From the NCBI GenBank assembly GCA_017992885.1, contig JAGONT010000016.1, positions 1 through 53,412 on the forward strand: a DNA stretch of 53,412 nucleotides, in the 5' to 3' direction. This DNA is from Alphaproteobacteria bacterium. GTDB lineage: Bacteria > Pseudomonadota > Alphaproteobacteria > UBA9655. Every line of letters starts with the position of its first letter. Position 1 is the stretch's first letter. The notes beneath the pieces were generated by a model. That model was not told the origin of the DNA, made no database searches, and worked only from the letters and a program-made list of their open reading frames with translations. Shown one piece after another: positions 1-53,412 of this stretch. The position numbers were made by a program, and so were the translations under genes.

Positions 1-116
1 TAGGGCTAAAGCTATCTGTTCTTCACTAAATTGCTTCTTCTTCATCAAAAAATTCTCCTTATTCTTTCTTCCTTTTATATTGAGAATTTTCTCATTTCCT
101 CGGTCCTATTTCTAGG
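1..116 (-). mobile_element. Terminal part of an IS3-family insertion sequence (partial)
   Basis: The minus strand begins an IS3-type OrfA at 45 (ATG), with a Shine-Dalgarno AAGGAG at 55-60; it reads MKKKQFSEEQIALAL before running off the window. That N-terminus, basic residues followed by SEEQI, is the usual start of the helix-turn-helix OrfA of IS3-family transposases. The remaining 70 bp up to the usher fragment would be the untranslated IS end; its exact boundary (about 80-116) is not resolved because only one end is in the window. The insertion explains why the usher gene next to it has no 5' part. Confidence 0.6.
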
Positions 117-1455
117 GTGAAGACCAGATTTTTAAGAAGGGATTTCGGCATTAAAAGTAATGATTATCGGCGGTTTGCTTTTGTGGGTGATCATGCCATA
201 GGAATTACAAATAATTTTACAGGAGAAGCGCGTCTAGAGCTTTTAGAAAAACATCAAACCACAGGGTTGGGAGGTAATTATCTTATTTCTCAGTTGGGTG
301 TATTTAATCTTGCAGGGGCCGCAAGCTATAACTCGAGAAGAACAGGAGGACTTGTTGCAACAGGCTTTCAACGACAATCTGCTAAGGGCGTTAACTTCTC
401 AGCGAATATTCAATGGATGTCAAGGAAATTCGTACAATTAGGAAACTTCCGGAGGGGATTTCCGCGCTATTTATTGAATACATTTATTGGATTTAATCCC
501 TACGACACAGCTTCTTTAGGGGCATCCTTTCTGCGGCAAGAAAATCGTAAATGTCCTAATCTTAGCCTTTTAACTGTTTTTTTTCACTCAAGTCATAAGT
601 AGTACAGTTTCTATGAGTGTTTCAGGAATGACCAATGTTAGAGGGAAAAATAATCAATCTGTTTTTCTCACTTTATCTTATGGACTAAGTGAATCAACAA
701 CGTTAAATGCCGTTGGAACAGCGCAAAAAAATGGAAATCAGGGAACTGTTCAAGTCACACGCAACCTTCCGATCGGTCCCGGCTATGGATATAATTTATA
801 TGCGGCAAATGGCCAGCAGGAAAATTATCAAGCTTCATTTGCAGCACAAAATGATATCGGTACCTATACAGTGGCGAGCGACTATCAAGGCGGTATTGCA
901 ACAGGTCAACTTCAAGCTCAAGGATCTGTTGCTTTTCTTAATCGTAGCGCGTACCTTTCCCGAGAACTGGGCGATAGCTTTGCGGTCGTTCAAGTGCCTG
1001 GATATTCAGATGTTAGAATTTATTATCAAAACCAGTATGTGGGTCGCACGGATGAAGAGGGAACTCTTTTAGTGCCAGGTCTCCTTCCTTATCAAGTTAA
1101 TCCGCTTCGTGTTGAACTACAGGATCTTCCGCTAGATGCTCAGATTAAAAGTGCTGAAAAGAATCCAATTCCTTATTATCTGAGTGGTTTAGTCGTCGAT
1201 TTCCCAATCAAACCTTCCTCTAGCGCTATCATGAAACTTGTATTACCATCTGGCGAGCCCGTCCCTCTTGATGCGGTTGTTACGGTAAACGATATTCAAT
1301 TCCCAGTAGGACAGAATGGTCTATTATATCTTACGGAATTGAAGGAAAATAATATATTGTATGTCGTCTCTAAAGACGAAAATTATAAATGTGTTGTTGA
1401 ATATATAAAGACACAAGAACCCATCCCAGACTTAGGAGTCGTTCAATGCCAGTAA
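117..1455 (+). pseudogene. Chaperone-usher outer-membrane usher, 5'-truncated and frameshifted
   Basis: FimD/PapC-type ushers form the outer-membrane pore through which chaperone-delivered pilins polymerise. Only the C-terminal half is present: barrel-like beta repeats in 117-600, then the rest of the barrel and the usher C-terminal domains up to 1455 (PGYSDVRIYYQNQYVGRTDE, typical of the segment after the barrel). The two halves are in different frames; the switch falls in a T8 run at about 571-578, where removing one T joins them smoothly. The N-terminal domain and plug are absent, and an IS3-type end sits directly upstream. The stop overlaps the start of the next pilin gene by 10 bp, as in intact Csu-like operons. 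Not functional as read; a homopolymer sequencing error could explain the frameshift but not the missing 5' half. Confidence 0.8.
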
Positions 1456-1949
1456 TTAAGAGAGCGACTCTTTTTTTCTTTTTTTTATGTTGCTTCTCTG
1501 AACTAGCATTCAGTCAAAGCTGCTCTTTGTTAGTTAATTCTCCAACAGTTAACTTTGGTAACTTTAATCCCCTACAGCTTAGCCCTATCGTAGGTGTTAA
1601 TCAAACGATGACGGTAAGATGTGCAGGAGGAACCGATCCTATTACTTTTACGCTTACATTAAGTGCAGGCGGAAATAGTTCATATCTTCCCTATCGTCAA
1701 ATGCTTCGAAATGGAGCTGGTCCTGAAGTTCTTAATTATAATTTTTATATTAATTCTTCGCGTACAACAATTTGGGGAGATGGGACAAATTCAACTAGTT
1801 TTGTTAATTAAACAACTGGGATTAATTGTCGTAGTAATAACCCCCCCTGTTCTTATATTGCCTATGGCTTAATCCCCGCACCTCAACCCAGGGTAAGTGG
1901 AGGGTCATATAGTGCAAACATTATAGCAATTTTAACCTATAACCCTTAG
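1446..1949 (+). pseudogene. Spore coat protein U (Csu-type pilin) with internal stop
   Basis: The product starts with a signal peptide (residues 1-23, ending LAFSQS) and a CSLLV...VNFGNFNP motif typical of the SCPU domain of secreted pilin subunits in archaic chaperone-usher pili. Translation hits TAA at 1809-1811, after residue 121. The same frame continues open through TTGINCRSNNPP and a characteristic C-terminal strand (SGGSYSANIIAILTYNP) to TAG at 1947-1949, so a full-length 167-codon gene has been broken by one nonsense codon. It overlaps the usher end, so both belonged to one operon. Together they show decay of a pilus locus. Confidence 0.8.
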
Positions 1950-2044
1950 ATTATTTAAGTGCTAAGGCGTCAACGTTAAAATGTATCCCTTGAAATTTAT
2001 AAGGCAAATATTACTCTTCAGTGCAATATGGAATAATAAATTCT

Positions 2045-2374
2045 CTACTCAGCCATCGGAACTTCTGCCTGTAGCCATTGTAAAAAACCAGCATTGACGG
2101 AATGAACATCAAGCTCGGCGATGTAATTTGAATAGGTGATGTGTGCAGAAATCAGTTTTTCAATGGGGGCTCTTAGTCCACTTTTAGTTTTTACCATCAG
2201 AACGACCTCTGGTTCTTCCTTTATTTCTCCTTGCCATCGATAGGCGCAGGAAATGGGAAACCAATTGGTGCAAACAGCTAATCGATTTTCGAGCAAGGCA
2301 TAACTAATAGTCCTCGCTTCTTCTGGCGTATTGAGGGTAATATAATACATTTTCAGTATGTTATCGGTTACCAT
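2045..2374 (-). CDS. cutA: CutA-like divalent-ion tolerance protein (copy 1)
   Basis: 109 residues, the usual size for CutA1, a small trimeric ferredoxin-like protein linked to divalent metal tolerance whose molecular role is unclear. Recognisable are the TPEEARTISYALLENRLAVC block, the W.G.I..EPEVVLMVKT strand, and a C-terminal FLQWL segment. The ATG at 2374 has AAGGGAG about 10 nt upstream and overlaps the stop of the SDR gene by 7 bp, so the two are translationally coupled; an alternative start is residue 9. A second, divergent cutA lies at 4303-4620. Having two in 2.5 kb is unusual; both look intact. Confidence 0.85.
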   Translation of the reverse strand: MVTDNILKMYYITLNTPEEARTISYALLENRLAVCTNWFPISCAYRWQGEIKEEPEVVLMVKTKSGLRAPIEKLISAHITYSNYIAELDVHSVNAGFLQWLQAEVPMAE

Positions 2375-3120
2375 GGAAGTTCTTCTCCCTTATAATCATA
2401 AAATTTTCCCGATTGGGCAGAGGTTGATGTCGAAATACGCTCAGCCATCGAGCGGACACTTTGGTCAACGGTAAGCCCTTTTGGATCAAAATTGGTAAAA
2501 GCGGTCATCACACGACCAGGGTGTAAAATAAGAACGGTGACGTTTGGCATTTCCAACGCTAAGGCCGCCATTCCTGCATTTAAGGCTGTCTTGGAACAAC
2601 GATAACCATAACGTCCTAAATATTTTTCGTTTTGTGTTTGCTGTATGCTTCCGCGTCGACTGCTGATGGCGACAATTTTTTTACCCTGACCAGAAAGGAT
2701 ATTTTCTTTAAGTTCCTGCGCTAAAAGCAGAGGAAAGATTGTGTTTATTGTAAAAGAGCGCTGCATATCTTCGCTTTTAAGATCACCAAATTTATTTGCT
2801 TTATCAGCAAAATAGCCTGCATTTAAAATGAGGATATCCAGAGGATCATTCTTAAGAACATCTTTGATATGACGTAAGGCGCTGTCAGGGTTTTCAAAGT
2901 CAACTTGCATCAATACTAAGTTGTCATTTTTGATCTTTAAAAGAGCTGTAGATTTTTCTTCTAGACGGTAGGTGGCATAAACCTTATAGCCTTCTTTGAG
3001 GTAATATTTGACAAAACCAAAGCCAATTCCTTGATTTCCCCCTGTTATGAAAACAGAACTGGCAAACACTTCCGTACAAAGCGTTAAAAAAGTAAAAATT
3101 GTTATAATGAAAAGTCGCAT
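2368..3120 (-). CDS. Short-chain dehydrogenase/reductase with N-terminal signal peptide
   Basis: A 250-residue classical SDR: cofactor loop GGNQGIG (27-33), NAG (100-102), catalytic Ser at 153/154 and Y173-x3-K177, followed by PGRVMT. Substrate unknown. Before the first Rossmann strand there is a 20-residue hydrophobic leader ending FA, which looks like a Sec signal peptide (MRLFIITIFTFLTLCTEVFA). SDR enzymes are normally cytoplasmic because they need NAD(P)H, so a periplasmic or membrane-anchored one is odd. The start is supported by GGAAGG upstream of 3120; no internal Met precedes the Rossmann fold, so the leader is not a simple start error. Followed directly by cutA copy 1. Confidence 0.85.
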   Translation of the reverse strand: MRLFIITIFTFLTLCTEVFASSVFITGGNQGIGFGFVKYYLKEGYKVYATYRLEEKSTALLKIKNDNLVLMQVDFENPDSALRHIKDVLKNDPLDILILNAGYFADKANKFGDLKSEDMQRSFTINTIFPLLLAQELKENILSGQGKKIVAISSRRGSIQQTQNEKYLGRYGYRCSKTALNAGMAALALEMPNVTVLILHPGRVMTAFTNFDPKGLTVDQSVRSMAERISTSTSAQSGKFYDYKGEELPW

Positions 3121-3198
3121 CTTGTTTCCTTCCCTTTTTTATCCAAGACGAACAACTTGAAACAGAAATTTTAACAATCAATCCTCTTCAAAAGCCAT

Positions 3199-3226
3199 AA
3201 AAAAAGAGGCCGAAGCCTCTTTTTTT
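3199..3226 (-). terminator. Rho-independent terminator after rpsI
   Basis: A-run, AGAGGC, CGAA loop, GCCTCT, T-run: a perfect hairpin just beyond the rpsI stop. Being A/T-flanked on both sides it can act in both directions, insulating the ribosomal genes from the SDR operon. Confidence 0.9.
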
Positions 3227-3240
3227 GAATAAAGACATAT

Positions 3241-3735
3241 CTAGCGTTTTGAGAACTGGAAGCTTCGACGGGCTTTTTTATGACCGTATTTTTTCCGCTC
3301 TACGATACGTGCATCACGGGTTAAGAATCCTTCTTTCTTTAGAAGGGGACGTAACCCCGGCTCGTAGCCGGTAAGGGCTTTGCTAATTCCATGGCGAACG
3401 GCACCCGCTTGACCAGAAAGTCCCCCCCCAGAAACGGTACACATCACGTCATACTGGTCTTGACGATTCACCGCTGTAAAGGGTTGATTCATCAGCATGC
3501 GTAAGACGGGACGGGCGAAATAAACCTTGCTTTCCCGACCATTAACGGTGATTTTTCCTGTTCCTGGCTTAATCCATACCCGAGCGATTGCATCTTTTCT
3601 TTTGCCCGTTGCATAAGAGCGACCGTGAGCATCAATTTTTGGAGCCGGAAGAGTTTTTTTATCTTCAGCTTCTCTCACGCCATTCTCTTTTTCAGAAAAT
3701 GCGGATTTTAAAGTATCAAGACTGACCTTTGCCAT
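3241..3735 (-). CDS. rpsI: 30S ribosomal protein S9
   Basis: Small-subunit protein whose C-terminal tail contacts P-site tRNA. The sequence has the S9 core ([34 protein letters not shown]) and the conserved terminal [12 protein letters not shown]. At 164 residues it carries the N-terminal extension common in alphaproteobacteria. The start ATG overlaps the rplM stop (TAATG), giving the standard rplM-rpsI operon, ended by the hairpin at 3199-3226. Confidence 0.98.
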
Positions 3736-4202
3736 TATGTGTCACTCCTTTTATTTTTAGGGTTCATTGAGGCCACATCCAACGGTTGCGGGGCTTGCGC
3801 TTCATGAGGGTGGTTGGGACCAGCATAAATTTTCAACGCGCCCATTTGTTGGCGCCCTAAAGGTCCACGGGTAATCATGCGCTCGACAGCCTTAAAAACA
3901 ACCCGCTCAGGATACTTTCCTTCAAGGAGCTGCTTCATGCTACGCTCCTTAATTCCTCCCGGATATCCTGTGTGCCAATAGAATTTCTTATCTTTAAGCT
4001 TATTGCCTGTCAGTCGAATTTTCTCGGCATTAACGACAACAATGTAATCTCCGCAATCCATGTGAGGGGTAAATGTTGGTTTGTGCTTACCGCGCAAATA
4101 TTTTGCCAGTATGGACGCGAGTCGCCCTAACACAAGATCCGTGGCATCAACGACATACCACTTTTTATCCACCTCGCTGGCTTTCATCGAGTAGGTTTTC
4201 AT
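3735..4202 (-). CDS. rplM: 50S ribosomal protein L13
   Basis: Early-assembly large-subunit protein. Motifs include [28 protein letters not shown] and [11 protein letters not shown]. The open frame extends to 4241, but that upstream ATG overlaps the -10 box; the true start is the ATG at 4202, which has AAAGGA just before it and gives 155 residues, the normal length. First gene of the rplM-rpsI operon. Confidence 0.97.
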
Positions 4203-4240
4203 ATCCTTTACTCCATCTTTAAAGAACCAATGATGGGGCA

Positions 4241-4269
4241 TTTTTATCTTTACATCCCTTAATTGTCAA
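4241..4269 (-). promoter_or_regulatory. Promoter of rplM-rpsI
   Basis: On the minus strand TTGACA (4269-4264), 17-bp spacer, TAAAAA (4246-4241). Transcription would start near 4233, about 30 nt ahead of the rplM ATG. A consensus -35 with optimal spacing fits a strong ribosomal promoter. Confidence 0.8.
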
Positions 4270-4282
4270 GGAATTTGTTAGA

Positions 4283-4310
4283 AAAAAGAGTACGGTATTA
4301 TGTTACCGCA
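4283..4310 (-). terminator. Terminator of cutA copy 2
   Basis: On the minus strand GCGGTA, short loop, TACCGT, then CTCTTTTTT. The hairpin starts inside the last codons and stop of the cutA gene, and separates it from the rplM promoter immediately downstream. Confidence 0.75.
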
Positions 4311-4620
4311 CCGATTCTTTAACCCATGTATCGAAAATTTCGTTAGCCTGAGAAATAGGAATCTCTAAAATAACAGGGACGTCATAAGAATGAAGCTCTT
4401 GCAGTTGTTTCATAGTCTCGGGAACCATTTCCGGTGTTGTTTTTAGAAGCACAGCTACCTCTTGACTCTCAGCAAGTTGTCCTTCCCAAAAGTAAAAAGA
4501 CCGTATTGGTCCTAAAAGGTTCATACAAGCTACCAGCCGGTTTTCTAAAAGTTTTTGAGAAACGCGTAGAGCGTCTTCTTCTGTTGAAAAGGTGGTGTAG
4601 AGTAAGGAAAGTTGAGACAT
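4303..4620 (-). CDS. cutA: CutA-like divalent-ion tolerance protein (copy 2)
   Basis: 105 residues from the ATG at 4620 (MSQLSLLYTTF). The open frame reaches 4674 but the extra part lies inside tRNA-Pro, so it is not used. Family features are present: EEDALRVSQKLLENRLVACMN, the SFYFWEGQLAESQEV strand, KT, and the LHSYDVPVILEIPI segment with the conserved YDVP that copy 1 lacks. This copy therefore looks like the canonical CutA and copy 1 the divergent one. Sits 17 nt after tRNA-Pro on the same strand and may be co-transcribed with it. Confidence 0.9.
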   Translation of the reverse strand: MSQLSLLYTTFSTEEDALRVSQKLLENRLVACMNLLGPIRSFYFWEGQLAESQEVAVLLKTTPEMVPETMKQLQELHSYDVPVILEIPISQANEIFDTWVKESVR

Positions 4621-4637
4621 AATCATGACTTTCAAAA

Positions 4638-4714
4638 TGGTCGGAGCGGCGGGATTTGAACCCACGACCCCCACACCCCCAGCGTGGTGCGCTACCAGAC
4701 TGCGCTACGCTCCG
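4638..4714 (-). tRNA. tRNA-Pro (anticodon GGG)
   Basis: A 77-nt cloverleaf on the minus strand: acceptor CGGAGCG/CGCTCCG, D arm with GGTAGCGC, anticodon stem CCACG/TGTGG with loop CTGGGGG (anticodon GGG), T arm with GTTCAAATC, discriminator A and an encoded CCA (4640-4638). Confidence 0.95.
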
Positions 4715-4723
4715 AACCAGAAA

Positions 4724-4752
4724 ACTATAGACAGACGGCAGCCCTTAATCAA
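4724..4752 (-). promoter_or_regulatory. Promoter of tRNA-Pro
   Basis: TTGATT (4752-4747), 17-bp spacer, TATAGT (4729-4724) on the minus strand, about 10 bp ahead of the tRNA 5' end. Confidence 0.75.
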
Positions 4753-4882
4753 TGACGAATTTGCTTTAGGTATTTTTCCTAAGCAATATGCCTGGTAATA
4801 AACCGTGAGAGAAGGTAAGGCAAGACGATGGTGAGCATTAAGCCATTGTGTTCAGAATAAACGATTATTTGCTCAACTGTCC

Positions 4883-5173
4883 TTATGATTTTTGCGGATG
4901 TGTCGTCTCAAAAGACGAAGTCTTTTTATATTTACTGTGAAAAGGAAGAAGGCAAAAGGAATGGCCCCGCTTTCTCCACTCCTCCTTGCGGTCCTCGGAA
5001 GCCGTACTCCACGCTTCTGAAAGAACAGCCAGCACCATATCGAGAGAGAAATCTTTCTCGAAAATTTTCTGGGCTTCTTTGATAAAAGAAAGGGCTTGTT
5101 GTGTGTGGATTTTTTCTTGGTTTTTCTTGAGCTGAAGAATTTTTTCCTCAATGAAAATTAGCTTATCGTCCAT
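4883..5173 (-). CDS. Orphan small conjugation (Dtr) protein, paralog of the ICE gene at 45103
   Basis: 96 residues starting at an ATG with AAGGA 7 nt upstream. Residues about 9-70 are clearly homologous to the small protein encoded at 45103-45471: both share EEKI/DEKM...LKK..EK(I/L)H, a KE.Q.I.E..FSL..(V/A)L.VL...W.TAS block and KEEWRK. In that locus the gene belongs to a relaxosome accessory pair beside a TraA relaxase. Here it stands alone, 19 kb outside the element and next to tRNA-Pro, so it is probably a relic of an earlier conjugative element. The C-terminal 25 residues differ from the ICE copy. Another frame (4873-5151) is open on the same strand but shows no family match. Confidence 0.65.
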   Translation of the reverse strand: MDDKLIFIEEKILQLKKNQEKIHTQQALSFIKEAQKIFEKDFSLDMVLAVLSEAWSTASEDRKEEWRKRGHSFCLLPFHSKYKKTSSFETTHPQKS

Positions 5174-5653
5174 GGAGAAATCCTTTTTTTCTTTCTGTAA
5201 GGTAGTATATCAGATCTGTAATTATTTTTCAAATCAATTAAGATGAAATATGTAAATTATTAACAACATATAAATAGGGATAATTTAAAAGATAACAAAC
5301 AAGAGAAAAATGAAGATGAAGGACTAAGCCTGTAGATACTGATACCATGCTCTTTTGACATAAAAGCTATGGATTTTAAAATCTTCAGCGCTCTCCGTTA
5401 GTTTTGCACATTCTTTATGAAGCCCCGAGACAATTAACTTCGGTCGATCTCCATTGAGTTATCCTTTCCGTCCTTTTAGTGAAGGTAAGTATGAAAAGGA
5501 GAGCAAAGGATTACAAGTTTTTCTTTCCGGAACATCGATAAAAGTGCTAAAATATCTCTAAGGTTTACGGTGGCTATCCCCATTGAACGTGAAGATACCA
5601 TGTTCCATACCTATGGCATCGTCAGGTCTGATGAATATATCATAAGGATTTTC
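5174..5653. other. Intergenic region with a short coding remnant
   Basis: About 480 bp without an intact gene. On the minus strand, 5458 to 5324 reads an open stretch of 44 codons (LNGDRPKLIVSGLHKECAKL... ending AWYQYLQA, then TAG), protein-like in composition but with no in-frame start; an in-frame TAA lies just before it. I read it as a gene fragment, family not recognised. The rest is AT-rich and probably holds the promoters of the divergent genes on either side; no convincing boxes were chosen. Confidence 0.35.
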
Positions 5654-7075
5654 ATGAAGATTTTAAGAGCATCTCTTATTTTGCTTTGTCCATACTTTTT
5701 GATGATTTCTTGTAAAGAAGCTCCTCAAATTAAAAAGGAAGAGATAGAGCCCGTTTCGCATTTACGGACGGAGTGTATTGAAAGCTATGCTCCTGTCGTA
5801 AAAAAGGTAATTCCAGCCGTCGTTAATATATATGCCTCTCATCATGCTAAGGGAAAATATCCCTCCTCGCCTTTTCTGCAAGATCCCTTCTTTAAGCAGT
5901 TTTACGACAATCTTTCTGCAGGGAAAGGACGTGAAACGAATTCATTGGGTTCAGGGGTGATCATTAATACAGAAGGTCTTGTTCTGACGAATGCCCACGT
6001 TATTGAAGAGGCAGATGAAATTCAGGTCGTTCTTTCTGACAAAAGAGAATATATGGCAAGAATCCTTGTTATCGATCAAAGAACAGATCTTGCCCTTCTT
6101 CAGCTTCAGGGAGGAGATGAGTTCCCTTTTTTACCTGTAAAACCTGATGAAGATCTTGAAGTGGGTGATATCGTTCTTGCTATTGGTAATCCCTTTGGTG
6201 TTGGACAAACGGTGACTAGTGGAATTGTTTCGGCTTTAGCAAGAAGCCAACAAGGGATTAGAGATTACACTTCTTTTATTCAAACGGATGCAGCGATTAA
6301 CCCCGGAAATTCAGGAGGGGCTTTGATAACAATAGATGGTCGCCTGGCGGGAATTAACACAGCCATTTATTCAAAAACGGGGGGATCCATGGGGATTGGC
6401 TTTGCCATTCCCATAAGTCTTGCCATACCCGTTATTAATAGTGTTAACAATGGAGGACGTGTTGTACGGCCTTGGCTCGGACTTGAAGTTCAATCCTTGA
6501 CAAACGAAGATGCACATGCTTTAGGCCTTCCTCATCCTTTTGGGGCTATAGTGAAAGGTGTCTACCCAAAGAGTCCCGCAGATAAAGCAGGGGTGGCCCG
6601 TGGGGATTTCATTGCTGCTTTTGGCCCCCATAAAATTGAAGATGATGCTTCATTAGACTATTGGGTTGCAGTTTCTCCCATGAATGAAAAGACTGAACTT
6701 ACTATTTTAAGGAAAGGAGAAGAAAAAAAACTCCCTATTATCCTAACGGAACCTTTAAATGCAGAAGACGCGACGTCGCTAACTATTGAAGCAAATAATC
6801 CCCTCTATGGGGCTAAAATTCGCAATCTTTCTCCTGCTCTTGCCCTTGAAATAGGATTGAGTCCTATGACACAAGGCGTTGTCATTACGGAAATTTCAAG
6901 TACAGGTCCAATATCACAACTTGGAATTCAATCTGGTGATGTTCTTGAATCGATTAATAAGAAAGCTGTTAAAACAAAGGAAGATGTGCTGACTTTGCTG
7001 CAAAATACAGATCGCCGTTGGCTCTTTGTTTTTCGTCGTGGTGAAAACATTTTTACATTAAAGGTGAGTCAATAG
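5654..7075 (+). CDS. degP: Deg/HtrA-family serine protease, predicted lipoprotein
   Basis: Envelope quality-control protease. From the ATG at 5654 (AAGGA 6 nt upstream) the 473-residue product begins MKILRASLILLCPYFLMISC, a short signal peptide ending in a lipobox-like MISC, so Cys20 may be lipidated. The trypsin-like domain has His115 (TNAHV), Asp145 (RTDLALL) and Ser220 (GNSGG), followed by two PDZ domains (about 265-350 and 375-470). The frame extends 28 codons upstream to 5570, but that segment has no family similarity. The stop TAG overlaps the GTG of rarA (TAGTG), indicating a coupled pair. Most DegP/DegQ/MucD proteins are soluble in the periplasm; a lipid-anchored version is less common. 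Confidence 0.92.
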   Translation: MKILRASLILLCPYFLMISCKEAPQIKKEEIEPVSHLRTECIESYAPVVKKVIPAVVNIYASHHAKGKYPSSPFLQDPFFKQFYDNLSAGKGRETNSLGSGVIINTEGLVLTNAHVIEEADEIQVVLSDKREYMARILVIDQRTDLALLQLQGGDEFPFLPVKPDEDLEVGDIVLAIGNPFGVGQTVTSGIVSALARSQQGIRDYTSFIQTDAAINPGNSGGALITIDGRLAGINTAIYSKTGGSMGIGFAIPISLAIPVINSVNNGGRVVRPWLGLEVQSLTNEDAHALGLPHPFGAIVKGVYPKSPADKAGVARGDFIAAFGPHKIEDDASLDYWVAVSPMNEKTELTILRKGEEKKLPIILTEPLNAEDATSLTIEANNPLYGAKIRNLSPALALEIGLSPMTQGVVITEISSTGPISQLGIQSGDVLESINKKAVKTKEDVLTLLQNTDRRWLFVFRRGENIFTLKVSQ

Positions 7076-8349
7076 TGTCAAAAAATCCAAGGCCTCTTGC
7101 TGAACGTTTGCGCCCTCAAAATTTAAGTGAAGTTGTGGGGCAGCATCATCTCATTGGGTCAGGAAAACCTTTATCTCGTATGCTTGAAAAAGGCCGGCTC
7201 TCGTCGATGATTCTTTGTGGCCCTCCAGGAACGGGCAAGACAACCCTTGCGACGATCCTTGCAAAATCATGTGATGTTCCTTTTGTCTCCCTTTCTGCCA
7301 TTTTTTCTGGCGTGGCGGATCTACGGAAAATATTTGAAGGGGCTCAAAGCATGTTTGAGGAAGGTAAGTCGACTCTTCTCTTTGTTGATGAGATCCATCG
7401 GTTTAACCGTTCTCAACAAGACAGTTTTTTGCCCTATGTGGAAAAAGGAGTGATTACGCTCGTGGGAGCGACAACAGAAAATCCCTCCTTTGAACTTAAT
7501 GGAGCCTTATTATCTCGTTGTCAGGTGTTTACTCTTCATCGCCTCTCTTCTGAAGATTTAGAAGAAATCTTAAAACGTGCAGAAAAGGCATCAGAAAAAG
7601 GGCTGCCCTTAAAACCTGAAGCAAAAGACCTTCTTCTTGAATTTGCTGATGGAGATGGCCGCGCCCTTTTGAACCTTGTAGAAGTGATCGACGAAGAAAC
7701 ACCTTCTGAACCATTGGGAATTCCTGAACTTATTGATCTCGTGACAAGACGAGCTCCTCTTTATGATAAGGCGCAAGAGGGGCACTACAATCTGATTAGT
7801 GCCTTGCATAAGTCCCTGCGAGGATCTGACCCAGATGCGGCTTTGTATTGGTTTGCGCGCATGCTTGCAGGGGGGGAGGATCCTCTTTTTATAGGAAGAA
7901 GAATGATTCGTTTTGCTTCAGAAGACATTGGGCTTGCAGACCCTCAAGCCCTTATTCAAGCTTTAGCAGGGGTTCAAGCCTATGAAAGACTAGGGTCGCC
8001 CGAGGGAGAGCTTGCATTGGCGCAAGCACTCATCTATTTGGCGACGGCGCCAAAATCGAATGCCTTGTATCGTGCTTATGCTCAAGTGCAAAAAGAAGCC
8101 CGCTCCTCAGGATCTCTGATGCCGCCAAAACATATCCTGAATGCGCCAACTGATTTCATGAAGAAAGAGGGATATGGCAAAGGCTATGTCTATGATCATG
8201 AAACAGCGAGTGGATTTTCGGGTCAAGATTATTTTCCAGAACACATGGGTCGCAAAACATACTATAAGCCTGTTGAGCGTGGTTTCGAACGTGAGATCCA
8301 AAAACGACTAACCTATTGGCAAAAGCTGAGAGAACAATCAAGTTCTTAG
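7075..8349 (+). CDS. rarA: Replication-associated recombination protein A (RarA/MgsA) AAA+ ATPase
   Basis: Cytoplasmic clamp-loader-like ATPase acting at stalled replication forks. 424 residues, near the family length. Walker A GPPGTGKT (49-56), Walker B with VDEIHRFN (104-110), sensor region GATTENPSFE, then the MgsA C-terminal domain with ALYWFARMLAGGEDPLFI and the PTDFMKKEGYGKGYVYDH block. Starts at GTG overlapping the protease stop by one base. No terminator with a T-run follows; a long imperfect hairpin (8385-8433) lies in the convergent gap to sodB. Confidence 0.95.
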   Translation: MSKNPRPLAERLRPQNLSEVVGQHHLIGSGKPLSRMLEKGRLSSMILCGPPGTGKTTLATILAKSCDVPFVSLSAIFSGVADLRKIFEGAQSMFEEGKSTLLFVDEIHRFNRSQQDSFLPYVEKGVITLVGATTENPSFELNGALLSRCQVFTLHRLSSEDLEEILKRAEKASEKGLPLKPEAKDLLLEFADGDGRALLNLVEVIDEETPSEPLGIPELIDLVTRRAPLYDKAQEGHYNLISALHKSLRGSDPDAALYWFARMLAGGEDPLFIGRRMIRFASEDIGLADPQALIQALAGVQAYERLGSPEGELALAQALIYLATAPKSNALYRAYAQVQKEARSSGSLMPPKHILNAPTDFMKKEGYGKGYVYDHETASGFSGQDYFPEHMGRKTYYKPVERGFEREIQKRLTYWQKLREQSSS

Positions 8350-8384
8350 GGGATTGGGAAGGTTATGCAGGGTCCCCTCATGAA

Positions 8385-8433
8385 GCCTTATTACGAGCAT
8401 CCATTTCAGGGGGATAAATGCTCTTCATAAGGC
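8385..8433. repeat. Long imperfect inverted repeat between rarA and sodB
   Basis: GCCTTAT (8385) pairs with ATAAGGC (8427-8433) and, inside a 3-nt internal loop, GAGCAT pairs with ATGCTC. It lies between two converging genes but lacks a T tract, so it is not a textbook terminator. It could act as an RNA 3' end stabiliser or be a small palindromic repeat element. Confidence 0.6.
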
Positions 8434-8503
8434 AGCCCTGGGAGTTCTATGAAAAAATTCATCAACTCTCTTTTACAGAAGTCTTCATGATCCTTCTTTC
8501 AAT

Positions 8504-9103
8504 TTATCCTTCAAAATTTTGCTGAGCAAAAGTCCAATTTGCAAGATTATTTAAGAAAATATCGATGTAGTCAGGGCGACGATTTTGGTAGTCAAGATAG
8601 TAAGCATGCTCCCAAACATCACACGTCAGCAGCGCTTTTTGGCTATGAACAAGAGGAAGATCTGCATTGGCTGTTTTGACGACCTTCAAGCTGTTATCTT
8701 TCTCAAGAACAAGCCAAGCCCAACCGCTGCCAAATTGACTGGCCCCCGCTTGTTTAAACTGCTTCACGAACTCCTCAAAGCTACCAAAGTCCTTTATTAT
8801 TCTTTCCTTAAGAGATCCTTTTGGCTCGCCCCCTCCGTTTGGTTGCATGGAGTGCCAGTAAAACGTATGATTCCATACTTGAGCAGCGTTATTAAAAATG
8901 CCAGCTTTTTCAGAACTATGGGCTGATAGACGAATAATTTCTTCTAAGGATTTTTCTTCCAGGTCTGTGCCTGCAATAAGATTGTTTAAATTGGTCACAT
9001 AGGCTTGATGGTGTTTCCCATAGTGAAAACTAAGGGTCCGTGCAGAAAGATGGGGTTCGAGGGCGTCTTCCTTGTAAGGAAGGGAGGGAAGGGTAAAGGC
9101 CAT
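8504..9103 (-). CDS. sodB: Superoxide dismutase, Fe type
   Basis: Converts superoxide to oxygen and peroxide in the cytoplasm. 199 residues, the usual length. Metal ligands are His27, His79, Asp162 and His166 (DVWEHAYYLDYQNRR). The FNNAAQVWNHTFYW segment, with Gln75 as the outer-sphere residue near the second ligand, points to the iron rather than manganese form. AAGGAG lies 10 nt before the ATG. Single gene, convergent with rarA. Confidence 0.96.
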   Translation of the reverse strand: MAFTLPSLPYKEDALEPHLSARTLSFHYGKHHQAYVTNLNNLIAGTDLEEKSLEEIIRLSAHSSEKAGIFNNAAQVWNHTFYWHSMQPNGGGEPKGSLKERIIKDFGSFEEFVKQFKQAGASQFGSGWAWLVLEKDNSLKVVKTANADLPLVHSQKALLTCDVWEHAYYLDYQNRRPDYIDIFLNNLANWTFAQQNFEG

Positions 9104-9375
9104 AAAATTACTGCTCCTTTTTATGAATTTTTTAAAAGAGTAAAAGGTTTTTGAGGTTTTGAAAAGGACTTTAAGGAATGAATTACGTTATTCATGCAGA
9201 AACTGAGAGTTGTTTGTCGGTGAATCAACTAAGTTGACCAAGACTATTGTAACTAACATCCTAATAGATTTTATTCAATCGAACTCTTCTGTTCTCCTCA
9301 ATAACAAAAAACATTTCGACATTTGCTCAAAACTATATTAAAAGGCAAAGATTTAATTTAGGAGTATTCTTTAAT

Positions 9376-10839
9376 ATGGATAAAATTCTCACGAATGAAG
9401 ACCTAGCTCCTGTTACAGAAAAACAAAAAAACTGGACAAGTGTTAACTTTTTTACTCTTTGGGTTGGGATGTCTGTGCAGATTCCAACCTATATGATGGC
9501 CTCTTCTCTTATTGAGGGAGGAATGAATTGGCTACAGGCTCTTTTTACCATTTTTTTAGGGAATCTCATTGTGCTTATTCCTATGATTCTTAATGGGCAT
9601 GCGGGAGTGAAATATGGCATTCCTTATCCTGTTTTGGCTCGGGCAAGCTTTGGCATTTTGGGATCGAATATTCCAGCCTTATTAAGAGCACTAGTCGCTT
9701 GCGGTTGGTTTGGAATTCAAACATGGATAGGGGGGACTGCCATTTATACCCTTGTGCTACAATTGTGGCCCGAGGCAGGAACTTTCACAGGTGAAGTGCT
9801 GGGGGTTGGTCTTATCCCTTTTGTTTGTTTTATGATTTTCTGGTTTATAAACCTATTTTTCGTTTGGCAGGGAGTTAATTCCATTAAATGGCTTGAAACA
9901 TTTTGTGCCCCATTCTTAATTTTGGGAGGAATCGCCCTGCTTTACTGGGCTTATATGAATGCTGAAGGGATTACCAAGGTCTTTCAAACAACCTCTCAAT
10001 TTCAGACAACTTCGTCGTTTTATCAATTTTTCTTTCCAGCCTTAACAAGTATTATCGGGTTTTGGGCAACTTTAAGTCTTAACATTCCTGATTTTACGCG
10101 TTACGCGAAAGATCAACGTGCTCAGATTCTAGGACAAATGTTTGGCTTGCCAACCACAATGACTTTTTTTGCTTTTATTGGTGTTGCTGTGACCAGTTCT
10201 ACGCTGGCTATTTATGGGGAAGCCATCTGGGATCCCATCGTGCTTATTCAGAAATTCGATAATCCCTTAATTGTTATAGTTTCTGTCATTACTATTTTAA
10301 TGGCCACACTTACGACCAATGTTGCTGCCAATGTTGTAAGCCCTGCTAACGACTTTTCCAATTTTTCTCCGAAATATATTAATTTTAGAAGGGGCGGGTT
10401 TATCACAGGTATTTTGGGAATTGTCATGATGCCTTGGAAACTTCTCGCAGATCCAACGGGCTATATTTTTACTTGGCTTATTGGATATTCTGCGTTGCTT
10501 GGCCCTATTGCGGGAATCATTCTTGTCGATTATTTTGTGATTCGTCGCACAGTCTTAAATCTAGAAGCGCTCTATCAACGTGAAGGAGTTTATCATTATT
10601 TTGGCGGTTATAACCTTAAAGCTATTGCCGCTCTTATTTTGGGAATTCTTCCCAATATCCCAGGATTTCTTGTCCAGATAAAAGTCTGTAGTCCTGATTC
10701 AGTACTTGAATATTTTGTTCCTTTTTATCACTATGCCTGGTTTATAGGTCTTTTTATCTCAGGAATCAGCTATGGGCTTATGATGCTTTCTGAAAAACTA
10801 TCAACACAGATTCTTGAAGAACAACCTGCTTTTGCTTAA
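9376..10839 (+). CDS. NCS1-family nucleobase/allantoin-type permease
   Basis: A 487-residue inner-membrane protein with about 12 hydrophobic segments. The N-terminal NFFTLWVGMSVQIPTYMMAS and the later YPVLARASFGILGSNIPALL and WFGIQTWIGG motifs are characteristic of nucleobase:cation symporter-1 transporters (allantoin, hydantoin, cytosine, uracil). The sequence is closest in feel to the PucI/allantoin branch, but substrate cannot be fixed from sequence. No purine catabolism genes are nearby, so a salvage role for a host-dependent bacterium is only a guess. TAGGAG precedes the ATG. Confidence 0.88.
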   Translation: MDKILTNEDLAPVTEKQKNWTSVNFFTLWVGMSVQIPTYMMASSLIEGGMNWLQALFTIFLGNLIVLIPMILNGHAGVKYGIPYPVLARASFGILGSNIPALLRALVACGWFGIQTWIGGTAIYTLVLQLWPEAGTFTGEVLGVGLIPFVCFMIFWFINLFFVWQGVNSIKWLETFCAPFLILGGIALLYWAYMNAEGITKVFQTTSQFQTTSSFYQFFFPALTSIIGFWATLSLNIPDFTRYAKDQRAQILGQMFGLPTTMTFFAFIGVAVTSSTLAIYGEAIWDPIVLIQKFDNPLIVIVSVITILMATLTTNVAANVVSPANDFSNFSPKYINFRRGGFITGILGIVMMPWKLLADPTGYIFTWLIGYSALLGPIAGIILVDYFVIRRTVLNLEALYQREGVYHYFGGYNLKAIAALILGILPNIPGFLVQIKVCSPDSVLEYFVPFYHYAWFIGLFISGISYGLMMLSEKLSTQILEEQPAFA

Positions 10840-10917
10840 AGCGAATTGGTGGTCCCACAGTTTTAAGTAAGTTTATTTATATTCAATTGCCCTGAAGACC
10901 ATGATATAACCCCTACA

Positions 10918-13116
10918 ATGACACTTGCACAAACAACTAATATGTCCTTAGAGGGCCGTGAAAATATAAATTCTGTATTTATTGAGCAAATGAATTCTTT
11001 GAATCCTGCTCAGAGACAAGCTATTGAGATAACGGAGGGGCCTCTCCTCGTCTTAGCAGGGGCAGGTACAGGGAAAACCCGTGTTCTTACAACGCGATTG
11101 GCGGCTATTCTTTTGAGTCGTAAAGCTTGGCCTTCTCAAGTTCTAGCTGTGACTTTTACCAATAAAGCTGCGCAGGGAATGCGAGAAAGGGTGGCAAGTC
11201 TTGTTGGGGGGCCTGCCGAAGGTTTATGGTTAGGGACCTTTCATTCGGTCTGTGTGCGTATATTAAGACGTCATGCAGAATTATTAAATCTTCAAAGTTC
11301 TTTCACAATTTTAGATGCGGATGATCAGCTGCGTCTTATTAAACAAATTATTAAGGCCGAAGAAATTGATGATAAAAAGTTTCCCCCCCGTGTTTTGGCC
11401 TCTATTATTAGTCGGTGGAAAGATCGCGCTCTTATGCCAGAGAAAGTTTCGACTCCTGGTTCAGATTTTGAAAAGGCAGCTCTTCACGTTTATGGCCTTT
11501 ATCAAAATCGCCTTAAAGTTCTTAATGCCGTTGATTTTGGCGATTTGATTCTTTTGTGTTTAAAACTCTTTATGGAACATTCAGATGTTTTGGCTCAATA
11601 CACCACCCAGTTTCGTTATATCCTTGTGGATGAATATCAAGATACAAATGTGGCCCAATATCTTTGGCTTAGGCTTTTAGCGCAAGGATCTGGGAATATT
11701 TGCTGTGTGGGTGATGATGATCAATCCATTTATCGATGGCGGGGAGCCGAAGTTGGCAATATCCTTCGTTTTGAAAAGGATTTCCCAGGAGCTATAATTA
11801 TTCGCCTTGAGCAAAATTATCGCTCAAATGCGCATATCTTAGGAGCTGCGTCTTGCCTTATTGCCCAAAATGCGAGTCGGTTTGGAAAGACCCTATGGAC
11901 CGAACAGGCGGGGGGAGAAAAAGTCCGTGTTCAAGGACTATGGGATGGGGAAGAAGAAGCTCGTTTTGTAGGTGATGAAGTGGAAACTCTCCAACGTAAA
12001 AATCAGTCTCTCAATGAAATAGCCATCCTTGTGCGTGCAGGATTTCAAACACGGGAATTTGAAGAGCGTTTTATTACGCTTGGTGTGCCTTACCGGGTTA
12101 TTGGAGGTCCGCGTTTTTATGAGCGGCTCGAAATTCGCGATGCTCTGGCTTATATGCGCATTGTTGTCCAACCTAACGATAGCCTTGCTTTTGAACGTAT
12201 TGTTAATACACCTAAGCGAGGAATTGGAACGAGTACGCTGCAAACTCTCCATCAATATGCTCGTTATGAAGAAATTTCTCTTACGGAAGCCACTCTTCGT
12301 CTTATGGAAACGGACGAGTTAAGAGGAAAAGCAAAAACAGCTTTAGAAGGAATTCTTTTTGATATTGGCCGCTGGCGTAAGCAATTAGAGACAACCCCCC
12401 ATGGTGAACTCGCACGAATTATTTTGGATGAGTCAGGGTATACGGCCATGTGGCAAACAGATAAATCGCCTGAAGCGCCGGGACGCTTGGAAAACTTGAA
12501 AGAGTTTGTAAATGCCATTGATGACTTTGAAAGTTTACCGACTTTCTTAGAGCATGTTAGCCTTGTCATGGAAAATGCCGCGGGTATGGGAGCTGAAATG
12601 GTCAATATTATGACTCTCCATAGTGCTAAGGGTCTGGAATTTGATACCGTATTTCTTGCGGGATGGGAAGAAGGACTCTTTCCTCATCCCCGTGCCTTGG
12701 GTGAAGGAGGGAGTGCTAGTCTCGAAGAAGAAAGACGGCTAGCCTATGTAGGTCTCACGCGAGCGCGAAACCAGGCGATTATTACTTTTGCCGCTAATCG
12801 ACGGGTGCATAATCAATGGCAGTCAAGCCTTCCTTCTCGGTTTATTGATGAACTTCCTTTAGACCACACAGAGCGTACAAATGTTGGGGGGCTGACCCAT
12901 CCTTTTATTCGTCGTTCGTCTATGCCTCAACAGCGCGCTTCTGAGGCTCCCCCTCCACCTTTAAAGAAAAAAGATTTTCAAATTCAGCAGCGCGTTTTTC
13001 ATATAAAATTTGGTTATGGTCTTGTCACTGCTTTTGAGGGAGATAAACTTGAAATTGATTTTGATCATTCGGGTATTAAGAAAGTAATGAAAAATTTTGT
13101 GGAGAAAGCTGAATGA
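10918..13116 (+). CDS. uvrD: UvrD/PcrA-type superfamily 1 DNA helicase
   Basis: 3'-5' helicase for repair and removal of RecA or blocked forks. 732 residues with Q motif (LNPAQRQAI), Walker A AGAGTGKT (47-54), motif Ia TFTNKAA, Walker B VDEYQDTN, motif III GDDDQSIYRWRGA, motif IV RLEQNYRS, motif V TLHSAKGLEFD and motif VI VGLTRAR. The last 60 residues (VFHIKFGYGLVTAFEGDKLEIDF) form the C-terminal Tudor-like module seen in PcrA/UvrD. No clear ribosome-binding site precedes the ATG at 10918; residue 25 is another possible start just before the Q motif. Its stop overlaps prmA by 4 bp. Confidence 0.93.
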   Translation: MTLAQTTNMSLEGRENINSVFIEQMNSLNPAQRQAIEITEGPLLVLAGAGTGKTRVLTTRLAAILLSRKAWPSQVLAVTFTNKAAQGMRERVASLVGGPAEGLWLGTFHSVCVRILRRHAELLNLQSSFTILDADDQLRLIKQIIKAEEIDDKKFPPRVLASIISRWKDRALMPEKVSTPGSDFEKAALHVYGLYQNRLKVLNAVDFGDLILLCLKLFMEHSDVLAQYTTQFRYILVDEYQDTNVAQYLWLRLLAQGSGNICCVGDDDQSIYRWRGAEVGNILRFEKDFPGAIIIRLEQNYRSNAHILGAASCLIAQNASRFGKTLWTEQAGGEKVRVQGLWDGEEEARFVGDEVETLQRKNQSLNEIAILVRAGFQTREFEERFITLGVPYRVIGGPRFYERLEIRDALAYMRIVVQPNDSLAFERIVNTPKRGIGTSTLQTLHQYARYEEISLTEATLRLMETDELRGKAKTALEGILFDIGRWRKQLETTPHGELARIILDESGYTAMWQTDKSPEAPGRLENLKEFVNAIDDFESLPTFLEHVSLVMENAAGMGAEMVNIMTLHSAKGLEFDTVFLAGWEEGLFPHPRALGEGGSASLEEERRLAYVGLTRARNQAIITFAANRRVHNQWQSSLPSRFIDELPLDHTERTNVGGLTHPFIRRSSMPQQRASEAPPPPLKKKDFQIQQRVFHIKFGYGLVTAFEGDKLEIDFDHSGIKKVMKNFVEKAE

Positions 13117-13976
13117 AGTTAGGTCAATTAGAATGCCCTTTTGATGTCAGTTTAGCGGAAGATCTTTCTTCTTATGTAGAGGAAGAAGCACTTTCTTCAT
13201 GTTGGTATGAAAAAGAACCTGAAAACTGGACGTTTCAAGCGATTTATGAGTTCCCCCAGGAAACTTCCATCATGGCGAAAGTTTCCTCCTTTTTTAAACA
13301 GAGGGGGCATTCCATTCCCACCCTAACAGCGGGCCTTCTTCCCGAAGAAGATTGGGTTGCAGCTGTTTATCGGGATTTTTCCCCTCTTACCATTGGACAA
13401 TTTTATATTTATGGATCACACATTCAAGATCCACTGCCCCAAGATCTTTTTCCGTTATGTATTGATGCCGCAACAGCCTTTGGTTCTGGTCAGCATGAAT
13501 CTACGGAAGGATGTCTCAAAGCGCTCACCTTCCTTGCAAAGGAGCAGCCCTTTTGCCATCCTTTAGATATGGGGTGTGGATCTGGAATTTTGGCTCTAGG
13601 GATGGCGTCGTTATGGAGAGTTCCGGTTTTAGCTTGCGATAATGATCCTGAGGCTGTGCGTGTTACTCAAGAAAATGCGAAGATGAACCATTTAGATGCT
13701 TTTGTCCAAGCTCAAGTCAGTGAAGGATTTTCTGCCATTAATAACAGAACTTTTGATATTATTACGGCCAATATTCTTGCCGGTCCTCTCTGTCAAATGG
13801 CAAGTCGTATGATCCAAGCCCTAGCGCCCGCCGGCTATGTTGTTCTTGCAGGTCTTTTGAATCGTCAAGCCGAAGATGTGATTGATTCCTATAGAAGTGT
13901 GGGGGCAAAACTTGTCGATCAGCTTTTTATTGGTGATTGGTCAACACTCATCTTACGAAAAGGCAATCATGGATAA
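13113..13976 (+). CDS. prmA: Ribosomal protein L11 methyltransferase
   Basis: SAM-dependent trimethylation of L11. 287 residues. SAM-binding motif I LDMGCGSGILALG, acidic CDNDPEAV after the next strand, and the ITANILAGPL active-site loop (the PrmA form of NPPY-like motifs). The preceding DAATAFGSGQHESTEGCLKAL is also family-typical. GGAG lies 8 nt upstream of the ATG, which overlaps the uvrD stop (ATGA). Confidence 0.93.
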   Translation: MKLGQLECPFDVSLAEDLSSYVEEEALSSCWYEKEPENWTFQAIYEFPQETSIMAKVSSFFKQRGHSIPTLTAGLLPEEDWVAAVYRDFSPLTIGQFYIYGSHIQDPLPQDLFPLCIDAATAFGSGQHESTEGCLKALTFLAKEQPFCHPLDMGCGSGILALGMASLWRVPVLACDNDPEAVRVTQENAKMNHLDAFVQAQVSEGFSAINNRTFDIITANILAGPLCQMASRMIQALAPAGYVVLAGLLNRQAEDVIDSYRSVGAKLVDQLFIGDWSTLILRKGNHG

Positions 13977-15657
13977 AGTCAAAGCTCTTCGAACCTTTAT
14001 GGAAAAAGAAGAGCTTTCTGCTCTCTTAATTCCACGAACAGATGAATTTCAAGGGGAGTATATTGCTCCCCATTCCGAAAGATTAAGATGGTTAACGGGT
14101 TTTACGGGATCAGCTGGTTTTGTCGTCCTCACTCAGAAGAAGGCAGTTTTCTTTACCGATGGACGGTATACATTACAAGCTAAAGAAGAGCTTCCAGAAT
14201 TTTATGAACTTTATAATATGACTCAGTGCACTCCCTCTGAGTGGACCTCAAAGAACCTTTTGCCTGACGAAAAAATTGGCTACGATCCATGGCTTTTTAC
14301 AGAAACTCAATTGCAACCTTATCCTCGATCACTTGTTCCCTTATCCGCAAATCCCATTGATAATTTATGGATTAATCGACCGAGTCCTCCGCAAGACTTT
14401 ATTCGCCTTTATCCTTTGCAATATGCCGGAGAAAGTGATGAGAGCAAACGCCGTCGAGTAGGTGCGAGTCTTAAAGCTGATCATGTTTTGATCACAGCGT
14501 GTGATTCCATAGCATGGCTCTTAAATATTAGGAGTCGTGATGTGCCACACACCCCTGTTGTTCAAAGTGTGTGTTTGCTACATAAAGATGGTTCTTACGA
14601 TTTTTTCGTTGATCTTAATAAAATAAATGGTGAGGTCTTCAATCATCTTCAACAAGGGAGTGGGCGAGCCATCGACATTCATCGGCTGCTTGACCATTTG
14701 AAAAATGTCGAAGGCATTTGTCAACTAGATCCACAAACAGCCCCTGTTGCTATCCTTCAAACTCTCGAAAAAACGGGAGTGCCCCTCAGCAGAGAAAGAG
14801 ATCCCTGTCTTTTGCCAAAGGCCGTTAAAAATGAGATTGAACTTCAAGGAGCTGCACAAGCCCATGTTCAAGATGGTTTGGCGGTGTGTCGGTTTCTTAA
14901 ATGGCTAGAAAAACAGCCTTTGCAAGGTGAAATAACGGAACTTTCTGCTGCTCAAAAATTATATGAATTTCGCAAAGAAGGGGAGCACTTCCAAGATCTA
15001 AGTTTTGGGACAATCTCTGGATTTGGTTCTCATGGAGCCATTATCCATTATCAAGTGACGTCGAGCTCTAGTCTTCCTTTAACGCAAGAAGGACTCTACC
15101 TGCTTGATTCCGGTGGCCAATATTTGACAGGCACGACGGATGTGACGCGTACGGTAGCTTGTGGAGAGCCAACACCTGAGCAAAAAGATCGCTATACTCG
15201 TGTTCTTAAAGGTCATCTTGCCCTTGCCACTGCCCACTTCCCCCAGGGAACCACAGGAGCCCAGTTAGATGTTTTAGCTCGGCAATTTTTATGGGATATT
15301 GGGTGTGATTATGATCATGGGACAGGCCACGGCGTGGGAAGTTATCTTAGTGTTCATGAGGGACCTCAAAGTATTGCAAAAAGAGGGGCTTTTGTTCCCT
15401 TAATGCCTGGCATGATTCTCTCTAATGAGCCTGGTTATTATCAAGAAGGGGCCTATGGGATTCGTATTGAAAGTTTAGTGAAGGTCGTTGAGCTTTCTGA
15501 TTTCAAAGGTTTTCTCGGATTTGAAACCCTTACTCTTGTGCCCTTTGATTTAAAATTAATTGAAGATTCCCTTTTGACTGAAAAGGAAAGGGCATGGATT
15601 AACGCCTATCATCAAAGGATTGATCAGGTCCTGTCTTCCCTTATGAAGGAAGGCTAA
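13969..15657 (+). CDS. pepP: Xaa-Pro aminopeptidase (M24 family, AMPP-like)
   Basis: Metallopeptidase that removes N-terminal residues before proline; 562 residues, the longer type with two N-terminal creatinase-like domains. In the catalytic C-terminal domain the metal ligands appear as D in LLDSGGQY, D in TGTTDVTRT, H in HGTGHGVGSYLSVHEGP, E in NEPGYY and E in GIRIES. The start is the ATG at 13969, overlapping the prmA stop by 8 bp; the frame is open further upstream inside prmA but that part is not family-like. The last four bases overlap the convergent sdhE stop. Confidence 0.93.
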   Translation: MDKVKALRTFMEKEELSALLIPRTDEFQGEYIAPHSERLRWLTGFTGSAGFVVLTQKKAVFFTDGRYTLQAKEELPEFYELYNMTQCTPSEWTSKNLLPDEKIGYDPWLFTETQLQPYPRSLVPLSANPIDNLWINRPSPPQDFIRLYPLQYAGESDESKRRRVGASLKADHVLITACDSIAWLLNIRSRDVPHTPVVQSVCLLHKDGSYDFFVDLNKINGEVFNHLQQGSGRAIDIHRLLDHLKNVEGICQLDPQTAPVAILQTLEKTGVPLSRERDPCLLPKAVKNEIELQGAAQAHVQDGLAVCRFLKWLEKQPLQGEITELSAAQKLYEFRKEGEHFQDLSFGTISGFGSHGAIIHYQVTSSSSLPLTQEGLYLLDSGGQYLTGTTDVTRTVACGEPTPEQKDRYTRVLKGHLALATAHFPQGTTGAQLDVLARQFLWDIGCDYDHGTGHGVGSYLSVHEGPQSIAKRGAFVPLMPGMILSNEPGYYQEGAYGIRIESLVKVVELSDFKGFLGFETLTLVPFDLKLIEDSLLTEKERAWINAYHQRIDQVLSSLMKEG

Positions 15658-15926
15658 ATGTGTTTGGTAAGCGTTTGGCTAAACGCTTTAATTCTCTCGC
15701 CTAGCTTAAAGGAAATCTGGGGGGGGAGAGGCTGTTGTTCAAATAGCCATCGACAAAGATCTTGATCAGGAAGAGCGAGAAGATCCTTAAACTGCTGAAG
15801 CTCTATTAAGCCCATATCTCTTATAAAGGAGTGAGCAAATCCTCCTAAAAGCAAGTCCATCTCTCGTATGCCTCGATGCTGACTTTGATAGAGCAAGCGC
15901 TTTTTTAAGGTCTCAATATTTTCCAT
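15654..15926 (-). CDS. sdhE: FAD assembly factor SdhE
   Basis: Small chaperone that promotes covalent FAD attachment to succinate dehydrogenase. 90 residues with the signature RGIREMD (residues 18-24), which contacts the flavoprotein. Overlaps the pepP stop by 4 bp on the opposite strand. The ATG has AAAGG about 11 nt upstream. Confidence 0.92.
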   Translation of the reverse strand: MENIETLKKRLLYQSQHRGIREMDLLLGGFAHSFIRDMGLIELQQFKDLLALPDQDLCRWLFEQQPLPPQISFKLGERIKAFSQTLTKHI

Positions 15927-16087
15927 AAAACGGGATACCTTTATTTTTTATAGTAAATTAATTTTTTATTTAATCTTATGACTTTATTGGTCCAAAGAGG
16001 CAGTCTTTAATGAATCTTGGAAAATGCCGTCCATTAAGTGGTTATAATTTAACAAAAATATCTTTTGCTCTCAAATTTCTTTTTGGC

Positions 16088-16116
16088 TTGGCCTAGAATG
16101 CCATATACGTTATAAA
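16088..16116 (+). promoter_or_regulatory. Promoter of tRNA-Thr
   Basis: TTGGCC (16088-16093), 17-bp spacer, TATAAA (16111-16116), 11 bp before the tRNA 5' end. Confidence 0.7.
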
Positions 16117-16127
16117 CCTTAAACACA

Positions 16128-16203
16128 GCCGGATTAGCTCAGCTGGTAGAGCAACTGATTTGTAATCAGTAGGCCGGGGGTTCGAATCCCTCATCCGGCA
16201 CCA
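16128..16203 (+). tRNA. tRNA-Thr (anticodon UGU)
   Basis: A 76-nt cloverleaf: acceptor GCCGGAT/ATCCGGC, D arm AGCTCAGCTGGTAGAGC, anticodon stem ACTGA/TCAGT with loop TTTGTAA (anticodon TGT), T arm GTTCGAATC, discriminator A and encoded CCA. Integrase lies 174 bp downstream, so its 3' end is the likely integration target. Confidence 0.97.
16178..16203 (+). other. Putative attachment site (attL/attB core) in the tRNA-Thr 3' end
   Basis: Tyrosine integrases with an N-terminal arm domain usually recombine at the 3' end of a tRNA gene, keeping the tRNA intact. The T-arm/acceptor segment here is the natural core. I found no second copy downstream within the window, so the matching right end is probably beyond 53.4 kb. 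Confidence 0.45.
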
Positions 16204-16377
16204 GGGTTTTCTCAATGTAAGACTTGGCTTCAGAAGATTTTTGTAGTGTGTTTGCGTTTATAAAACGTGGTAAAAAGTGATCGAAATTAACCCCTGTTGA
16301 TGATAGTTTAATGATAATATTCTTGATGATAATTTAAAAAAGTGGTATAAAGAGAGCGCCAACAATGGAGGTCTTCT

Positions 16378-17538
16378 ATGCCAAATATTACCAAACGTTT
16401 TGTTGAAAGTATCACCCCTGATCCTCATAAGCTATCTCAGTATTGGGATACAAGTCTCAAAGGGTTCGGGGTGATTGTTCTTCCCAGTGGAAGACGAACC
16501 TATTGCATCCAATATCGGAATCAAAATCGTGTTCTTAAGCGCTTAAAGATTGGCGTTCATGGCCAACTTACCACAGAAGAGGCAAGAGCCATAGCTCGCA
16601 AGCACTTGGCAAGTACTGCTCATGGAGAAGATCCCGTTCAGAGCAAAAAACAGACTCAGAAGCTCTTTGGTATGCAGGATCTTGCACGGGACTATATTGA
16701 AAGACATGGTCAGAAAAAACGCGAAAAAAGCTTAAAAGAAGATAACAAGCTTCTCAGGAATATCATTTTACCTTCTTTGGGTTCTTTAAAAGTTGCCAAC
16801 GTTTCTCGTCGTGACGTTGAAAGTCTGCATTTACGTCTTAAAAATACCCCCTACCAAGCCAATCGAGTTGTCGCTCTTTTGTCTAAAATGTTTTCTCTTG
16901 CCGTATCTTGGGGCTGGAGACTTGATAATCCTGCTCAAGGAATTGAGAAGTACCAAGAAGAAAAGCGCGATCGCTGGCTAAATGACGAGGAACTCCAGCG
17001 GCTTTGGGGAGTTCTTGATAAACACTCTGAAAACTTAACAGCTTATGTATTTAAATTTCTTCTTTTAACGGGAGCTCGTAAAGGAGAAGCGCTTCAAGCC
17101 ACGTGGAATCAGTTTGATCTCGAAAAAGGGCTCTGGATTAAACCTGCCCATTTGACCAAGCAGAAGAAGAAAGAGCACCTCCCTCTTTCAGATAAGGCTC
17201 TCCTTCTTTTAGAAACACTCAAAAAAAGAAGTGATGGAACTTCACCTTATCTTTTTCCTGGGAAAAAAGCGGGGGAACCTTTGAAAGAGGTTAAAAGGCT
17301 CTGGAGCACCGTCCTTAAACAAGCAAATCTAGAAAACGTCCGTATTCATGATTTGCGCCATACTCATGCGTCTCACTTAGTGTCCAGTGGCTTAAGCTTA
17401 AGCATTGTGGGTAAGCTTTTAGGTCACACACAGGCCTCTACTACACAACGTTATGCTCACCTTGCAGATGAACCTTTGAGGAAAGCGACGGAGGTCTTTG
17501 GCAATAAGGTTGACCAGCTTATGTCTGAGGTTGCGTAA
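16378..17538 (+). CDS. int: Tyrosine integrase of the ICE
   Basis: 386-residue phage-type recombinase. N-terminal arm-binding (DUF4102-like) domain about 1-90 with SLKGFGVIVLPSGRRTY and LTTEEARAIA, SAM-like core-binding domain about 95-185, then the catalytic domain with Arg234 (TGARKGE), His324 and Arg327 (HDLRH), His350 (LGH) and nucleophile Tyr359 (TTQRYAHL); all are present. GGAGG sits 6 nt before the ATG. Directly downstream of tRNA-Thr, it should integrate the element there. Confidence 0.93.
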   Translation: MPNITKRFVESITPDPHKLSQYWDTSLKGFGVIVLPSGRRTYCIQYRNQNRVLKRLKIGVHGQLTTEEARAIARKHLASTAHGEDPVQSKKQTQKLFGMQDLARDYIERHGQKKREKSLKEDNKLLRNIILPSLGSLKVANVSRRDVESLHLRLKNTPYQANRVVALLSKMFSLAVSWGWRLDNPAQGIEKYQEEKRDRWLNDEELQRLWGVLDKHSENLTAYVFKFLLLTGARKGEALQATWNQFDLEKGLWIKPAHLTKQKKKEHLPLSDKALLLLETLKKRSDGTSPYLFPGKKAGEPLKEVKRLWSTVLKQANLENVRIHDLRHTHASHLVSSGLSLSIVGKLLGHTQASTTQRYAHLADEPLRKATEVFGNKVDQLMSEVA

Positions 17539-17588
17539 GAGTTTTTATTTGATCGTATAAATGTATTAAAAATATTAAGGAACATACA

Positions 17589-18266
17589 ATGAATAAAAGT
17601 CAAAAACAAGATTCTCTTCAAGAAATGCTAAATATCCTTAAAGGAGACTACAATTTTCCTGCTAAGTTATGGATGTGGGGAAAAGTGATTCAAGAATGGG
17701 CAGGACTTATCATAGGGGCAATTATATTTCTTCTTATCGTCTTATTCGTCATATTTTCAATCAGAGGAGCAGGTTCAAGAATTGAGTATGTCAATAGCTC
17801 ACAGCAAACCGTCCTGCTTCCTATGAAAGATATTGTGACATACATGGCCATTTGCCAACGTTCCATTAATGAGCGACAAGAGATTTTTAAAAGCCTTATG
17901 GAGACATTGAATTTGTATGCTAACGACAAATTAGATCAAAAAAACATCGAAGAAAAAGCAAGCACTATTTCACTTATTGCAAATACATGTAATACAGCAA
18001 GAAGAATAGCTATTAGAGAATTTACGGGAATCCGAAATCCTTTTGAGGACCCAGAGATCTCGAGAGTCTTTGATCAATTAATTGAAAGTCGAGATGATTT
18101 TTTCAAAGAAAACAACAAAATATTTAATTTCCAATTGGAGAATGAGCAGTGGGGAAAGCTTTGCAAGTTTTGCCAGGACGAAGTGAAGAAGGCCAATCAA
18201 GAGCTTGCTCAAATTCTTGGACAAAACACTCAACTTCATGCCCAAGGAGAAGAAGGAAAATTTTGA
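17589..18266 (+). CDS. Unknown single-pass membrane protein
   Basis: 225 residues, family not recognised. A cytoplasmic N-terminus of about 38 residues, one strong membrane helix (about 39-60, GLIIGAIIFLLIVLFVIF), then a hydrophilic, helix-rich region with several acidic and basic stretches (about 70-215) that could form coiled coils. Encoded 50 bp after the integrase on the same strand, with TAAGGA before the ATG, and convergent with traD. Position at the element edge suggests a cargo gene; surface exclusion is one speculative role. No signal for a known domain. Confidence 0.7.
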   Translation: MNKSQKQDSLQEMLNILKGDYNFPAKLWMWGKVIQEWAGLIIGAIIFLLIVLFVIFSIRGAGSRIEYVNSSQQTVLLPMKDIVTYMAICQRSINERQEIFKSLMETLNLYANDKLDQKNIEEKASTISLIANTCNTARRIAIREFTGIRNPFEDPEISRVFDQLIESRDDFFKENNKIFNFQLENEQWGKLCKFCQDEVKKANQELAQILGQNTQLHAQGEEGKF

Positions 18267-18305
18267 GAAAAAATTTTAGAGGAATTGCAAAAAGCAACGA
18301 AGCTT

Positions 18306-20324
18306 TTAATACTCGTTGTCTTCTTGTGGAACTTCTTCTTCCTCTACCTGCTCTTCATAGGTTGGATATTCTCTCTTTTTTTCTGGCTTTAGCAAGAAAG
18401 GTGGTATATGAGAAGTCGCAGCCTGATAGGTCATCTGAAACTTAGTGCATGGGTAATCTCCTGGCAATTTAACGTAGCACTCCAGGTCTTGCAGTTGAGA
18501 GAATTCTGTAGGAAGAATAAGAGGTTTCTGGCGAGTTTGGCGGCTAAGAGACACCCCATCTCGTGTGCTGTTGGCTCCATAGGAAATGTTTTCTTGTGGT
18601 TCAGTTTCTTCCTTATCCCCCAATACTTTTGAGATCCAGGTTTGAGTTGAAGGTTCGGTACATCTAAAAAAGACCTTGGTGTTAAAAAGATCAAGCATGG
18701 TTTCAGCTGCAGAACGTCCATAAATGTCCTCCAATTGAGGTTTACTTTGAAATCCTGCTAAGAAGCAGCCCCCATACTTGCGCCCTTCTGCAAGGCCCCG
18801 TTGAAGAGAGGGAAGGTTTTGAAGGGCAGCCAGCTCATCCAAGATAAACCAAAGACGCCTTGAATAATCCTCTGGGAGGACCATCAGAGCATTAATGGCA
18901 ATATCCATCCAAGCTGAGATAAGGGGCGTTAGGCTTTGCCTTTGATCAGCACGGGCTGTGATAAAGAGCCATCCTCCGCCATTGTTCTTCTGAGTTCCTA
19001 TCTCTTGTTTCTCTCCATTAATCCATTTGCGAATGGAAAAGCTTGGTTCTGGCTTTTCTTCTGTGTTTTCTTTTTTTCCTGATGAAGAATATTGATCAGG
19101 AAAATAATGGGGGTAGACAGAAATCTGTTGCTCTGAGTTATCTGAATCTTTGGAATTTTTACATTCTTCTTGGCTCTTATGGTTGTTATTTTCTTCATTA
19201 TTTTGGCTATTTTTGTTGTCTCTGCTCTCTTTATTATCTTTCTTTTTTTGATCTGACGATTCTAAGTGGCGAAATCCTTCAATCTGAGAAGAGAGGACGC
19301 TGCGAATGGAATGGGTTGTTTTTGTATTGCTTGAAGAAGCAAAGCTTGCAGCTTCCGTTCCTTTAAAAAACTTTTCAAATTCTTTGTCCTCAGAATGCAT
19401 AAGAAAAGCCGTTAATTCTCCTATATTGTCTTTCTTGTGATAGGCATATTTTCTTAAAGCTGTCTTTAAAAGAGCTCGGCTGGCCTTATCCCAAAAAGGA
19501 TCGCTATTTCCTCCTTTGGGTTGAATAAGGGACTCAGCAAGAACATCATAATGAGAGTCAAGACGACAATCGGCCCAGGGATTCCAGGGGAGAGACCTTT
19601 CATCTAAAGGATTCAGAATAATATCTGTCTTCTTGTTGTAATATCTCGAAACATAGTCTCCTGTGGCATCAAGAATGACGGCCCGATCGCCCCTTCTTCG
19701 AACTTGGGGAAGTAGGCCATGAAAGCTGTTGGTTTTTCCTGAGCCTGTGGTTCCTGTAATAAGGATATGAGAGGTCTCCTTATCTTTTAAAAGAGGCATG
19801 TCTCCAAAGTTTAAATCTGAGGCTTGATCTTCTTTTTTGATGAGGGTTGCCAGTTTTCTCCAAGGAAGAAGCGTTGTCCCTCGCTGATGGTCCGTTTGCT
19901 TTTGACGGCGCCCCATAAAAAACCATAAGGCCATCACTATCAGAAATCCTGCAAGAGCCATCCACAAGCTGGTATAAAAAGCTTTTCCAAGCCGCATTTC
20001 GATTTGCTCCGTCGTCTTTCGAAGTAATGGATCTTTAAGTATATTAAGACAGCTTCTTTTATAGGGTTTTCCTTTAAGAGGCACATACTCTTGATAAAGA
20101 TTAGGATGTTGTTCAGAAGGAGTTGTGGCAATCATGAACTTAGCCCAAGTCACTTGTGACAGGACTCTCCACTCATACCCAAGAAAATTATAACTTTTCC
20201 AAGAAAAGTAGGAAAGTCCTGTTACAAATGCCACAATCATCCCGGCCATCACCACTTGCTTGAGCATATGAAGTTGGTGGATATGGACTTGTCCGCCTTG
20301 GGTAATGGTTCTAAAGATTGACAT
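18306..20324 (-). CDS. traD: Type IV coupling protein TraD
   Basis: Inner-membrane ATPase that links the relaxosome to the secretion channel. 672 residues; membrane helices about 25-43 and 119-137, Walker A GTTGSGKT (191-198), Walker B LWFILDE (491-497), and FLAGFQSKPQLEDIYG typical of the VirD4/TraD fold. Residues about 356-425 are a low-complexity run very rich in N, K, S, E and D inserted between the two ATPase halves, not usual in TraD. The C-terminus ends in an acidic EEEEVPQEDNEY tail that may contact the relaxosome. Last gene of the tra block; a weak AAAAGC/GCTTTT hairpin near 18290-18307 is the only terminator candidate. Confidence 0.93.
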   Translation of the reverse strand: MSIFRTITQGGQVHIHQLHMLKQVVMAGMIVAFVTGLSYFSWKSYNFLGYEWRVLSQVTWAKFMIATTPSEQHPNLYQEYVPLKGKPYKRSCLNILKDPLLRKTTEQIEMRLGKAFYTSLWMALAGFLIVMALWFFMGRRQKQTDHQRGTTLLPWRKLATLIKKEDQASDLNFGDMPLLKDKETSHILITGTTGSGKTNSFHGLLPQVRRRGDRAVILDATGDYVSRYYNKKTDIILNPLDERSLPWNPWADCRLDSHYDVLAESLIQPKGGNSDPFWDKASRALLKTALRKYAYHKKDNIGELTAFLMHSEDKEFEKFFKGTEAASFASSSNTKTTHSIRSVLSSQIEGFRHLESSDQKKKDNKESRDNKNSQNNEENNNHKSQEECKNSKDSDNSEQQISVYPHYFPDQYSSSGKKENTEEKPEPSFSIRKWINGEKQEIGTQKNNGGGWLFITARADQRQSLTPLISAWMDIAINALMVLPEDYSRRLWFILDELAALQNLPSLQRGLAEGRKYGGCFLAGFQSKPQLEDIYGRSAAETMLDLFNTKVFFRCTEPSTQTWISKVLGDKEETEPQENISYGANSTRDGVSLSRQTRQKPLILPTEFSQLQDLECYVKLPGDYPCTKFQMTYQAATSHIPPFLLKPEKKREYPTYEEQVEEEEVPQEDNEY

Positions 20325-20347
20325 ATTTTCTTATCTCCTATCTGCTT

Positions 20348-23300
20348 TTAAGGGAAAATGATGGGTGGTTCAGGGGGGAGTTTCTTAACAGCTTCATTAA
20401 TGTCTTTGCCAACGCTAAGAAGCCCTTCCCCTGCAGTTGTCGCAAGGTTCTTTGTTGCTGTTCCTAGCAAAGTTTTATCTTTGGCTGCTTTGTGTTCGTC
20501 CTGAAGGGGTTTTTCTTGATCTGTGACCAACTTTTTCCCCCTATTTATTTTTTTGTCTGTTTCCTTAAATTTCTTTTCAACAAAGTCCTTTATTGATTCT
20601 TGTTGAGGATTTTCGATTTTTGGCTTGTCAGGAACATCTTCCTTAAGATGTTCCTGCACCATTTGACCATTGGAAGAGTTTTGAACTTGAGTGCCAGTGT
20701 CGTTTGTCTGGGGTTGAGCTTCACTTGGGGTATTGGTGGAGGAGAGCGTTTCTTCCCCATCGATACTTTGACCGGCAGATCGTGGCGCTGCTTGTTTAAC
20801 AGCATCTTCTTGAGAAGGATTTGCAGCTTGCTTTGAATGAAGGGGTACCTGATCAGAATGGATCTGATGAAGAAGGGTATTACGAGAATGAAATTTATCG
20901 GAATTTCCCTTATCCAAACCAGTGTCTCTTTCTTCGGTTTGTGCGCTTTGAGCATGTGATGAGGTTTGGGTTTGAATACTTGCATTATATGTGCTCTGTT
21001 GAGGTTGGATCTGTACGTTGTCTTGGACAGGTGGCGTACTTCTCCTCTGGGTGCTTTGGCCGCTGGATTGTGGTGCTTTTTGTTCAGCAGGACTTTCTTT
21101 TTGTTGAGAATTTTCCGGCTCCTTTGAATTAAAGAATGTCTGCTCAAGATGCTTCTTATCAAACCCTGCATCTTTCGCATGTTGATGGACACTTTGAACA
21201 TTGGAAGCGTTTTGAGCTTGGACGTTAGCGCTATTTCTGTGATGTTGGGCTTGGGTTTCGTATTGGGTATTAAGGATCGATTCTTCTCCTCGCACATTAA
21301 TGCTTTGGATGGAATACTGAGGATTTTTTTCTTGGAAGCGTTTAAGATAAGCAGCGCGTTCTGCCCCCCCTTGTTCAAGAATACGACGGGCTTCTTTATA
21401 GCCGATTTGCCCCCCAGAGACACCATTGGGCCCAGGGTTTGTAGGTTGATGGGCAATAAACTCTAGCACTTCTTGCGTAAGTTCTTTGCTAATCGTTATG
21501 GCCTTACTTTCGCTAGAGTTTTTCTCTTTCGAGAGAGTATCTACTTTATTTTGAGAAATAGAGGCTTCTTCTCTTAAGCCTTTCGCTTTGTTGAGGCTTG
21601 CTGATGCATGTTCTCCTAGCTCAGCCCCTTTAGAATCACGAGAACCTTCTGACAAGGCTTGAGCTGCAGAGATAACTTTCTCCGTATTTTCTGAATAACC
21701 TATTTGATCGGCTATCGCTTTTGCATCTTGAAAGGCTTTTTGCCGTGCGGCAGTGCTCGAGAAACTTCCTTTTCCTTCAGCACTGAAGAATTTTAACCCT
21801 CCCCCTACTCCAACGCCAAGAGCTACTTCTGTAGCTTGAGCCTCGTTTAGGTTCAAATCTTTCTGAAGGGTATTTGTAAAATGTTTGAAGTTCTGAAGAC
21901 TCTTGGAATCAGATGCGCTGATGTTTTTACTATAGTCCTCTCCCTTAAATTGATCTGTACCAAACCGAGAGAGAAAATTCGTTGCTGTTTGCAGAGAAGC
22001 TTCTGTTGCCTCTGTTGCTGCCACGTTCTGTGTACGAGCTATACTCGAGGCATTGTTAAAGCTTTCCTGTTCAGCATAGCTTGTATTTTCTGTTCCCATG
22101 ATTTGCACACTGAGGCGTGACATAGCTTGGTCATTAAAAGCTTGAGTTCCATCAGCAAAGGTGTTTTGCTCGACGCCTGAAGCTCCCATGGATCTAAATT
22201 GAGACGAATTGTATGAAGGGCTTGTATTGTGCTGAAAAGCAGATGTGTTCTGGTAAGCCTGAGTTCCCATGGTAAAATTCCCTAAGCTTACATTACCAGA
22301 GACCGTTTCAGCTGCTGCCCCACTGGCAGCAGATTCCATCGCAGAGCCTAAATGCTGTGCAATCCCTACAAAGGCGGCAGCCCCTTGTTTGAGAATACCA
22401 TAAGAAATAAAAGGAATGCTCACAGAGAGCCAAGCCGCTAAGGTGACCATATCCGCGTTTGCATTGATGATGGCTGAGGAATTAAGAAGGGTAAGGCCCT
22501 CTTCTCCAATCAAGCTCTTTGTTTCAGATTTTCCATAAAGGGTCATAACGAGATTAAGAACCGCATAAAGGGGTGCCCAAAGCTGAGTCCACACTAAGAT
22601 ACCACAATAGGTGAGAAGAATCTTATATCCATTAGGCAGAAGAGCTAAGACGACAATGAAGATAAACAACGCATAACTCAGAGCTTCAATCACGTTCTTA
22701 AACAAAGGCAAGGTTCTGGCTGCAATCTCTCCTGCAACCGCATAAGCAGATCTTTGCTGAAGCAGGGCCTTTGTGGCGGCATAGTTAGAGGCTGCTCCTA
22801 GTTCTGACAATTTGTTGTTGCTTGACTCCTCAATGGCATTGATCATAATTTCCTGTTTGAGAATGTCTTCAGCTGATTTTGATATGTCTGAGAGGAGCTG
22901 GTAACCATTGTGCAAATGGGTAAAAAAGAGGCCTCTGGTTAAATTCTGATTTTGAACACGACGGCCATAGATTAAGGTTGCTTTGACAATCTCAGCATTC
23001 CAAAGAGCATTGAGCTTTTGAGCTCCTATTTTACAGGTCACAATGGTTCCTGGAACGTTTCCTTCTTTATAAAGAAATCCAAGGACAGGAGAAGCCTTTG
23101 TTCTCACAAGAGTCCAAATATCAGGTGTGTTTTGAAGGTCTGTCAGTGTGTACTTATGGCCAATCATAGCATCATAAACCACACATTGGTTGATAAACCG
23201 CTCCATGTTTCCTTTAAAAAGAGGGTCTACAATACGAAACTGCCCTACCTGACTCATAAGAGAAGACGCAAACACCGTTCCTGTTTGATGATAGGGCATA

Positions 23301-23686
23301 TAGCCAGGCAAGGTAAAAACAGATTCTACTTTTTCTGTGATAGCCCTTCCTACTTGGCTTACAAAGCCTGCAAAAGCTCCCAAAGCAAAGGGCACGTTAT
23401 CAACTTTTTCTCTTATTTTTGTCAAAGGATCATCAATATAAACGGTTGTTTTAGGGAGAAAGAGCAGATTGGTTGCAACAACAACCCAAAGAAACCATTT
23501 GATTCCTTCTTGGAGGCTGCTTCTTAAAAACATGAGCATGACCACATAGACAGATCCAACCACCAGTCCCACGCGAATTAAGGTCATAACCATTCCTGTG
23601 CGATCTGCTTTAAACAAAGCCGCTATGGCATCAAAAACAAGCGTAAAGAGCTCTCCTCCTCCATAGGTGGTTATGACGTGCGCCAT
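20348..23686 (-). CDS. traG: Mating pair stabilisation / pilus assembly protein TraG
   Basis: Large inner-membrane protein needed for F-pilus assembly and for stabilising mating pairs. The ATG at 23686 (GGAGGAAG upstream, 1 nt after the traH stop) gives 1112 residues starting MAHVITTYGGGELF, the usual TraG N-terminus; the frame is open to 23770 inside traH but that part is not used. The first about 480 residues contain several membrane helices; the rest is a long hydrophilic, Q/S/N-rich periplasmic region with SAEGKGSFSSTAARQKAF, typical of TraG. The C-terminal third is low complexity (many Q, S, K), probably fast evolving. Confidence 0.92.
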   Translation of the reverse strand: MAHVITTYGGGELFTLVFDAIAALFKADRTGMVMTLIRVGLVVGSVYVVMLMFLRSSLQEGIKWFLWVVVATNLLFLPKTTVYIDDPLTKIREKVDNVPFALGAFAGFVSQVGRAITEKVESVFTLPGYMPYHQTGTVFASSLMSQVGQFRIVDPLFKGNMERFINQCVVYDAMIGHKYTLTDLQNTPDIWTLVRTKASPVLGFLYKEGNVPGTIVTCKIGAQKLNALWNAEIVKATLIYGRRVQNQNLTRGLFFTHLHNGYQLLSDISKSAEDILKQEIMINAIEESSNNKLSELGAASNYAATKALLQQRSAYAVAGEIAARTLPLFKNVIEALSYALFIFIVVLALLPNGYKILLTYCGILVWTQLWAPLYAVLNLVMTLYGKSETKSLIGEEGLTLLNSSAIINANADMVTLAAWLSVSIPFISYGILKQGAAAFVGIAQHLGSAMESAASGAAAETVSGNVSLGNFTMGTQAYQNTSAFQHNTSPSYNSSQFRSMGASGVEQNTFADGTQAFNDQAMSRLSVQIMGTENTSYAEQESFNNASSIARTQNVAATEATEASLQTATNFLSRFGTDQFKGEDYSKNISASDSKSLQNFKHFTNTLQKDLNLNEAQATEVALGVGVGGGLKFFSAEGKGSFSSTAARQKAFQDAKAIADQIGYSENTEKVISAAQALSEGSRDSKGAELGEHASASLNKAKGLREEASISQNKVDTLSKEKNSSESKAITISKELTQEVLEFIAHQPTNPGPNGVSGGQIGYKEARRILEQGGAERAAYLKRFQEKNPQYSIQSINVRGEESILNTQYETQAQHHRNSANVQAQNASNVQSVHQHAKDAGFDKKHLEQTFFNSKEPENSQQKESPAEQKAPQSSGQSTQRRSTPPVQDNVQIQPQQSTYNASIQTQTSSHAQSAQTEERDTGLDKGNSDKFHSRNTLLHQIHSDQVPLHSKQAANPSQEDAVKQAAPRSAGQSIDGEETLSSTNTPSEAQPQTNDTGTQVQNSSNGQMVQEHLKEDVPDKPKIENPQQESIKDFVEKKFKETDKKINRGKKLVTDQEKPLQDEHKAAKDKTLLGTATKNLATTAGEGLLSVGKDINEAVKKLPPEPPIIFP

Positions 23687-23687
23687 C

Positions 23688-25079
23688 TTATCTTCCTCCT
23701 GCCTTCGTGCCTTGTTGAGAGGAAATAAACATATTTTGTAGTTTTGCTTCGATCTGTTGGGTTCTCTCAATCAAATCAAGGGTGATAGTCATCTGCTCAA
23801 AAAGCGCTGTGCGTTTGGCATAAAGAAGTTTCCGAGAACGTGCTATGCCTGATCTCAACTCCTCAATCATCCCATCATTGATTTGGACTTTTTTAAGTTG
23901 GATCACACTGTCCCAAACAAGAGACATAACCTCATCCAAGTATTGAAGGAGAATATCGTGAGCAATAGCCTCACTGAATTCACCCACACTGATAGGACCT
24001 CCTTCCTTAAAGGCAGCTTCTACAGCTATAATCTTCAAAACAGGGATCATCGTTGCATTCACAAATCCTTCCTCTAACTCAGAGATTTCTTCATGTTTTT
24101 GAACTTTTTTGGAAAGAGAGATCAAGAGTTGATCAACTTTTGAGTAAAGCGCCTTTGCCTTTGGGAACACCACGCTTTGAAGGGTGGGAGCGAGACACTT
24201 ATCTTCTGAAGCATTATCGCATTTATAAATTTGCACAGGCACATTCCCCATAATAAGAGCAGAGATAAGCTGAGGATCGGTACTCTTAGAAGGGAGGACT
24301 TTCACTTCAAGCTCATTGCCGACGCGTCGGGAAATGATGGTGCCTGAAAGGGTCATAAAGAATTCAGCTAATCCTCCATCTGCTCTTAAAAAGCCATTCT
24401 TTTGAATAGCTTTCCAAGCAATATTAAACTCATCTCCTAGAATATCTTTAAATCCTGGTTTTTCACCTTTTCGGTTTAAGACAGCTGTTCTTTGTTCTTC
24501 AGCGCCACATTTTTGACGACCTTGGGCCCAATCACTCGCAATACCAAGGTCTTTGCTCATGGCATTACACAGAAGCTGGGTGCTTGCATCAGATTGAGGC
24601 CACATGCCCCCTACAAGAGTTGCAGCAGCTTCACAGGAATTTATATTTTGATTGGTCATTTTCTGAACTTTAGCCACGAGGTCATCAAGTACACTTTTAA
24701 TTTGAGGTGTAACTGTGGCAAGAGCTAGATTAAAAGCATAGCCACTTGCATTGCTGCCAATGTTGCGAAGCAATTGGATAAACTGCTGGGCGTTAATGTA
24801 GCTAAAGCCACCTAAGAACAGGTCAATTCCCCCACACCCAGCACGGTAATGAGGAAGTTGTAAAGAAAAGAGATCTGCATTATTCACACGAGAACGGGCA
24901 AAGACACGACCGCCCGTATAAAATCCACCTGTTTGATCCTGATATCCCCCTCCTTCTGTCACATTATGAGCCATGCCAAGAACTTGAAAGGCTTTGTCTA
25001 GATTATCCTGCATACTGGCAAATAAGGGAGAGCTCAATGTTAATAGATAAAGTAACGTCCTTAGTAATATTTGTTTCAT
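23688..25079 (-). CDS. traH: Conjugal transfer protein TraH
   Basis: Periplasmic/outer-membrane-associated pilus assembly protein. 463 residues with a signal peptide (about 1-22, ending SPLFAS). Family features: GGYQDQTGGFYTGGRVFAR near the N-terminus, CGGIDLFLGGFSYINAQQFI, and two C-terminal helical segments rich in E and R. Start ATG overlaps the traF stop by 4 bp. Confidence 0.93.
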   Translation of the reverse strand: MKQILLRTLLYLLTLSSPLFASMQDNLDKAFQVLGMAHNVTEGGGYQDQTGGFYTGGRVFARSRVNNADLFSLQLPHYRAGCGGIDLFLGGFSYINAQQFIQLLRNIGSNASGYAFNLALATVTPQIKSVLDDLVAKVQKMTNQNINSCEAAATLVGGMWPQSDASTQLLCNAMSKDLGIASDWAQGRQKCGAEEQRTAVLNRKGEKPGFKDILGDEFNIAWKAIQKNGFLRADGGLAEFFMTLSGTIISRRVGNELEVKVLPSKSTDPQLISALIMGNVPVQIYKCDNASEDKCLAPTLQSVVFPKAKALYSKVDQLLISLSKKVQKHEEISELEEGFVNATMIPVLKIIAVEAAFKEGGPISVGEFSEAIAHDILLQYLDEVMSLVWDSVIQLKKVQINDGMIEELRSGIARSRKLLYAKRTALFEQMTITLDLIERTQQIEAKLQNMFISSQQGTKAGGR

Positions 25080-26002
25080 TTTTTAACTCCTTCAAAATCA
25101 ACCGCTCTTGTGAGAAGCTCAACTCTTCTTTCAATTTCACTTTCTGAAACGAGCCCATAAGCGAGAGGTATTGTTTGACCTGATCTGGGATGCACAGCAA
25201 TGAGAGCGGGGACATGAGTGACTTGAAGACGTGCTGCAATGCCATTGTCCTGCCTTGCATAAGGAAACTCAGGGAGCCCTCCTCCATCTAAAGAGATAGC
25301 CAATACGGACCACCCATGCTTTTCTGTAAAATGTTTGACGACAGGGGCAAAGTGATGACAGTAAGAGCACGCTTTTTTGAAGAAAAAGAACAGTCCATAT
25401 TCTTGAGAAAGCGCCTTAATGTGCTTGGTAAGCTCTTTATTTCTTTCATTGTAATACACATGGCGGGCATTTTGATCGACAGGGTGGATCAGTGTTTCAT
25501 CTAAAGCAGGCGTGGTCATTACCACCTGTTGCCAAGACTCAGAAAATCTCTGGCTTTGGTCCATCAAAACCTTTTGAGCAATAATATAAGCGATAAGATT
25601 TTCCCGTGTAGGTTCAACAATAGCTGCATGAAGTTTTTGTTCAATGTCTTTGCGTTGAGCTTCAATTTCCTCTGTAGGTGTTTGATGAGGAGTGACTAAC
25701 TCAGGTTTTTTCTTTTCTTCATCAGCTTTATCGTTGTCCCACGACTCATACCAATGCCAACCCTCAGCTCTCCTCTCAAAAAAGGCAAGCTTGAAGCTTG
25801 ACCCAATTTTAGGGGAATTTTTTGAATTAGCTTTTACAAATTCCTGAGGTTTCTGAGGAGACTGAATTAAAGGCTGAGAAGTAGCCTTTACAGAAGTGTT
25901 GAAAAACACCGGAAGAGCAGAAGACAATGCTACATATAAGATCTTATCCTTCCATTTAACACGCTTTATTCTGCAACGCTGTAACCCTATTCTCTGCAAC
26001 AT
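25076..26002 (-). CDS. traF: Conjugal transfer protein TraF (thioredoxin-like)
   Basis: F-type TraF helps fold or stabilise TraH, TraU, TraW and TraN in the periplasm. 308 residues; hydrophobic leader about 22-41, TraF N-terminal region with GWHWYESW, then a thioredoxin-like fold with an active CSYC motif in FFFKKACSYCHHFAPVVKHF. Many Ti-F and F-plasmid TraF proteins lack the CxxC; here it is intact, which fits the very cysteine-rich TraN and TraU encoded next door. A cis-Pro (VPAL) is present. Confidence 0.93.
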   Translation of the reverse strand: MLQRIGLQRCRIKRVKWKDKILYVALSSALPVFFNTSVKATSQPLIQSPQKPQEFVKANSKNSPKIGSSFKLAFFERRAEGWHWYESWDNDKADEEKKKPELVTPHQTPTEEIEAQRKDIEQKLHAAIVEPTRENLIAYIIAQKVLMDQSQRFSESWQQVVMTTPALDETLIHPVDQNARHVYYNERNKELTKHIKALSQEYGLFFFFKKACSYCHHFAPVVKHFTEKHGWSVLAISLDGGGLPEFPYARQDNGIAARLQVTHVPALIAVHPRSGQTIPLAYGLVSESEIERRVELLTRAVDFEGVKK

Positions 26003-26005
26003 CGG

Positions 26006-27859
26006 CTATGCCTCCGGTCTCTGTTTTTGCTGTTTTTTTGTACCGGGAGCGACTCCCTTTTTTATAATATCAAGCCGTTCGCCTATTTTTTCTCCCATTC
26101 CTTGGAGCTTTTGAGGTTTATAGTTTTTCATGAGATCTTCAAAGGCTTCTCTTAAATCAAGCTTGGAAAAGTCAATGCGTTGGATTTCTTCAATGGTAAA
26201 GCCACGGCAGAGGGGTTTTTTTGCTTTTCCCCAACCGAGATTGATTTGTTTTCTTCCTTGCTCTTGAAAGGCTTTGAGGAGTTTTGACCCGAAGCAACAA
26301 AAGGAAGATTTTTTCTTAACGCATTGGCCTAAGACCTTTTTAGCGCAATAGGTTCCCACATAATGACAAAGACGCCCTTTACGCTTTTCATGGAGAAGCT
26401 TCTCCTTTGACTTACATCCTCCAAGACCGAGACTCTTTCCCCAGCCTTTTCCTGACCCACAGCAATCCTTGAAGCTCAGGATATGTTTTGAGCATTGATG
26501 CTCATCTCCTTCAAAGATAGAATTTATTTTTCCTTGCATGTCTTTGAGCAGGGCTAACTGTGCGAGAGAGGACATCATTTCATTATTCGCTTCTAAACTT
26601 TGATCTCTACAACTTCCATCAAGGCAGAAGGGTGTGTTGCCTCCTGTAATTTGATAACTCGTTCGAGAGTTTCCTTTACATTGATATGTTTGGGTATAAG
26701 CGACACACGTGTTACCAACGTTTTGTTTGCAGGATGAGTTAATCTGCACACAGCCTCGTGCCCTTAAAGGACCGCAATTGTCTTTTGTAGGGAAATCGCA
26801 GGCATAGGTCAGCTTTTCTTGCCAACAGTCTCTTGTGATAGGAATCCCCTCAATGATACGTGTTTGAGGTCCTTGTGTGCATTCTTTAGTATCATAGTGG
26901 CAAAGCCCTTGATCAACGCGTGCTTCTAATTTTTCACAATTAGATGCCCATTCATCAGGGAGAATGGTATAAGTTTCTTCTTCATAGGTGATTTTGATCG
27001 TTGCATTCAAATTATAGACCTTTAGTCGTCCATGACGACTCAGGTGTGTTTTACCTTGAATTAAAGGTTGGCCTAAATTATTTCTTTCAATAAGAACTTT
27101 CTGAATTTGATCTTCCTGAAGATCAATAGGGACGATAGTTCTAGGGTTGTTGCATCGATAGCACCGTGTAAGTTTTTTACTGTTTACCTCTTGTAAACAG
27201 GCTTTAAAAGCTGCCGTGATATCAATAGGCCCAGCATTCTTTTTCCAGATTCTACGACTTCTCCATTGGCGAACGTGAGCGAGAAGAGCAGGGCAAGAGC
27301 GGACATGGTAAGGTTTATGAGATTTTTTACATCCGGTAAGGTGGAAATGTTCGTATTTTTCTCTCAAAACCTTTGTCTTGATGACTTTGACAACGAGCTG
27401 ACGTGTGCAACTTTCAAGAGAATCATCCCCGGGTTCTTCGCAAGTGAGAATCTCATCTTTATTTCCCTGCTGTGTTTCAACCACACGTGTGCCTTTTCCG
27501 CCAATCACTTCTAAAGGCATAGTCATGATTCTTTGAGACCCTGTGAGAAGAGGATCTTTTGAACGATCAATTTTAACTTGAGGGCGTGAGTCAGCGCTTT
27601 GATAAAGCATTTGGCTTGCAGGATCGGATTGACTAAGACTTTGAGCACGTCCCGTAAGATCTCTGCTTTTTAGTTTAGCTGCCTCTGAGTGTCCTGAATA
27701 AAAGGGGTGGTTTCCTGCTTCTTGCTTTTTGGCTTCCAATTGATTCAGAAATTCCTGAGCTGTTTTGTCGCCTGATTTAAGGTTAGCTGTTGGACTGGCA
27801 AGAATCACTTCAGGAAAAATAAAGGTCCAACAAAGGCAGAGAAACACCAATCTCTTCAT
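26006..27859 (-). CDS. traN: Mating pair stabilisation protein TraN
   Basis: Outer-membrane adhesin that contacts the recipient. 617 residues with a signal peptide (about 1-21, ending VILAS) and a large number of cysteines in the middle and C-terminal parts (for example CDFPTKDNCGPLRARGC and CSKHILSFKDCCGSGKGWG, both typical TraN blocks). It should depend on disulfide formation, matching the CxxC of TraF. Overlaps trbC by 4 bp. The C-terminal AKKPLCRGFTIEEIQRIDFS segment is the conserved TraN end. Confidence 0.92.
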   Translation of the reverse strand: MKRLVFLCLCWTFIFPEVILASPTANLKSGDKTAQEFLNQLEAKKQEAGNHPFYSGHSEAAKLKSRDLTGRAQSLSQSDPASQMLYQSADSRPQVKIDRSKDPLLTGSQRIMTMPLEVIGGKGTRVVETQQGNKDEILTCEEPGDDSLESCTRQLVVKVIKTKVLREKYEHFHLTGCKKSHKPYHVRSCPALLAHVRQWRSRRIWKKNAGPIDITAAFKACLQEVNSKKLTRCYRCNNPRTIVPIDLQEDQIQKVLIERNNLGQPLIQGKTHLSRHGRLKVYNLNATIKITYEEETYTILPDEWASNCEKLEARVDQGLCHYDTKECTQGPQTRIIEGIPITRDCWQEKLTYACDFPTKDNCGPLRARGCVQINSSCKQNVGNTCVAYTQTYQCKGNSRTSYQITGGNTPFCLDGSCRDQSLEANNEMMSSLAQLALLKDMQGKINSIFEGDEHQCSKHILSFKDCCGSGKGWGKSLGLGGCKSKEKLLHEKRKGRLCHYVGTYCAKKVLGQCVKKKSSFCCFGSKLLKAFQEQGRKQINLGWGKAKKPLCRGFTIEEIQRIDFSKLDLREAFEDLMKNYKPQKLQGMGEKIGERLDIIKKGVAPGTKKQQKQRPEA

Positions 27860-28563
27860 TTTGATCTCCCTTTTTCTAAGGATGCGTTTTCTAAGAGAGA
27901 GCTTGCGTCTTCTTTCAAACTCCCCTCTTTTGCAAAAACACTCAAAGCATAAGAAACACTCACATGCCCTTGGAGGCGATCATGAGGGGATGCTTGTGTG
28001 CGGTCTGGAGCCTTGAAGGGAAAAGGCTTGCTCAAGACATAGGTAGGCACTACCGTAACCGTAAAAAGAGAAAAAAGCTCAGGGTCAATCATAAAGCCTT
28101 GCCCTGTTTCTTGAATGATGTGTTGCAGAGCTTGAGCTGTCTTAAGATAGCTTCCGTCTTTGAAACCTCTCAATACAAGAGTTGCTCCATAAATTTTGGC
28201 CTTATGAGCAAGGTTAAGGAGTGCTTTCTCACCTAGTGAAAAGGAGACAAATATATAAAGACTTCCTGACTGAACTTTAACGTTTGAATTATGTTTAAAG
28301 TGAGAAGCCTGTAATGGATCCTGAACTTGAAGATCTGCTACACTCTCTTGAAACCCTCTATCTTCTAGAATAATTTCTCTTTGCTGAAAGGAATTTTTCA
28401 AGAAAGACTGGAATTCCTTGTTCTGTCTTATTTTCTCAATGGCTTTAAGAGAGTCTCGTACAAAATTCTCTTGCAATTGAACAGGGCATGTGTTTTCCTG
28501 AGGACAAGATGAGCACAATCCATTGAAAATAAATAGTAAAATAGCAAAAATTATAGCGCGCAA
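27856..28563 (-). CDS. trbC: Type-F pilin assembly protein TrbC
   Basis: Periplasmic protein of F-type systems. Family block LYIFVSFSLGEKALLNLAHKA, with LVLRGFKDGSYLKT and DPELFSLFTVTVVPTYVLS, is clearly present. No ATG is available at the front; the best start is TTG at 28563, with AGAGGAA just before it, giving a leader MRAIIFAILLFIFNGLCSS. A further TTG at 28581 is possible. Overlaps the end of traU by 13 nt. Confidence 0.88.
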   Translation of the reverse strand: MRAIIFAILLFIFNGLCSSCPQENTCPVQLQENFVRDSLKAIEKIRQNKEFQSFLKNSFQQREIILEDRGFQESVADLQVQDPLQASHFKHNSNVKVQSGSLYIFVSFSLGEKALLNLAHKAKIYGATLVLRGFKDGSYLKTAQALQHIIQETGQGFMIDPELFSLFTVTVVPTYVLSKPFPFKAPDRTQASPHDRLQGHVSVSYALSVFAKEGSLKEDASSLLENASLEKGRSK

Positions 28564-29765
28564 CAGTTCCTCTTCCTCCAAATTAGATATCCAAAATCTT
28601 CGCCTTTATAAGGAAATTCGCGGCCCGCTCCCCAAATGACTTCCGTACGTCCCAAGGGATTACAGGCCATAGGTCCACGTGTAGTCGGACGAGGGTAGAC
28701 CATTTGGGTTTTGTATTGAGTTTTCTTAATAATAGGCAGAGGAATCTTTTGACAAAGAGCCTCATAACCGCTTGTCCCCCAAAGCAAAAGCTCTCGATGA
28801 AGCTTGGCCATCATCCGTTGCACTATCAAAAGGCTGGCCTGAACGCCCCCATTGTGAGCTATATTGTTGCCTGTAAAAGGATAAAGGCTTCCCTGGCATC
28901 CTCCACACCAAAAAAGAGGATTGAGAGGAAATCCAGCTGTTGCTGCCGCACAATCAGCGGCACATGCAGCTTGGGCAATGGGATTGCCAAAAAGAATAGC
29001 TTCTGGGTTTAAAATGAAAGAAAGTTCATCTGCATTCCAAAGAGGATCAAATTCTGTCAAATAGGCGACATCAAAACTTTGCTGTTCAAGGCATAGGAAA
29101 TCGACCAGGAGTTCAAGCCAATAAATAACGGGATAGACGTACCAGTGAACTTGGTAAAAACTATTCTGCGTTCTACGTTCACCATTTGCACCATGGATAC
29201 CATAGTTTACAAAGCTATTTCCCATTTTAACGCCTCCCATGTTGACCATACAAAAAGGAACACGTGTAACGTCCACAAGCCTTACTGGCTCCCAAAATCC
29301 TACTGGTATTCCTGGTATTTGAGGAATGGGTGGCCTTGGGCAAAAACAAGGAATCTGGCCTGGATTAGGTGTATCTTCTCGTCCACCACCACTTACGCTT
29401 ACAGGGCCAATTGAGATAGGAAAAAGGCATGACCAACAGATATCTGTTACGGGGTTGACAAACCGGCCAGAGCACGCTTCAACATTTGACAAAGAACTAA
29501 ACATAATCAAAAGACAAAAATGTATGCGCAAGAAAATCTTAACTTTATTTCTTCTTTTTATCTGCCCTGCTTTTCTACATTCGGTAAAATCAAGTAAATT
29601 CCACTCTAACTGGGGGTCTTCAAAAACTAAGGGTTCTTTGTCAGGCCATTCGGAGTATTTATCCTCATTTGATCTTCTTTTAGGCATAAGCTTTTTAAGC
29701 TGGCTTTTATTTTTATGGTTTTCTTCTGAAGACAGTTGAGATTGTAAAGGAAAGGGGGAATTCAT
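28551..29765 (-). CDS. traU: Conjugal transfer protein TraU with N-terminal extension
   Basis: Cysteine-rich periplasmic protein needed for DNA transfer. Mature TraU is easy to see (CSGRFVNPVTDICWSCLFPI, then CFCPRPP, GFWEPVRLVDVTR, and CxxDCAAA...CGGCQGSLYPFTG). The signal-like segment (KIFLRIHFCLLIMFSSLSNVEA) lies at about residues 75-96, behind a hydrophilic charged extension of about 74 residues. The ATG at 29765 overlaps the previous stop (ATGA), so the long form is probably translated. No Met lies between residue 27 and the leader; a TTG there could be a second start. Whether the extension is functional or a gene fusion remnant is open. Confidence 0.9.
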   Translation of the reverse strand: MNSPFPLQSQLSSEENHKNKSQLKKLMPKRRSNEDKYSEWPDKEPLVFEDPQLEWNLLDFTECRKAGQIKRRNKVKIFLRIHFCLLIMFSSLSNVEACSGRFVNPVTDICWSCLFPISIGPVSVSGGGREDTPNPGQIPCFCPRPPIPQIPGIPVGFWEPVRLVDVTRVPFCMVNMGGVKMGNSFVNYGIHGANGERRTQNSFYQVHWYVYPVIYWLELLVDFLCLEQQSFDVAYLTEFDPLWNADELSFILNPEAILFGNPIAQAACAADCAAATAGFPLNPLFWCGGCQGSLYPFTGNNIAHNGGVQASLLIVQRMMAKLHRELLLWGTSGYEALCQKIPLPIIKKTQYKTQMVYPRPTTRGPMACNPLGRTEVIWGAGREFPYKGEDFGYLIWRKRNCCAL

Positions 29766-30241
29766 CGTGGGTTATCTTCCTCCTGAAGTTTTTCCTCTTG
29801 TGAGGCAAGTGAAAGTTCTTCCATGTGTAAGCGAAGTTGCTCTAAATATTCAGGGGGGATACCTCTTTCTTTGAGATCAAATTGTTCTGCATTCGCACCA
29901 CCTATAGGTGGAGTTTTTAAGTCAAAAACTTGTATTAAAGCTGGCCACTTAGAAGAAATCGCGACAGAATAAAGACAAAGCATGGCAACAAAGCCCATAG
30001 AAAGAGCATCGACAGCCACACGCTCTTTTGAGGGATGAACAAGAGTGTAAGTTGAGGGAAGAATAAGAAACCACCCAAGAATTCCAAAGAGGATGGGGAC
30101 CCAAAGAAAATCAAAACTTTCCCATACAATAAGCAGGATAATTGCTGAAAGTGTGGGTAAAGTTAGGCATAGACTTCCTATCAGAAGCCTGAGAGAATAA
30201 TAGTTCAAATACTTTGTTTTTCTACAACAATTTTCTTTCAT
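29762..30241 (-). CDS. Unknown multi-pass membrane protein between traW and traU
   Basis: 159 residues with about four hydrophobic segments (18-40, 44-62, 80-98 and a weaker one) and a charged C-terminal tail (about 110-159). Not one of the standard F-type genes, although the position, with 4-bp overlaps at both ends (traW stop and traU start), shows it is an integral member of the operon. I do not recognise the family. It may be an element-specific addition to the pore or a substitute for TrbI-like functions; neither is shown by the sequence. Confidence 0.75.
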   Translation of the reverse strand: MKENCCRKTKYLNYYSLRLLIGSLCLTLPTLSAIILLIVWESFDFLWVPILFGILGWFLILPSTYTLVHPSKERVAVDALSMGFVAMLCLYSVAISSKWPALIQVFDLKTPPIGGANAEQFDLKERGIPPEYLEQLRLHMEELSLASQEEKLQEEDNPR

Positions 30242-30897
30242 CTTATGAGGACCTTTTCTAATGCTGATGAGTTAGTTGTTTGTGTTTTTACGTCAATTTC
30301 TTCAATGCGCAGGAGAAGATCTTTCTGAGTCACCAAAGCAGGAACATGCTTGATGTTGAGCTTTTTAGTAAGAAGACCTGCCTGATCAAAATACACAGGA
30401 ACCTTTAGTTGTTCGGAGAGAGCTAAAGGCGTTCCTTTAATAAGAATGAGTTTGAGAGGACTTTTCTTTAGCTTCTCTCTTGCAAAAGTAACTTGATTCG
30501 CATCATCTCCATCAAAAAACAGGAGTCCTTGGGAAAGGTTCACAGTTTCAAGAGGATTAATTTTTGTATCCTTATTGTAAAAAACCCGTCCCGTATGATC
30601 TTTGATATCATCTGCGACAATATAGGTTGGATCGTAATAAAACACACAACTTTCACGAGCTTTGGCAATACCTTCCACAGGTTTTGGGCGTTCAATGGTT
30701 GCTTTTGCTTTCTGTTGAAGTTCTTGATGATGGCGTTCCAGTGCTCCCCTTTCTTCCATACTTTTTAACTTGCTTTGGATGAGAATAAGGGGGTCTTGTT
30801 CATCAATTGGATAAACCGTGCCATTTATTCCAAAGTCTTTCCCATGCAAAGCGCTAAGCTGAGCAAGATAGAGAAAGAAAAAAACAGTTTTTTTCAT
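30238..30897 (-). CDS. traW: Conjugal transfer protein TraW
   Basis: Periplasmic F-type protein that works with TrbC and TraU in pilus assembly. 219 residues from the ATG at 30897, which overlaps the preceding stop (TGATG); an ATG two codons upstream is equally possible. Signal peptide about 1-20, then DFGINGTVYPIDEQDPL, the hallmark TraW N-terminus, and LLFFDGDDANQV with KLILIKGTP plus HVPALV of its C-terminal fold. Confidence 0.92.
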   Translation of the reverse strand: MKKTVFFFLYLAQLSALHGKDFGINGTVYPIDEQDPLILIQSKLKSMEERGALERHHQELQQKAKATIERPKPVEGIAKARESCVFYYDPTYIVADDIKDHTGRVFYNKDTKINPLETVNLSQGLLFFDGDDANQVTFAREKLKKSPLKLILIKGTPLALSEQLKVPVYFDQAGLLTKKLNIKHVPALVTQKDLLLRIEEIDVKTQTTNSSALEKVLIR

Positions 30898-31430
30898 CAC
30901 CATTTTAAAAGCGCCTTGCCATAGATGTTATCAATTGAAACAAGCCCGAACTCTTTGTAGCGCGAGTCAAAACTGCGAATATGGTCCCCTACAACAAAAA
31001 GATAACCCTCAGGAACAGTTGGAATAGAAAGAGGGGAGAGAACTTGCCCCTCTTGTGTTTTGTCAAGGAGTGGATAGATTGTCGTAAAAGACCCGTTTTT
31101 AGCTTTTATTGAGAGGTCTTTTTTTGTTTTTGTGATCTGATCGCCAGGAAAGCCTATAACACGCTTAGTAAAAAGATAGCTCCCTTCTAAGTATTGAGGT
31201 TTATGACCTTGGATGGCAACAATATCACCTCGATTGATTGAACTACTTTTACGAACGAGAAGGTAGTGGGTACCTTCTAGGCTCTCTGAGGTAACTTCTA
31301 AAAGCTGTGTATAGGTTGTAAACCACCATCCTATAGCCATAAAAATCCCCACAACTAAAATTAATTTTATAAGCTTTTTAAGCTCTTTTTTCTGAAGTAT
31401 AGGATCTATTTTCTGATCAATCTTATTCAT
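30897..31430 (-). CDS. S26-family conjugative signal peptidase (TraF-type)
   Basis: Processes pilin or other transfer proteins at the inner membrane. 177 residues; one membrane helix (about 20-40), a Ser region in VTSESLEGTHYLLV (the nucleophile, in place of the usual SMxPT), RGDIVAIQG, the lysine motif KRVIGFPGDQI, and C-terminal GYLFVVGDHIRSFDSRYKEFG. The frame opens 7 codons earlier, but the ATG at 31430 overlaps the traC stop (ATGA) and is preferred. The missing Pro after the Ser is a small departure from consensus. Confidence 0.88.
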   Translation of the reverse strand: MNKIDQKIDPILQKKELKKLIKLILVVGIFMAIGWWFTTYTQLLEVTSESLEGTHYLLVRKSSSINRGDIVAIQGHKPQYLEGSYLFTKRVIGFPGDQITKTKKDLSIKAKNGSFTTIYPLLDKTQEGQVLSPLSIPTVPEGYLFVVGDHIRSFDSRYKEFGLVSIDNIYGKALLKW

Positions 31431-33877
31431 ACGGGTTCCCTTTGGGAGCATTGTTGGATAGCTTCTTTGAGGCTAAATCCCTGATGCACCAGTTTTTGTA
31501 CGGCTGCAAATTCCTCTGCTTTTGTGGAATAAAGAACTTTTGAGAAGCTATCGAGAAAGAGCCTACCTACCGCAAAACCTTTAGGGCCTTTGATCATAAT
31601 TTCAGCGTATTTGCCTTGCTCTGTGTGGAGGGAACGGAGCGTACGTTCCATGGCTGGGTCCATGATAAGGTGTTTAGAATTTTTGAGCATTTCAATGGAT
31701 TCATCTTTTTGAGAGAGAAGGCACATCCAATCAGAATTATCAAAAGCTGCTTGTGCTCCAGGGGTTGCATAAAAGTCGTTAATGGATTGGGTTCCTACAA
31801 TGAGGCCCCCAAAGTATTTTCGAAGACGCCTTGCCGCTGTTTCAATAAACACCCCTGATTGTTTACCACGGAGCATGTCCCAAGCTTCATCGAGAATGAG
31901 GCAGGATGGGGTGGTTCGGTCTCCCATGTAGATGGAGTTGGTAATTTGAAGAATAACCATTTGGACAATGACGGATTGGAGATCCTTCCGTTCCTTCAGT
32001 TCCTCCATCTCAACGACAACCAAAGTATCCGAGAAGTCAATGTTGGAAGGCCCGTTAAAAAATCGACCATAGGTTCCACGTTCTGTGTAAGGATGCAATC
32101 GTTCCCCTAGAGTGACAGCAACTGAATCAGGATGCTTTAAAAGGAAACTGGCAACATTCGTAATGGTTGCATTATTTTGTTTTCTATCCCAGGCATTTTG
32201 GAGCGCTTGTTCCAGATAAGTGTCCTCTAAGTCCGTTGTTCCTTCTTTAGGAGCTGCCATCAGAGAAAGAACAGGCTTAAGCATAGCTAACCCATCAGAG
32301 GCGGCTTCAGAATCATTGGAAGGAAGAGAAGAAAAAGGATTGATGCAAATAGGTGAGTGTGTTGAAAATTCTACAAATGTTCCCTTAAGAAGTTTAACCG
32401 TCTTTTCAAAGGATCTTCCCACATCGAGAACAAAGACCCGACCTCCCATGCCGAGCATGCTCGTCATGAGCTCTTGCATGAAGACTGATTTACCAGAACC
32501 GGATCGTCCCACCACACAGGTATTGTAATTGCCCTCATTGTTATCAAAAGGACACCAATAAAAAATCTGTCCTCGCCTTCCCACGAGCATCATGCCAGGA
32601 GACTTTGTTCCTTGCCACTCTCCTTGGAGAGGGATGAGGTTCGCGGGTTCATGGCTGAGGGTCGTTTTTGTTTTTTGAAAAAGCCTACTATCTTCAGCGG
32701 CACCTTCTCCCCAGGTCATGGGAAGACAGCTTAAGAAGGAAGGCAATTGTAGATACTTATCCAATACCAATTCCCAACGTTGAGAGCGATAAAGGTTAAA
32801 GAGAGTTTGTTCTTCCCGGGCGATTTGGTGGGGAGGAGAAAGTAGACCTACTTGGAAGCGCGTGCGTGCAAGCCTTTGCCCTTCTTCAAACTTCTCTCGC
32901 ACATAGGTCCATTCTTCTGCTTCTTTTTTAAGAGAAGGAACGTACTTTGCAATGGGGCTAGCCGCTTGTTTCTCCACGTTGCCACATTTAGCCAGCATTT
33001 TGGTTTTAAGGGTTTTTTCGTTACAAATATGCACGCCATAGGATAGAAAAAAGCCTCCTTGGAGACGTAAGAACTCCTCAAAAGGATCGCCAATGAGATA
33101 ACTCATAGCTCCTAAATGCCACAAAGGAGGGAAAAGCCGAGGTGTATAAAGGCGCAAGATCCGCTCTTCTTCTCCAAAGATCAACTGAGAGGGCTCTATT
33201 TTAATGCGTGTTGCAGGACACATACATTGACGGGAAAGACTTTCGTGAGGATTCCAGCTTAATACATGTGTTGTAAGAAGACGTTCTGTTGGGTTAAGAA
33301 GATCATCCAAGCCTAAAATCAAATCTTCTGCCTGCCATACCTTAACAGGAAGCCCCCATCCTTTCAGGGTCGTGAGCAACTGTTCTCGCAAAGCCAACAT
33401 ATTCTCAAAGGATTTAAAAATCGCAGGAGACTCGCTATAGGAGATTAAAAGCCGGAAGGATCTTATGGCAGAATGCTTTCTAAAAGCAGAGCAACGTTCT
33501 TTAGCAAGTTCTTGCAAAACTTCAGAGCGTTCATTTGATGTACACTTTGTGATAAAAAGATTTTGTCGGGCCTCCTCCCATGTCTTCAGCCAGGGACCGA
33601 TATGAGGACTTGCAATCAACAAACATTGTAAGTTTGATCCCAGAGGTAATGCATGCTGGAATATCCCCGTCAGTTGCCGAGGAATTTCTTCTCCACATCC
33701 AACCAAGGGTAAGGTTTCAAGAACAAATCCTACACTGGCTCTATTGAGAAACAGCTGTGTTTCTGGGTCAAAACTACGATAGGGTAACATCTCACTTAAG
33801 CTATGAGGGAACAAAAATTCGTTTGCTAACTTGAGTGTTGTGGACGTGGATCCAAAGGGCCTTTTCTCTTGATTCAT
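31427..33877 (-). CDS. traC: F-type type IV secretion ATPase TraC (VirB4-like)
   Basis: Cytoplasmic ATPase that powers pilus assembly. About 816 residues from the ATG at 33877. The TraC N-terminal domain, then Walker A GRSGSGKS (about 454-462) and Walker B LILDEAWDML (about 659), followed by FGGLIVGTQSINDFY and the WMCLLSQKDESIEML segment. The start is uncertain: a GTG at 33901 that overlaps the traV stop (TAGTG) and an ATG at 33877 are both plausible and neither has a good ribosome-binding site. Confidence 0.93.
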   Translation of the reverse strand: MNQEKRPFGSTSTTLKLANEFLFPHSLSEMLPYRSFDPETQLFLNRASVGFVLETLPLVGCGEEIPRQLTGIFQHALPLGSNLQCLLIASPHIGPWLKTWEEARQNLFITKCTSNERSEVLQELAKERCSAFRKHSAIRSFRLLISYSESPAIFKSFENMLALREQLLTTLKGWGLPVKVWQAEDLILGLDDLLNPTERLLTTHVLSWNPHESLSRQCMCPATRIKIEPSQLIFGEEERILRLYTPRLFPPLWHLGAMSYLIGDPFEEFLRLQGGFFLSYGVHICNEKTLKTKMLAKCGNVEKQAASPIAKYVPSLKKEAEEWTYVREKFEEGQRLARTRFQVGLLSPPHQIAREEQTLFNLYRSQRWELVLDKYLQLPSFLSCLPMTWGEGAAEDSRLFQKTKTTLSHEPANLIPLQGEWQGTKSPGMMLVGRRGQIFYWCPFDNNEGNYNTCVVGRSGSGKSVFMQELMTSMLGMGGRVFVLDVGRSFEKTVKLLKGTFVEFSTHSPICINPFSSLPSNDSEAASDGLAMLKPVLSLMAAPKEGTTDLEDTYLEQALQNAWDRKQNNATITNVASFLLKHPDSVAVTLGERLHPYTERGTYGRFFNGPSNIDFSDTLVVVEMEELKERKDLQSVIVQMVILQITNSIYMGDRTTPSCLILDEAWDMLRGKQSGVFIETAARRLRKYFGGLIVGTQSINDFYATPGAQAAFDNSDWMCLLSQKDESIEMLKNSKHLIMDPAMERTLRSLHTEQGKYAEIMIKGPKGFAVGRLFLDSFSKVLYSTKAEEFAAVQKLVHQGFSLKEAIQQCSQREPV

Positions 33878-33900
33878 TTTTTGGGAGAGAGGATTTTGCA

Positions 33901-34236
33901 CTATATTGTTCCCAACGCCCAAGGCGAATACCAAATATGGAGCTCTTCTATATCTTTCTGAAACTGGGGATTTGAGCTACACTGTTCACAGGGTTTGGAG
34001 TCAGAACCGTTTTCCTTCTTAGGAAGCTCGCCTTCGTTTACCATTTGGTTAACTTCAGAGATGGACTTACATCCTACCCCTTCACCAGGAGGGCATTCAA
34101 ATCCTCCATCATAAACGCCCATACAGCCGCTTAGCGCAAGCGCTAACGCAGCAGTCATCAGTAATCGGTGATCAGTTATCAGATGGGTAACTGAAGCGGC
34201 TGACTCCTTATGTTCTATTTTTTGAATGTGAAGCAT
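33901..34236 (-). CDS. traV: Outer-membrane lipoprotein TraV
   Basis: 111 residues. A signal peptide ending in the lipobox LSGC (Cys38) after an N-terminal extension of about 25 residues, then the CPPGEGVGCKSISEVNQMV segment conserved in TraV. With TraK and TraB it forms the envelope-spanning core. AAGGA precedes the ATG. The mature part is short, and a CEQC motif lies near the C-terminus. Confidence 0.88.
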   Translation of the reverse strand: MLHIQKIEHKESAASVTHLITDHRLLMTAALALALSGCMGVYDGGFECPPGEGVGCKSISEVNQMVNEGELPKKENGSDSKPCEQCSSNPQFQKDIEELHIWYSPWALGTI

Positions 34237-34251
34237 TGTTTTGTCCTTTCT

Positions 34252-35568
34252 TTAATGCTGGTTATTGGGCTCTGTAGATTGAATGCTGGGATCTCTTTGG
34301 ACTTCGATCTTTTCTTTCACATCTTGGCTGCCAATGAAGGTCCCTTCGGTGAAGACAATATCAACCACTTGTCCTGCAGCTACTTGAATGACAGGCTGCA
34401 GTTGTTCAGCGCGATCAATGTAATATTGGGACAGGCGATCGAGGGCGGATGAGGCTCCAGAAGCCATACCCGAAGTAAAGAGGTCGCCTACGTTAGGTGG
34501 AGACGGTGGGTTTCCCCCTAGCATAAAAGGATTCCCTTGAGCTTGACGATTTTGGGGGTTTGCCACGTTACTTAATCCTGCAAAGACACCTCCTACAAGA
34601 CTACGCCCTAAGAACTGGCCGTCTTTGGAGGCCACAATGCCTCTAATTCCTGCTTTGCCATCAGGACCTGAAATATAGCCAGCTACTTGGGTTTCTATGA
34701 TCTCCCCTGTCTTTCTCTCAACGCAAGTAAGCTTTTCTAAGCGAGCATAAACACGCTCTGAGGAAAGATCACCATAGGCACTGGCTGTGCAATGGCAATC
34801 TTTCAAATCACTTTGGAAACGTCTCGGAAGCGTTCCAAAATCAATCAGCCTTAAAAGCATGGGCCGTGGATCACTTGAGGCTGTCATTGCAGAAGAGGCA
34901 TCAAGCCCTGAAAGCAGGACTGTTTTTGCAAAAGCGCCTGCAGGAATAGTTGTTTCAACAGTTTTAGGAAGTCTGTTTTTTGGATTTTCTGTAAGGCTTA
35001 GAGAGACTTTCTGAATGAGGTTTTTTTGTTGTTCCTCTTGACTTCCTTGGGGTAGAAAAGGCTGTGGAGAGGATTGCCCTATTCTTTGCATTTCCAGCTG
35101 TTGCTCTAAATTTAGGATTTTTGCTTCCAGATCTTGAACAAGCGTACTTTGAGAGGAAGGAGAGCTAAACGGTTGATTGTCTCCTTCATTATTAAGGCCT
35201 TCTGAGGGGAAATCCCCTCTCTTGGCTCCCTCTTGAAAAAGAGTTTTGAGAGCTAGGAGGTCATCAGAAAGTGTTTTGAGCTTACCCTCAATACCATTGC
35301 GAAAAGCCTCATCGAGGTTAATTTTTTTTGTGGCTGTTTCAATAGAGGTTGTTGTAGATTTAGCGGCTTCCTCTTGTTGAGGAAGGGGCGAGTTCCCAAA
35401 TAAAAACGTACTTATTCCATAGGCAAGAACAATGATCACTAAAGCTGCACATCCAACCCAAAAGAGTTGAAGTCTTTGGACGGTGTGAGAAGATTCTGGA
35501 CGAAAGAACTTTAAGCCTTTCTTCGCAGAAGCCAAGAACCAGGTTTTAATTTGCGCGTAATACAACAT
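34252..35568 (-). CDS. traB: Conjugal transfer protein TraB (VirB10-like)
   Basis: Spans inner and outer membranes of the core complex. 438 residues; membrane helix about 32-53, a predicted coiled coil about 85-170 (LKTLSDDLLALKTLF, LVQDLEAKILNLEQQLEMQ), then the periplasmic VirB10-type domain with IPAGAFAKTVLLSGLDASS and the CHCTASAYGDLSSERVYARL block typical of TraB. Start overlaps the traK end by 23 nt. Confidence 0.93.
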   Translation of the reverse strand: MLYYAQIKTWFLASAKKGLKFFRPESSHTVQRLQLFWVGCAALVIIVLAYGISTFLFGNSPLPQQEEAAKSTTTSIETATKKINLDEAFRNGIEGKLKTLSDDLLALKTLFQEGAKRGDFPSEGLNNEGDNQPFSSPSSQSTLVQDLEAKILNLEQQLEMQRIGQSSPQPFLPQGSQEEQQKNLIQKVSLSLTENPKNRLPKTVETTIPAGAFAKTVLLSGLDASSAMTASSDPRPMLLRLIDFGTLPRRFQSDLKDCHCTASAYGDLSSERVYARLEKLTCVERKTGEIIETQVAGYISGPDGKAGIRGIVASKDGQFLGRSLVGGVFAGLSNVANPQNRQAQGNPFMLGGNPPSPPNVGDLFTSGMASGASSALDRLSQYYIDRAEQLQPVIQVAAGQVVDIVFTEGTFIGSQDVKEKIEVQRDPSIQSTEPNNQH

Positions 35569-36268
35569 GAATGTCTGTTCCTTCTTTTGGATTTAAGGTT
35601 TTTTGGGTGATCAAAATCGCAACAATCCTATGGCTCTTAGAAGGCAATGTCTTTGCCACTTCGAACTCAGATAAAACCTGTGTCTTTTGGGTTTTGTTTT
35701 GAATGTGATAGGTAAGACCTCTCAGCTTTTCTCCTTGAATTTCCCTCACTCTTTGGTAAGGCTCATTAAGAGTGATTAGGCTGATGGGCATTTCTTTGTA
35801 ACCCAAAGAAATGCGTCCTTCTTGCAAGGCCTGCATGAGACCTTCGATTTCCTCACGGAAGAGAGGTGCAGAGGCACGCTTTTCCTTCTCAATCTCTTGT
35901 CTGATGGCGCTATCGCTTTTAAGAATAATGGCTTCTGGTGCTTGATGTTTTGGGATTAAGCGTAAATCTTGGGTATGTCCCCCCTCAGTCGTGAGTGTGA
36001 GACTAATTGGCTTTATGTTTGCTTCCTCTTCAGAAAGTTTTGGACGAATAAAAACCTGTCCTTGATTTTCATCTGTTTCTAAAACATATTCGTTAGCATT
36101 GCCAAAGACATGAAGGATGCGGTCTTCTTGGACCTTAATGCGAGTGAGACCTTCTTGTGAGATGGGTACTTGAATGACCCGCAGCTCATCAAGATTTTTT
36201 ATAATTGCTGCATGAGCTGCCGTTGATGATATTGATATAAGGAAACTAAAAAAGGGTTTAAGAATCAT
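35546..36268 (-). CDS. traK: Conjugal transfer protein TraK (secretin-like)
   Basis: Outer-membrane core component that interacts with TraV and TraB. 240 residues, signal peptide about 1-20 (ending AHAA), then beta-rich sequence with VFGNANEYVLETDENQGQVF and LTLTTEGGHTQDLRLIPK, typical of TraK. Start overlaps the traE end by 11 nt. Confidence 0.92.
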   Translation of the reverse strand: MILKPFFSFLISISSTAAHAAIIKNLDELRVIQVPISQEGLTRIKVQEDRILHVFGNANEYVLETDENQGQVFIRPKLSEEEANIKPISLTLTTEGGHTQDLRLIPKHQAPEAIILKSDSAIRQEIEKEKRASAPLFREEIEGLMQALQEGRISLGYKEMPISLITLNEPYQRVREIQGEKLRGLTYHIQNKTQKTQVLSEFEVAKTLPSKSHRIVAILITQKTLNPKEGTDIHVVLRAN

Positions 36269-36818
36269 ACTGAATTCCTCCTGTAACGCGTTCTAAAAGA
36301 AGCCCTGCTCCTCGGAGACTAAATTGCAAAGAGATTGACTCTAAAGAAGAGTGAATCTCTTTACCTGCAACGTAACTCGTGAGGTTTCCTTTCACCTCAA
36401 CAGAGAGCTTGCTCGGATTAGCTTTAACTTCGGTGGGTTTAAAGTGGGTTGAGAGCTGGAGTTTTGTGTAATAGTCTCCATCTTCAAGAAGTTGTTTTTT
36501 TAAAACACCGTAAGCTTCAGGTGTTGCGTATCTTAAAAGTGTTTCGTGGTTATAAGCAAAACTGGTAGGTGACAAATCCAAAAGAAGCTTCGCCATATAA
36601 AGGCCCATTTCTTCTAAGTATTCTTTTGAAACTGCTCCTCCCTCTACCCACAAGGTCTTTGTGATGTGGGGAGGGACTAAAATCGTCCGCTCATTCTTTA
36701 AAAAGAGTGCACTACTGAGGACGATATTGCTCGTGGCCATAAGGGCCGAGATACCAATCCACGCATTTCTCTGAGAAATAATCTTAAGAATGTTATGGCG
36801 GAGGAAATCTGCTTTCAT
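36258..36818 (-). CDS. traE: Conjugal transfer protein TraE
   Basis: Inner-membrane protein with the VirB8/TraE role. 186 residues; one N-terminal membrane helix (about 20-40), then a periplasmic domain with LVPPHITKTLWVEGG and SKEYLEEMGLYMAKLLLDLSP, both family-typical. The ATG shares one base with the traL stop (TAATG). Confidence 0.92.
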   Translation of the reverse strand: MKADFLRHNILKIISQRNAWIGISALMATSNIVLSSALFLKNERTILVPPHITKTLWVEGGAVSKEYLEEMGLYMAKLLLDLSPTSFAYNHETLLRYATPEAYGVLKKQLLEDGDYYTKLQLSTHFKPTEVKANPSKLSVEVKGNLTSYVAGKEIHSSLESISLQFSLRGAGLLLERVTGGIQYDS

Positions 36819-37108
36819 TAGCCAATGGTCTCCCGGACATAAGAAGGAACAGGCAACTTCATGGCCTTTTTAGGCGTAGGCAGATGCCAATAAAGAGCAT
36901 GAATGAGGGCGGAACTTTCGTTTTGCTTCTTGAGGGTACGCACAAGGGAAAGAACCCCAATCCCTACAAGAAAGCCAGAGATAATCCAACCCATGAACAA
37001 GCCCCCAAAGAGAGGAACGGCAACAACTAAGACCTCGTCTTTGTTAATGCCCAGAAACCGTAAGGGCTTGTCTAAGCGGTTGAGGAGAAAGTTCTCATTT
37101 CTGTCCAT
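36818..37108 (-). CDS. traL: Conjugal transfer protein TraL
   Basis: 96-residue inner-membrane protein (VirB3-like). LLNRLDKPLRFLGINKDEV followed by two adjacent hydrophobic segments and LYWHLP, the standard TraL arrangement. Follows the pilin gene directly. Confidence 0.92.
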   Translation of the reverse strand: MDRNENFLLNRLDKPLRFLGINKDEVLVVAVPLFGGLFMGWIISGFLVGIGVLSLVRTLKKQNESSALIHALYWHLPTPKKAMKLPVPSYVRETIG

Positions 37109-37120
37109 GATGCCTCTCCC

Positions 37121-37465
37121 TCACACGCAAATGGCATAAGTGGTGTTGATCCAAACCTTCGCAAAGCCAAAGCTAATGGTGGTTAGCACGGCAACAATGA
37201 AAGGCGTTGGGCTGGATTTCATAAAGGCAAGACCTGCGGCTGCAAGACAACCGGCAATAAGGGTAATTGGTACAAGGCTGTTGTTAATAATGCCGACCAG
37301 GTTTGTTGTGCTTTGGTTAAGCCCTGCATCATTTGTATTGGCCACACCAAAGGCTTCAGGTGTAAAAGCTAAGAAGGCAAGAGCAAATAGGCAAAATACC
37401 TTAACTTGTTCTGTGTATGCGGCCTTATCTTTAAAAAATAGTTTTGTATTATTCATACTATCCAT
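37121..37465 (-). CDS. traA: F-type pilin TraA
   Basis: Probable main pilus subunit. Choosing the ATG at 37465, which has AAGGAG 8 nt upstream, gives 114 residues; the frame is open to 37606 but the upstream starts lie inside ssb. A long leader with a hydrophobic stretch (about 22-42, ending EAFG) precedes a mature part with two hydrophobic segments separated by a short KSSPTP loop (NSLVPITLIAGCLAAAGLAF, then FIVAVLTTISFGFAKVWI). Order before traL supports the assignment. Pilins diverge quickly, so this rests on size, topology and position. Confidence 0.85.
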   Translation of the reverse strand: MDSMNNTKLFFKDKAAYTEQVKVFCLFALAFLAFTPEAFGVANTNDAGLNQSTTNLVGIINNSLVPITLIAGCLAAAGLAFMKSSPTPFIVAVLTTISFGFAKVWINTTYAICV

Positions 37466-37511
37466 CGATGTTTCTCCTTCTGTTGATGAATTTTGTTGGA
37501 AATAAATGTCC

Positions 37512-38057
37512 TTAGTGGTCATGAGCTGTTTCTCCTGTATCTTGAGGGAATTGATCTGAGAGAGCGTCGTTGTCAGGGGTCCCCACAGGCTCACCCGCAT
37601 CTTCATTCATATCTTTTACGCAAGTAGAGGCCTCATTCGAGAGGGGTGCATCTTGCTTTGTTTTGATCTTTACCGGATTATTTTTAGAATTTGAGAGTGA
37701 GGATCTCAGGTGTTCAACTTTTCCGCCCTGTCCGGAAACGACAACATGGGCTGTTATTCGAGGTCGATTATATTTATCGGTCCAACGCTGGTAGACAAGC
37801 TTCCCTTCCACATAGACCGTGTCTCCCCTTTTTACGAAGTCTTTAATCCACCTTACCGTGGAACCACGAAACACTGTAATCTGATGCCAGTCGGTTGCAG
37901 ATTGCCATTCTGATTCCCCGCCTTCGCGAGGACGGGGATAAGCTTTCCACATCACAGTTGTTGCTAAAGAGAAGTTTGCAATTTCCCTCCCTTCTTGGGT
38001 TAAAAAGATGTGAGGGGAACGGCCAACGTTTCCCATTAAAATGACTTTGTTAAGCAT
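37512..38057 (-). CDS. ssb: Single-stranded DNA-binding protein
   Basis: 181-residue SSB: an OB fold with MLNKVILMGNVGRSPHI, NFSLATT, DWHQITVFRG, VKRGDTVYVEGKL and RWTDKYNRPR. AAGGAG precedes the ATG at 38057. The C-terminal tail is acidic but ends GETAHDH, without the DDIPF tip through which most SSBs recruit partner proteins. An element-borne SSB could protect transferred strands or help element replication. Overlaps the end of the replication-like gene by 8 bp. Confidence 0.92.
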   Translation of the reverse strand: MLNKVILMGNVGRSPHIFLTQEGREIANFSLATTVMWKAYPRPREGGESEWQSATDWHQITVFRGSTVRWIKDFVKRGDTVYVEGKLVYQRWTDKYNRPRITAHVVVSGQGGKVEHLRSSLSNSKNNPVKIKTKQDAPLSNEASTCVKDMNEDAGEPVGTPDNDALSDQFPQDTGETAHDH

Positions 38058-39891
38058 AATGATTTTCTCCTTGGTTATGAGTAGGCATTGCCGAAATTTG
38101 AGAAGGATCTGGTATCTCGGCTTGATGAGAAAAATCCTTTTCATTCATCAAACGCGTTCTGACGGTACGGGCAGAAGGAAACGTGTCCTGAACAATAGGC
38201 AGAATTTTTAAGCGTAAATCTTCAATTTTAGAGAGAGCTCGCGCATCTGAACTTCCAACCCAAACAAGGCGATCGTTTTCAACTTCCAAAAATTTCGCAT
38301 TGGCAATGGTCTTTAGATCCAACAAACTCACATAATCACGCGACTGAGGAGAAAAGTTCAGGTGAGAACACCATCCTCTCCACATGGGGTCTGCAATAGA
38401 CTCAAGGACAGTGCGGGCTTCTTTTGCGCTGGCGTCTTCAAAGGCTTTTTCGATTTTTTGATCAAGAAGCTTTTCATCGTCGAAATTGCCTTCCAGCACT
38501 TTCAGGAGGTTTTCCTCAACAAGGATCCAGTCGAGACTCACCCGCCACCTTCGGGCCCCTTGCCCCATCAGGAAAGGGGAACGAGAAACACGTTCACAGA
38601 ACAGCTTCCACTGGTTCAGATCGTTCTCAAAGTATAGAGGGAAAAGGGCATGGATCTTCCGCCGCCGCTCATCGGTCAGCTGAACAGGAGGCAACCCTGT
38701 GGCAAGTTCCGAGAGGACGGCTCCCTCTTGGCCCACATAAGCGTTCCAAATGCGAAGAACTTTTGCAGAAAAGTCGAGTCCAGCAAAACTCGCTTCAGAA
38801 ACATTGCTGCCAGAAAAACCCTTTTCAGAAAATTTTTTGTCCTCGCGCGCGCGCTTTCTCTGTGTGTGCTCTTTGTTTATATTCTCTGTTATAATCTCTG
38901 TATTAGAGCGATCATTTTTTTCTTCTCGAGAGTAAAAATTTGTTTCTCTCGAAGGTAAAATTTTGTTCTCATCGGAAGGTAAATTTTGATCGCTTGAAGA
39001 AACATTTTTTTCTATTCGAGAGGAAAATTTCGTTTCTTGTAAAGATAAACCTTTGTTCTCATTTTGATCATTCGAGGAATCATTTTTTCCCTCTCGAGGA
39101 TAAAATTTTGTTTCTTTCGAAAGTAAAGTTTTGTTCTCATCGAATGATAAATTTTGATCGCTCGAAGAAACATTTTTTTCTCCTCTTTCTTTTTGAAGAA
39201 GAGGGAAAATAGTATCATGGGGAAAACCAGGCAAGCTAAAGCCAAGGGCTTGGAGATCGATATATAGCTTTCTGAGGTTCACACGATATTGAGGGGTGCG
39301 GTTCCATTTATACCGTGGATTGACGCGCGTTTGAATCCATCCCTGTTCCGTCAGAAAGCTCAAATATCGGCGCATGGTAACGGGCGTCACACGAACCATT
39401 GTTTCTTCAAGTAATTCACTGGTTGATTTATAAAACCAACCATATTGAGGGGAAGCTCCATCAGGAGAGGAAGATACCTCTTCTCTCCAAAAAAGAGCAA
39501 AATCTGAAACCCTTTGACTCCAATACACCAACTGGTTCAGTACAGCTGCAATGAGGGGGTCATTTGTAAGTTCTACAAATTCCATACGAATCAAAGAAAC
39601 TCTTGATTCTCTAGGCTTGCCACAAGGAACCCTTGTGAAGGGAGAGGTCAACTCTTCTCTCCCTTCAGGGCTCCCCACGTCCCCAGGGAGGCATTTGGGA
39701 ACAAGAGGAGTGTCCATATGATAGTCATCCAACGTCTTTGAATTGGTTTCTGAGCTTGTTTCAGTGAGAATAATGTCTGTATGAATTATGCCTTCTGGAT
39801 TGTTGCTGAAAGGCTGATTTTGTATCAGCTCCTGAGAGTCAATGTCCCTTGTTTTCATTTGTGCATTATGGGATAGAAGGTGTGACATCAT
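38050..39891 (-). CDS. Winged-helix replication-initiator-like protein with internal repeats
   Basis: 613 residues from the ATG at 39891 (GGAGG upstream, stop-start overlap ATGA). Residues about 100-220 resemble the N-terminal winged-helix domain of phage and ICE replication proteins: a stretch with RMEFVELTNDPLIAAVLNQL and YWSQRV, then SELLEETM, VTMRRYLSFLTEQGWI and TPQYRVNLRKL. Residues about 235-330 are a repeat region. The C-terminal part (about 370-600) is helical, with WVGSSDARALSKIEDL. The layout, DNA-binding domain, iteron-bearing linker and second domain, is like lambda O protein. Role in replication is inferred, not proven; a regulatory role is the main alternative. Confidence 0.6.
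   Translation of the reverse strand: MMSHLLSHNAQMKTRDIDSQELIQNQPFSNNPEGIIHTDIILTETSSETNSKTLDDYHMDTPLVPKCLPGDVGSPEGREELTSPFTRVPCGKPRESRVSLIRMEFVELTNDPLIAAVLNQLVYWSQRVSDFALFWREEVSSSPDGASPQYGWFYKSTSELLEETMVRVTPVTMRRYLSFLTEQGWIQTRVNPRYKWNRTPQYRVNLRKLYIDLQALGFSLPGFPHDTIFPLLQKERGEKNVSSSDQNLSFDENKTLLSKETKFYPREGKNDSSNDQNENKGLSLQETKFSSRIEKNVSSSDQNLPSDENKILPSRETNFYSREEKNDRSNTEIITENINKEHTQRKRAREDKKFSEKGFSGSNVSEASFAGLDFSAKVLRIWNAYVGQEGAVLSELATGLPPVQLTDERRRKIHALFPLYFENDLNQWKLFCERVSRSPFLMGQGARRWRVSLDWILVEENLLKVLEGNFDDEKLLDQKIEKAFEDASAKEARTVLESIADPMWRGWCSHLNFSPQSRDYVSLLDLKTIANAKFLEVENDRLVWVGSSDARALSKIEDLRLKILPIVQDTFPSARTVRTRLMNEKDFSHQAEIPDPSQISAMPTHNQGENHYA
38923..39179. repeat. Iteron-like tandem repeats within the replication-like gene
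   Basis: Three units of about 90, 78 and 90 bp, each built of four imperfect 21-23-bp sub-repeats (about 11 in full, plus a partial copy from about 38907). Written on the plus strand the main consensus is about CTCTCGARGGTAAAATTTTG. Examples: CTCGAGGATAAAATTTTGTT, CTTTCGAAAGTAAAGTTTTG, CTCATCGAATGATAAATTTT. In the second unit one sub-repeat has lost about 12 bp. Array is strongly AT-rich, and the TCGA-containing half-sites sit about two helical turns apart. Units are multiples of three, so they also code for repeated KNVSSSDQN...DENK...ETKFY blocks. Confidence 0.85.
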
Positions 39892-40661
39892 AATGTCCTC
39901 CATTCATTTGAAGAAGACTCAATCCTAGAACTTAGGAGGTAGTATGGATATGGATTTCCCCTCTGGGGGAATTGGTTGGGGTTCAAACGATCTCTTTTAA
40001 AAGTACTCGCTTTAAAAGGATTCACCTTAAAGGTGTTCGCTTTAGAATTGCTTGCTTTTAAAGTACTTTCTTTCAAAGCAGCTTCTTTGAAGGAGAGGAT
40101 GCCATGGAGATAGGTATGAAAGCCGTTATCGGATTGTTGGACCTCTAAAAGAGATGGCCAGCTTTGATAAGTAAGTGGACGCAGGTTATTATTAACGTGC
40201 GTATCAGAAGTGCGAAGTGTAAAGCTGAGATACTCGAGATTTTCCTTTTCTCCAAAATAACAAAAAGCTTTGTAAAGCTTGTGATAAAAGCAGCGATAAA
40301 GTTCAGCTGTTTCACGAAGAGAGGTTGACCTATCATATCCAAGACAAAGACATATTCTGGCTGTCCAATACTCTTTCACTTTTGGCTGAACACCTTTAAG
40401 GTGAACACTGGAAAACATTTTTACCAAGTTATTTTCGTCTGTCTCCTCTGAGCTTAACTCGAAGAAAGAAGAGATGGGGTGGGGGTAGAGAACAGCTCCG
40501 CCATAAACACCCCGCTTATCATCTTCAGCGATGACAAACGTGGCTCTGTCCTGAGCTTCTGGGTCAATATAAAAGTTCTGGTAAATCTTTAAAAGACCAA
40601 GAAGAGAGTTTATCCTTTCGCTGTGCAATTCATGAGTTTGTGGTTCAATAATTTTAAGCAT
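39888..40661 (-). CDS. Unknown protein with lysine-spaced pentapeptide tail, first gene of the tra operon
   Basis: 257 residues, family not recognised. The N-terminal 200 residues look globular, with two FYIDPEAQDRATFVIAED and YPHPISSFFELSSEE-like segments that vaguely recall an acyltransferase-like beta core. Residues about 190-224 are seven pentapeptides of form xFKxx (SFKEA, ALKES, TLKAS, NSKAN, TFKVN, PFKAS, TFKRD), placing a lysine every fifth residue. This basic ladder is likely to bind nucleic acid or acidic surfaces, but that is inference. Its stop overlaps the next gene (ATGA). It begins the long minus-strand operon. Confidence 0.65.
   Translation of the reverse strand: MLKIIEPQTHELHSERINSLLGLLKIYQNFYIDPEAQDRATFVIAEDDKRGVYGGAVLYPHPISSFFELSSEETDENNLVKMFSSVHLKGVQPKVKEYWTARICLCLGYDRSTSLRETAELYRCFYHKLYKAFCYFGEKENLEYLSFTLRTSDTHVNNNLRPLTYQSWPSLLEVQQSDNGFHTYLHGILSFKEAALKESTLKASNSKANTFKVNPFKASTFKRDRLNPNQFPQRGNPYPYYLLSSRIESSSNEWRTL
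39991..40095. repeat. Seven tandem 15-bp repeats in the 39888 gene
   Basis: Fifteen-bp units such as CTCGCTTTAAAAGGA, TTCACCTTAAAGGTG, CTTGCTTTTAAAGTA and CTTTCTTTCAAAGCA, exactly in register for seven copies. They encode the xFKxx pentapeptides described for the gene. Several units contain AAAGNNCTT-like short palindromes. Confidence 0.85.
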
Positions 40662-40908
40662 ACAAAGTCCTTTTGGTTAATCTCCCCACGCCTCCTTTTT
40701 CAAGAAGGCTTAAGGTTGTATTGTTATTGAACCGGCAAAGACCTTTACGAATGCTCTAGACTTTTATGTACAGGAAGAATAAACTCACAGACATAAAGGC
40801 CTTTACAGGTTCTTTGGTATTAGGGCACCTGTGATTATTTTCGACGATCCTCACAGGTGCTTAACGCACTGGTAAGCCAATTAGCTAACCAGGCAAGTAC
40901 TTACTTCA
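40662..40908 (-). promoter_or_regulatory. Leader/promoter region of the tra operon with inverted repeats
   Basis: The 250 bp ahead of the operon's first gene. GCACCTGTGA (40825-40834) and TCACAGGTGC (40851-40860) form a perfect 10-bp inverted repeat with a 16-bp spacer. The sequence AAAGRCCTTTAC occurs twice, at 40738-40749 and 40795-40806, 57 bp apart; the second lies in the palindrome TAAAGGCCTTTA. These look like operator sites. I could not pick a single convincing -10/-35 pair. Confidence 0.55.
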
Positions 40909-41145
40909 TTACACTTCCATCTTGCCCTCCACTCCATTAACCAGAACGTTGTCAGCGGTATGGCGTCGCAGGCACTCTTTTTCAAATTGAAGGATATCTC
41001 CAAAACGATAGAGAACAGGGCCATTGAGTTTCATATAAGGGGGAGTCTTCCCATTATATCGCCAGAAACGTAACGTCTCTGGCGTTACATGCCAACGTTC
41101 TGCAAGTTCTTCTGGTGTTAATAAATCTGATGCATCTAATGCCAT
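40909..41145 (-). CDS. AlpA/MerR-like helix-turn-helix DNA-binding protein
   Basis: 78 residues with one HTH_17-type domain (LLTPEELAERWHVTPETLRFWRYNGKTPPYMKLNG, then LYRFGDILQFE), the fold of AlpA-type regulators and excisionases. AAGGA lies 7 nt before the ATG. A hairpin-forming sequence (GCTTTTGAG, AAAA, CTCAAAGC) lies in the 5' leader at about 41165-41185. Between the integrase-driven element and its tra operon, it could be the recombination directionality factor or the operon regulator. Family proteins do both. Confidence 0.75.
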   Translation of the reverse strand: MALDASDLLTPEELAERWHVTPETLRFWRYNGKTPPYMKLNGPVLYRFGDILQFEKECLRRHTADNVLVNGVEGKMEV

Positions 41146-41203
41146 TATATTTTCCTTTCAAAGGGCTTTTGAGAAAACTCAAAGCTCTTTCCCAGTTGAT
41201 TAT

Positions 41204-41232
41204 AAGATAGTGCTAACAAGAGAGGCTGTCAA
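41204..41232 (-). promoter_or_regulatory. Promoter of the AlpA-like gene
   Basis: Minus strand TTGACA (41232-41227), 17-bp spacer, TATCTT (41209-41204); an overlapping TATAAT (41204-41199) is another possible -10. The leader to the ATG is about 50 nt and includes the hairpin. An 80-bp phased repeat array begins 18 bp upstream of the -35. Confidence 0.7.
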
Positions 41233-41250
41233 CACCTTTTTCAGAAAAAA

Positions 41251-41330
41251 TGCATAACTTTCAATAACTTATACAACTTTATCCAACGTTTTACAACGCT
41301 ATATAACGTTATACAACGTTATATATACGC
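41251..41330. repeat. Eight 10-bp helically phased repeats upstream of the AlpA-like promoter
   Basis: Consecutive decamers with no gap: TGCATAACTT, TCAATAACTT, ATACAACTTT, ATCCAACGTT, TTACAACGCT, ATATAACGTT, ATACAACGTT, ATATATACGC. Consensus ATACAACGTT. A 10-bp period puts every copy on the same face of the helix, just upstream of the -35 box. Looks like an array for cooperative binding of a regulator or for bending. Confidence 0.85.
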
Positions 41331-41534
41331 AGACACACACCCTCTCTTTTTTAAAAAAAGTTTGGGCTTATTGAAAGTAAAGGCCTTCCTCAAAACGAGG
41401 GTTATGTTGGGAGAAACAAGAAATAAACAAGATAAAACAGAGACAAGTAAATAAATATAAAAAATAAATAGACAATTCAGTAAAAGTAAAATAAAATCCC
41501 TTGCATATAGGCCTTCGCATAAGTCCTGTATTCT

Positions 41535-41568
41535 GCACCTGTGGAGATTGCAAACTGACCACAGGTGC
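41535..41568. repeat. Second copy of the GCACCTGTG inverted repeat
   Basis: GCACCTGTGG (41535-41544), 14-bp spacer, CCACAGGTGC (41559-41568). Same half-site as at 40825-40860, but on the other side of the AlpA-like gene. No T tract follows, so it is not an ordinary terminator. Confidence 0.8.
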
Positions 41569-41837
41569 GACTTATTTTGTTGATGTTTACGTTTTCATTA
41601 ATCCCTCCCTCTTTAAGTTTTCCTCTAAGTCACTCAAACAGCTCATTTTTGAATGTATCTTTTGTAAAAAATTCCGCTAACATAAGCTTTCTTTATTTTT
41701 TAACTTAAGTCTTCAACCACAGAGAAATCGAGCCCATTGATTCTAGTGGGGGCATTTTTATCGAATATTTTTTGATTCATAAAAGCTCCTCTTTTTTAAG
41801 TATTGAAGAAGTCTTTCGAATCTATGTCCATTATTTT
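41569..41837 (-). other. Gap with very short reading frames
   Basis: No normal gene. On the minus strand a 26-codon frame at 41780-41700 (MNQKIFDKNAPTRINGL..., ending VVEDLS) follows a good GGAG 8 nt upstream. Two shorter frames (17 and 19 codons) follow it, separated by stops. They may be remains of a decayed gene or a small leader peptide; I cannot say which. Confidence 0.3.
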
Positions 41838-42485
41838 TTAAAATAAAGATGCAAACTCTGCGTGAACTGAATTCCCCCTTAAAGGCTGCACTAATGGCGT
41901 CAAAAATGTTAACACCCAAATCAATTGCCCCTCAAAACAGGCAAGCGCTCTCTCTGGTAATTCTTTTTTTAGAGAAGTGTTATCCTTACTCAAGGTATAC
42001 ATGGAAAAGAGTTGGTTTGGAAAAGAACCGTTCAAGCGTTCACAAGGAATAAATTCTGAAGCCCATTTCCAAAATTGCGTTTTTTTAAAGGCTTCTCGCC
42101 ACCATCTTTTCCAGCGCGTAACTGTTTTTTTGCTGAGAATGATTCCAAAAATGCGTTTCGTTTGTTCACAACATTTGTTAACACCCCCATGCAGTAGGGT
42201 AGAAATCCATATAAAAAGAGGCCCTGGATACCAGCGCCTGCCAAAAAAACGCAAGGAGGGTGAGGTTGCTCGTTTGCGGCATTTATAACAACAATGGCTG
42301 TAACGGTCTTCGTAATATTCGCGATGTTCTTTTGGTATTCCAATTGGGCTTCGAAGGTAGTCAGCGCGATGGAGCGCCCCTCCACAGTGAGGACAACCTT
42401 TCGCCCGCTCTTCTTGAGAAAGATCATAATCCATTGCTTTTAATAATTTATGAAAGATAGCATTGAACAGAAAATTATGCGGCAT
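41838..42485 (-). CDS. Zinc-ribbon/HTH protein, transposon-like, family not named
   Basis: 215 residues. A zinc-ribbon-like pair (GCPHCGG and CCYKCRKR, about residues 30-70) is followed by SLRFFGRRWYPGPLFIWIS and a helix-turn-helix-like region (CCEQTKRIFGIILSKKTVTRWKRWW). This resembles the front half of zinc-ribbon transposase or IS-associated proteins; no catalytic triad is visible, so it is either a helper protein or a truncated one. The C-terminal 60 residues look less ordered. Function unknown; an insertion in the element is the most likely origin. Confidence 0.6.
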   Translation of the reverse strand: MPHNFLFNAIFHKLLKAMDYDLSQEERAKGCPHCGGALHRADYLRSPIGIPKEHREYYEDRYSHCCYKCRKRATSPSLRFFGRRWYPGPLFIWISTLLHGGVNKCCEQTKRIFGIILSKKTVTRWKRWWREAFKKTQFWKWASEFIPCERLNGSFPNQLFSMYTLSKDNTSLKKELPERALACFEGQLIWVLTFLTPLVQPLRGNSVHAEFASLF

Positions 42486-42525
42486 GGTAGCTCCTCCTTT
42501 TGTTTTTTGTATTTTAAAAAGAGGA

Positions 42526-42563
42526 GCCCCTCCAAAAACTTGCCGTCAAGCTCTTTGGAGGGC
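42526..42563 (-). terminator. Hairpin terminator after the Rpn-family gene
   Basis: On the minus strand GCCCTCCAAA, a 17-nt loop, TTTGGAGGGGC, followed by TCCTCTTTTT. Lies about 50 bp after the stop of the nuclease gene at 42615. Confidence 0.7.
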
Positions 42564-42614
42564 TTTGTTTTTGGTCCTTAAAATATTTTGATTAAAATAG
42601 TGAGCCTTTTCCTA

Positions 42615-43643
42615 TCAAATTATGTGATCACGCTCACCCAATCTTTCAATTTCTTCATTAGAAAGTGTTGTTGCTTTTGCAATCGTTTCAATACCTATGC
42701 CCTGTAACAGAAGCATTTTTGCTATTTCTATTTTTTCTACTTTCTTTGTTTTTTCTACTGCGGCATCTTTTTCCTGCTGAGCTTTTTCCTCAGCTTTTTT
42801 GAGAGCCGCTTCTTTTTCTTGTTTCGCTTTTTTAATTGCTGCCTCTTTTTCTTTCCGCCCTTCCTCGATTCCTTCAGCTTTCCCTTCTTTATAAGAATCT
42901 ATACGCACTGTCTGTTCAACGCGAATCGCATCCAAGTATTGGTCGTATAAGGCCAATTCATCCTCCGTATAGGCGGATTCTTGAGCCAATTCAACTGCCA
43001 TAGCCAAGTCAGGATCCTCTTGAAATTCTTTGGGGATTGATACTAAGTTTTCGTTTGTTTCTCTTAAGAATCGGAGCCACAATAAGCCTATCTTCTTGTG
43101 TTCAACTGTTTGCGGCTTGAATTTTTGCAACTCGATAAAAATCAATTCTAATCCCTTTAGGGTTTTATCCAAATCCTTCGCATTCGTTAATCGATAGTGG
43201 TGAAACCATTCTTCTGTTTTTTTTTCAAACGGTTCATTCAAAATAGCTAACCCATAAACGGGACATAACGACTCATAAGCTTCGCTTTTCTTCATTTGCT
43301 GAACATAGGCTTTGGACGCGCCAAATAAAAAGCGGTTCATAAAGCTGGCTCTCCAAGACAATTGCATCTCGACAATAAAAATTCGGCCCTGCTGATCCGT
43401 ACACTTCACATCCACAATCGTGTTTTTCATAGATGGAATGCGTGGCGACTGCTCCGGAGTCAGATACGTTATCTCTTCAATCAAATGACTTTCAGGTAAG
43501 GGTAAAATGCCATTGAGAAAACTTTTGATGAGTTCTGGATGTTGCCCAAAGATTTTTTTGAAGACAACATCGCTTTTCACATCGAGTAAACGAACAGGTC
43601 TATCGATTTGAATAAGTGCTTTTTCTTTATTTTCTTGTGTCAT
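42615..43643 (-). CDS. Rpn-family recombination-promoting nuclease (PD-(D/E)XK)
   Basis: 342 residues. N-terminal YDVVFKKIFG-like start (DVKSDVVFKKIFGQHPELIKSFL), the nuclease core with TIVDVKCTDQQGRIFIVEMQ (D, E-x-Q of the active site) and FLFGASKAYVQQMKKSEAY, typical of Rpn/putative transposase PD-(D/E)XK proteins. A long K/E/A coiled coil (about 245-305) and a C-terminal helical tail (GIGIETIAKATTLSNEEIERL, HTH-like) follow. Members are common in intracellular bacteria. A cargo gene; catalytic residues look intact. Confidence 0.88.
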   Translation of the reverse strand: MTQENKEKALIQIDRPVRLLDVKSDVVFKKIFGQHPELIKSFLNGILPLPESHLIEEITYLTPEQSPRIPSMKNTIVDVKCTDQQGRIFIVEMQLSWRASFMNRFLFGASKAYVQQMKKSEAYESLCPVYGLAILNEPFEKKTEEWFHHYRLTNAKDLDKTLKGLELIFIELQKFKPQTVEHKKIGLLWLRFLRETNENLVSIPKEFQEDPDLAMAVELAQESAYTEDELALYDQYLDAIRVEQTVRIDSYKEGKAEGIEEGRKEKEAAIKKAKQEKEAALKKAEEKAQQEKDAAVEKTKKVEKIEIAKMLLLQGIGIETIAKATTLSNEEIERLGERDHII

Positions 43644-43920
43644 GCCGTTTCTCTTCCAAAATTTGATTGTATTTTCTCAAAATGCGCTTTGGCATGGATG
43701 TCCTTAAAAAAATCAATTTTTTCCAAAACGTCGTTTTTGAAAAAATTTATCCATTATACTTTGTCAATATTTAGTTTCTTCAAGATTGAAGATTTTTTAA
43801 AGGTAACATCAGCTCTTGGGTCTATTTTCTCTATACTTTATTACCATCATTTTAAGTAGTTAACAAGGTGGAGTTTTCGATTTTCCATCAAAATCAAAAT
43901 TCTCTCCTCGCAACAAGCTG

Positions 43921-43957
43921 GAAAGAAAAGCCTTCTCCAGACAGATCCTTTGAAGGC
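43921..43957 (-). terminator. Terminator of the small gene at 43975
   Basis: Minus strand GCCTTC (43957-43952), loop, GAAGGC (43935-43930), then TTTTCTTTC. Lies 18 bp after the stop codon of the 55-residue gene, which supports that gene being real. Confidence 0.7.
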
Positions 43958-43974
43958 CCCTCTTTTCGGTTGTC

Positions 43975-44142
43975 TTACTTCTTGCTCTGTGCCTCCTCTA
44001 GTAAGTTGTGAAGCGCCTCATGAAGTTCTCCCAAACTGACGGCATTGCCTTCAACTACCTCTATCAAAAGTAAGAAGCGTCGAAGTTGCCAATCAAGCCG
44101 GTTGAGAAATTCTGGGGATGCATGTATGGTTACATCAGACAT
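43975..44142 (-). CDS. Small unknown protein (55 residues)
   Basis: MSDVTIHASPEFLNRLDWQL..., ending LHNLLEEAQSKK. AAGGAG stands 8 nt before the ATG and a terminator follows the stop, so the reading frame is probably a gene although it is short. Composition is soluble and helical with leucine and acidic residues; no family recognised. It lies in the stretch between the nuclease gene and the Dtr genes, where little else is coded, so it is likely an independent unit. Confidence 0.65.
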   Translation of the reverse strand: MSDVTIHASPEFLNRLDWQLRRFLLLIEVVEGNAVSLGELHEALHNLLEEAQSKK

Positions 44143-44651
44143 GATAGACTCCTTTCGCGAGTTTGTTATGTTCAGTGACGGGTGGATGTGATGTATCTGC
44201 TCGTCACGCCTTTAAACTTTGCCAGGCTTTTTTCTGAAAAGCAAGTGCTAGTTTTCACACTAATTTTCACACACAAAAATTTTCAAAAATAGGAGCAGAC
44301 AATAGAAAAAGGATGAGGGATGCATGAGAGCTCTTTAATTGAAGCCTTTTGTCAAATTCTATCAGATCGCCCAGAACATGCTAAAAGGTCTACCTTTTGT
44401 AAAATTTGCACAGGGAGAACTTAACACTTGAAAGGAATTTCTCCACATCACATGACATTAGAGGTTTTTAAAGTTCCTGATAGCTTACGAGCCCTCACTC
44501 AATCAAAGGTCAATTATTTTTTATAACATCTCTGGTGAGAGAATAAGAGATTATGAGTTTCACTCTGAATCATAGTGTTCCTCTCCATATTCAACAACCT
44601 TCTTACCTCAACTGAGTTGTTTGCTCTTATTTAATGCGCACAAAAGACACC
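44143..44651. other. Mostly non-coding stretch of the element
   Basis: AT-rich sequence with no long frame. A GTGACG/CGTCAC inverted pair spans 44175-44207 just upstream of the small gene at 43975 and may be part of its control. On the plus strand a 34-codon frame (44320-44424, MHESSLIEAF..., with FCKIC) is preceded by a weak GGATGAGGG; I would not call it a gene without homologs. Confidence 0.35.
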
Positions 44652-44801
44652 TTACCCTTTCATTATAAAAAAGAACGTAAAAATCAAAAATCCAATCACA
44701 CCTCCTCCTATAAAAAGGAGCATTACTATTTTGAGCAGATCGGGAAACTTTAAAAAATAAAGTTTCCCGGTATGGCGTCGTTTGGTTTTATAAAGTATCA
44801 T
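44652..44801 (-). CDS. Small single-pass membrane protein (49 residues)
   Basis: MILYKTKRRHTGKLYFLKF, then a strongly hydrophobic helix (about 24-47) rich in F, I, L and G. Starts 6 nt after the TraD-like gene's stop, with AGGAAAGA as ribosome-binding site, so it is the last gene of the Dtr operon. Positive N-terminus and hydrophobic C-terminus suggest an inner-membrane peptide with its N-terminus inside. Too small for long-ORF gene calls. Function unknown. Confidence 0.6.
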   Translation of the reverse strand: MILYKTKRRHTGKLYFLKFPDLLKIVMLLFIGGGVIGFLIFTFFFIMKG

Positions 44802-44807
44802 TCTTTC

Positions 44808-45083
44808 CTAATGGCGTTTGCGTTCATTAAGTTCTCTCAAAGCTTCTAACCCTTGATAGCTCCACAGCTCTTTATGAAAAGCTTCGCCCGAGGTCACCAT
44901 ATCGTTCAAGACGAGAAGCCCTTTAAATAACATTTTTAGCTCAGGAGCTTTTTGAAGATCTTCCCCTAAAGTAATGCCAAAAGTTTCAAGAAGTCCAGCC
45001 TGATCAACGAGAGAGCCAATTTGCACAAGCGACTTTACTCTTGCTCGCCTCATACCATGATAAGTGAGATTAAGAGAGTTCAT
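44808..45083 (-). CDS. traD: Ti-type TraD-like DNA-transfer accessory protein
   Basis: 91 residues from the ATG at 45083 (AGGAGGT 8 nt upstream; the longer frame to 45185 overlaps the neighbouring gene and is not used). RRARVKSLVQIGSLVDQAGL is the signature of the small Ti/RP4-like TraD family found beside TraA relaxases. Not the TraD coupling protein encoded at 18306. Operon with the TraC-like gene 20 bp upstream and probably with the small membrane protein downstream. Likely helps the relaxosome form at oriT. Confidence 0.85.
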   Translation of the reverse strand: MNSLNLTYHGMRRARVKSLVQIGSLVDQAGLLETFGITLGEDLQKAPELKMLFKGLLVLNDMVTSGEAFHKELWSYQGLEALRELNERKRH

Positions 45084-45102
45084 AAGAATGTACCTCCTAG
45101 AT

Positions 45103-45471
45103 TTAAATCTGTTCAAGAGCTGGATCGTACGTCTGAGACTTCTGCTCATACGGCGGAATGAAAGAGGCACGAAAGGAGGGAACACACTTGCGCCACTCCT
45201 CCTTCTGGCTTTTGGATGCTGTTGGCCACGTCTTTTCTAAAACGACCAAAGCAAGTTCAAGAGAAAACTCGTCTTCCAAGATTCTCTGGACCTCTTTTGT
45301 GAAGAAGAGAGATTCATTCATGTGAAGCTTTTCTCGTTTTTTTCTGAGACGTTGCATCTTTTCGTCGATGGAGAGGAACTTCTCCTTATTTTGAAGTGGT
45401 TCTGGAGACTTTGGATTCTTCCCTTTAAAAGAAGCTGGTTTTGGGTCTGTTGGAGTAGTTTTGTTAGTCAT
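45103..45471 (-). CDS. Ti-type TraC-like relaxosome accessory protein
   Basis: 122 residues from the ATG at 45471 (AAGGAAA upstream). A charged N-terminus, then DEKMQRLRKKREKLHMNESL, KEVQRILEDEFSLELALVVL and TASKSQKEEWRKC. Position matches traC in Ti-type Dtr operons (traC-traD transcribed away from traA with oriT between them), and the first part fits the coiled-coil TraC-like form. A second copy outside the element is at 4883-5173. Assigned by context and general form, not by a firm family match. Confidence 0.65.
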   Translation of the reverse strand: MTNKTTPTDPKPASFKGKNPKSPEPLQNKEKFLSIDEKMQRLRKKREKLHMNESLFFTKEVQRILEDEFSLELALVVLEKTWPTASKSQKEEWRKCVPSFRASFIPPYEQKSQTYDPALEQI

Positions 45472-45556
45472 TGGTTTTCCTTTTCTTCTCATTCCCGCCC
45501 ATTCTCCTGTCTTGTATCCATGAGAAGAGCGAAAATGATTTACATAAATTACACAA

Positions 45557-45590
45557 TTTGTTATTATATTTCAAGAAGATAATTAACAAA
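45557..45590. promoter_or_regulatory. oriT candidate 1: AT-rich inverted repeat
   Basis: TTTGTTATTAT (45557-45567) and ATAATTAACAAA (45579-45590) pair with one bulged base around an 11-nt loop. It lies in the gap between the divergent traC-like gene and traA, where Ti-type elements carry oriT. No match to a known nic sequence was seen. Confidence 0.4.
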
Positions 45591-45620
45591 CTTCTATATA
45601 CAGAAAATAAACATTTATCT

Positions 45621-45836
45621 ATGAATACATACAAAAAAACACACTTTAACCATCATAGAGCGGTCCTCGAGCATTTTTTAAAAGTGGGAGAGGCGCGCTT
45701 ATACAAACCTTCTAGGTTTGCGCGCTTTGGTGCATGCACCTCAGACCATAATGAGATTTTGGAGGGTGAGTTTTTAGGTAATTACTTGTTTGAGAGATTG
45801 AGGATTAGCCTCAACTCAATAAAGAAGGACCAATAA
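45621..45836 (+). CDS. Small unknown protein upstream of traA
   Basis: 71 residues, ATG at 45621, ending 6 nt before traA. Basic N-terminus (MNTYKKTHFNHHRAVLEHFL) and a middle region with ARLYKPSRFARFG. No ribosome-binding site is obvious, and the sequence contains dense palindromes (45693-45740), so it could be a coding frame lying across a control site, not a true gene. No family recognised. A frame open to 45471 exists but starts inside the opposite operon. Confidence 0.45.
   Translation: MNTYKKTHFNHHRAVLEHFLKVGEARLYKPSRFARFGACTSDHNEILEGEFLGNYLFERLRISLNSIKKDQ
45693..45740. promoter_or_regulatory. oriT candidate 2 / operator: nested palindromes
   Basis: GCGCGC (45693-45698), AAACCT-TCT-AGGTTT (45705-45719), GCGCGC (45720-45725) and the perfect 12-bp palindrome GGTGCATGCACC (45729-45740). 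The first three form one long hairpin. Such symmetry about 100 bp before the relaxase start fits a relaxosome or autoregulation site. Confidence 0.5.
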
Positions 45837-45842
45837 TCCCCC

Positions 45843-48800
45843 ATGGCGCTTTACCATTTCAGTGCAAAAATCCTGTCTCACAGCACCCGAAATACGGTAG
45901 GCGCTGTTGCTTACCGTGCAGGGTGTGAACTCTTAGATCTGCGTACTGGGGAATCCTTTGACTATGGTAATAAAGCTGTACAACATGTTGAGCTTATTGT
46001 GCCAGAGGATTCTCCTCAATGGATTCGAGACATCCAAGATCTGATCAATACAGATCGCCAAGAGGGCGTGCAAGCCCTCATCCAAAAGGTTGAAGCGGCT
46101 GAATACAGGATCAATTCTCAAGTCTGGCGTGAAATTGAAATTGCCCTCCACTCTGAACTCACAGAAGAACAAAACATTACCCTAGCACGAGAATTTGTAA
46201 AAGATCAGCTTTGCGGACGGGGCATGACTGCTCTCCTTAATTTCCACTTTGATGTGGATAAAAAAACAGGTCAGGAAAAACCTCACTGCCATATTCTTCT
46301 AACCATGCGCACTCTTGATGAAGAAGGGTTTAGCTCAACAAAAGAACGAATCTGGAATACAAAAGCTGTCGTTCAAGAATTACGGGAACAATGGGCTCAC
46401 TATTCCAACTTTTATCTCAAACTCTATGGTCATGACGTCCAAATTGATCACCGTTCTAATCAAGAACGAGGCATTGAGATGGAGCCTCAACCCAAACGCG
46501 GGAGAAACGTTTTAGCGCTAGAGAGAAAAGCAACAGAGGCAAAAACAATAGATCCCAGCACGAAAAATGAGGATATTAAAAGTATTGAAAAAGGCAGTCT
46601 CGAACTTACTGCATCTCCTGAATCAACAGAAACTGCTCATCCTCTTGAAGATCCCCAACCTGACAAAGACACAAAAATCACCCCCGTTACAGAGAAGATG
46701 CAGGCCTTCCAAGCAGCTCAACTTCGCAACCTCTACCGCATCATGCGTAATCCTAACGCTATTTTGGATATTGTCACCAAGCATCATGCCACTTTTATGT
46801 GGGCCGATGTACAAAAGAAACTTCATCAGTATGTGGATAATGCGGCTCTTTTTGAGAGGTTGGAGGATAAGATTAAGACTTCCTCTGAGTTGGTCTTATT
46901 GCATACCCAAAAAGTACAAAATTCCTCGGGAACGGAACGCGACCAAGCCATTTATACAACCCGCAGTATGCTTAAAGCAGAAAGGTCTCTCATTGAACAA
47001 GCTGAAGAGCTCGGAAACTCTAAAACCCATGGGGTTCAGGGAAAAAACATCGAACTTGCCATTGAAAAGGCCAACGAAAAGCTCAAAGAGCATGACGGAC
47101 TTTCTCAAGATCAAATCAAGGCGATTTATCATTTGGTCGATGAAGGACAAATCAAATGCGTTGTAGGCATTGCAGGGGCAGGCAAAACAACCGCAATCGG
47201 TGTTTGTCATGAGGTGTGGAAAGCAGAAGGATATGCGGTGTATGGTCTTGCACCTACAGGAAAAGCCTCTCAAAATCTAGAGGGAAGCTCTTTAGAAGAG
47301 AACGGTATCACCTCAACAACTTTACATAAGTTCCTCAAGTCATTTGAGGAAGGACGATGTCAGTATAATGACAAAAGCATCCTTGTTCTTGATGAAGCGG
47401 GCATGGTGGATGTGGGGCGCTTTGATCAGCTCTTACGTGCCGTAAAGCACCTGGGGGTGAAGCTCATTGTTTTAGGGGATGGGGCGCAACTTCAGCCTGT
47501 GGAAGCAGGTCCTGCCTTTCGTCTTGTGACAGAAAAGCTTGGGCATTCTGAACTAAATACGGTTGTTCGTCAAAAAGAAGAATGGCAGAGAGAAGCAACG
47601 GTTCTTTTTGGACAACAAAAAACAAAGGAAGCCATTCAAAAATATGAAGGTAAAGAATGCATTCACATCATTGAGGAGAAACTTCCTTCCCTTAAAGAGG
47701 CCATAAATGCCAAAGCCTATGACAGTATCGTTCATCTTTATGAAGCTTCTCACCGTGTCTCCTCCCTCATTTATCGAGAAATGGCCAAGGATGTGCAGAG
47801 GAAATATCCTGAGCTGAAAAAGCTTTATCCCAAAATTATAGAACATGAAGATTTTCAAAAGTATCTTAATTGGAAGGATATTGAAAAAGGCGCTGCGGAT
47901 TACATTCTCGAGAATGCTCAAAAGTGTCGTCCTGCTCTTGAGGCAAGAAACGTTGATACCCTCCCCCTTGCTCTTGTCTTTAAGGATAAAGACAAAGACA
48001 AATTCGCTCAACAAGAAGAAGCCAAAGCTGTTTTAAGAGAATGTGGCCTTGATCATCTCATTGGACAAACAAAAAAGAGGGGTCTTAGACCCACAGGTCA
48101 AACCGTTGATGTTCGCCAAACAGCAAAAGAAGAACTTATCCATGAGTGGCATACCACATTTAAAGAAAATCCCGAGAAAAGCATAGCCATTCTTGCTTAT
48201 AGCAACAGGGACGTCAATAATCTCAACAGACAGGTCAGATCTCTTCTAAAAGAATCAGGCCATCTCTCACAAGGAGAATTTACTTTTAAAATCAAAAAAG
48301 AAATTGAGGATGATTTTGGAAGAAAAGAAACCCTTCGAGAAGAAAAAGGCTTTTCCAAAGGAGATCGCATTGTCTTTACAAAAAACAAGTATTGGGCAGG
48401 TGTTAGAAATGGCACCATGGGGACTGTTACGGACATTAACAACCAGAATATCAAAGTTAAACTGGACGAGGGTAAGGAAATTTCATTCTCCCCCAATCTC
48501 AATCCTTACTTTGATCATGGATGGGCCATTACCATCCATAAATCTCAAGGCGCAACCGTTGATCGAACTTATGTGCTGGCATCCTTTGAGATGACCCAGA
48601 ACTTAGCCTATGTAGCCATGACCCGCCATCGGGAAGGAGCAAAAATGTTTGGAAGCTCCCTTGATTTCTGGAGAAAAGAAAAGCTCCCAGAGGTTCTCTC
48701 AAAATCAGGAGAGAAACTTTCCGCAGCTGATTATCTTGATGCAGAGACACTCACTAAAATCATGAAACGGGATGACAAGATCCTCACCAAATTCTTCCAA

Positions 48801-51368
48801 CGGATGTCAAATGAGTTGGAAGCCATGGGGGCTGTCACAACAGAGGCTTTTTGGAATGTAGCAGATCATTTCTTAGGAAATTATTCCTTAGGTAGAATCC
48901 GGGAAAAAGAAATCCGCATTCTCCAAGACAGTGTTCGAGAAGAGGTTCGGGCAGAAGCGCTTTTCAGAAAAGAAGATACCACCACTAAACAAGAAAATAT
49001 CGCCCTTAAAGAGGAGCGCCCCTTCGAGGTTCAATCTCAGCTTCAACCCCAACATCAAGCTCAATCTCAACCTCAACATGTAAGTATGGATGCAACACAA
49101 TCAATTGATTCAAATAGGGAAAAAATTATTTCCTCTCTTCATCATGAAGAGAGCTCTCTCGCTAAGAATCCGTTCAAAGAACGTTCTCTTGTTGAAGTCT
49201 CCAGCAGGGAAAATTCTCTTAGTAAGGAGATTTCTGTTGAGAAGTCCCTCATTGAAAAGATTCTGACTGAGAATACAAACAACCCCATAAACCTTTCAGA
49301 AAAGGTCGTACAGCAGCAATTTGTTGCCCAGAGTCTCCAGTATAAGAGAGAAATTGTAGAGAATGCTCTTAAAGCGTATATGGCTGATTTTGCAGATCAT
49401 GTGTTTGCATCCATCGACGTAAATTATAACCGTGCTATGTCTTCCAGCAGAGAAAGGCGCTATGGAGAGAAGGGGGAGTTCTCCGTCAACCTTCAGAAAG
49501 GGATGTGGTGTAGCCATAAGGATTCTCAGCTGAAAGGTGGTCCTCTGCAACTGCTTACCAAGCTTAAAAATCTTTCCTATAAAGATGCAATAGAGCACGG
49601 AGCTTCCTGGGCAAGGGTATCGCCTGAACAGCTGGTGCTAAAACAACAGACCCATGGGTTGCCTCACGCTCAAAGGATCGAAAAAGAAGCTTTAGCAAAG
49701 GCGAAGGAGGCGGAGGAAATCAAGCAGAAGACTGAACGTGCACAATCTGTCTGGACAAAAGGCAAGTCCATTCAAGGAACGCTTGCGGAACGTTATCTGA
49801 GAGAACATCGCAACATTAAATGTGATCTTCCTCAAGATCTCTTATACTTGCCAGCGCATAGCTTAGGTAAAGCTTCTCCTCCTGCTCTCATGGCTATAGC
49901 TCGTTCTCTGGCAGGAGAAGTTACAGCCGTTCAGCTGACCTTTTTGGATTCCACCACGGCTAATAAAGCTGATATTCCTGTTCCGAAGAGATCCTTTGGG
50001 TCTCTCACAGGGGCAGCTGTAACGATCCAGGCCCGTCCCTCTCTCCGCGTAGGCGGGGAACAGGGGAAACCCGTAGAGAGCTTAGGACCTTTCCTCATAG
50101 CCGAAGGTGTTGAAACGGCTCTCAGTTTTAGGGAAACAGTGATAAAGGGAGAAATCAAGTCTAGCCTTGGCCTTTCTAATATTAAGAACCTTGAACCGAA
50201 AGATTCAAACACTCATGTCATCATTTGCGGAGATCATGATGCGCCTGGTTTTTCTGCAGCCAAAGCTCTTGAAAAGTCTGCCCACGCCCTCCACAAGAAG
50301 GGATTTAAGGTGACGGTCATCAAACCAGATAAGCTTGGAGAAGACTTTAATGACGTTCTCAAAGCAAAAGGTCCTGGAAGTATCAGGGAGATTTTAGAGA
50401 AACAGCTACCAAAGGATTTGCTTGTCTCTATTCTAACCTCAGCTGAGAAGCAGACACAAAGAGATTTCCATGCGGTAAAGGATATTGAAAAGAAAGAGGC
50501 AAAACAGCCTCTCAAGAGTGAAAAAGAAACTCCAAAGTTTACATTAGAAGGTAAATCCTTTAAAGAAATTGTTACCTATTGTGAAAAGAGACTGAACGAT
50601 ACCTTAGCCAGAAGCAACAAACCGCTAACCAAAGAACGCGCTCAGCGCTTCCCCCTTCAAGCAGAAAAGACAGCTACGTTCCTTGTTCATGCCTATAAGC
50701 ATAATGGCCACAACCCTACGCAGGAAGAAGTGGCTCAATTTTCCTTAAGAGCCAAGTACGAGCTAAATCGCATTCCTGAAATCCGTAAAGAACTCATCAA
50801 GGAATGGAAAGAAAAAGATAGCTTCAAAGAAACCGAAGGCCTTCGTGCTCACATGATCGCAGAGCGCTTAGCTTCTATTGAAGGGCGGCTTTACTTCAAG
50901 GCTAAACAGGAAGGAACAAAGATTCCTTCAAATATTGCTGAGTATGCCCATCAAGAATTAAAAAAGAATAGAGCTCATACATCAAAACTTGCTGTGGAAC
51001 TTTCTCAAAAATATGCACTGCCTAAAGACGTAGTCTCCAGCTCTGCTAAGAACGTTTTAAGATATAAAGAGACTCATGGCATACTTCCCTCTGAATCTCA
51101 AACTTCTAATATAATTCAAATCGCACAAAAATTAGAAAGGAAACAATACATTCCTGCTTCAAATAGGAAACTCAATCAATTAGAAATCGATTATCTCCAG
51201 AGATACGAGGGAGATCTCCTCTTCAAGTATATGGCGTGCCAAAAAGAAACAAAACACGATCTTCCTTTCTCTCATATTCAGGATCAAACAAAAAAAGCAT
51301 TGGAGATAGCAAGGTCTCAAATTAACCAGGAACTTATTAAAATGAACGAGAGGGAATTTTCGCTGTAA
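45843..51368 (+). CDS. traA: TraA: relaxase-helicase-primase fusion (MobQ/Ti type)
   Basis: 1841 residues, the largest gene here. MobA/MobL relaxase about 1-230: Tyr24 (AYRAG), His135, His148 and His150 (KPHCHILL) of the HUH site. RecD-like helicase about 420-960: Walker A VGIAGAGKTT (about 440), Walker B LDEAGMVD (about 514), AITIHKSQGATVD and VAMTRHR. A Q-rich linker (about 1060-1085) leads to a primase-like part (about 1190-1240, CSHKD) and a Toprim domain with LIAEGVETALSF (about 1416) and IICGDHDAPG (about 1459), then LGEDFNDVL. The C-terminal 300 residues are helical and unassigned. The start matches the family N-terminus (MALYHFSAK). Nicks oriT, unwinds DNA and may prime the complementary strand. 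Confidence 0.93.
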   Translation: MALYHFSAKILSHSTRNTVGAVAYRAGCELLDLRTGESFDYGNKAVQHVELIVPEDSPQWIRDIQDLINTDRQEGVQALIQKVEAAEYRINSQVWREIEIALHSELTEEQNITLAREFVKDQLCGRGMTALLNFHFDVDKKTGQEKPHCHILLTMRTLDEEGFSSTKERIWNTKAVVQELREQWAHYSNFYLKLYGHDVQIDHRSNQERGIEMEPQPKRGRNVLALERKATEAKTIDPSTKNEDIKSIEKGSLELTASPESTETAHPLEDPQPDKDTKITPVTEKMQAFQAAQLRNLYRIMRNPNAILDIVTKHHATFMWADVQKKLHQYVDNAALFERLEDKIKTSSELVLLHTQKVQNSSGTERDQAIYTTRSMLKAERSLIEQAEELGNSKTHGVQGKNIELAIEKANEKLKEHDGLSQDQIKAIYHLVDEGQIKCVVGIAGAGKTTAIGVCHEVWKAEGYAVYGLAPTGKASQNLEGSSLEENGITSTTLHKFLKSFEEGRCQYNDKSILVLDEAGMVDVGRFDQLLRAVKHLGVKLIVLGDGAQLQPVEAGPAFRLVTEKLGHSELNTVVRQKEEWQREATVLFGQQKTKEAIQKYEGKECIHIIEEKLPSLKEAINAKAYDSIVHLYEASHRVSSLIYREMAKDVQRKYPELKKLYPKIIEHEDFQKYLNWKDIEKGAADYILENAQKCRPALEARNVDTLPLALVFKDKDKDKFAQQEEAKAVLRECGLDHLIGQTKKRGLRPTGQTVDVRQTAKEELIHEWHTTFKENPEKSIAILAYSNRDVNNLNRQVRSLLKESGHLSQGEFTFKIKKEIEDDFGRKETLREEKGFSKGDRIVFTKNKYWAGVRNGTMGTVTDINNQNIKVKLDEGKEISFSPNLNPYFDHGWAITIHKSQGATVDRTYVLASFEMTQNLAYVAMTRHREGAKMFGSSLDFWRKEKLPEVLSKSGEKLSAADYLDAETLTKIMKRDDKILTKFFQRMSNELEAMGAVTTEAFWNVADHFLGNYSLGRIREKEIRILQDSVREEVRAEALFRKEDTTTKQENIALKEERPFEVQSQLQPQHQAQSQPQHVSMDATQSIDSNREKIISSLHHEESSLAKNPFKERSLVEVSSRENSLSKEISVEKSLIEKILTENTNNPINLSEKVVQQQFVAQSLQYKREIVENALKAYMADFADHVFASIDVNYNRAMSSSRERRYGEKGEFSVNLQKGMWCSHKDSQLKGGPLQLLTKLKNLSYKDAIEHGASWARVSPEQLVLKQQTHGLPHAQRIEKEALAKAKEAEEIKQKTERAQSVWTKGKSIQGTLAERYLREHRNIKCDLPQDLLYLPAHSLGKASPPALMAIARSLAGEVTAVQLTFLDSTTANKADIPVPKRSFGSLTGAAVTIQARPSLRVGGEQGKPVESLGPFLIAEGVETALSFRETVIKGEIKSSLGLSNIKNLEPKDSNTHVIICGDHDAPGFSAAKALEKSAHALHKKGFKVTVIKPDKLGEDFNDVLKAKGPGSIREILEKQLPKDLLVSILTSAEKQTQRDFHAVKDIEKKEAKQPLKSEKETPKFTLEGKSFKEIVTYCEKRLNDTLARSNKPLTKERAQRFPLQAEKTATFLVHAYKHNGHNPTQEEVAQFSLRAKYELNRIPEIRKELIKEWKEKDSFKETEGLRAHMIAERLASIEGRLYFKAKQEGTKIPSNIAEYAHQELKKNRAHTSKLAVELSQKYALPKDVVSSSAKNVLRYKETHGILPSESQTSNIIQIAQKLERKQYIPASNRKLNQLEIDYLQRYEGDLLFKYMACQKETKHDLPFSHIQDQTKKALEIARSQINQELIKMNEREFSL

Positions 51369-51447
51369 TGCAAAAAGTCAGGCCCACTACATGTCCTCAC
51401 GCCTAAAGTCAGTAATCCCCTAGCTCTAAGTTTTGGCACTCTTGCTA

Positions 51448-51700
51448 TTAAGCAGCTTTAAGTTGACTGTTCATGAGTGTTGTGAGGCACTTGATAAAGA
51501 ACTGAAAACCAGCAATAGATTGCACTTCGAGAATAAGGGCTTGATCATAAAGGAGCCAAACCTTTTCTTTAAGGAAAGATAGGGATCCATTTCTTGGCCT
51601 AAACTTATAAAACAAACAGGACTCTCATTCAAACGAGTTGAAACACGGACCTTTTTGATTTTGCCCTGTAATTTTTTTCTAACGGGATTTATCTCCTTAA
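51448..51700 (-). pseudogene. htpG: 3' remnant of htpG (HSP90)
   Basis: The minus strand carries the end of the chaperone HtpG in pieces. In one frame: KIKKVRVSTRLNESPVC...GQEMDPYLSL (about 51700-51570), matching the C-terminal dimerisation domain (RLTDSPVCLV, MD..L). After a frame change: LLYDQALILEVQSIAGF..., ending LTTLMNSQLKAA and TAA at 51448, matching the very end of HtpG. No 5' portion follows upstream. A relic with at least one frameshift, probably from an earlier element or a displaced chromosomal segment. Confidence 0.7.
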
Positions 51701-51764
51701 AAAAAACATCATAACTTATTGATAATATAAATATAATTTGCGTTTTAGAAATTTCAAGATGCAT

Positions 51765-52306
51765 GGTGGAATGAGTTTTTTAATTATTTAATATCAATGT
51801 ATTAAGATATATTTTGCATAGCCAGAAAATGAAAAATTATTTCTCTTTAAAACCCAGTGTTTTCAAGGTCTGCAGGCCAAACTCTAGTGAGTTTAGGGGA
51901 GTAAAGTCCAGAAGTCAATCCGTGTTTTGACAATACCTATACATAGTGTATGTATGGACCAGCTGTGAAAAGCAAGAAAAAATAAGATAAGAATAAAGCA
52001 TCAGTCATGTATCCGGCTTCAATTATGGAAAGAGTTATTTCTCCGAGCCCTAATGGATATGCGAACCTTCCAAATTCCAATCATTGCGACGGCTTCTCTA
52101 TGAGCCCTTACACTATTCGGATTTAGCAGAAGGAATTGGCTTTTGCCCATCAAATTATCTTCTCGCGTACTCACCTGGTGGGAACTCCTTTACTCCTTTT
52201 GTTTGTTATTCAAATAACCGTGAAGCGTAAGAAGAGGGCATTCTCGCTCCCTTCTTACAAATGCATACAGTTTTTCTTTTTTAAAATCTCTCATTTTAGT
52301 CCCTTC
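51765..52306. other. Intergenic stretch before the IS110 element
   Basis: No gene recognised. It includes TACATA-GTG-TATGTA (about 51939-51953) as a small dyad and short frames of up to about 65 codons with no support. Part may be the non-coding end of the IS110 element; its exact terminus is not defined. Confidence 0.4.
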
Positions 52307-53341
52307 CTATGCTGCTTGCTTTGTTGCAGATGAAGATCGATTGTAATGCTCCTCATAGCTAGTGTCATGAGCCAACAGCGCCCAGATAACCCGGGCCATT
52401 TTATTGGCAAAGGCCACAATGCTTTTATTACGCCCTCGCCGCTCAGCAACACTTTTGAGCCATTTCATGGAAGAGGATAAATGTTCATCTTTTTTGGATT
52501 TGATCGAACTTAAAACGGACCGAGCTCCATGAACCAAGAGAGTCCTTAAAGTTCGATCTCCCCTTTTGCTGATGGGACCCAATTGAACTTTGCCACCCGT
52601 TGAGTATTGTTGGGGGACAAGGCCAAGCCATGCTGCGAGCTGTCTTCCATTTTTAAATACATTAATATCACCTATCTTGCCCACAACTGCGGTTGCAATG
52701 ATTACACCGACGCCTGGAATGGTCATGAGCTTTTGTACTTGAGAGTTAGTTTTAGACAGCTGTTTGAGATAATCGTCTCGTTTATTAATTAAAACTGTTT
52801 TATTCTTAAATTCTTCCATCATATCTGAAAGAAGGACTTTTACATCAGCTTCAATTTCTTCAGTTTCTGGGTCTAAGAGTTCTGTAACAAATGCAACGAT
52901 GTTGTGAATGCCTTGAGGAATTGTTAGACCATACTCTAAGAGCAACCCTCTGATCTCATTAGCTAAAGCTGTGCGATCTTCAACATGTCTTGCTCTATCG
53001 TTATGGATAGCCAGGAGATCTTGTTGAGAAACTGTTTTGACAGAAACAAAATTCATGTGCGGACGAGAAACAGCTTCACAAATGCCTGCTGCATCGTTGA
53101 AGTCATTTTTATAAGCTTTTGTATAGGGTTTTACATGTTGGATAGCCATCAATCTTACATCGTGTCCAAATTCCTTAAGCGTCCTAGCAAGATGATGTGC
53201 ACCTGCACAAGCCTCCATGCCTACCAGACAAGGTTGAAGATTTGCCATAAATTCATAAAGTTTAGCGCGTGTGAGTTGCTTTCTTCCTGACTTTCGCACT
53301 TTATATAGTGGAGAGATGAAATAGACGAGGAAAAGAGCCAC
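52307..53341 (-). CDS. IS110-family transposase, N-terminus possibly altered
   Basis: 344 residues. PCLVGMEACAGAHHLARTL, VKPYTKAYKNDFNDAAGICEA (acidic residues of the RuvC-like site) and the C-terminal IPGVGVIIATAVVGKIGDI with YSTGGK and ISKRGDRTLRTLLVHGAR (Ser motif) are typical. The first catalytic Asp is normally in a GIDLAK-type motif about 25 residues before RKQLTR; the frame here begins MALFLVYFISPLYKVRKSG without it, so the 5' end seems frameshifted or truncated. Transposition competence is doubtful. Confidence 0.85.
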   Translation of the reverse strand: MALFLVYFISPLYKVRKSGRKQLTRAKLYEFMANLQPCLVGMEACAGAHHLARTLKEFGHDVRLMAIQHVKPYTKAYKNDFNDAAGICEAVSRPHMNFVSVKTVSQQDLLAIHNDRARHVEDRTALANEIRGLLLEYGLTIPQGIHNIVAFVTELLDPETEEIEADVKVLLSDMMEEFKNKTVLINKRDDYLKQLSKTNSQVQKLMTIPGVGVIIATAVVGKIGDINVFKNGRQLAAWLGLVPQQYSTGGKVQLGPISKRGDRTLRTLLVHGARSVLSSIKSKKDEHLSSSMKWLKSVAERRGRNKSIVAFANKMARVIWALLAHDTSYEEHYNRSSSATKQAA

Positions 53342-53412
53342 GCTAGTTTGGTAGATGTAGTGTAGTGACTAATTGAAATATGGTATTGACATGTTTTGGG
53401 TAAGGGGGTAAA

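What the first reader, a model, noticed from the sequence alone, without database searches (positions are those of the whole stretch)
41251..41330. Eight exactly 10-bp-phased repeats next to a promoter
Consensus ATACAACGTT repeats without a gap for 80 bp, all on one helix face, and ends 18 bp upstream of a TTGACA/N17 promoter for an AlpA-like protein. This is an unusual architecture for cooperative loading, DNA bending or a multi-site switch for excision and transfer.
Basis: partly seen in the sequence, partly recalled or inferred. Interest (0 to 1): 0.8.

Follow-up and report, generated by a model that had tools for sequence, protein, structure and literature searches.

The report
AlpA excision-factor operator with phased repeats
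A mobile DNA element carries a row of DNA sites spaced exactly one helix turn apart in front of the small regulator gene alpA; across many related elements the site letters change together with the AlpA protein while the 10-bp spacing stays, so the row is very probably AlpA's own landing strip for switching on excision and transfer, a known type of switch in an unusually clean form.

Summary
The repeat is real: period-10 self-match 47/70 (background about 17.6), the strongest 10-bp signal in the 53-kb window. It is not eight equal copies. Five clean 10-bp units (41271-41324) abut a separate promoter-proximal element (41251-41272) lying 1 bp out of register. That element is shared by ten elements whose array units differ, at a near-fixed distance from an UP-element-like TTGACA promoter. 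The window holds an integrative conjugative element (tRNA-Thr, tyrosine integrase, F-type transfer genes), and alpA heads its transfer operon. Ten-bp arrays recur upstream of related alpA genes (18 of 161 versus 2 of 545 control upstreams), with lineage-specific units. Unit sequence tracks AlpA identity (Mantel r=0.62, P=2e-4), not that of four neighbouring operon genes (r about 0). A matching block lies between the tRNA end (attL) and the integrase here; in two relatives the cognate units are likewise the best off-array match in that interval, in three they are not. AlpA's nearest solved relatives are RdfS and BldC, wHTH proteins that assemble head-to-tail on DNA. Best reading: an autoregulatory operator of an RDF-type AlpA protein. 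Binding and sign of regulation are untested.

The parts
41271..41324 (-). core operator array: five 10-bp units, gene strand ATAACGTTGT ATAACGTTAT ATAGCGTTGT AAAACGTTGG ATAAAGTTGT; further degenerate matches distally to about 41330
   Evidence: relatives
41251..41272 (-). promoter-proximal element ATAAGTTATTGAAAGTTATGCA ([CT]ATAA[CG]TnnTTGAA in relatives), 1 bp out of register with the array; TTGAA begins 32 bp before TTGACA
   Evidence: conserved in 10 elements with different array units
41237..41250 (-). UP-element-like TTTTTTCTGAAAAA
   Evidence: same layout in relatives
41227..41232 (-). -35 TTGACA
41204..41209 (-). -10 TATCTT, 17-bp spacer
40909..41145 (-). alpA: 78-aa HTH_17 winged-helix protein, RdfS/BldC-like
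39888..40661 (-). g257, second gene of the operon, unknown function
   Evidence: (no Pfam), conserved order
38050..39903 (-). g617, third gene; replication-type wHTH suspected from sequence appearance only
18306..38144 (-). ssb and F-type conjugation genes down to TraD
16246..16281 (+). second AlpA-type site set at attL: 28/36 identical, ungapped, to the distal end of the array
16297..16331 (+). TTGATGATA repeats, candidate integrase arm sites
16128..16203 (+). tRNA-Thr, presumed attachment gene; its 3' end is the presumed attL core
16378..17538 (+). tyrosine integrase

Best explanation
The array is the operator of the AlpA-like protein encoded just downstream. AlpA, a small MerR/BldC/RdfS-type winged-helix protein, loads head-to-tail, one protomer per 10-bp unit, so that all protomers lie on one DNA face and bind cooperatively (inferred). 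This filament next to the UP-element-like promoter autoregulates alpA and, through it, the transfer operon it heads (inferred; I lean slightly to positive autoregulation for this upstream layout, but repression is possible). The same protein probably also binds the related sites between attL and int and acts as the excisionase (RDF), coupling excision to transfer (inferred). Shown by sequence: the array, its recurrence, the co-variation of unit with AlpA, the attL copy, the protein family. Not shown: binding, oligomerisation, regulation, excision.
For: Ten-bp arrays upstream of alpA homologues: lag-10 score of 29 or more in 18 of 161 usable alpA-like upstreams versus 2 of 545 control ORF upstreams, with period 10 and its harmonic 20 the only clearly enriched periods at that threshold (one search printed 19 of 163, and I set aside two locus-edge artefacts). 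Unit differs by lineage: AACGTTGTAT, TAAAACGTGn, TTCTCATTnn, ACCTTAAnnn, ATAGATnTnn. Unit similarity follows AlpA identity (r=0.62, P=2e-4, 13 elements) but not g257 (-0.04), g617 (0.05), TraL-like p96 (-0.10) or TraE (-0.08) (partial Mantel). The upstream neighbour of the array varies (XRE gene, LuxR-type gene, integrase, tRNA), alpA does not. attL-int block: 36-bp ungapped match at 28/36, score 44 versus shuffle maximum 32, best of all off-array 174-bp intervals in the window; in G002:C2 and G249:C29 the top off-array match to the cognate units also lies in the att-int interval. Profile search of PDB: RdfS 8dgl is the top hit, E 5.8e-5; AlphaFold model nearest to BldC-DNA 6ama and RdfS. Published RDFs bind direct repeats one helical turn apart, cooperatively: Apl has seven operators at 10-11 bp at pR-pL and five at attP (PMC7498355); RdfS binds attP and its own promoter (PMC11963761).
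Against: No binding data. Array and alpA are adjacent, so part of the co-variation may be linkage (they could be exchanged as one cassette). Without the three closest elements the Mantel test is weaker (r=0.49, P=0.04, 10 elements). Not every alpA has a long array (14 of 24 g257-linked upstreams in the host genus score 27 or more). No cognate set at att-int was found in G012:C44, G001:C2 or G249:C77. attR is not in the contig. RdfS itself shows no consensus motif, unlike this array. Foldseek E-values are weak (0.01-0.04) because the protein is small.
Confidence: 0.83

Rival explanations
1. The repeats are iterons of a replication origin, bound by the operon's replication-like protein g617 (or g257).
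For: Direct repeats beside an AT-rich stretch; the third gene and similar genes downstream of alpA in other families look like replication wHTH proteins.
Against: Unit does not co-vary with g617 or g257; arrays also occur where g257/g617 were not found next to alpA (G001:C2; G249:C77); 10 bp is short for iterons (background knowledge); the copy at attL-int is unexplained.
Confidence: 0.06
2. Another regulator (a divergent XRE/CI-like or LuxR-type protein, or a host factor such as IHF) is the ligand, and alpA is only the target gene.
For: XRE genes lie upstream of several arrays and a LuxR-type gene upstream in G012 and G002; the fixed proximal element could be a host-factor site.
Against: The upstream gene changes between elements while the array stays; no such gene was found next to the array in the window; head-to-tail 10-bp repeats suit a monomeric wHTH protein better than a dimeric XRE repressor (inference).
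Confidence: 0.07
3. The array is an intrinsically curved or flexible DNA segment acting by shape only.
For: Helical phasing, AT-rich, next to a promoter.
Against: Units have no A-tracts and change letters completely between relatives while tracking AlpA.
Confidence: 0.03
4. The repeats belong to the origin of transfer.
For: The element is conjugative and encodes a MobA/MobL relaxase.
Against: In G002:C2 the relaxase-like matches lie about 53 kb from the array; arrays follow alpA.
Confidence: 0.01

Closest known systems
Apl of phage 186 and its pR-pL and attP operators
   Same: 6-bp sites as direct repeats at 10-11 bp, seven at the promoters and five at att, cooperative, bends DNA, RDF and regulator in one (PMC7498355)
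   Different: Apl is an outlier RDF by sequence and its sites lie between two face-to-face promoters; here the array lies upstream of an UP-element-like stretch at the head of a conjugation operon
RdfS of ICEMlSymR7A
   Same: HTH_17-type wHTH protein of an ICE, binds attP next to an Int arm site and its own promoter (PMC11963761); best PDB sequence match to AlpA here
BldC of Streptomyces
   Same: Head-to-tail oligomer on tandem repeats (PMC5859096), closest fold match
   Different: 9-bp repeats, chromosomal developmental regulator
AlpA of Gram-negative PICIs
   Same: AlpA as master regulator with positive autoregulation, needed for excision (PMC11773190)
   Different: Phage satellite, not an ICE; no 10-bp array was mentioned in the passages read

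Membership tests
RDF (excisionase) operator system | direct repeats spaced about one helical turn | tested here: met
RDF (excisionase) operator system | small wHTH protein of the HTH_17/BldC/RdfS kind encoded next to the sites | tested here: met
   Pfam HTH_17 3.3e-7; RdfS 5.8e-5; fold
RDF (excisionase) operator system | sites also at the attachment region of a tyrosine integrase | tested here: inconclusive
   met in window, G002:C2 and G249:C29; not found in G012:C44, G001:C2, G249:C77
RDF (excisionase) operator system | protein binds the sites cooperatively and stimulates excision | not testable with these tools
   needs footprinting and excision assays
Replication iterons | repeat unit recognised by the adjacent initiator (co-variation) | tested here: not met
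   unit vs g617 r=0.05, vs g257 r=-0.04
Origin of transfer | linked to the relaxase gene | tested here: not met
   relaxase far from the array in G002:C2

The most novel reading that the evidence does not exclude
These arrays are a natural collection of matched protein-operator pairs: the 10-bp phase and the promoter frame stay while all units of an array are rewritten together with the AlpA recognition helix. The rewriting would insulate co-resident elements from one another's excision factor: genome G000 holds at least three such elements with different units (C64, C12, C3). A fixed promoter-proximal element would anchor the variable filament to RNA polymerase.
Probability: 0.3. Interest if true: 0.7.

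Novelty: new member of a known kind. Interest (0 to 1): 0.5.

Why it matters
RDF proteins are thought to read DNA loosely, and for RdfS no motif could be found. Here about 20 alpA genes carry clean arrays whose letters change with the protein, which makes DNA recognition and specificity switching of the AlpA/RdfS/BldC kind directly testable. It also offers a single control point linking excision and conjugation in F-type ICEs of these alphaproteobacterial relatives (Paracaedibacter and Caedibacter among named alpA matches).

Tried and rejected
Plasmid tblastn with g257: no match. Single-sequence AlphaFold of AlpA: poor (pLDDT 47), replaced by an alignment-based model (75). The first broad alignment could not be used for the genome-contig scan; a narrower one gave 22 loci. 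A post hoc test of a TCTNAT core for QWRW helices is only marginal (P=0.046) and misses TCTAT units; kept as a lead, not as evidence. Paper search for RDF autoregulation with helical-turn repeats gave none. Iteron, oriT and curvature-only readings rejected as above.

Full report
Observation. The stretch 41251-41330 has a strong 10-bp period: 47 of 70 positions match at lag 10 against about 17.6 expected, and no other lag-10 place in the window comes near (34). TRF reports it as periods 10 and 20. The unit is not copied exactly eight times. On the gene (minus) strand the clean units are ATAACGTTGT ATAACGTTAT ATAGCGTTGT AAAACGTTGG ATAAAGTTGT (41271-41324). The two promoter-nearest 'copies' are shifted by 1 bp and the eighth has lost the core. 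The promoter is as described: TTGACA, 17 bp, TATCTT, 18 bp from the array.

Setting. The window is one whole contig (C64) of a 2.4-Mb draft genome. Chromosomal genes are followed by tRNA-Thr (16128-16203), a tyrosine integrase (16378-17538) and an F-type conjugation set from TraD to ssb, then g617, g257 and alpA, all on the minus strand, then transposase-like genes and a large MobA/MobL relaxase-primase. This is an integrative conjugative element, and alpA is the first gene of the transfer operon. The order alpA, g257, g617, ssb, TraL, TraE, TraC is kept, with some gaps, in elements of about ten related genomes.

Recurrence. Upstream regions of alpA-like genes in relatives also carry 10-bp arrays with other letters: TAAAACGTGn in the two closest, TTCTCATTnn in a large group, ACCTTAAnnn, ATAGATnTnn, GATCTATTTn. 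In 83 upstreams the best period is 10 in 25 and 20 in 11, where about 4 each are expected if periods were equally likely. In the larger set 18 of 161 alpA-like upstreams reach a lag-10 score of 29 or more against 2 of 545 upstreams of other ORFs in the same loci (the script printed 19 of 163, and I set aside L206 and L137, whose negative coordinates are locus-edge artefacts).

Which protein? For 13 elements with the operon, similarity of the array unit follows AlpA identity (r=0.62, P=2e-4) and not g257, g617, p96 or TraE (all between -0.10 and 0.05) (earlier version and partial test, where one element, G006:C82, was represented by the wrong one of its two tandem alpA genes; one search corrects this). 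Without the three closest elements AlpA still correlates (r=0.49, P=0.04). Linkage of array and alpA as one cassette cannot be excluded, but a role of g617 as the repeat-binding initiator is not supported. The gene upstream of the array is different in different elements: XRE-type (G014:C17, G013:C10), LuxR-type (G012, G002), integrase (G249:C29), tRNA (G001:C2) (XRE and LuxR types judged by eye from the sequences).

A second site set. Between the tRNA end and int lies GTGTGTTTGCGTTTATAAAACGTGGTAAAAAGTGAT (16246-16281), 28/36 identical without gaps to the distal end of the array (score 44; 200 shuffles, maximum 32). Of 914 tiled 174-bp intervals outside the array, only three overlapping ones containing this block reach its score. 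In G002:C2 (integrase 91% identical, but at tRNA-Lys) and G249:C29 the best off-array match to their own units is also in the att-int interval (in G249:C29 a tRNA-like 3' end precedes it, read by eye). In G012:C44, G001:C2 and G249:C77 it is not. TTGATGATA repeats next to the block look like integrase arm sites, the arrangement reported for RdfS at attP.

The protein. AlpA has an HTH_17 domain. A profile of 15 relatives finds RdfS (8dgl) as the best PDB sequence. An alignment-based AlphaFold model (mean pLDDT 75, core about 88) is nearest to BldC on DNA (6ama) and RdfS (TM 0.64-0.73), with weak E-values owing to size. These proteins bind tandem repeats head-to-tail.

Promoter frame. Ten elements share [CT]ATAA[CG]TnnTTGAA about 32 bp before the -35, a T-run/A-run that resembles an UP element, then TTGACA with weak -10 boxes, although their array units differ. 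In a second class (L012, L024, L051, L074, L085) the array lies downstream of the best-scoring promoter, which would suit repression. The sign of regulation may therefore differ between elements.

Limits. Array absence: in the host genus 14 of 24 alpA upstreams with g257 downstream score 27 or more, against 4 of 23 without (P=0.006); the 50-bp scoring window misses short sets such as AACGTA in L043 (seen by eye). No experiment was possible. attR is outside the contig.

Verdict. A real, regularly phased operator, most likely for AlpA acting as regulator and probably as excision factor. It belongs to the known kind of RDF direct-repeat operators; the clean units and their co-variation with the protein are what make it worth following.

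Noticed in passing
45843-51368: A single 1841-aa ORF joins a MobA/MobL relaxase domain, a RecD-like helicase part and a DUF7146/Toprim primase part.
   Followed up: no
39996-40078 and 38914-39156: Tandem repeats inside g257 (15 bp) and g617 (23 bp), the two genes after alpA.
   Followed up: no
2045-2374 and 4303-4674: Two CutA1-family genes flank rpsI/rplM-like genes in the chromosomal part.
   Followed up: no
L043 upstream of alpA: A short set of AACGTA repeats at 9-10-bp spacing overlaps the -10 region of an alpA promoter without a long array.
   Followed up: partly
L018, L039, L041: Two alpA-like genes in tandem before g257; the array, with a 20-bp higher-order repeat, belongs to one of them.
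   Followed up: partly
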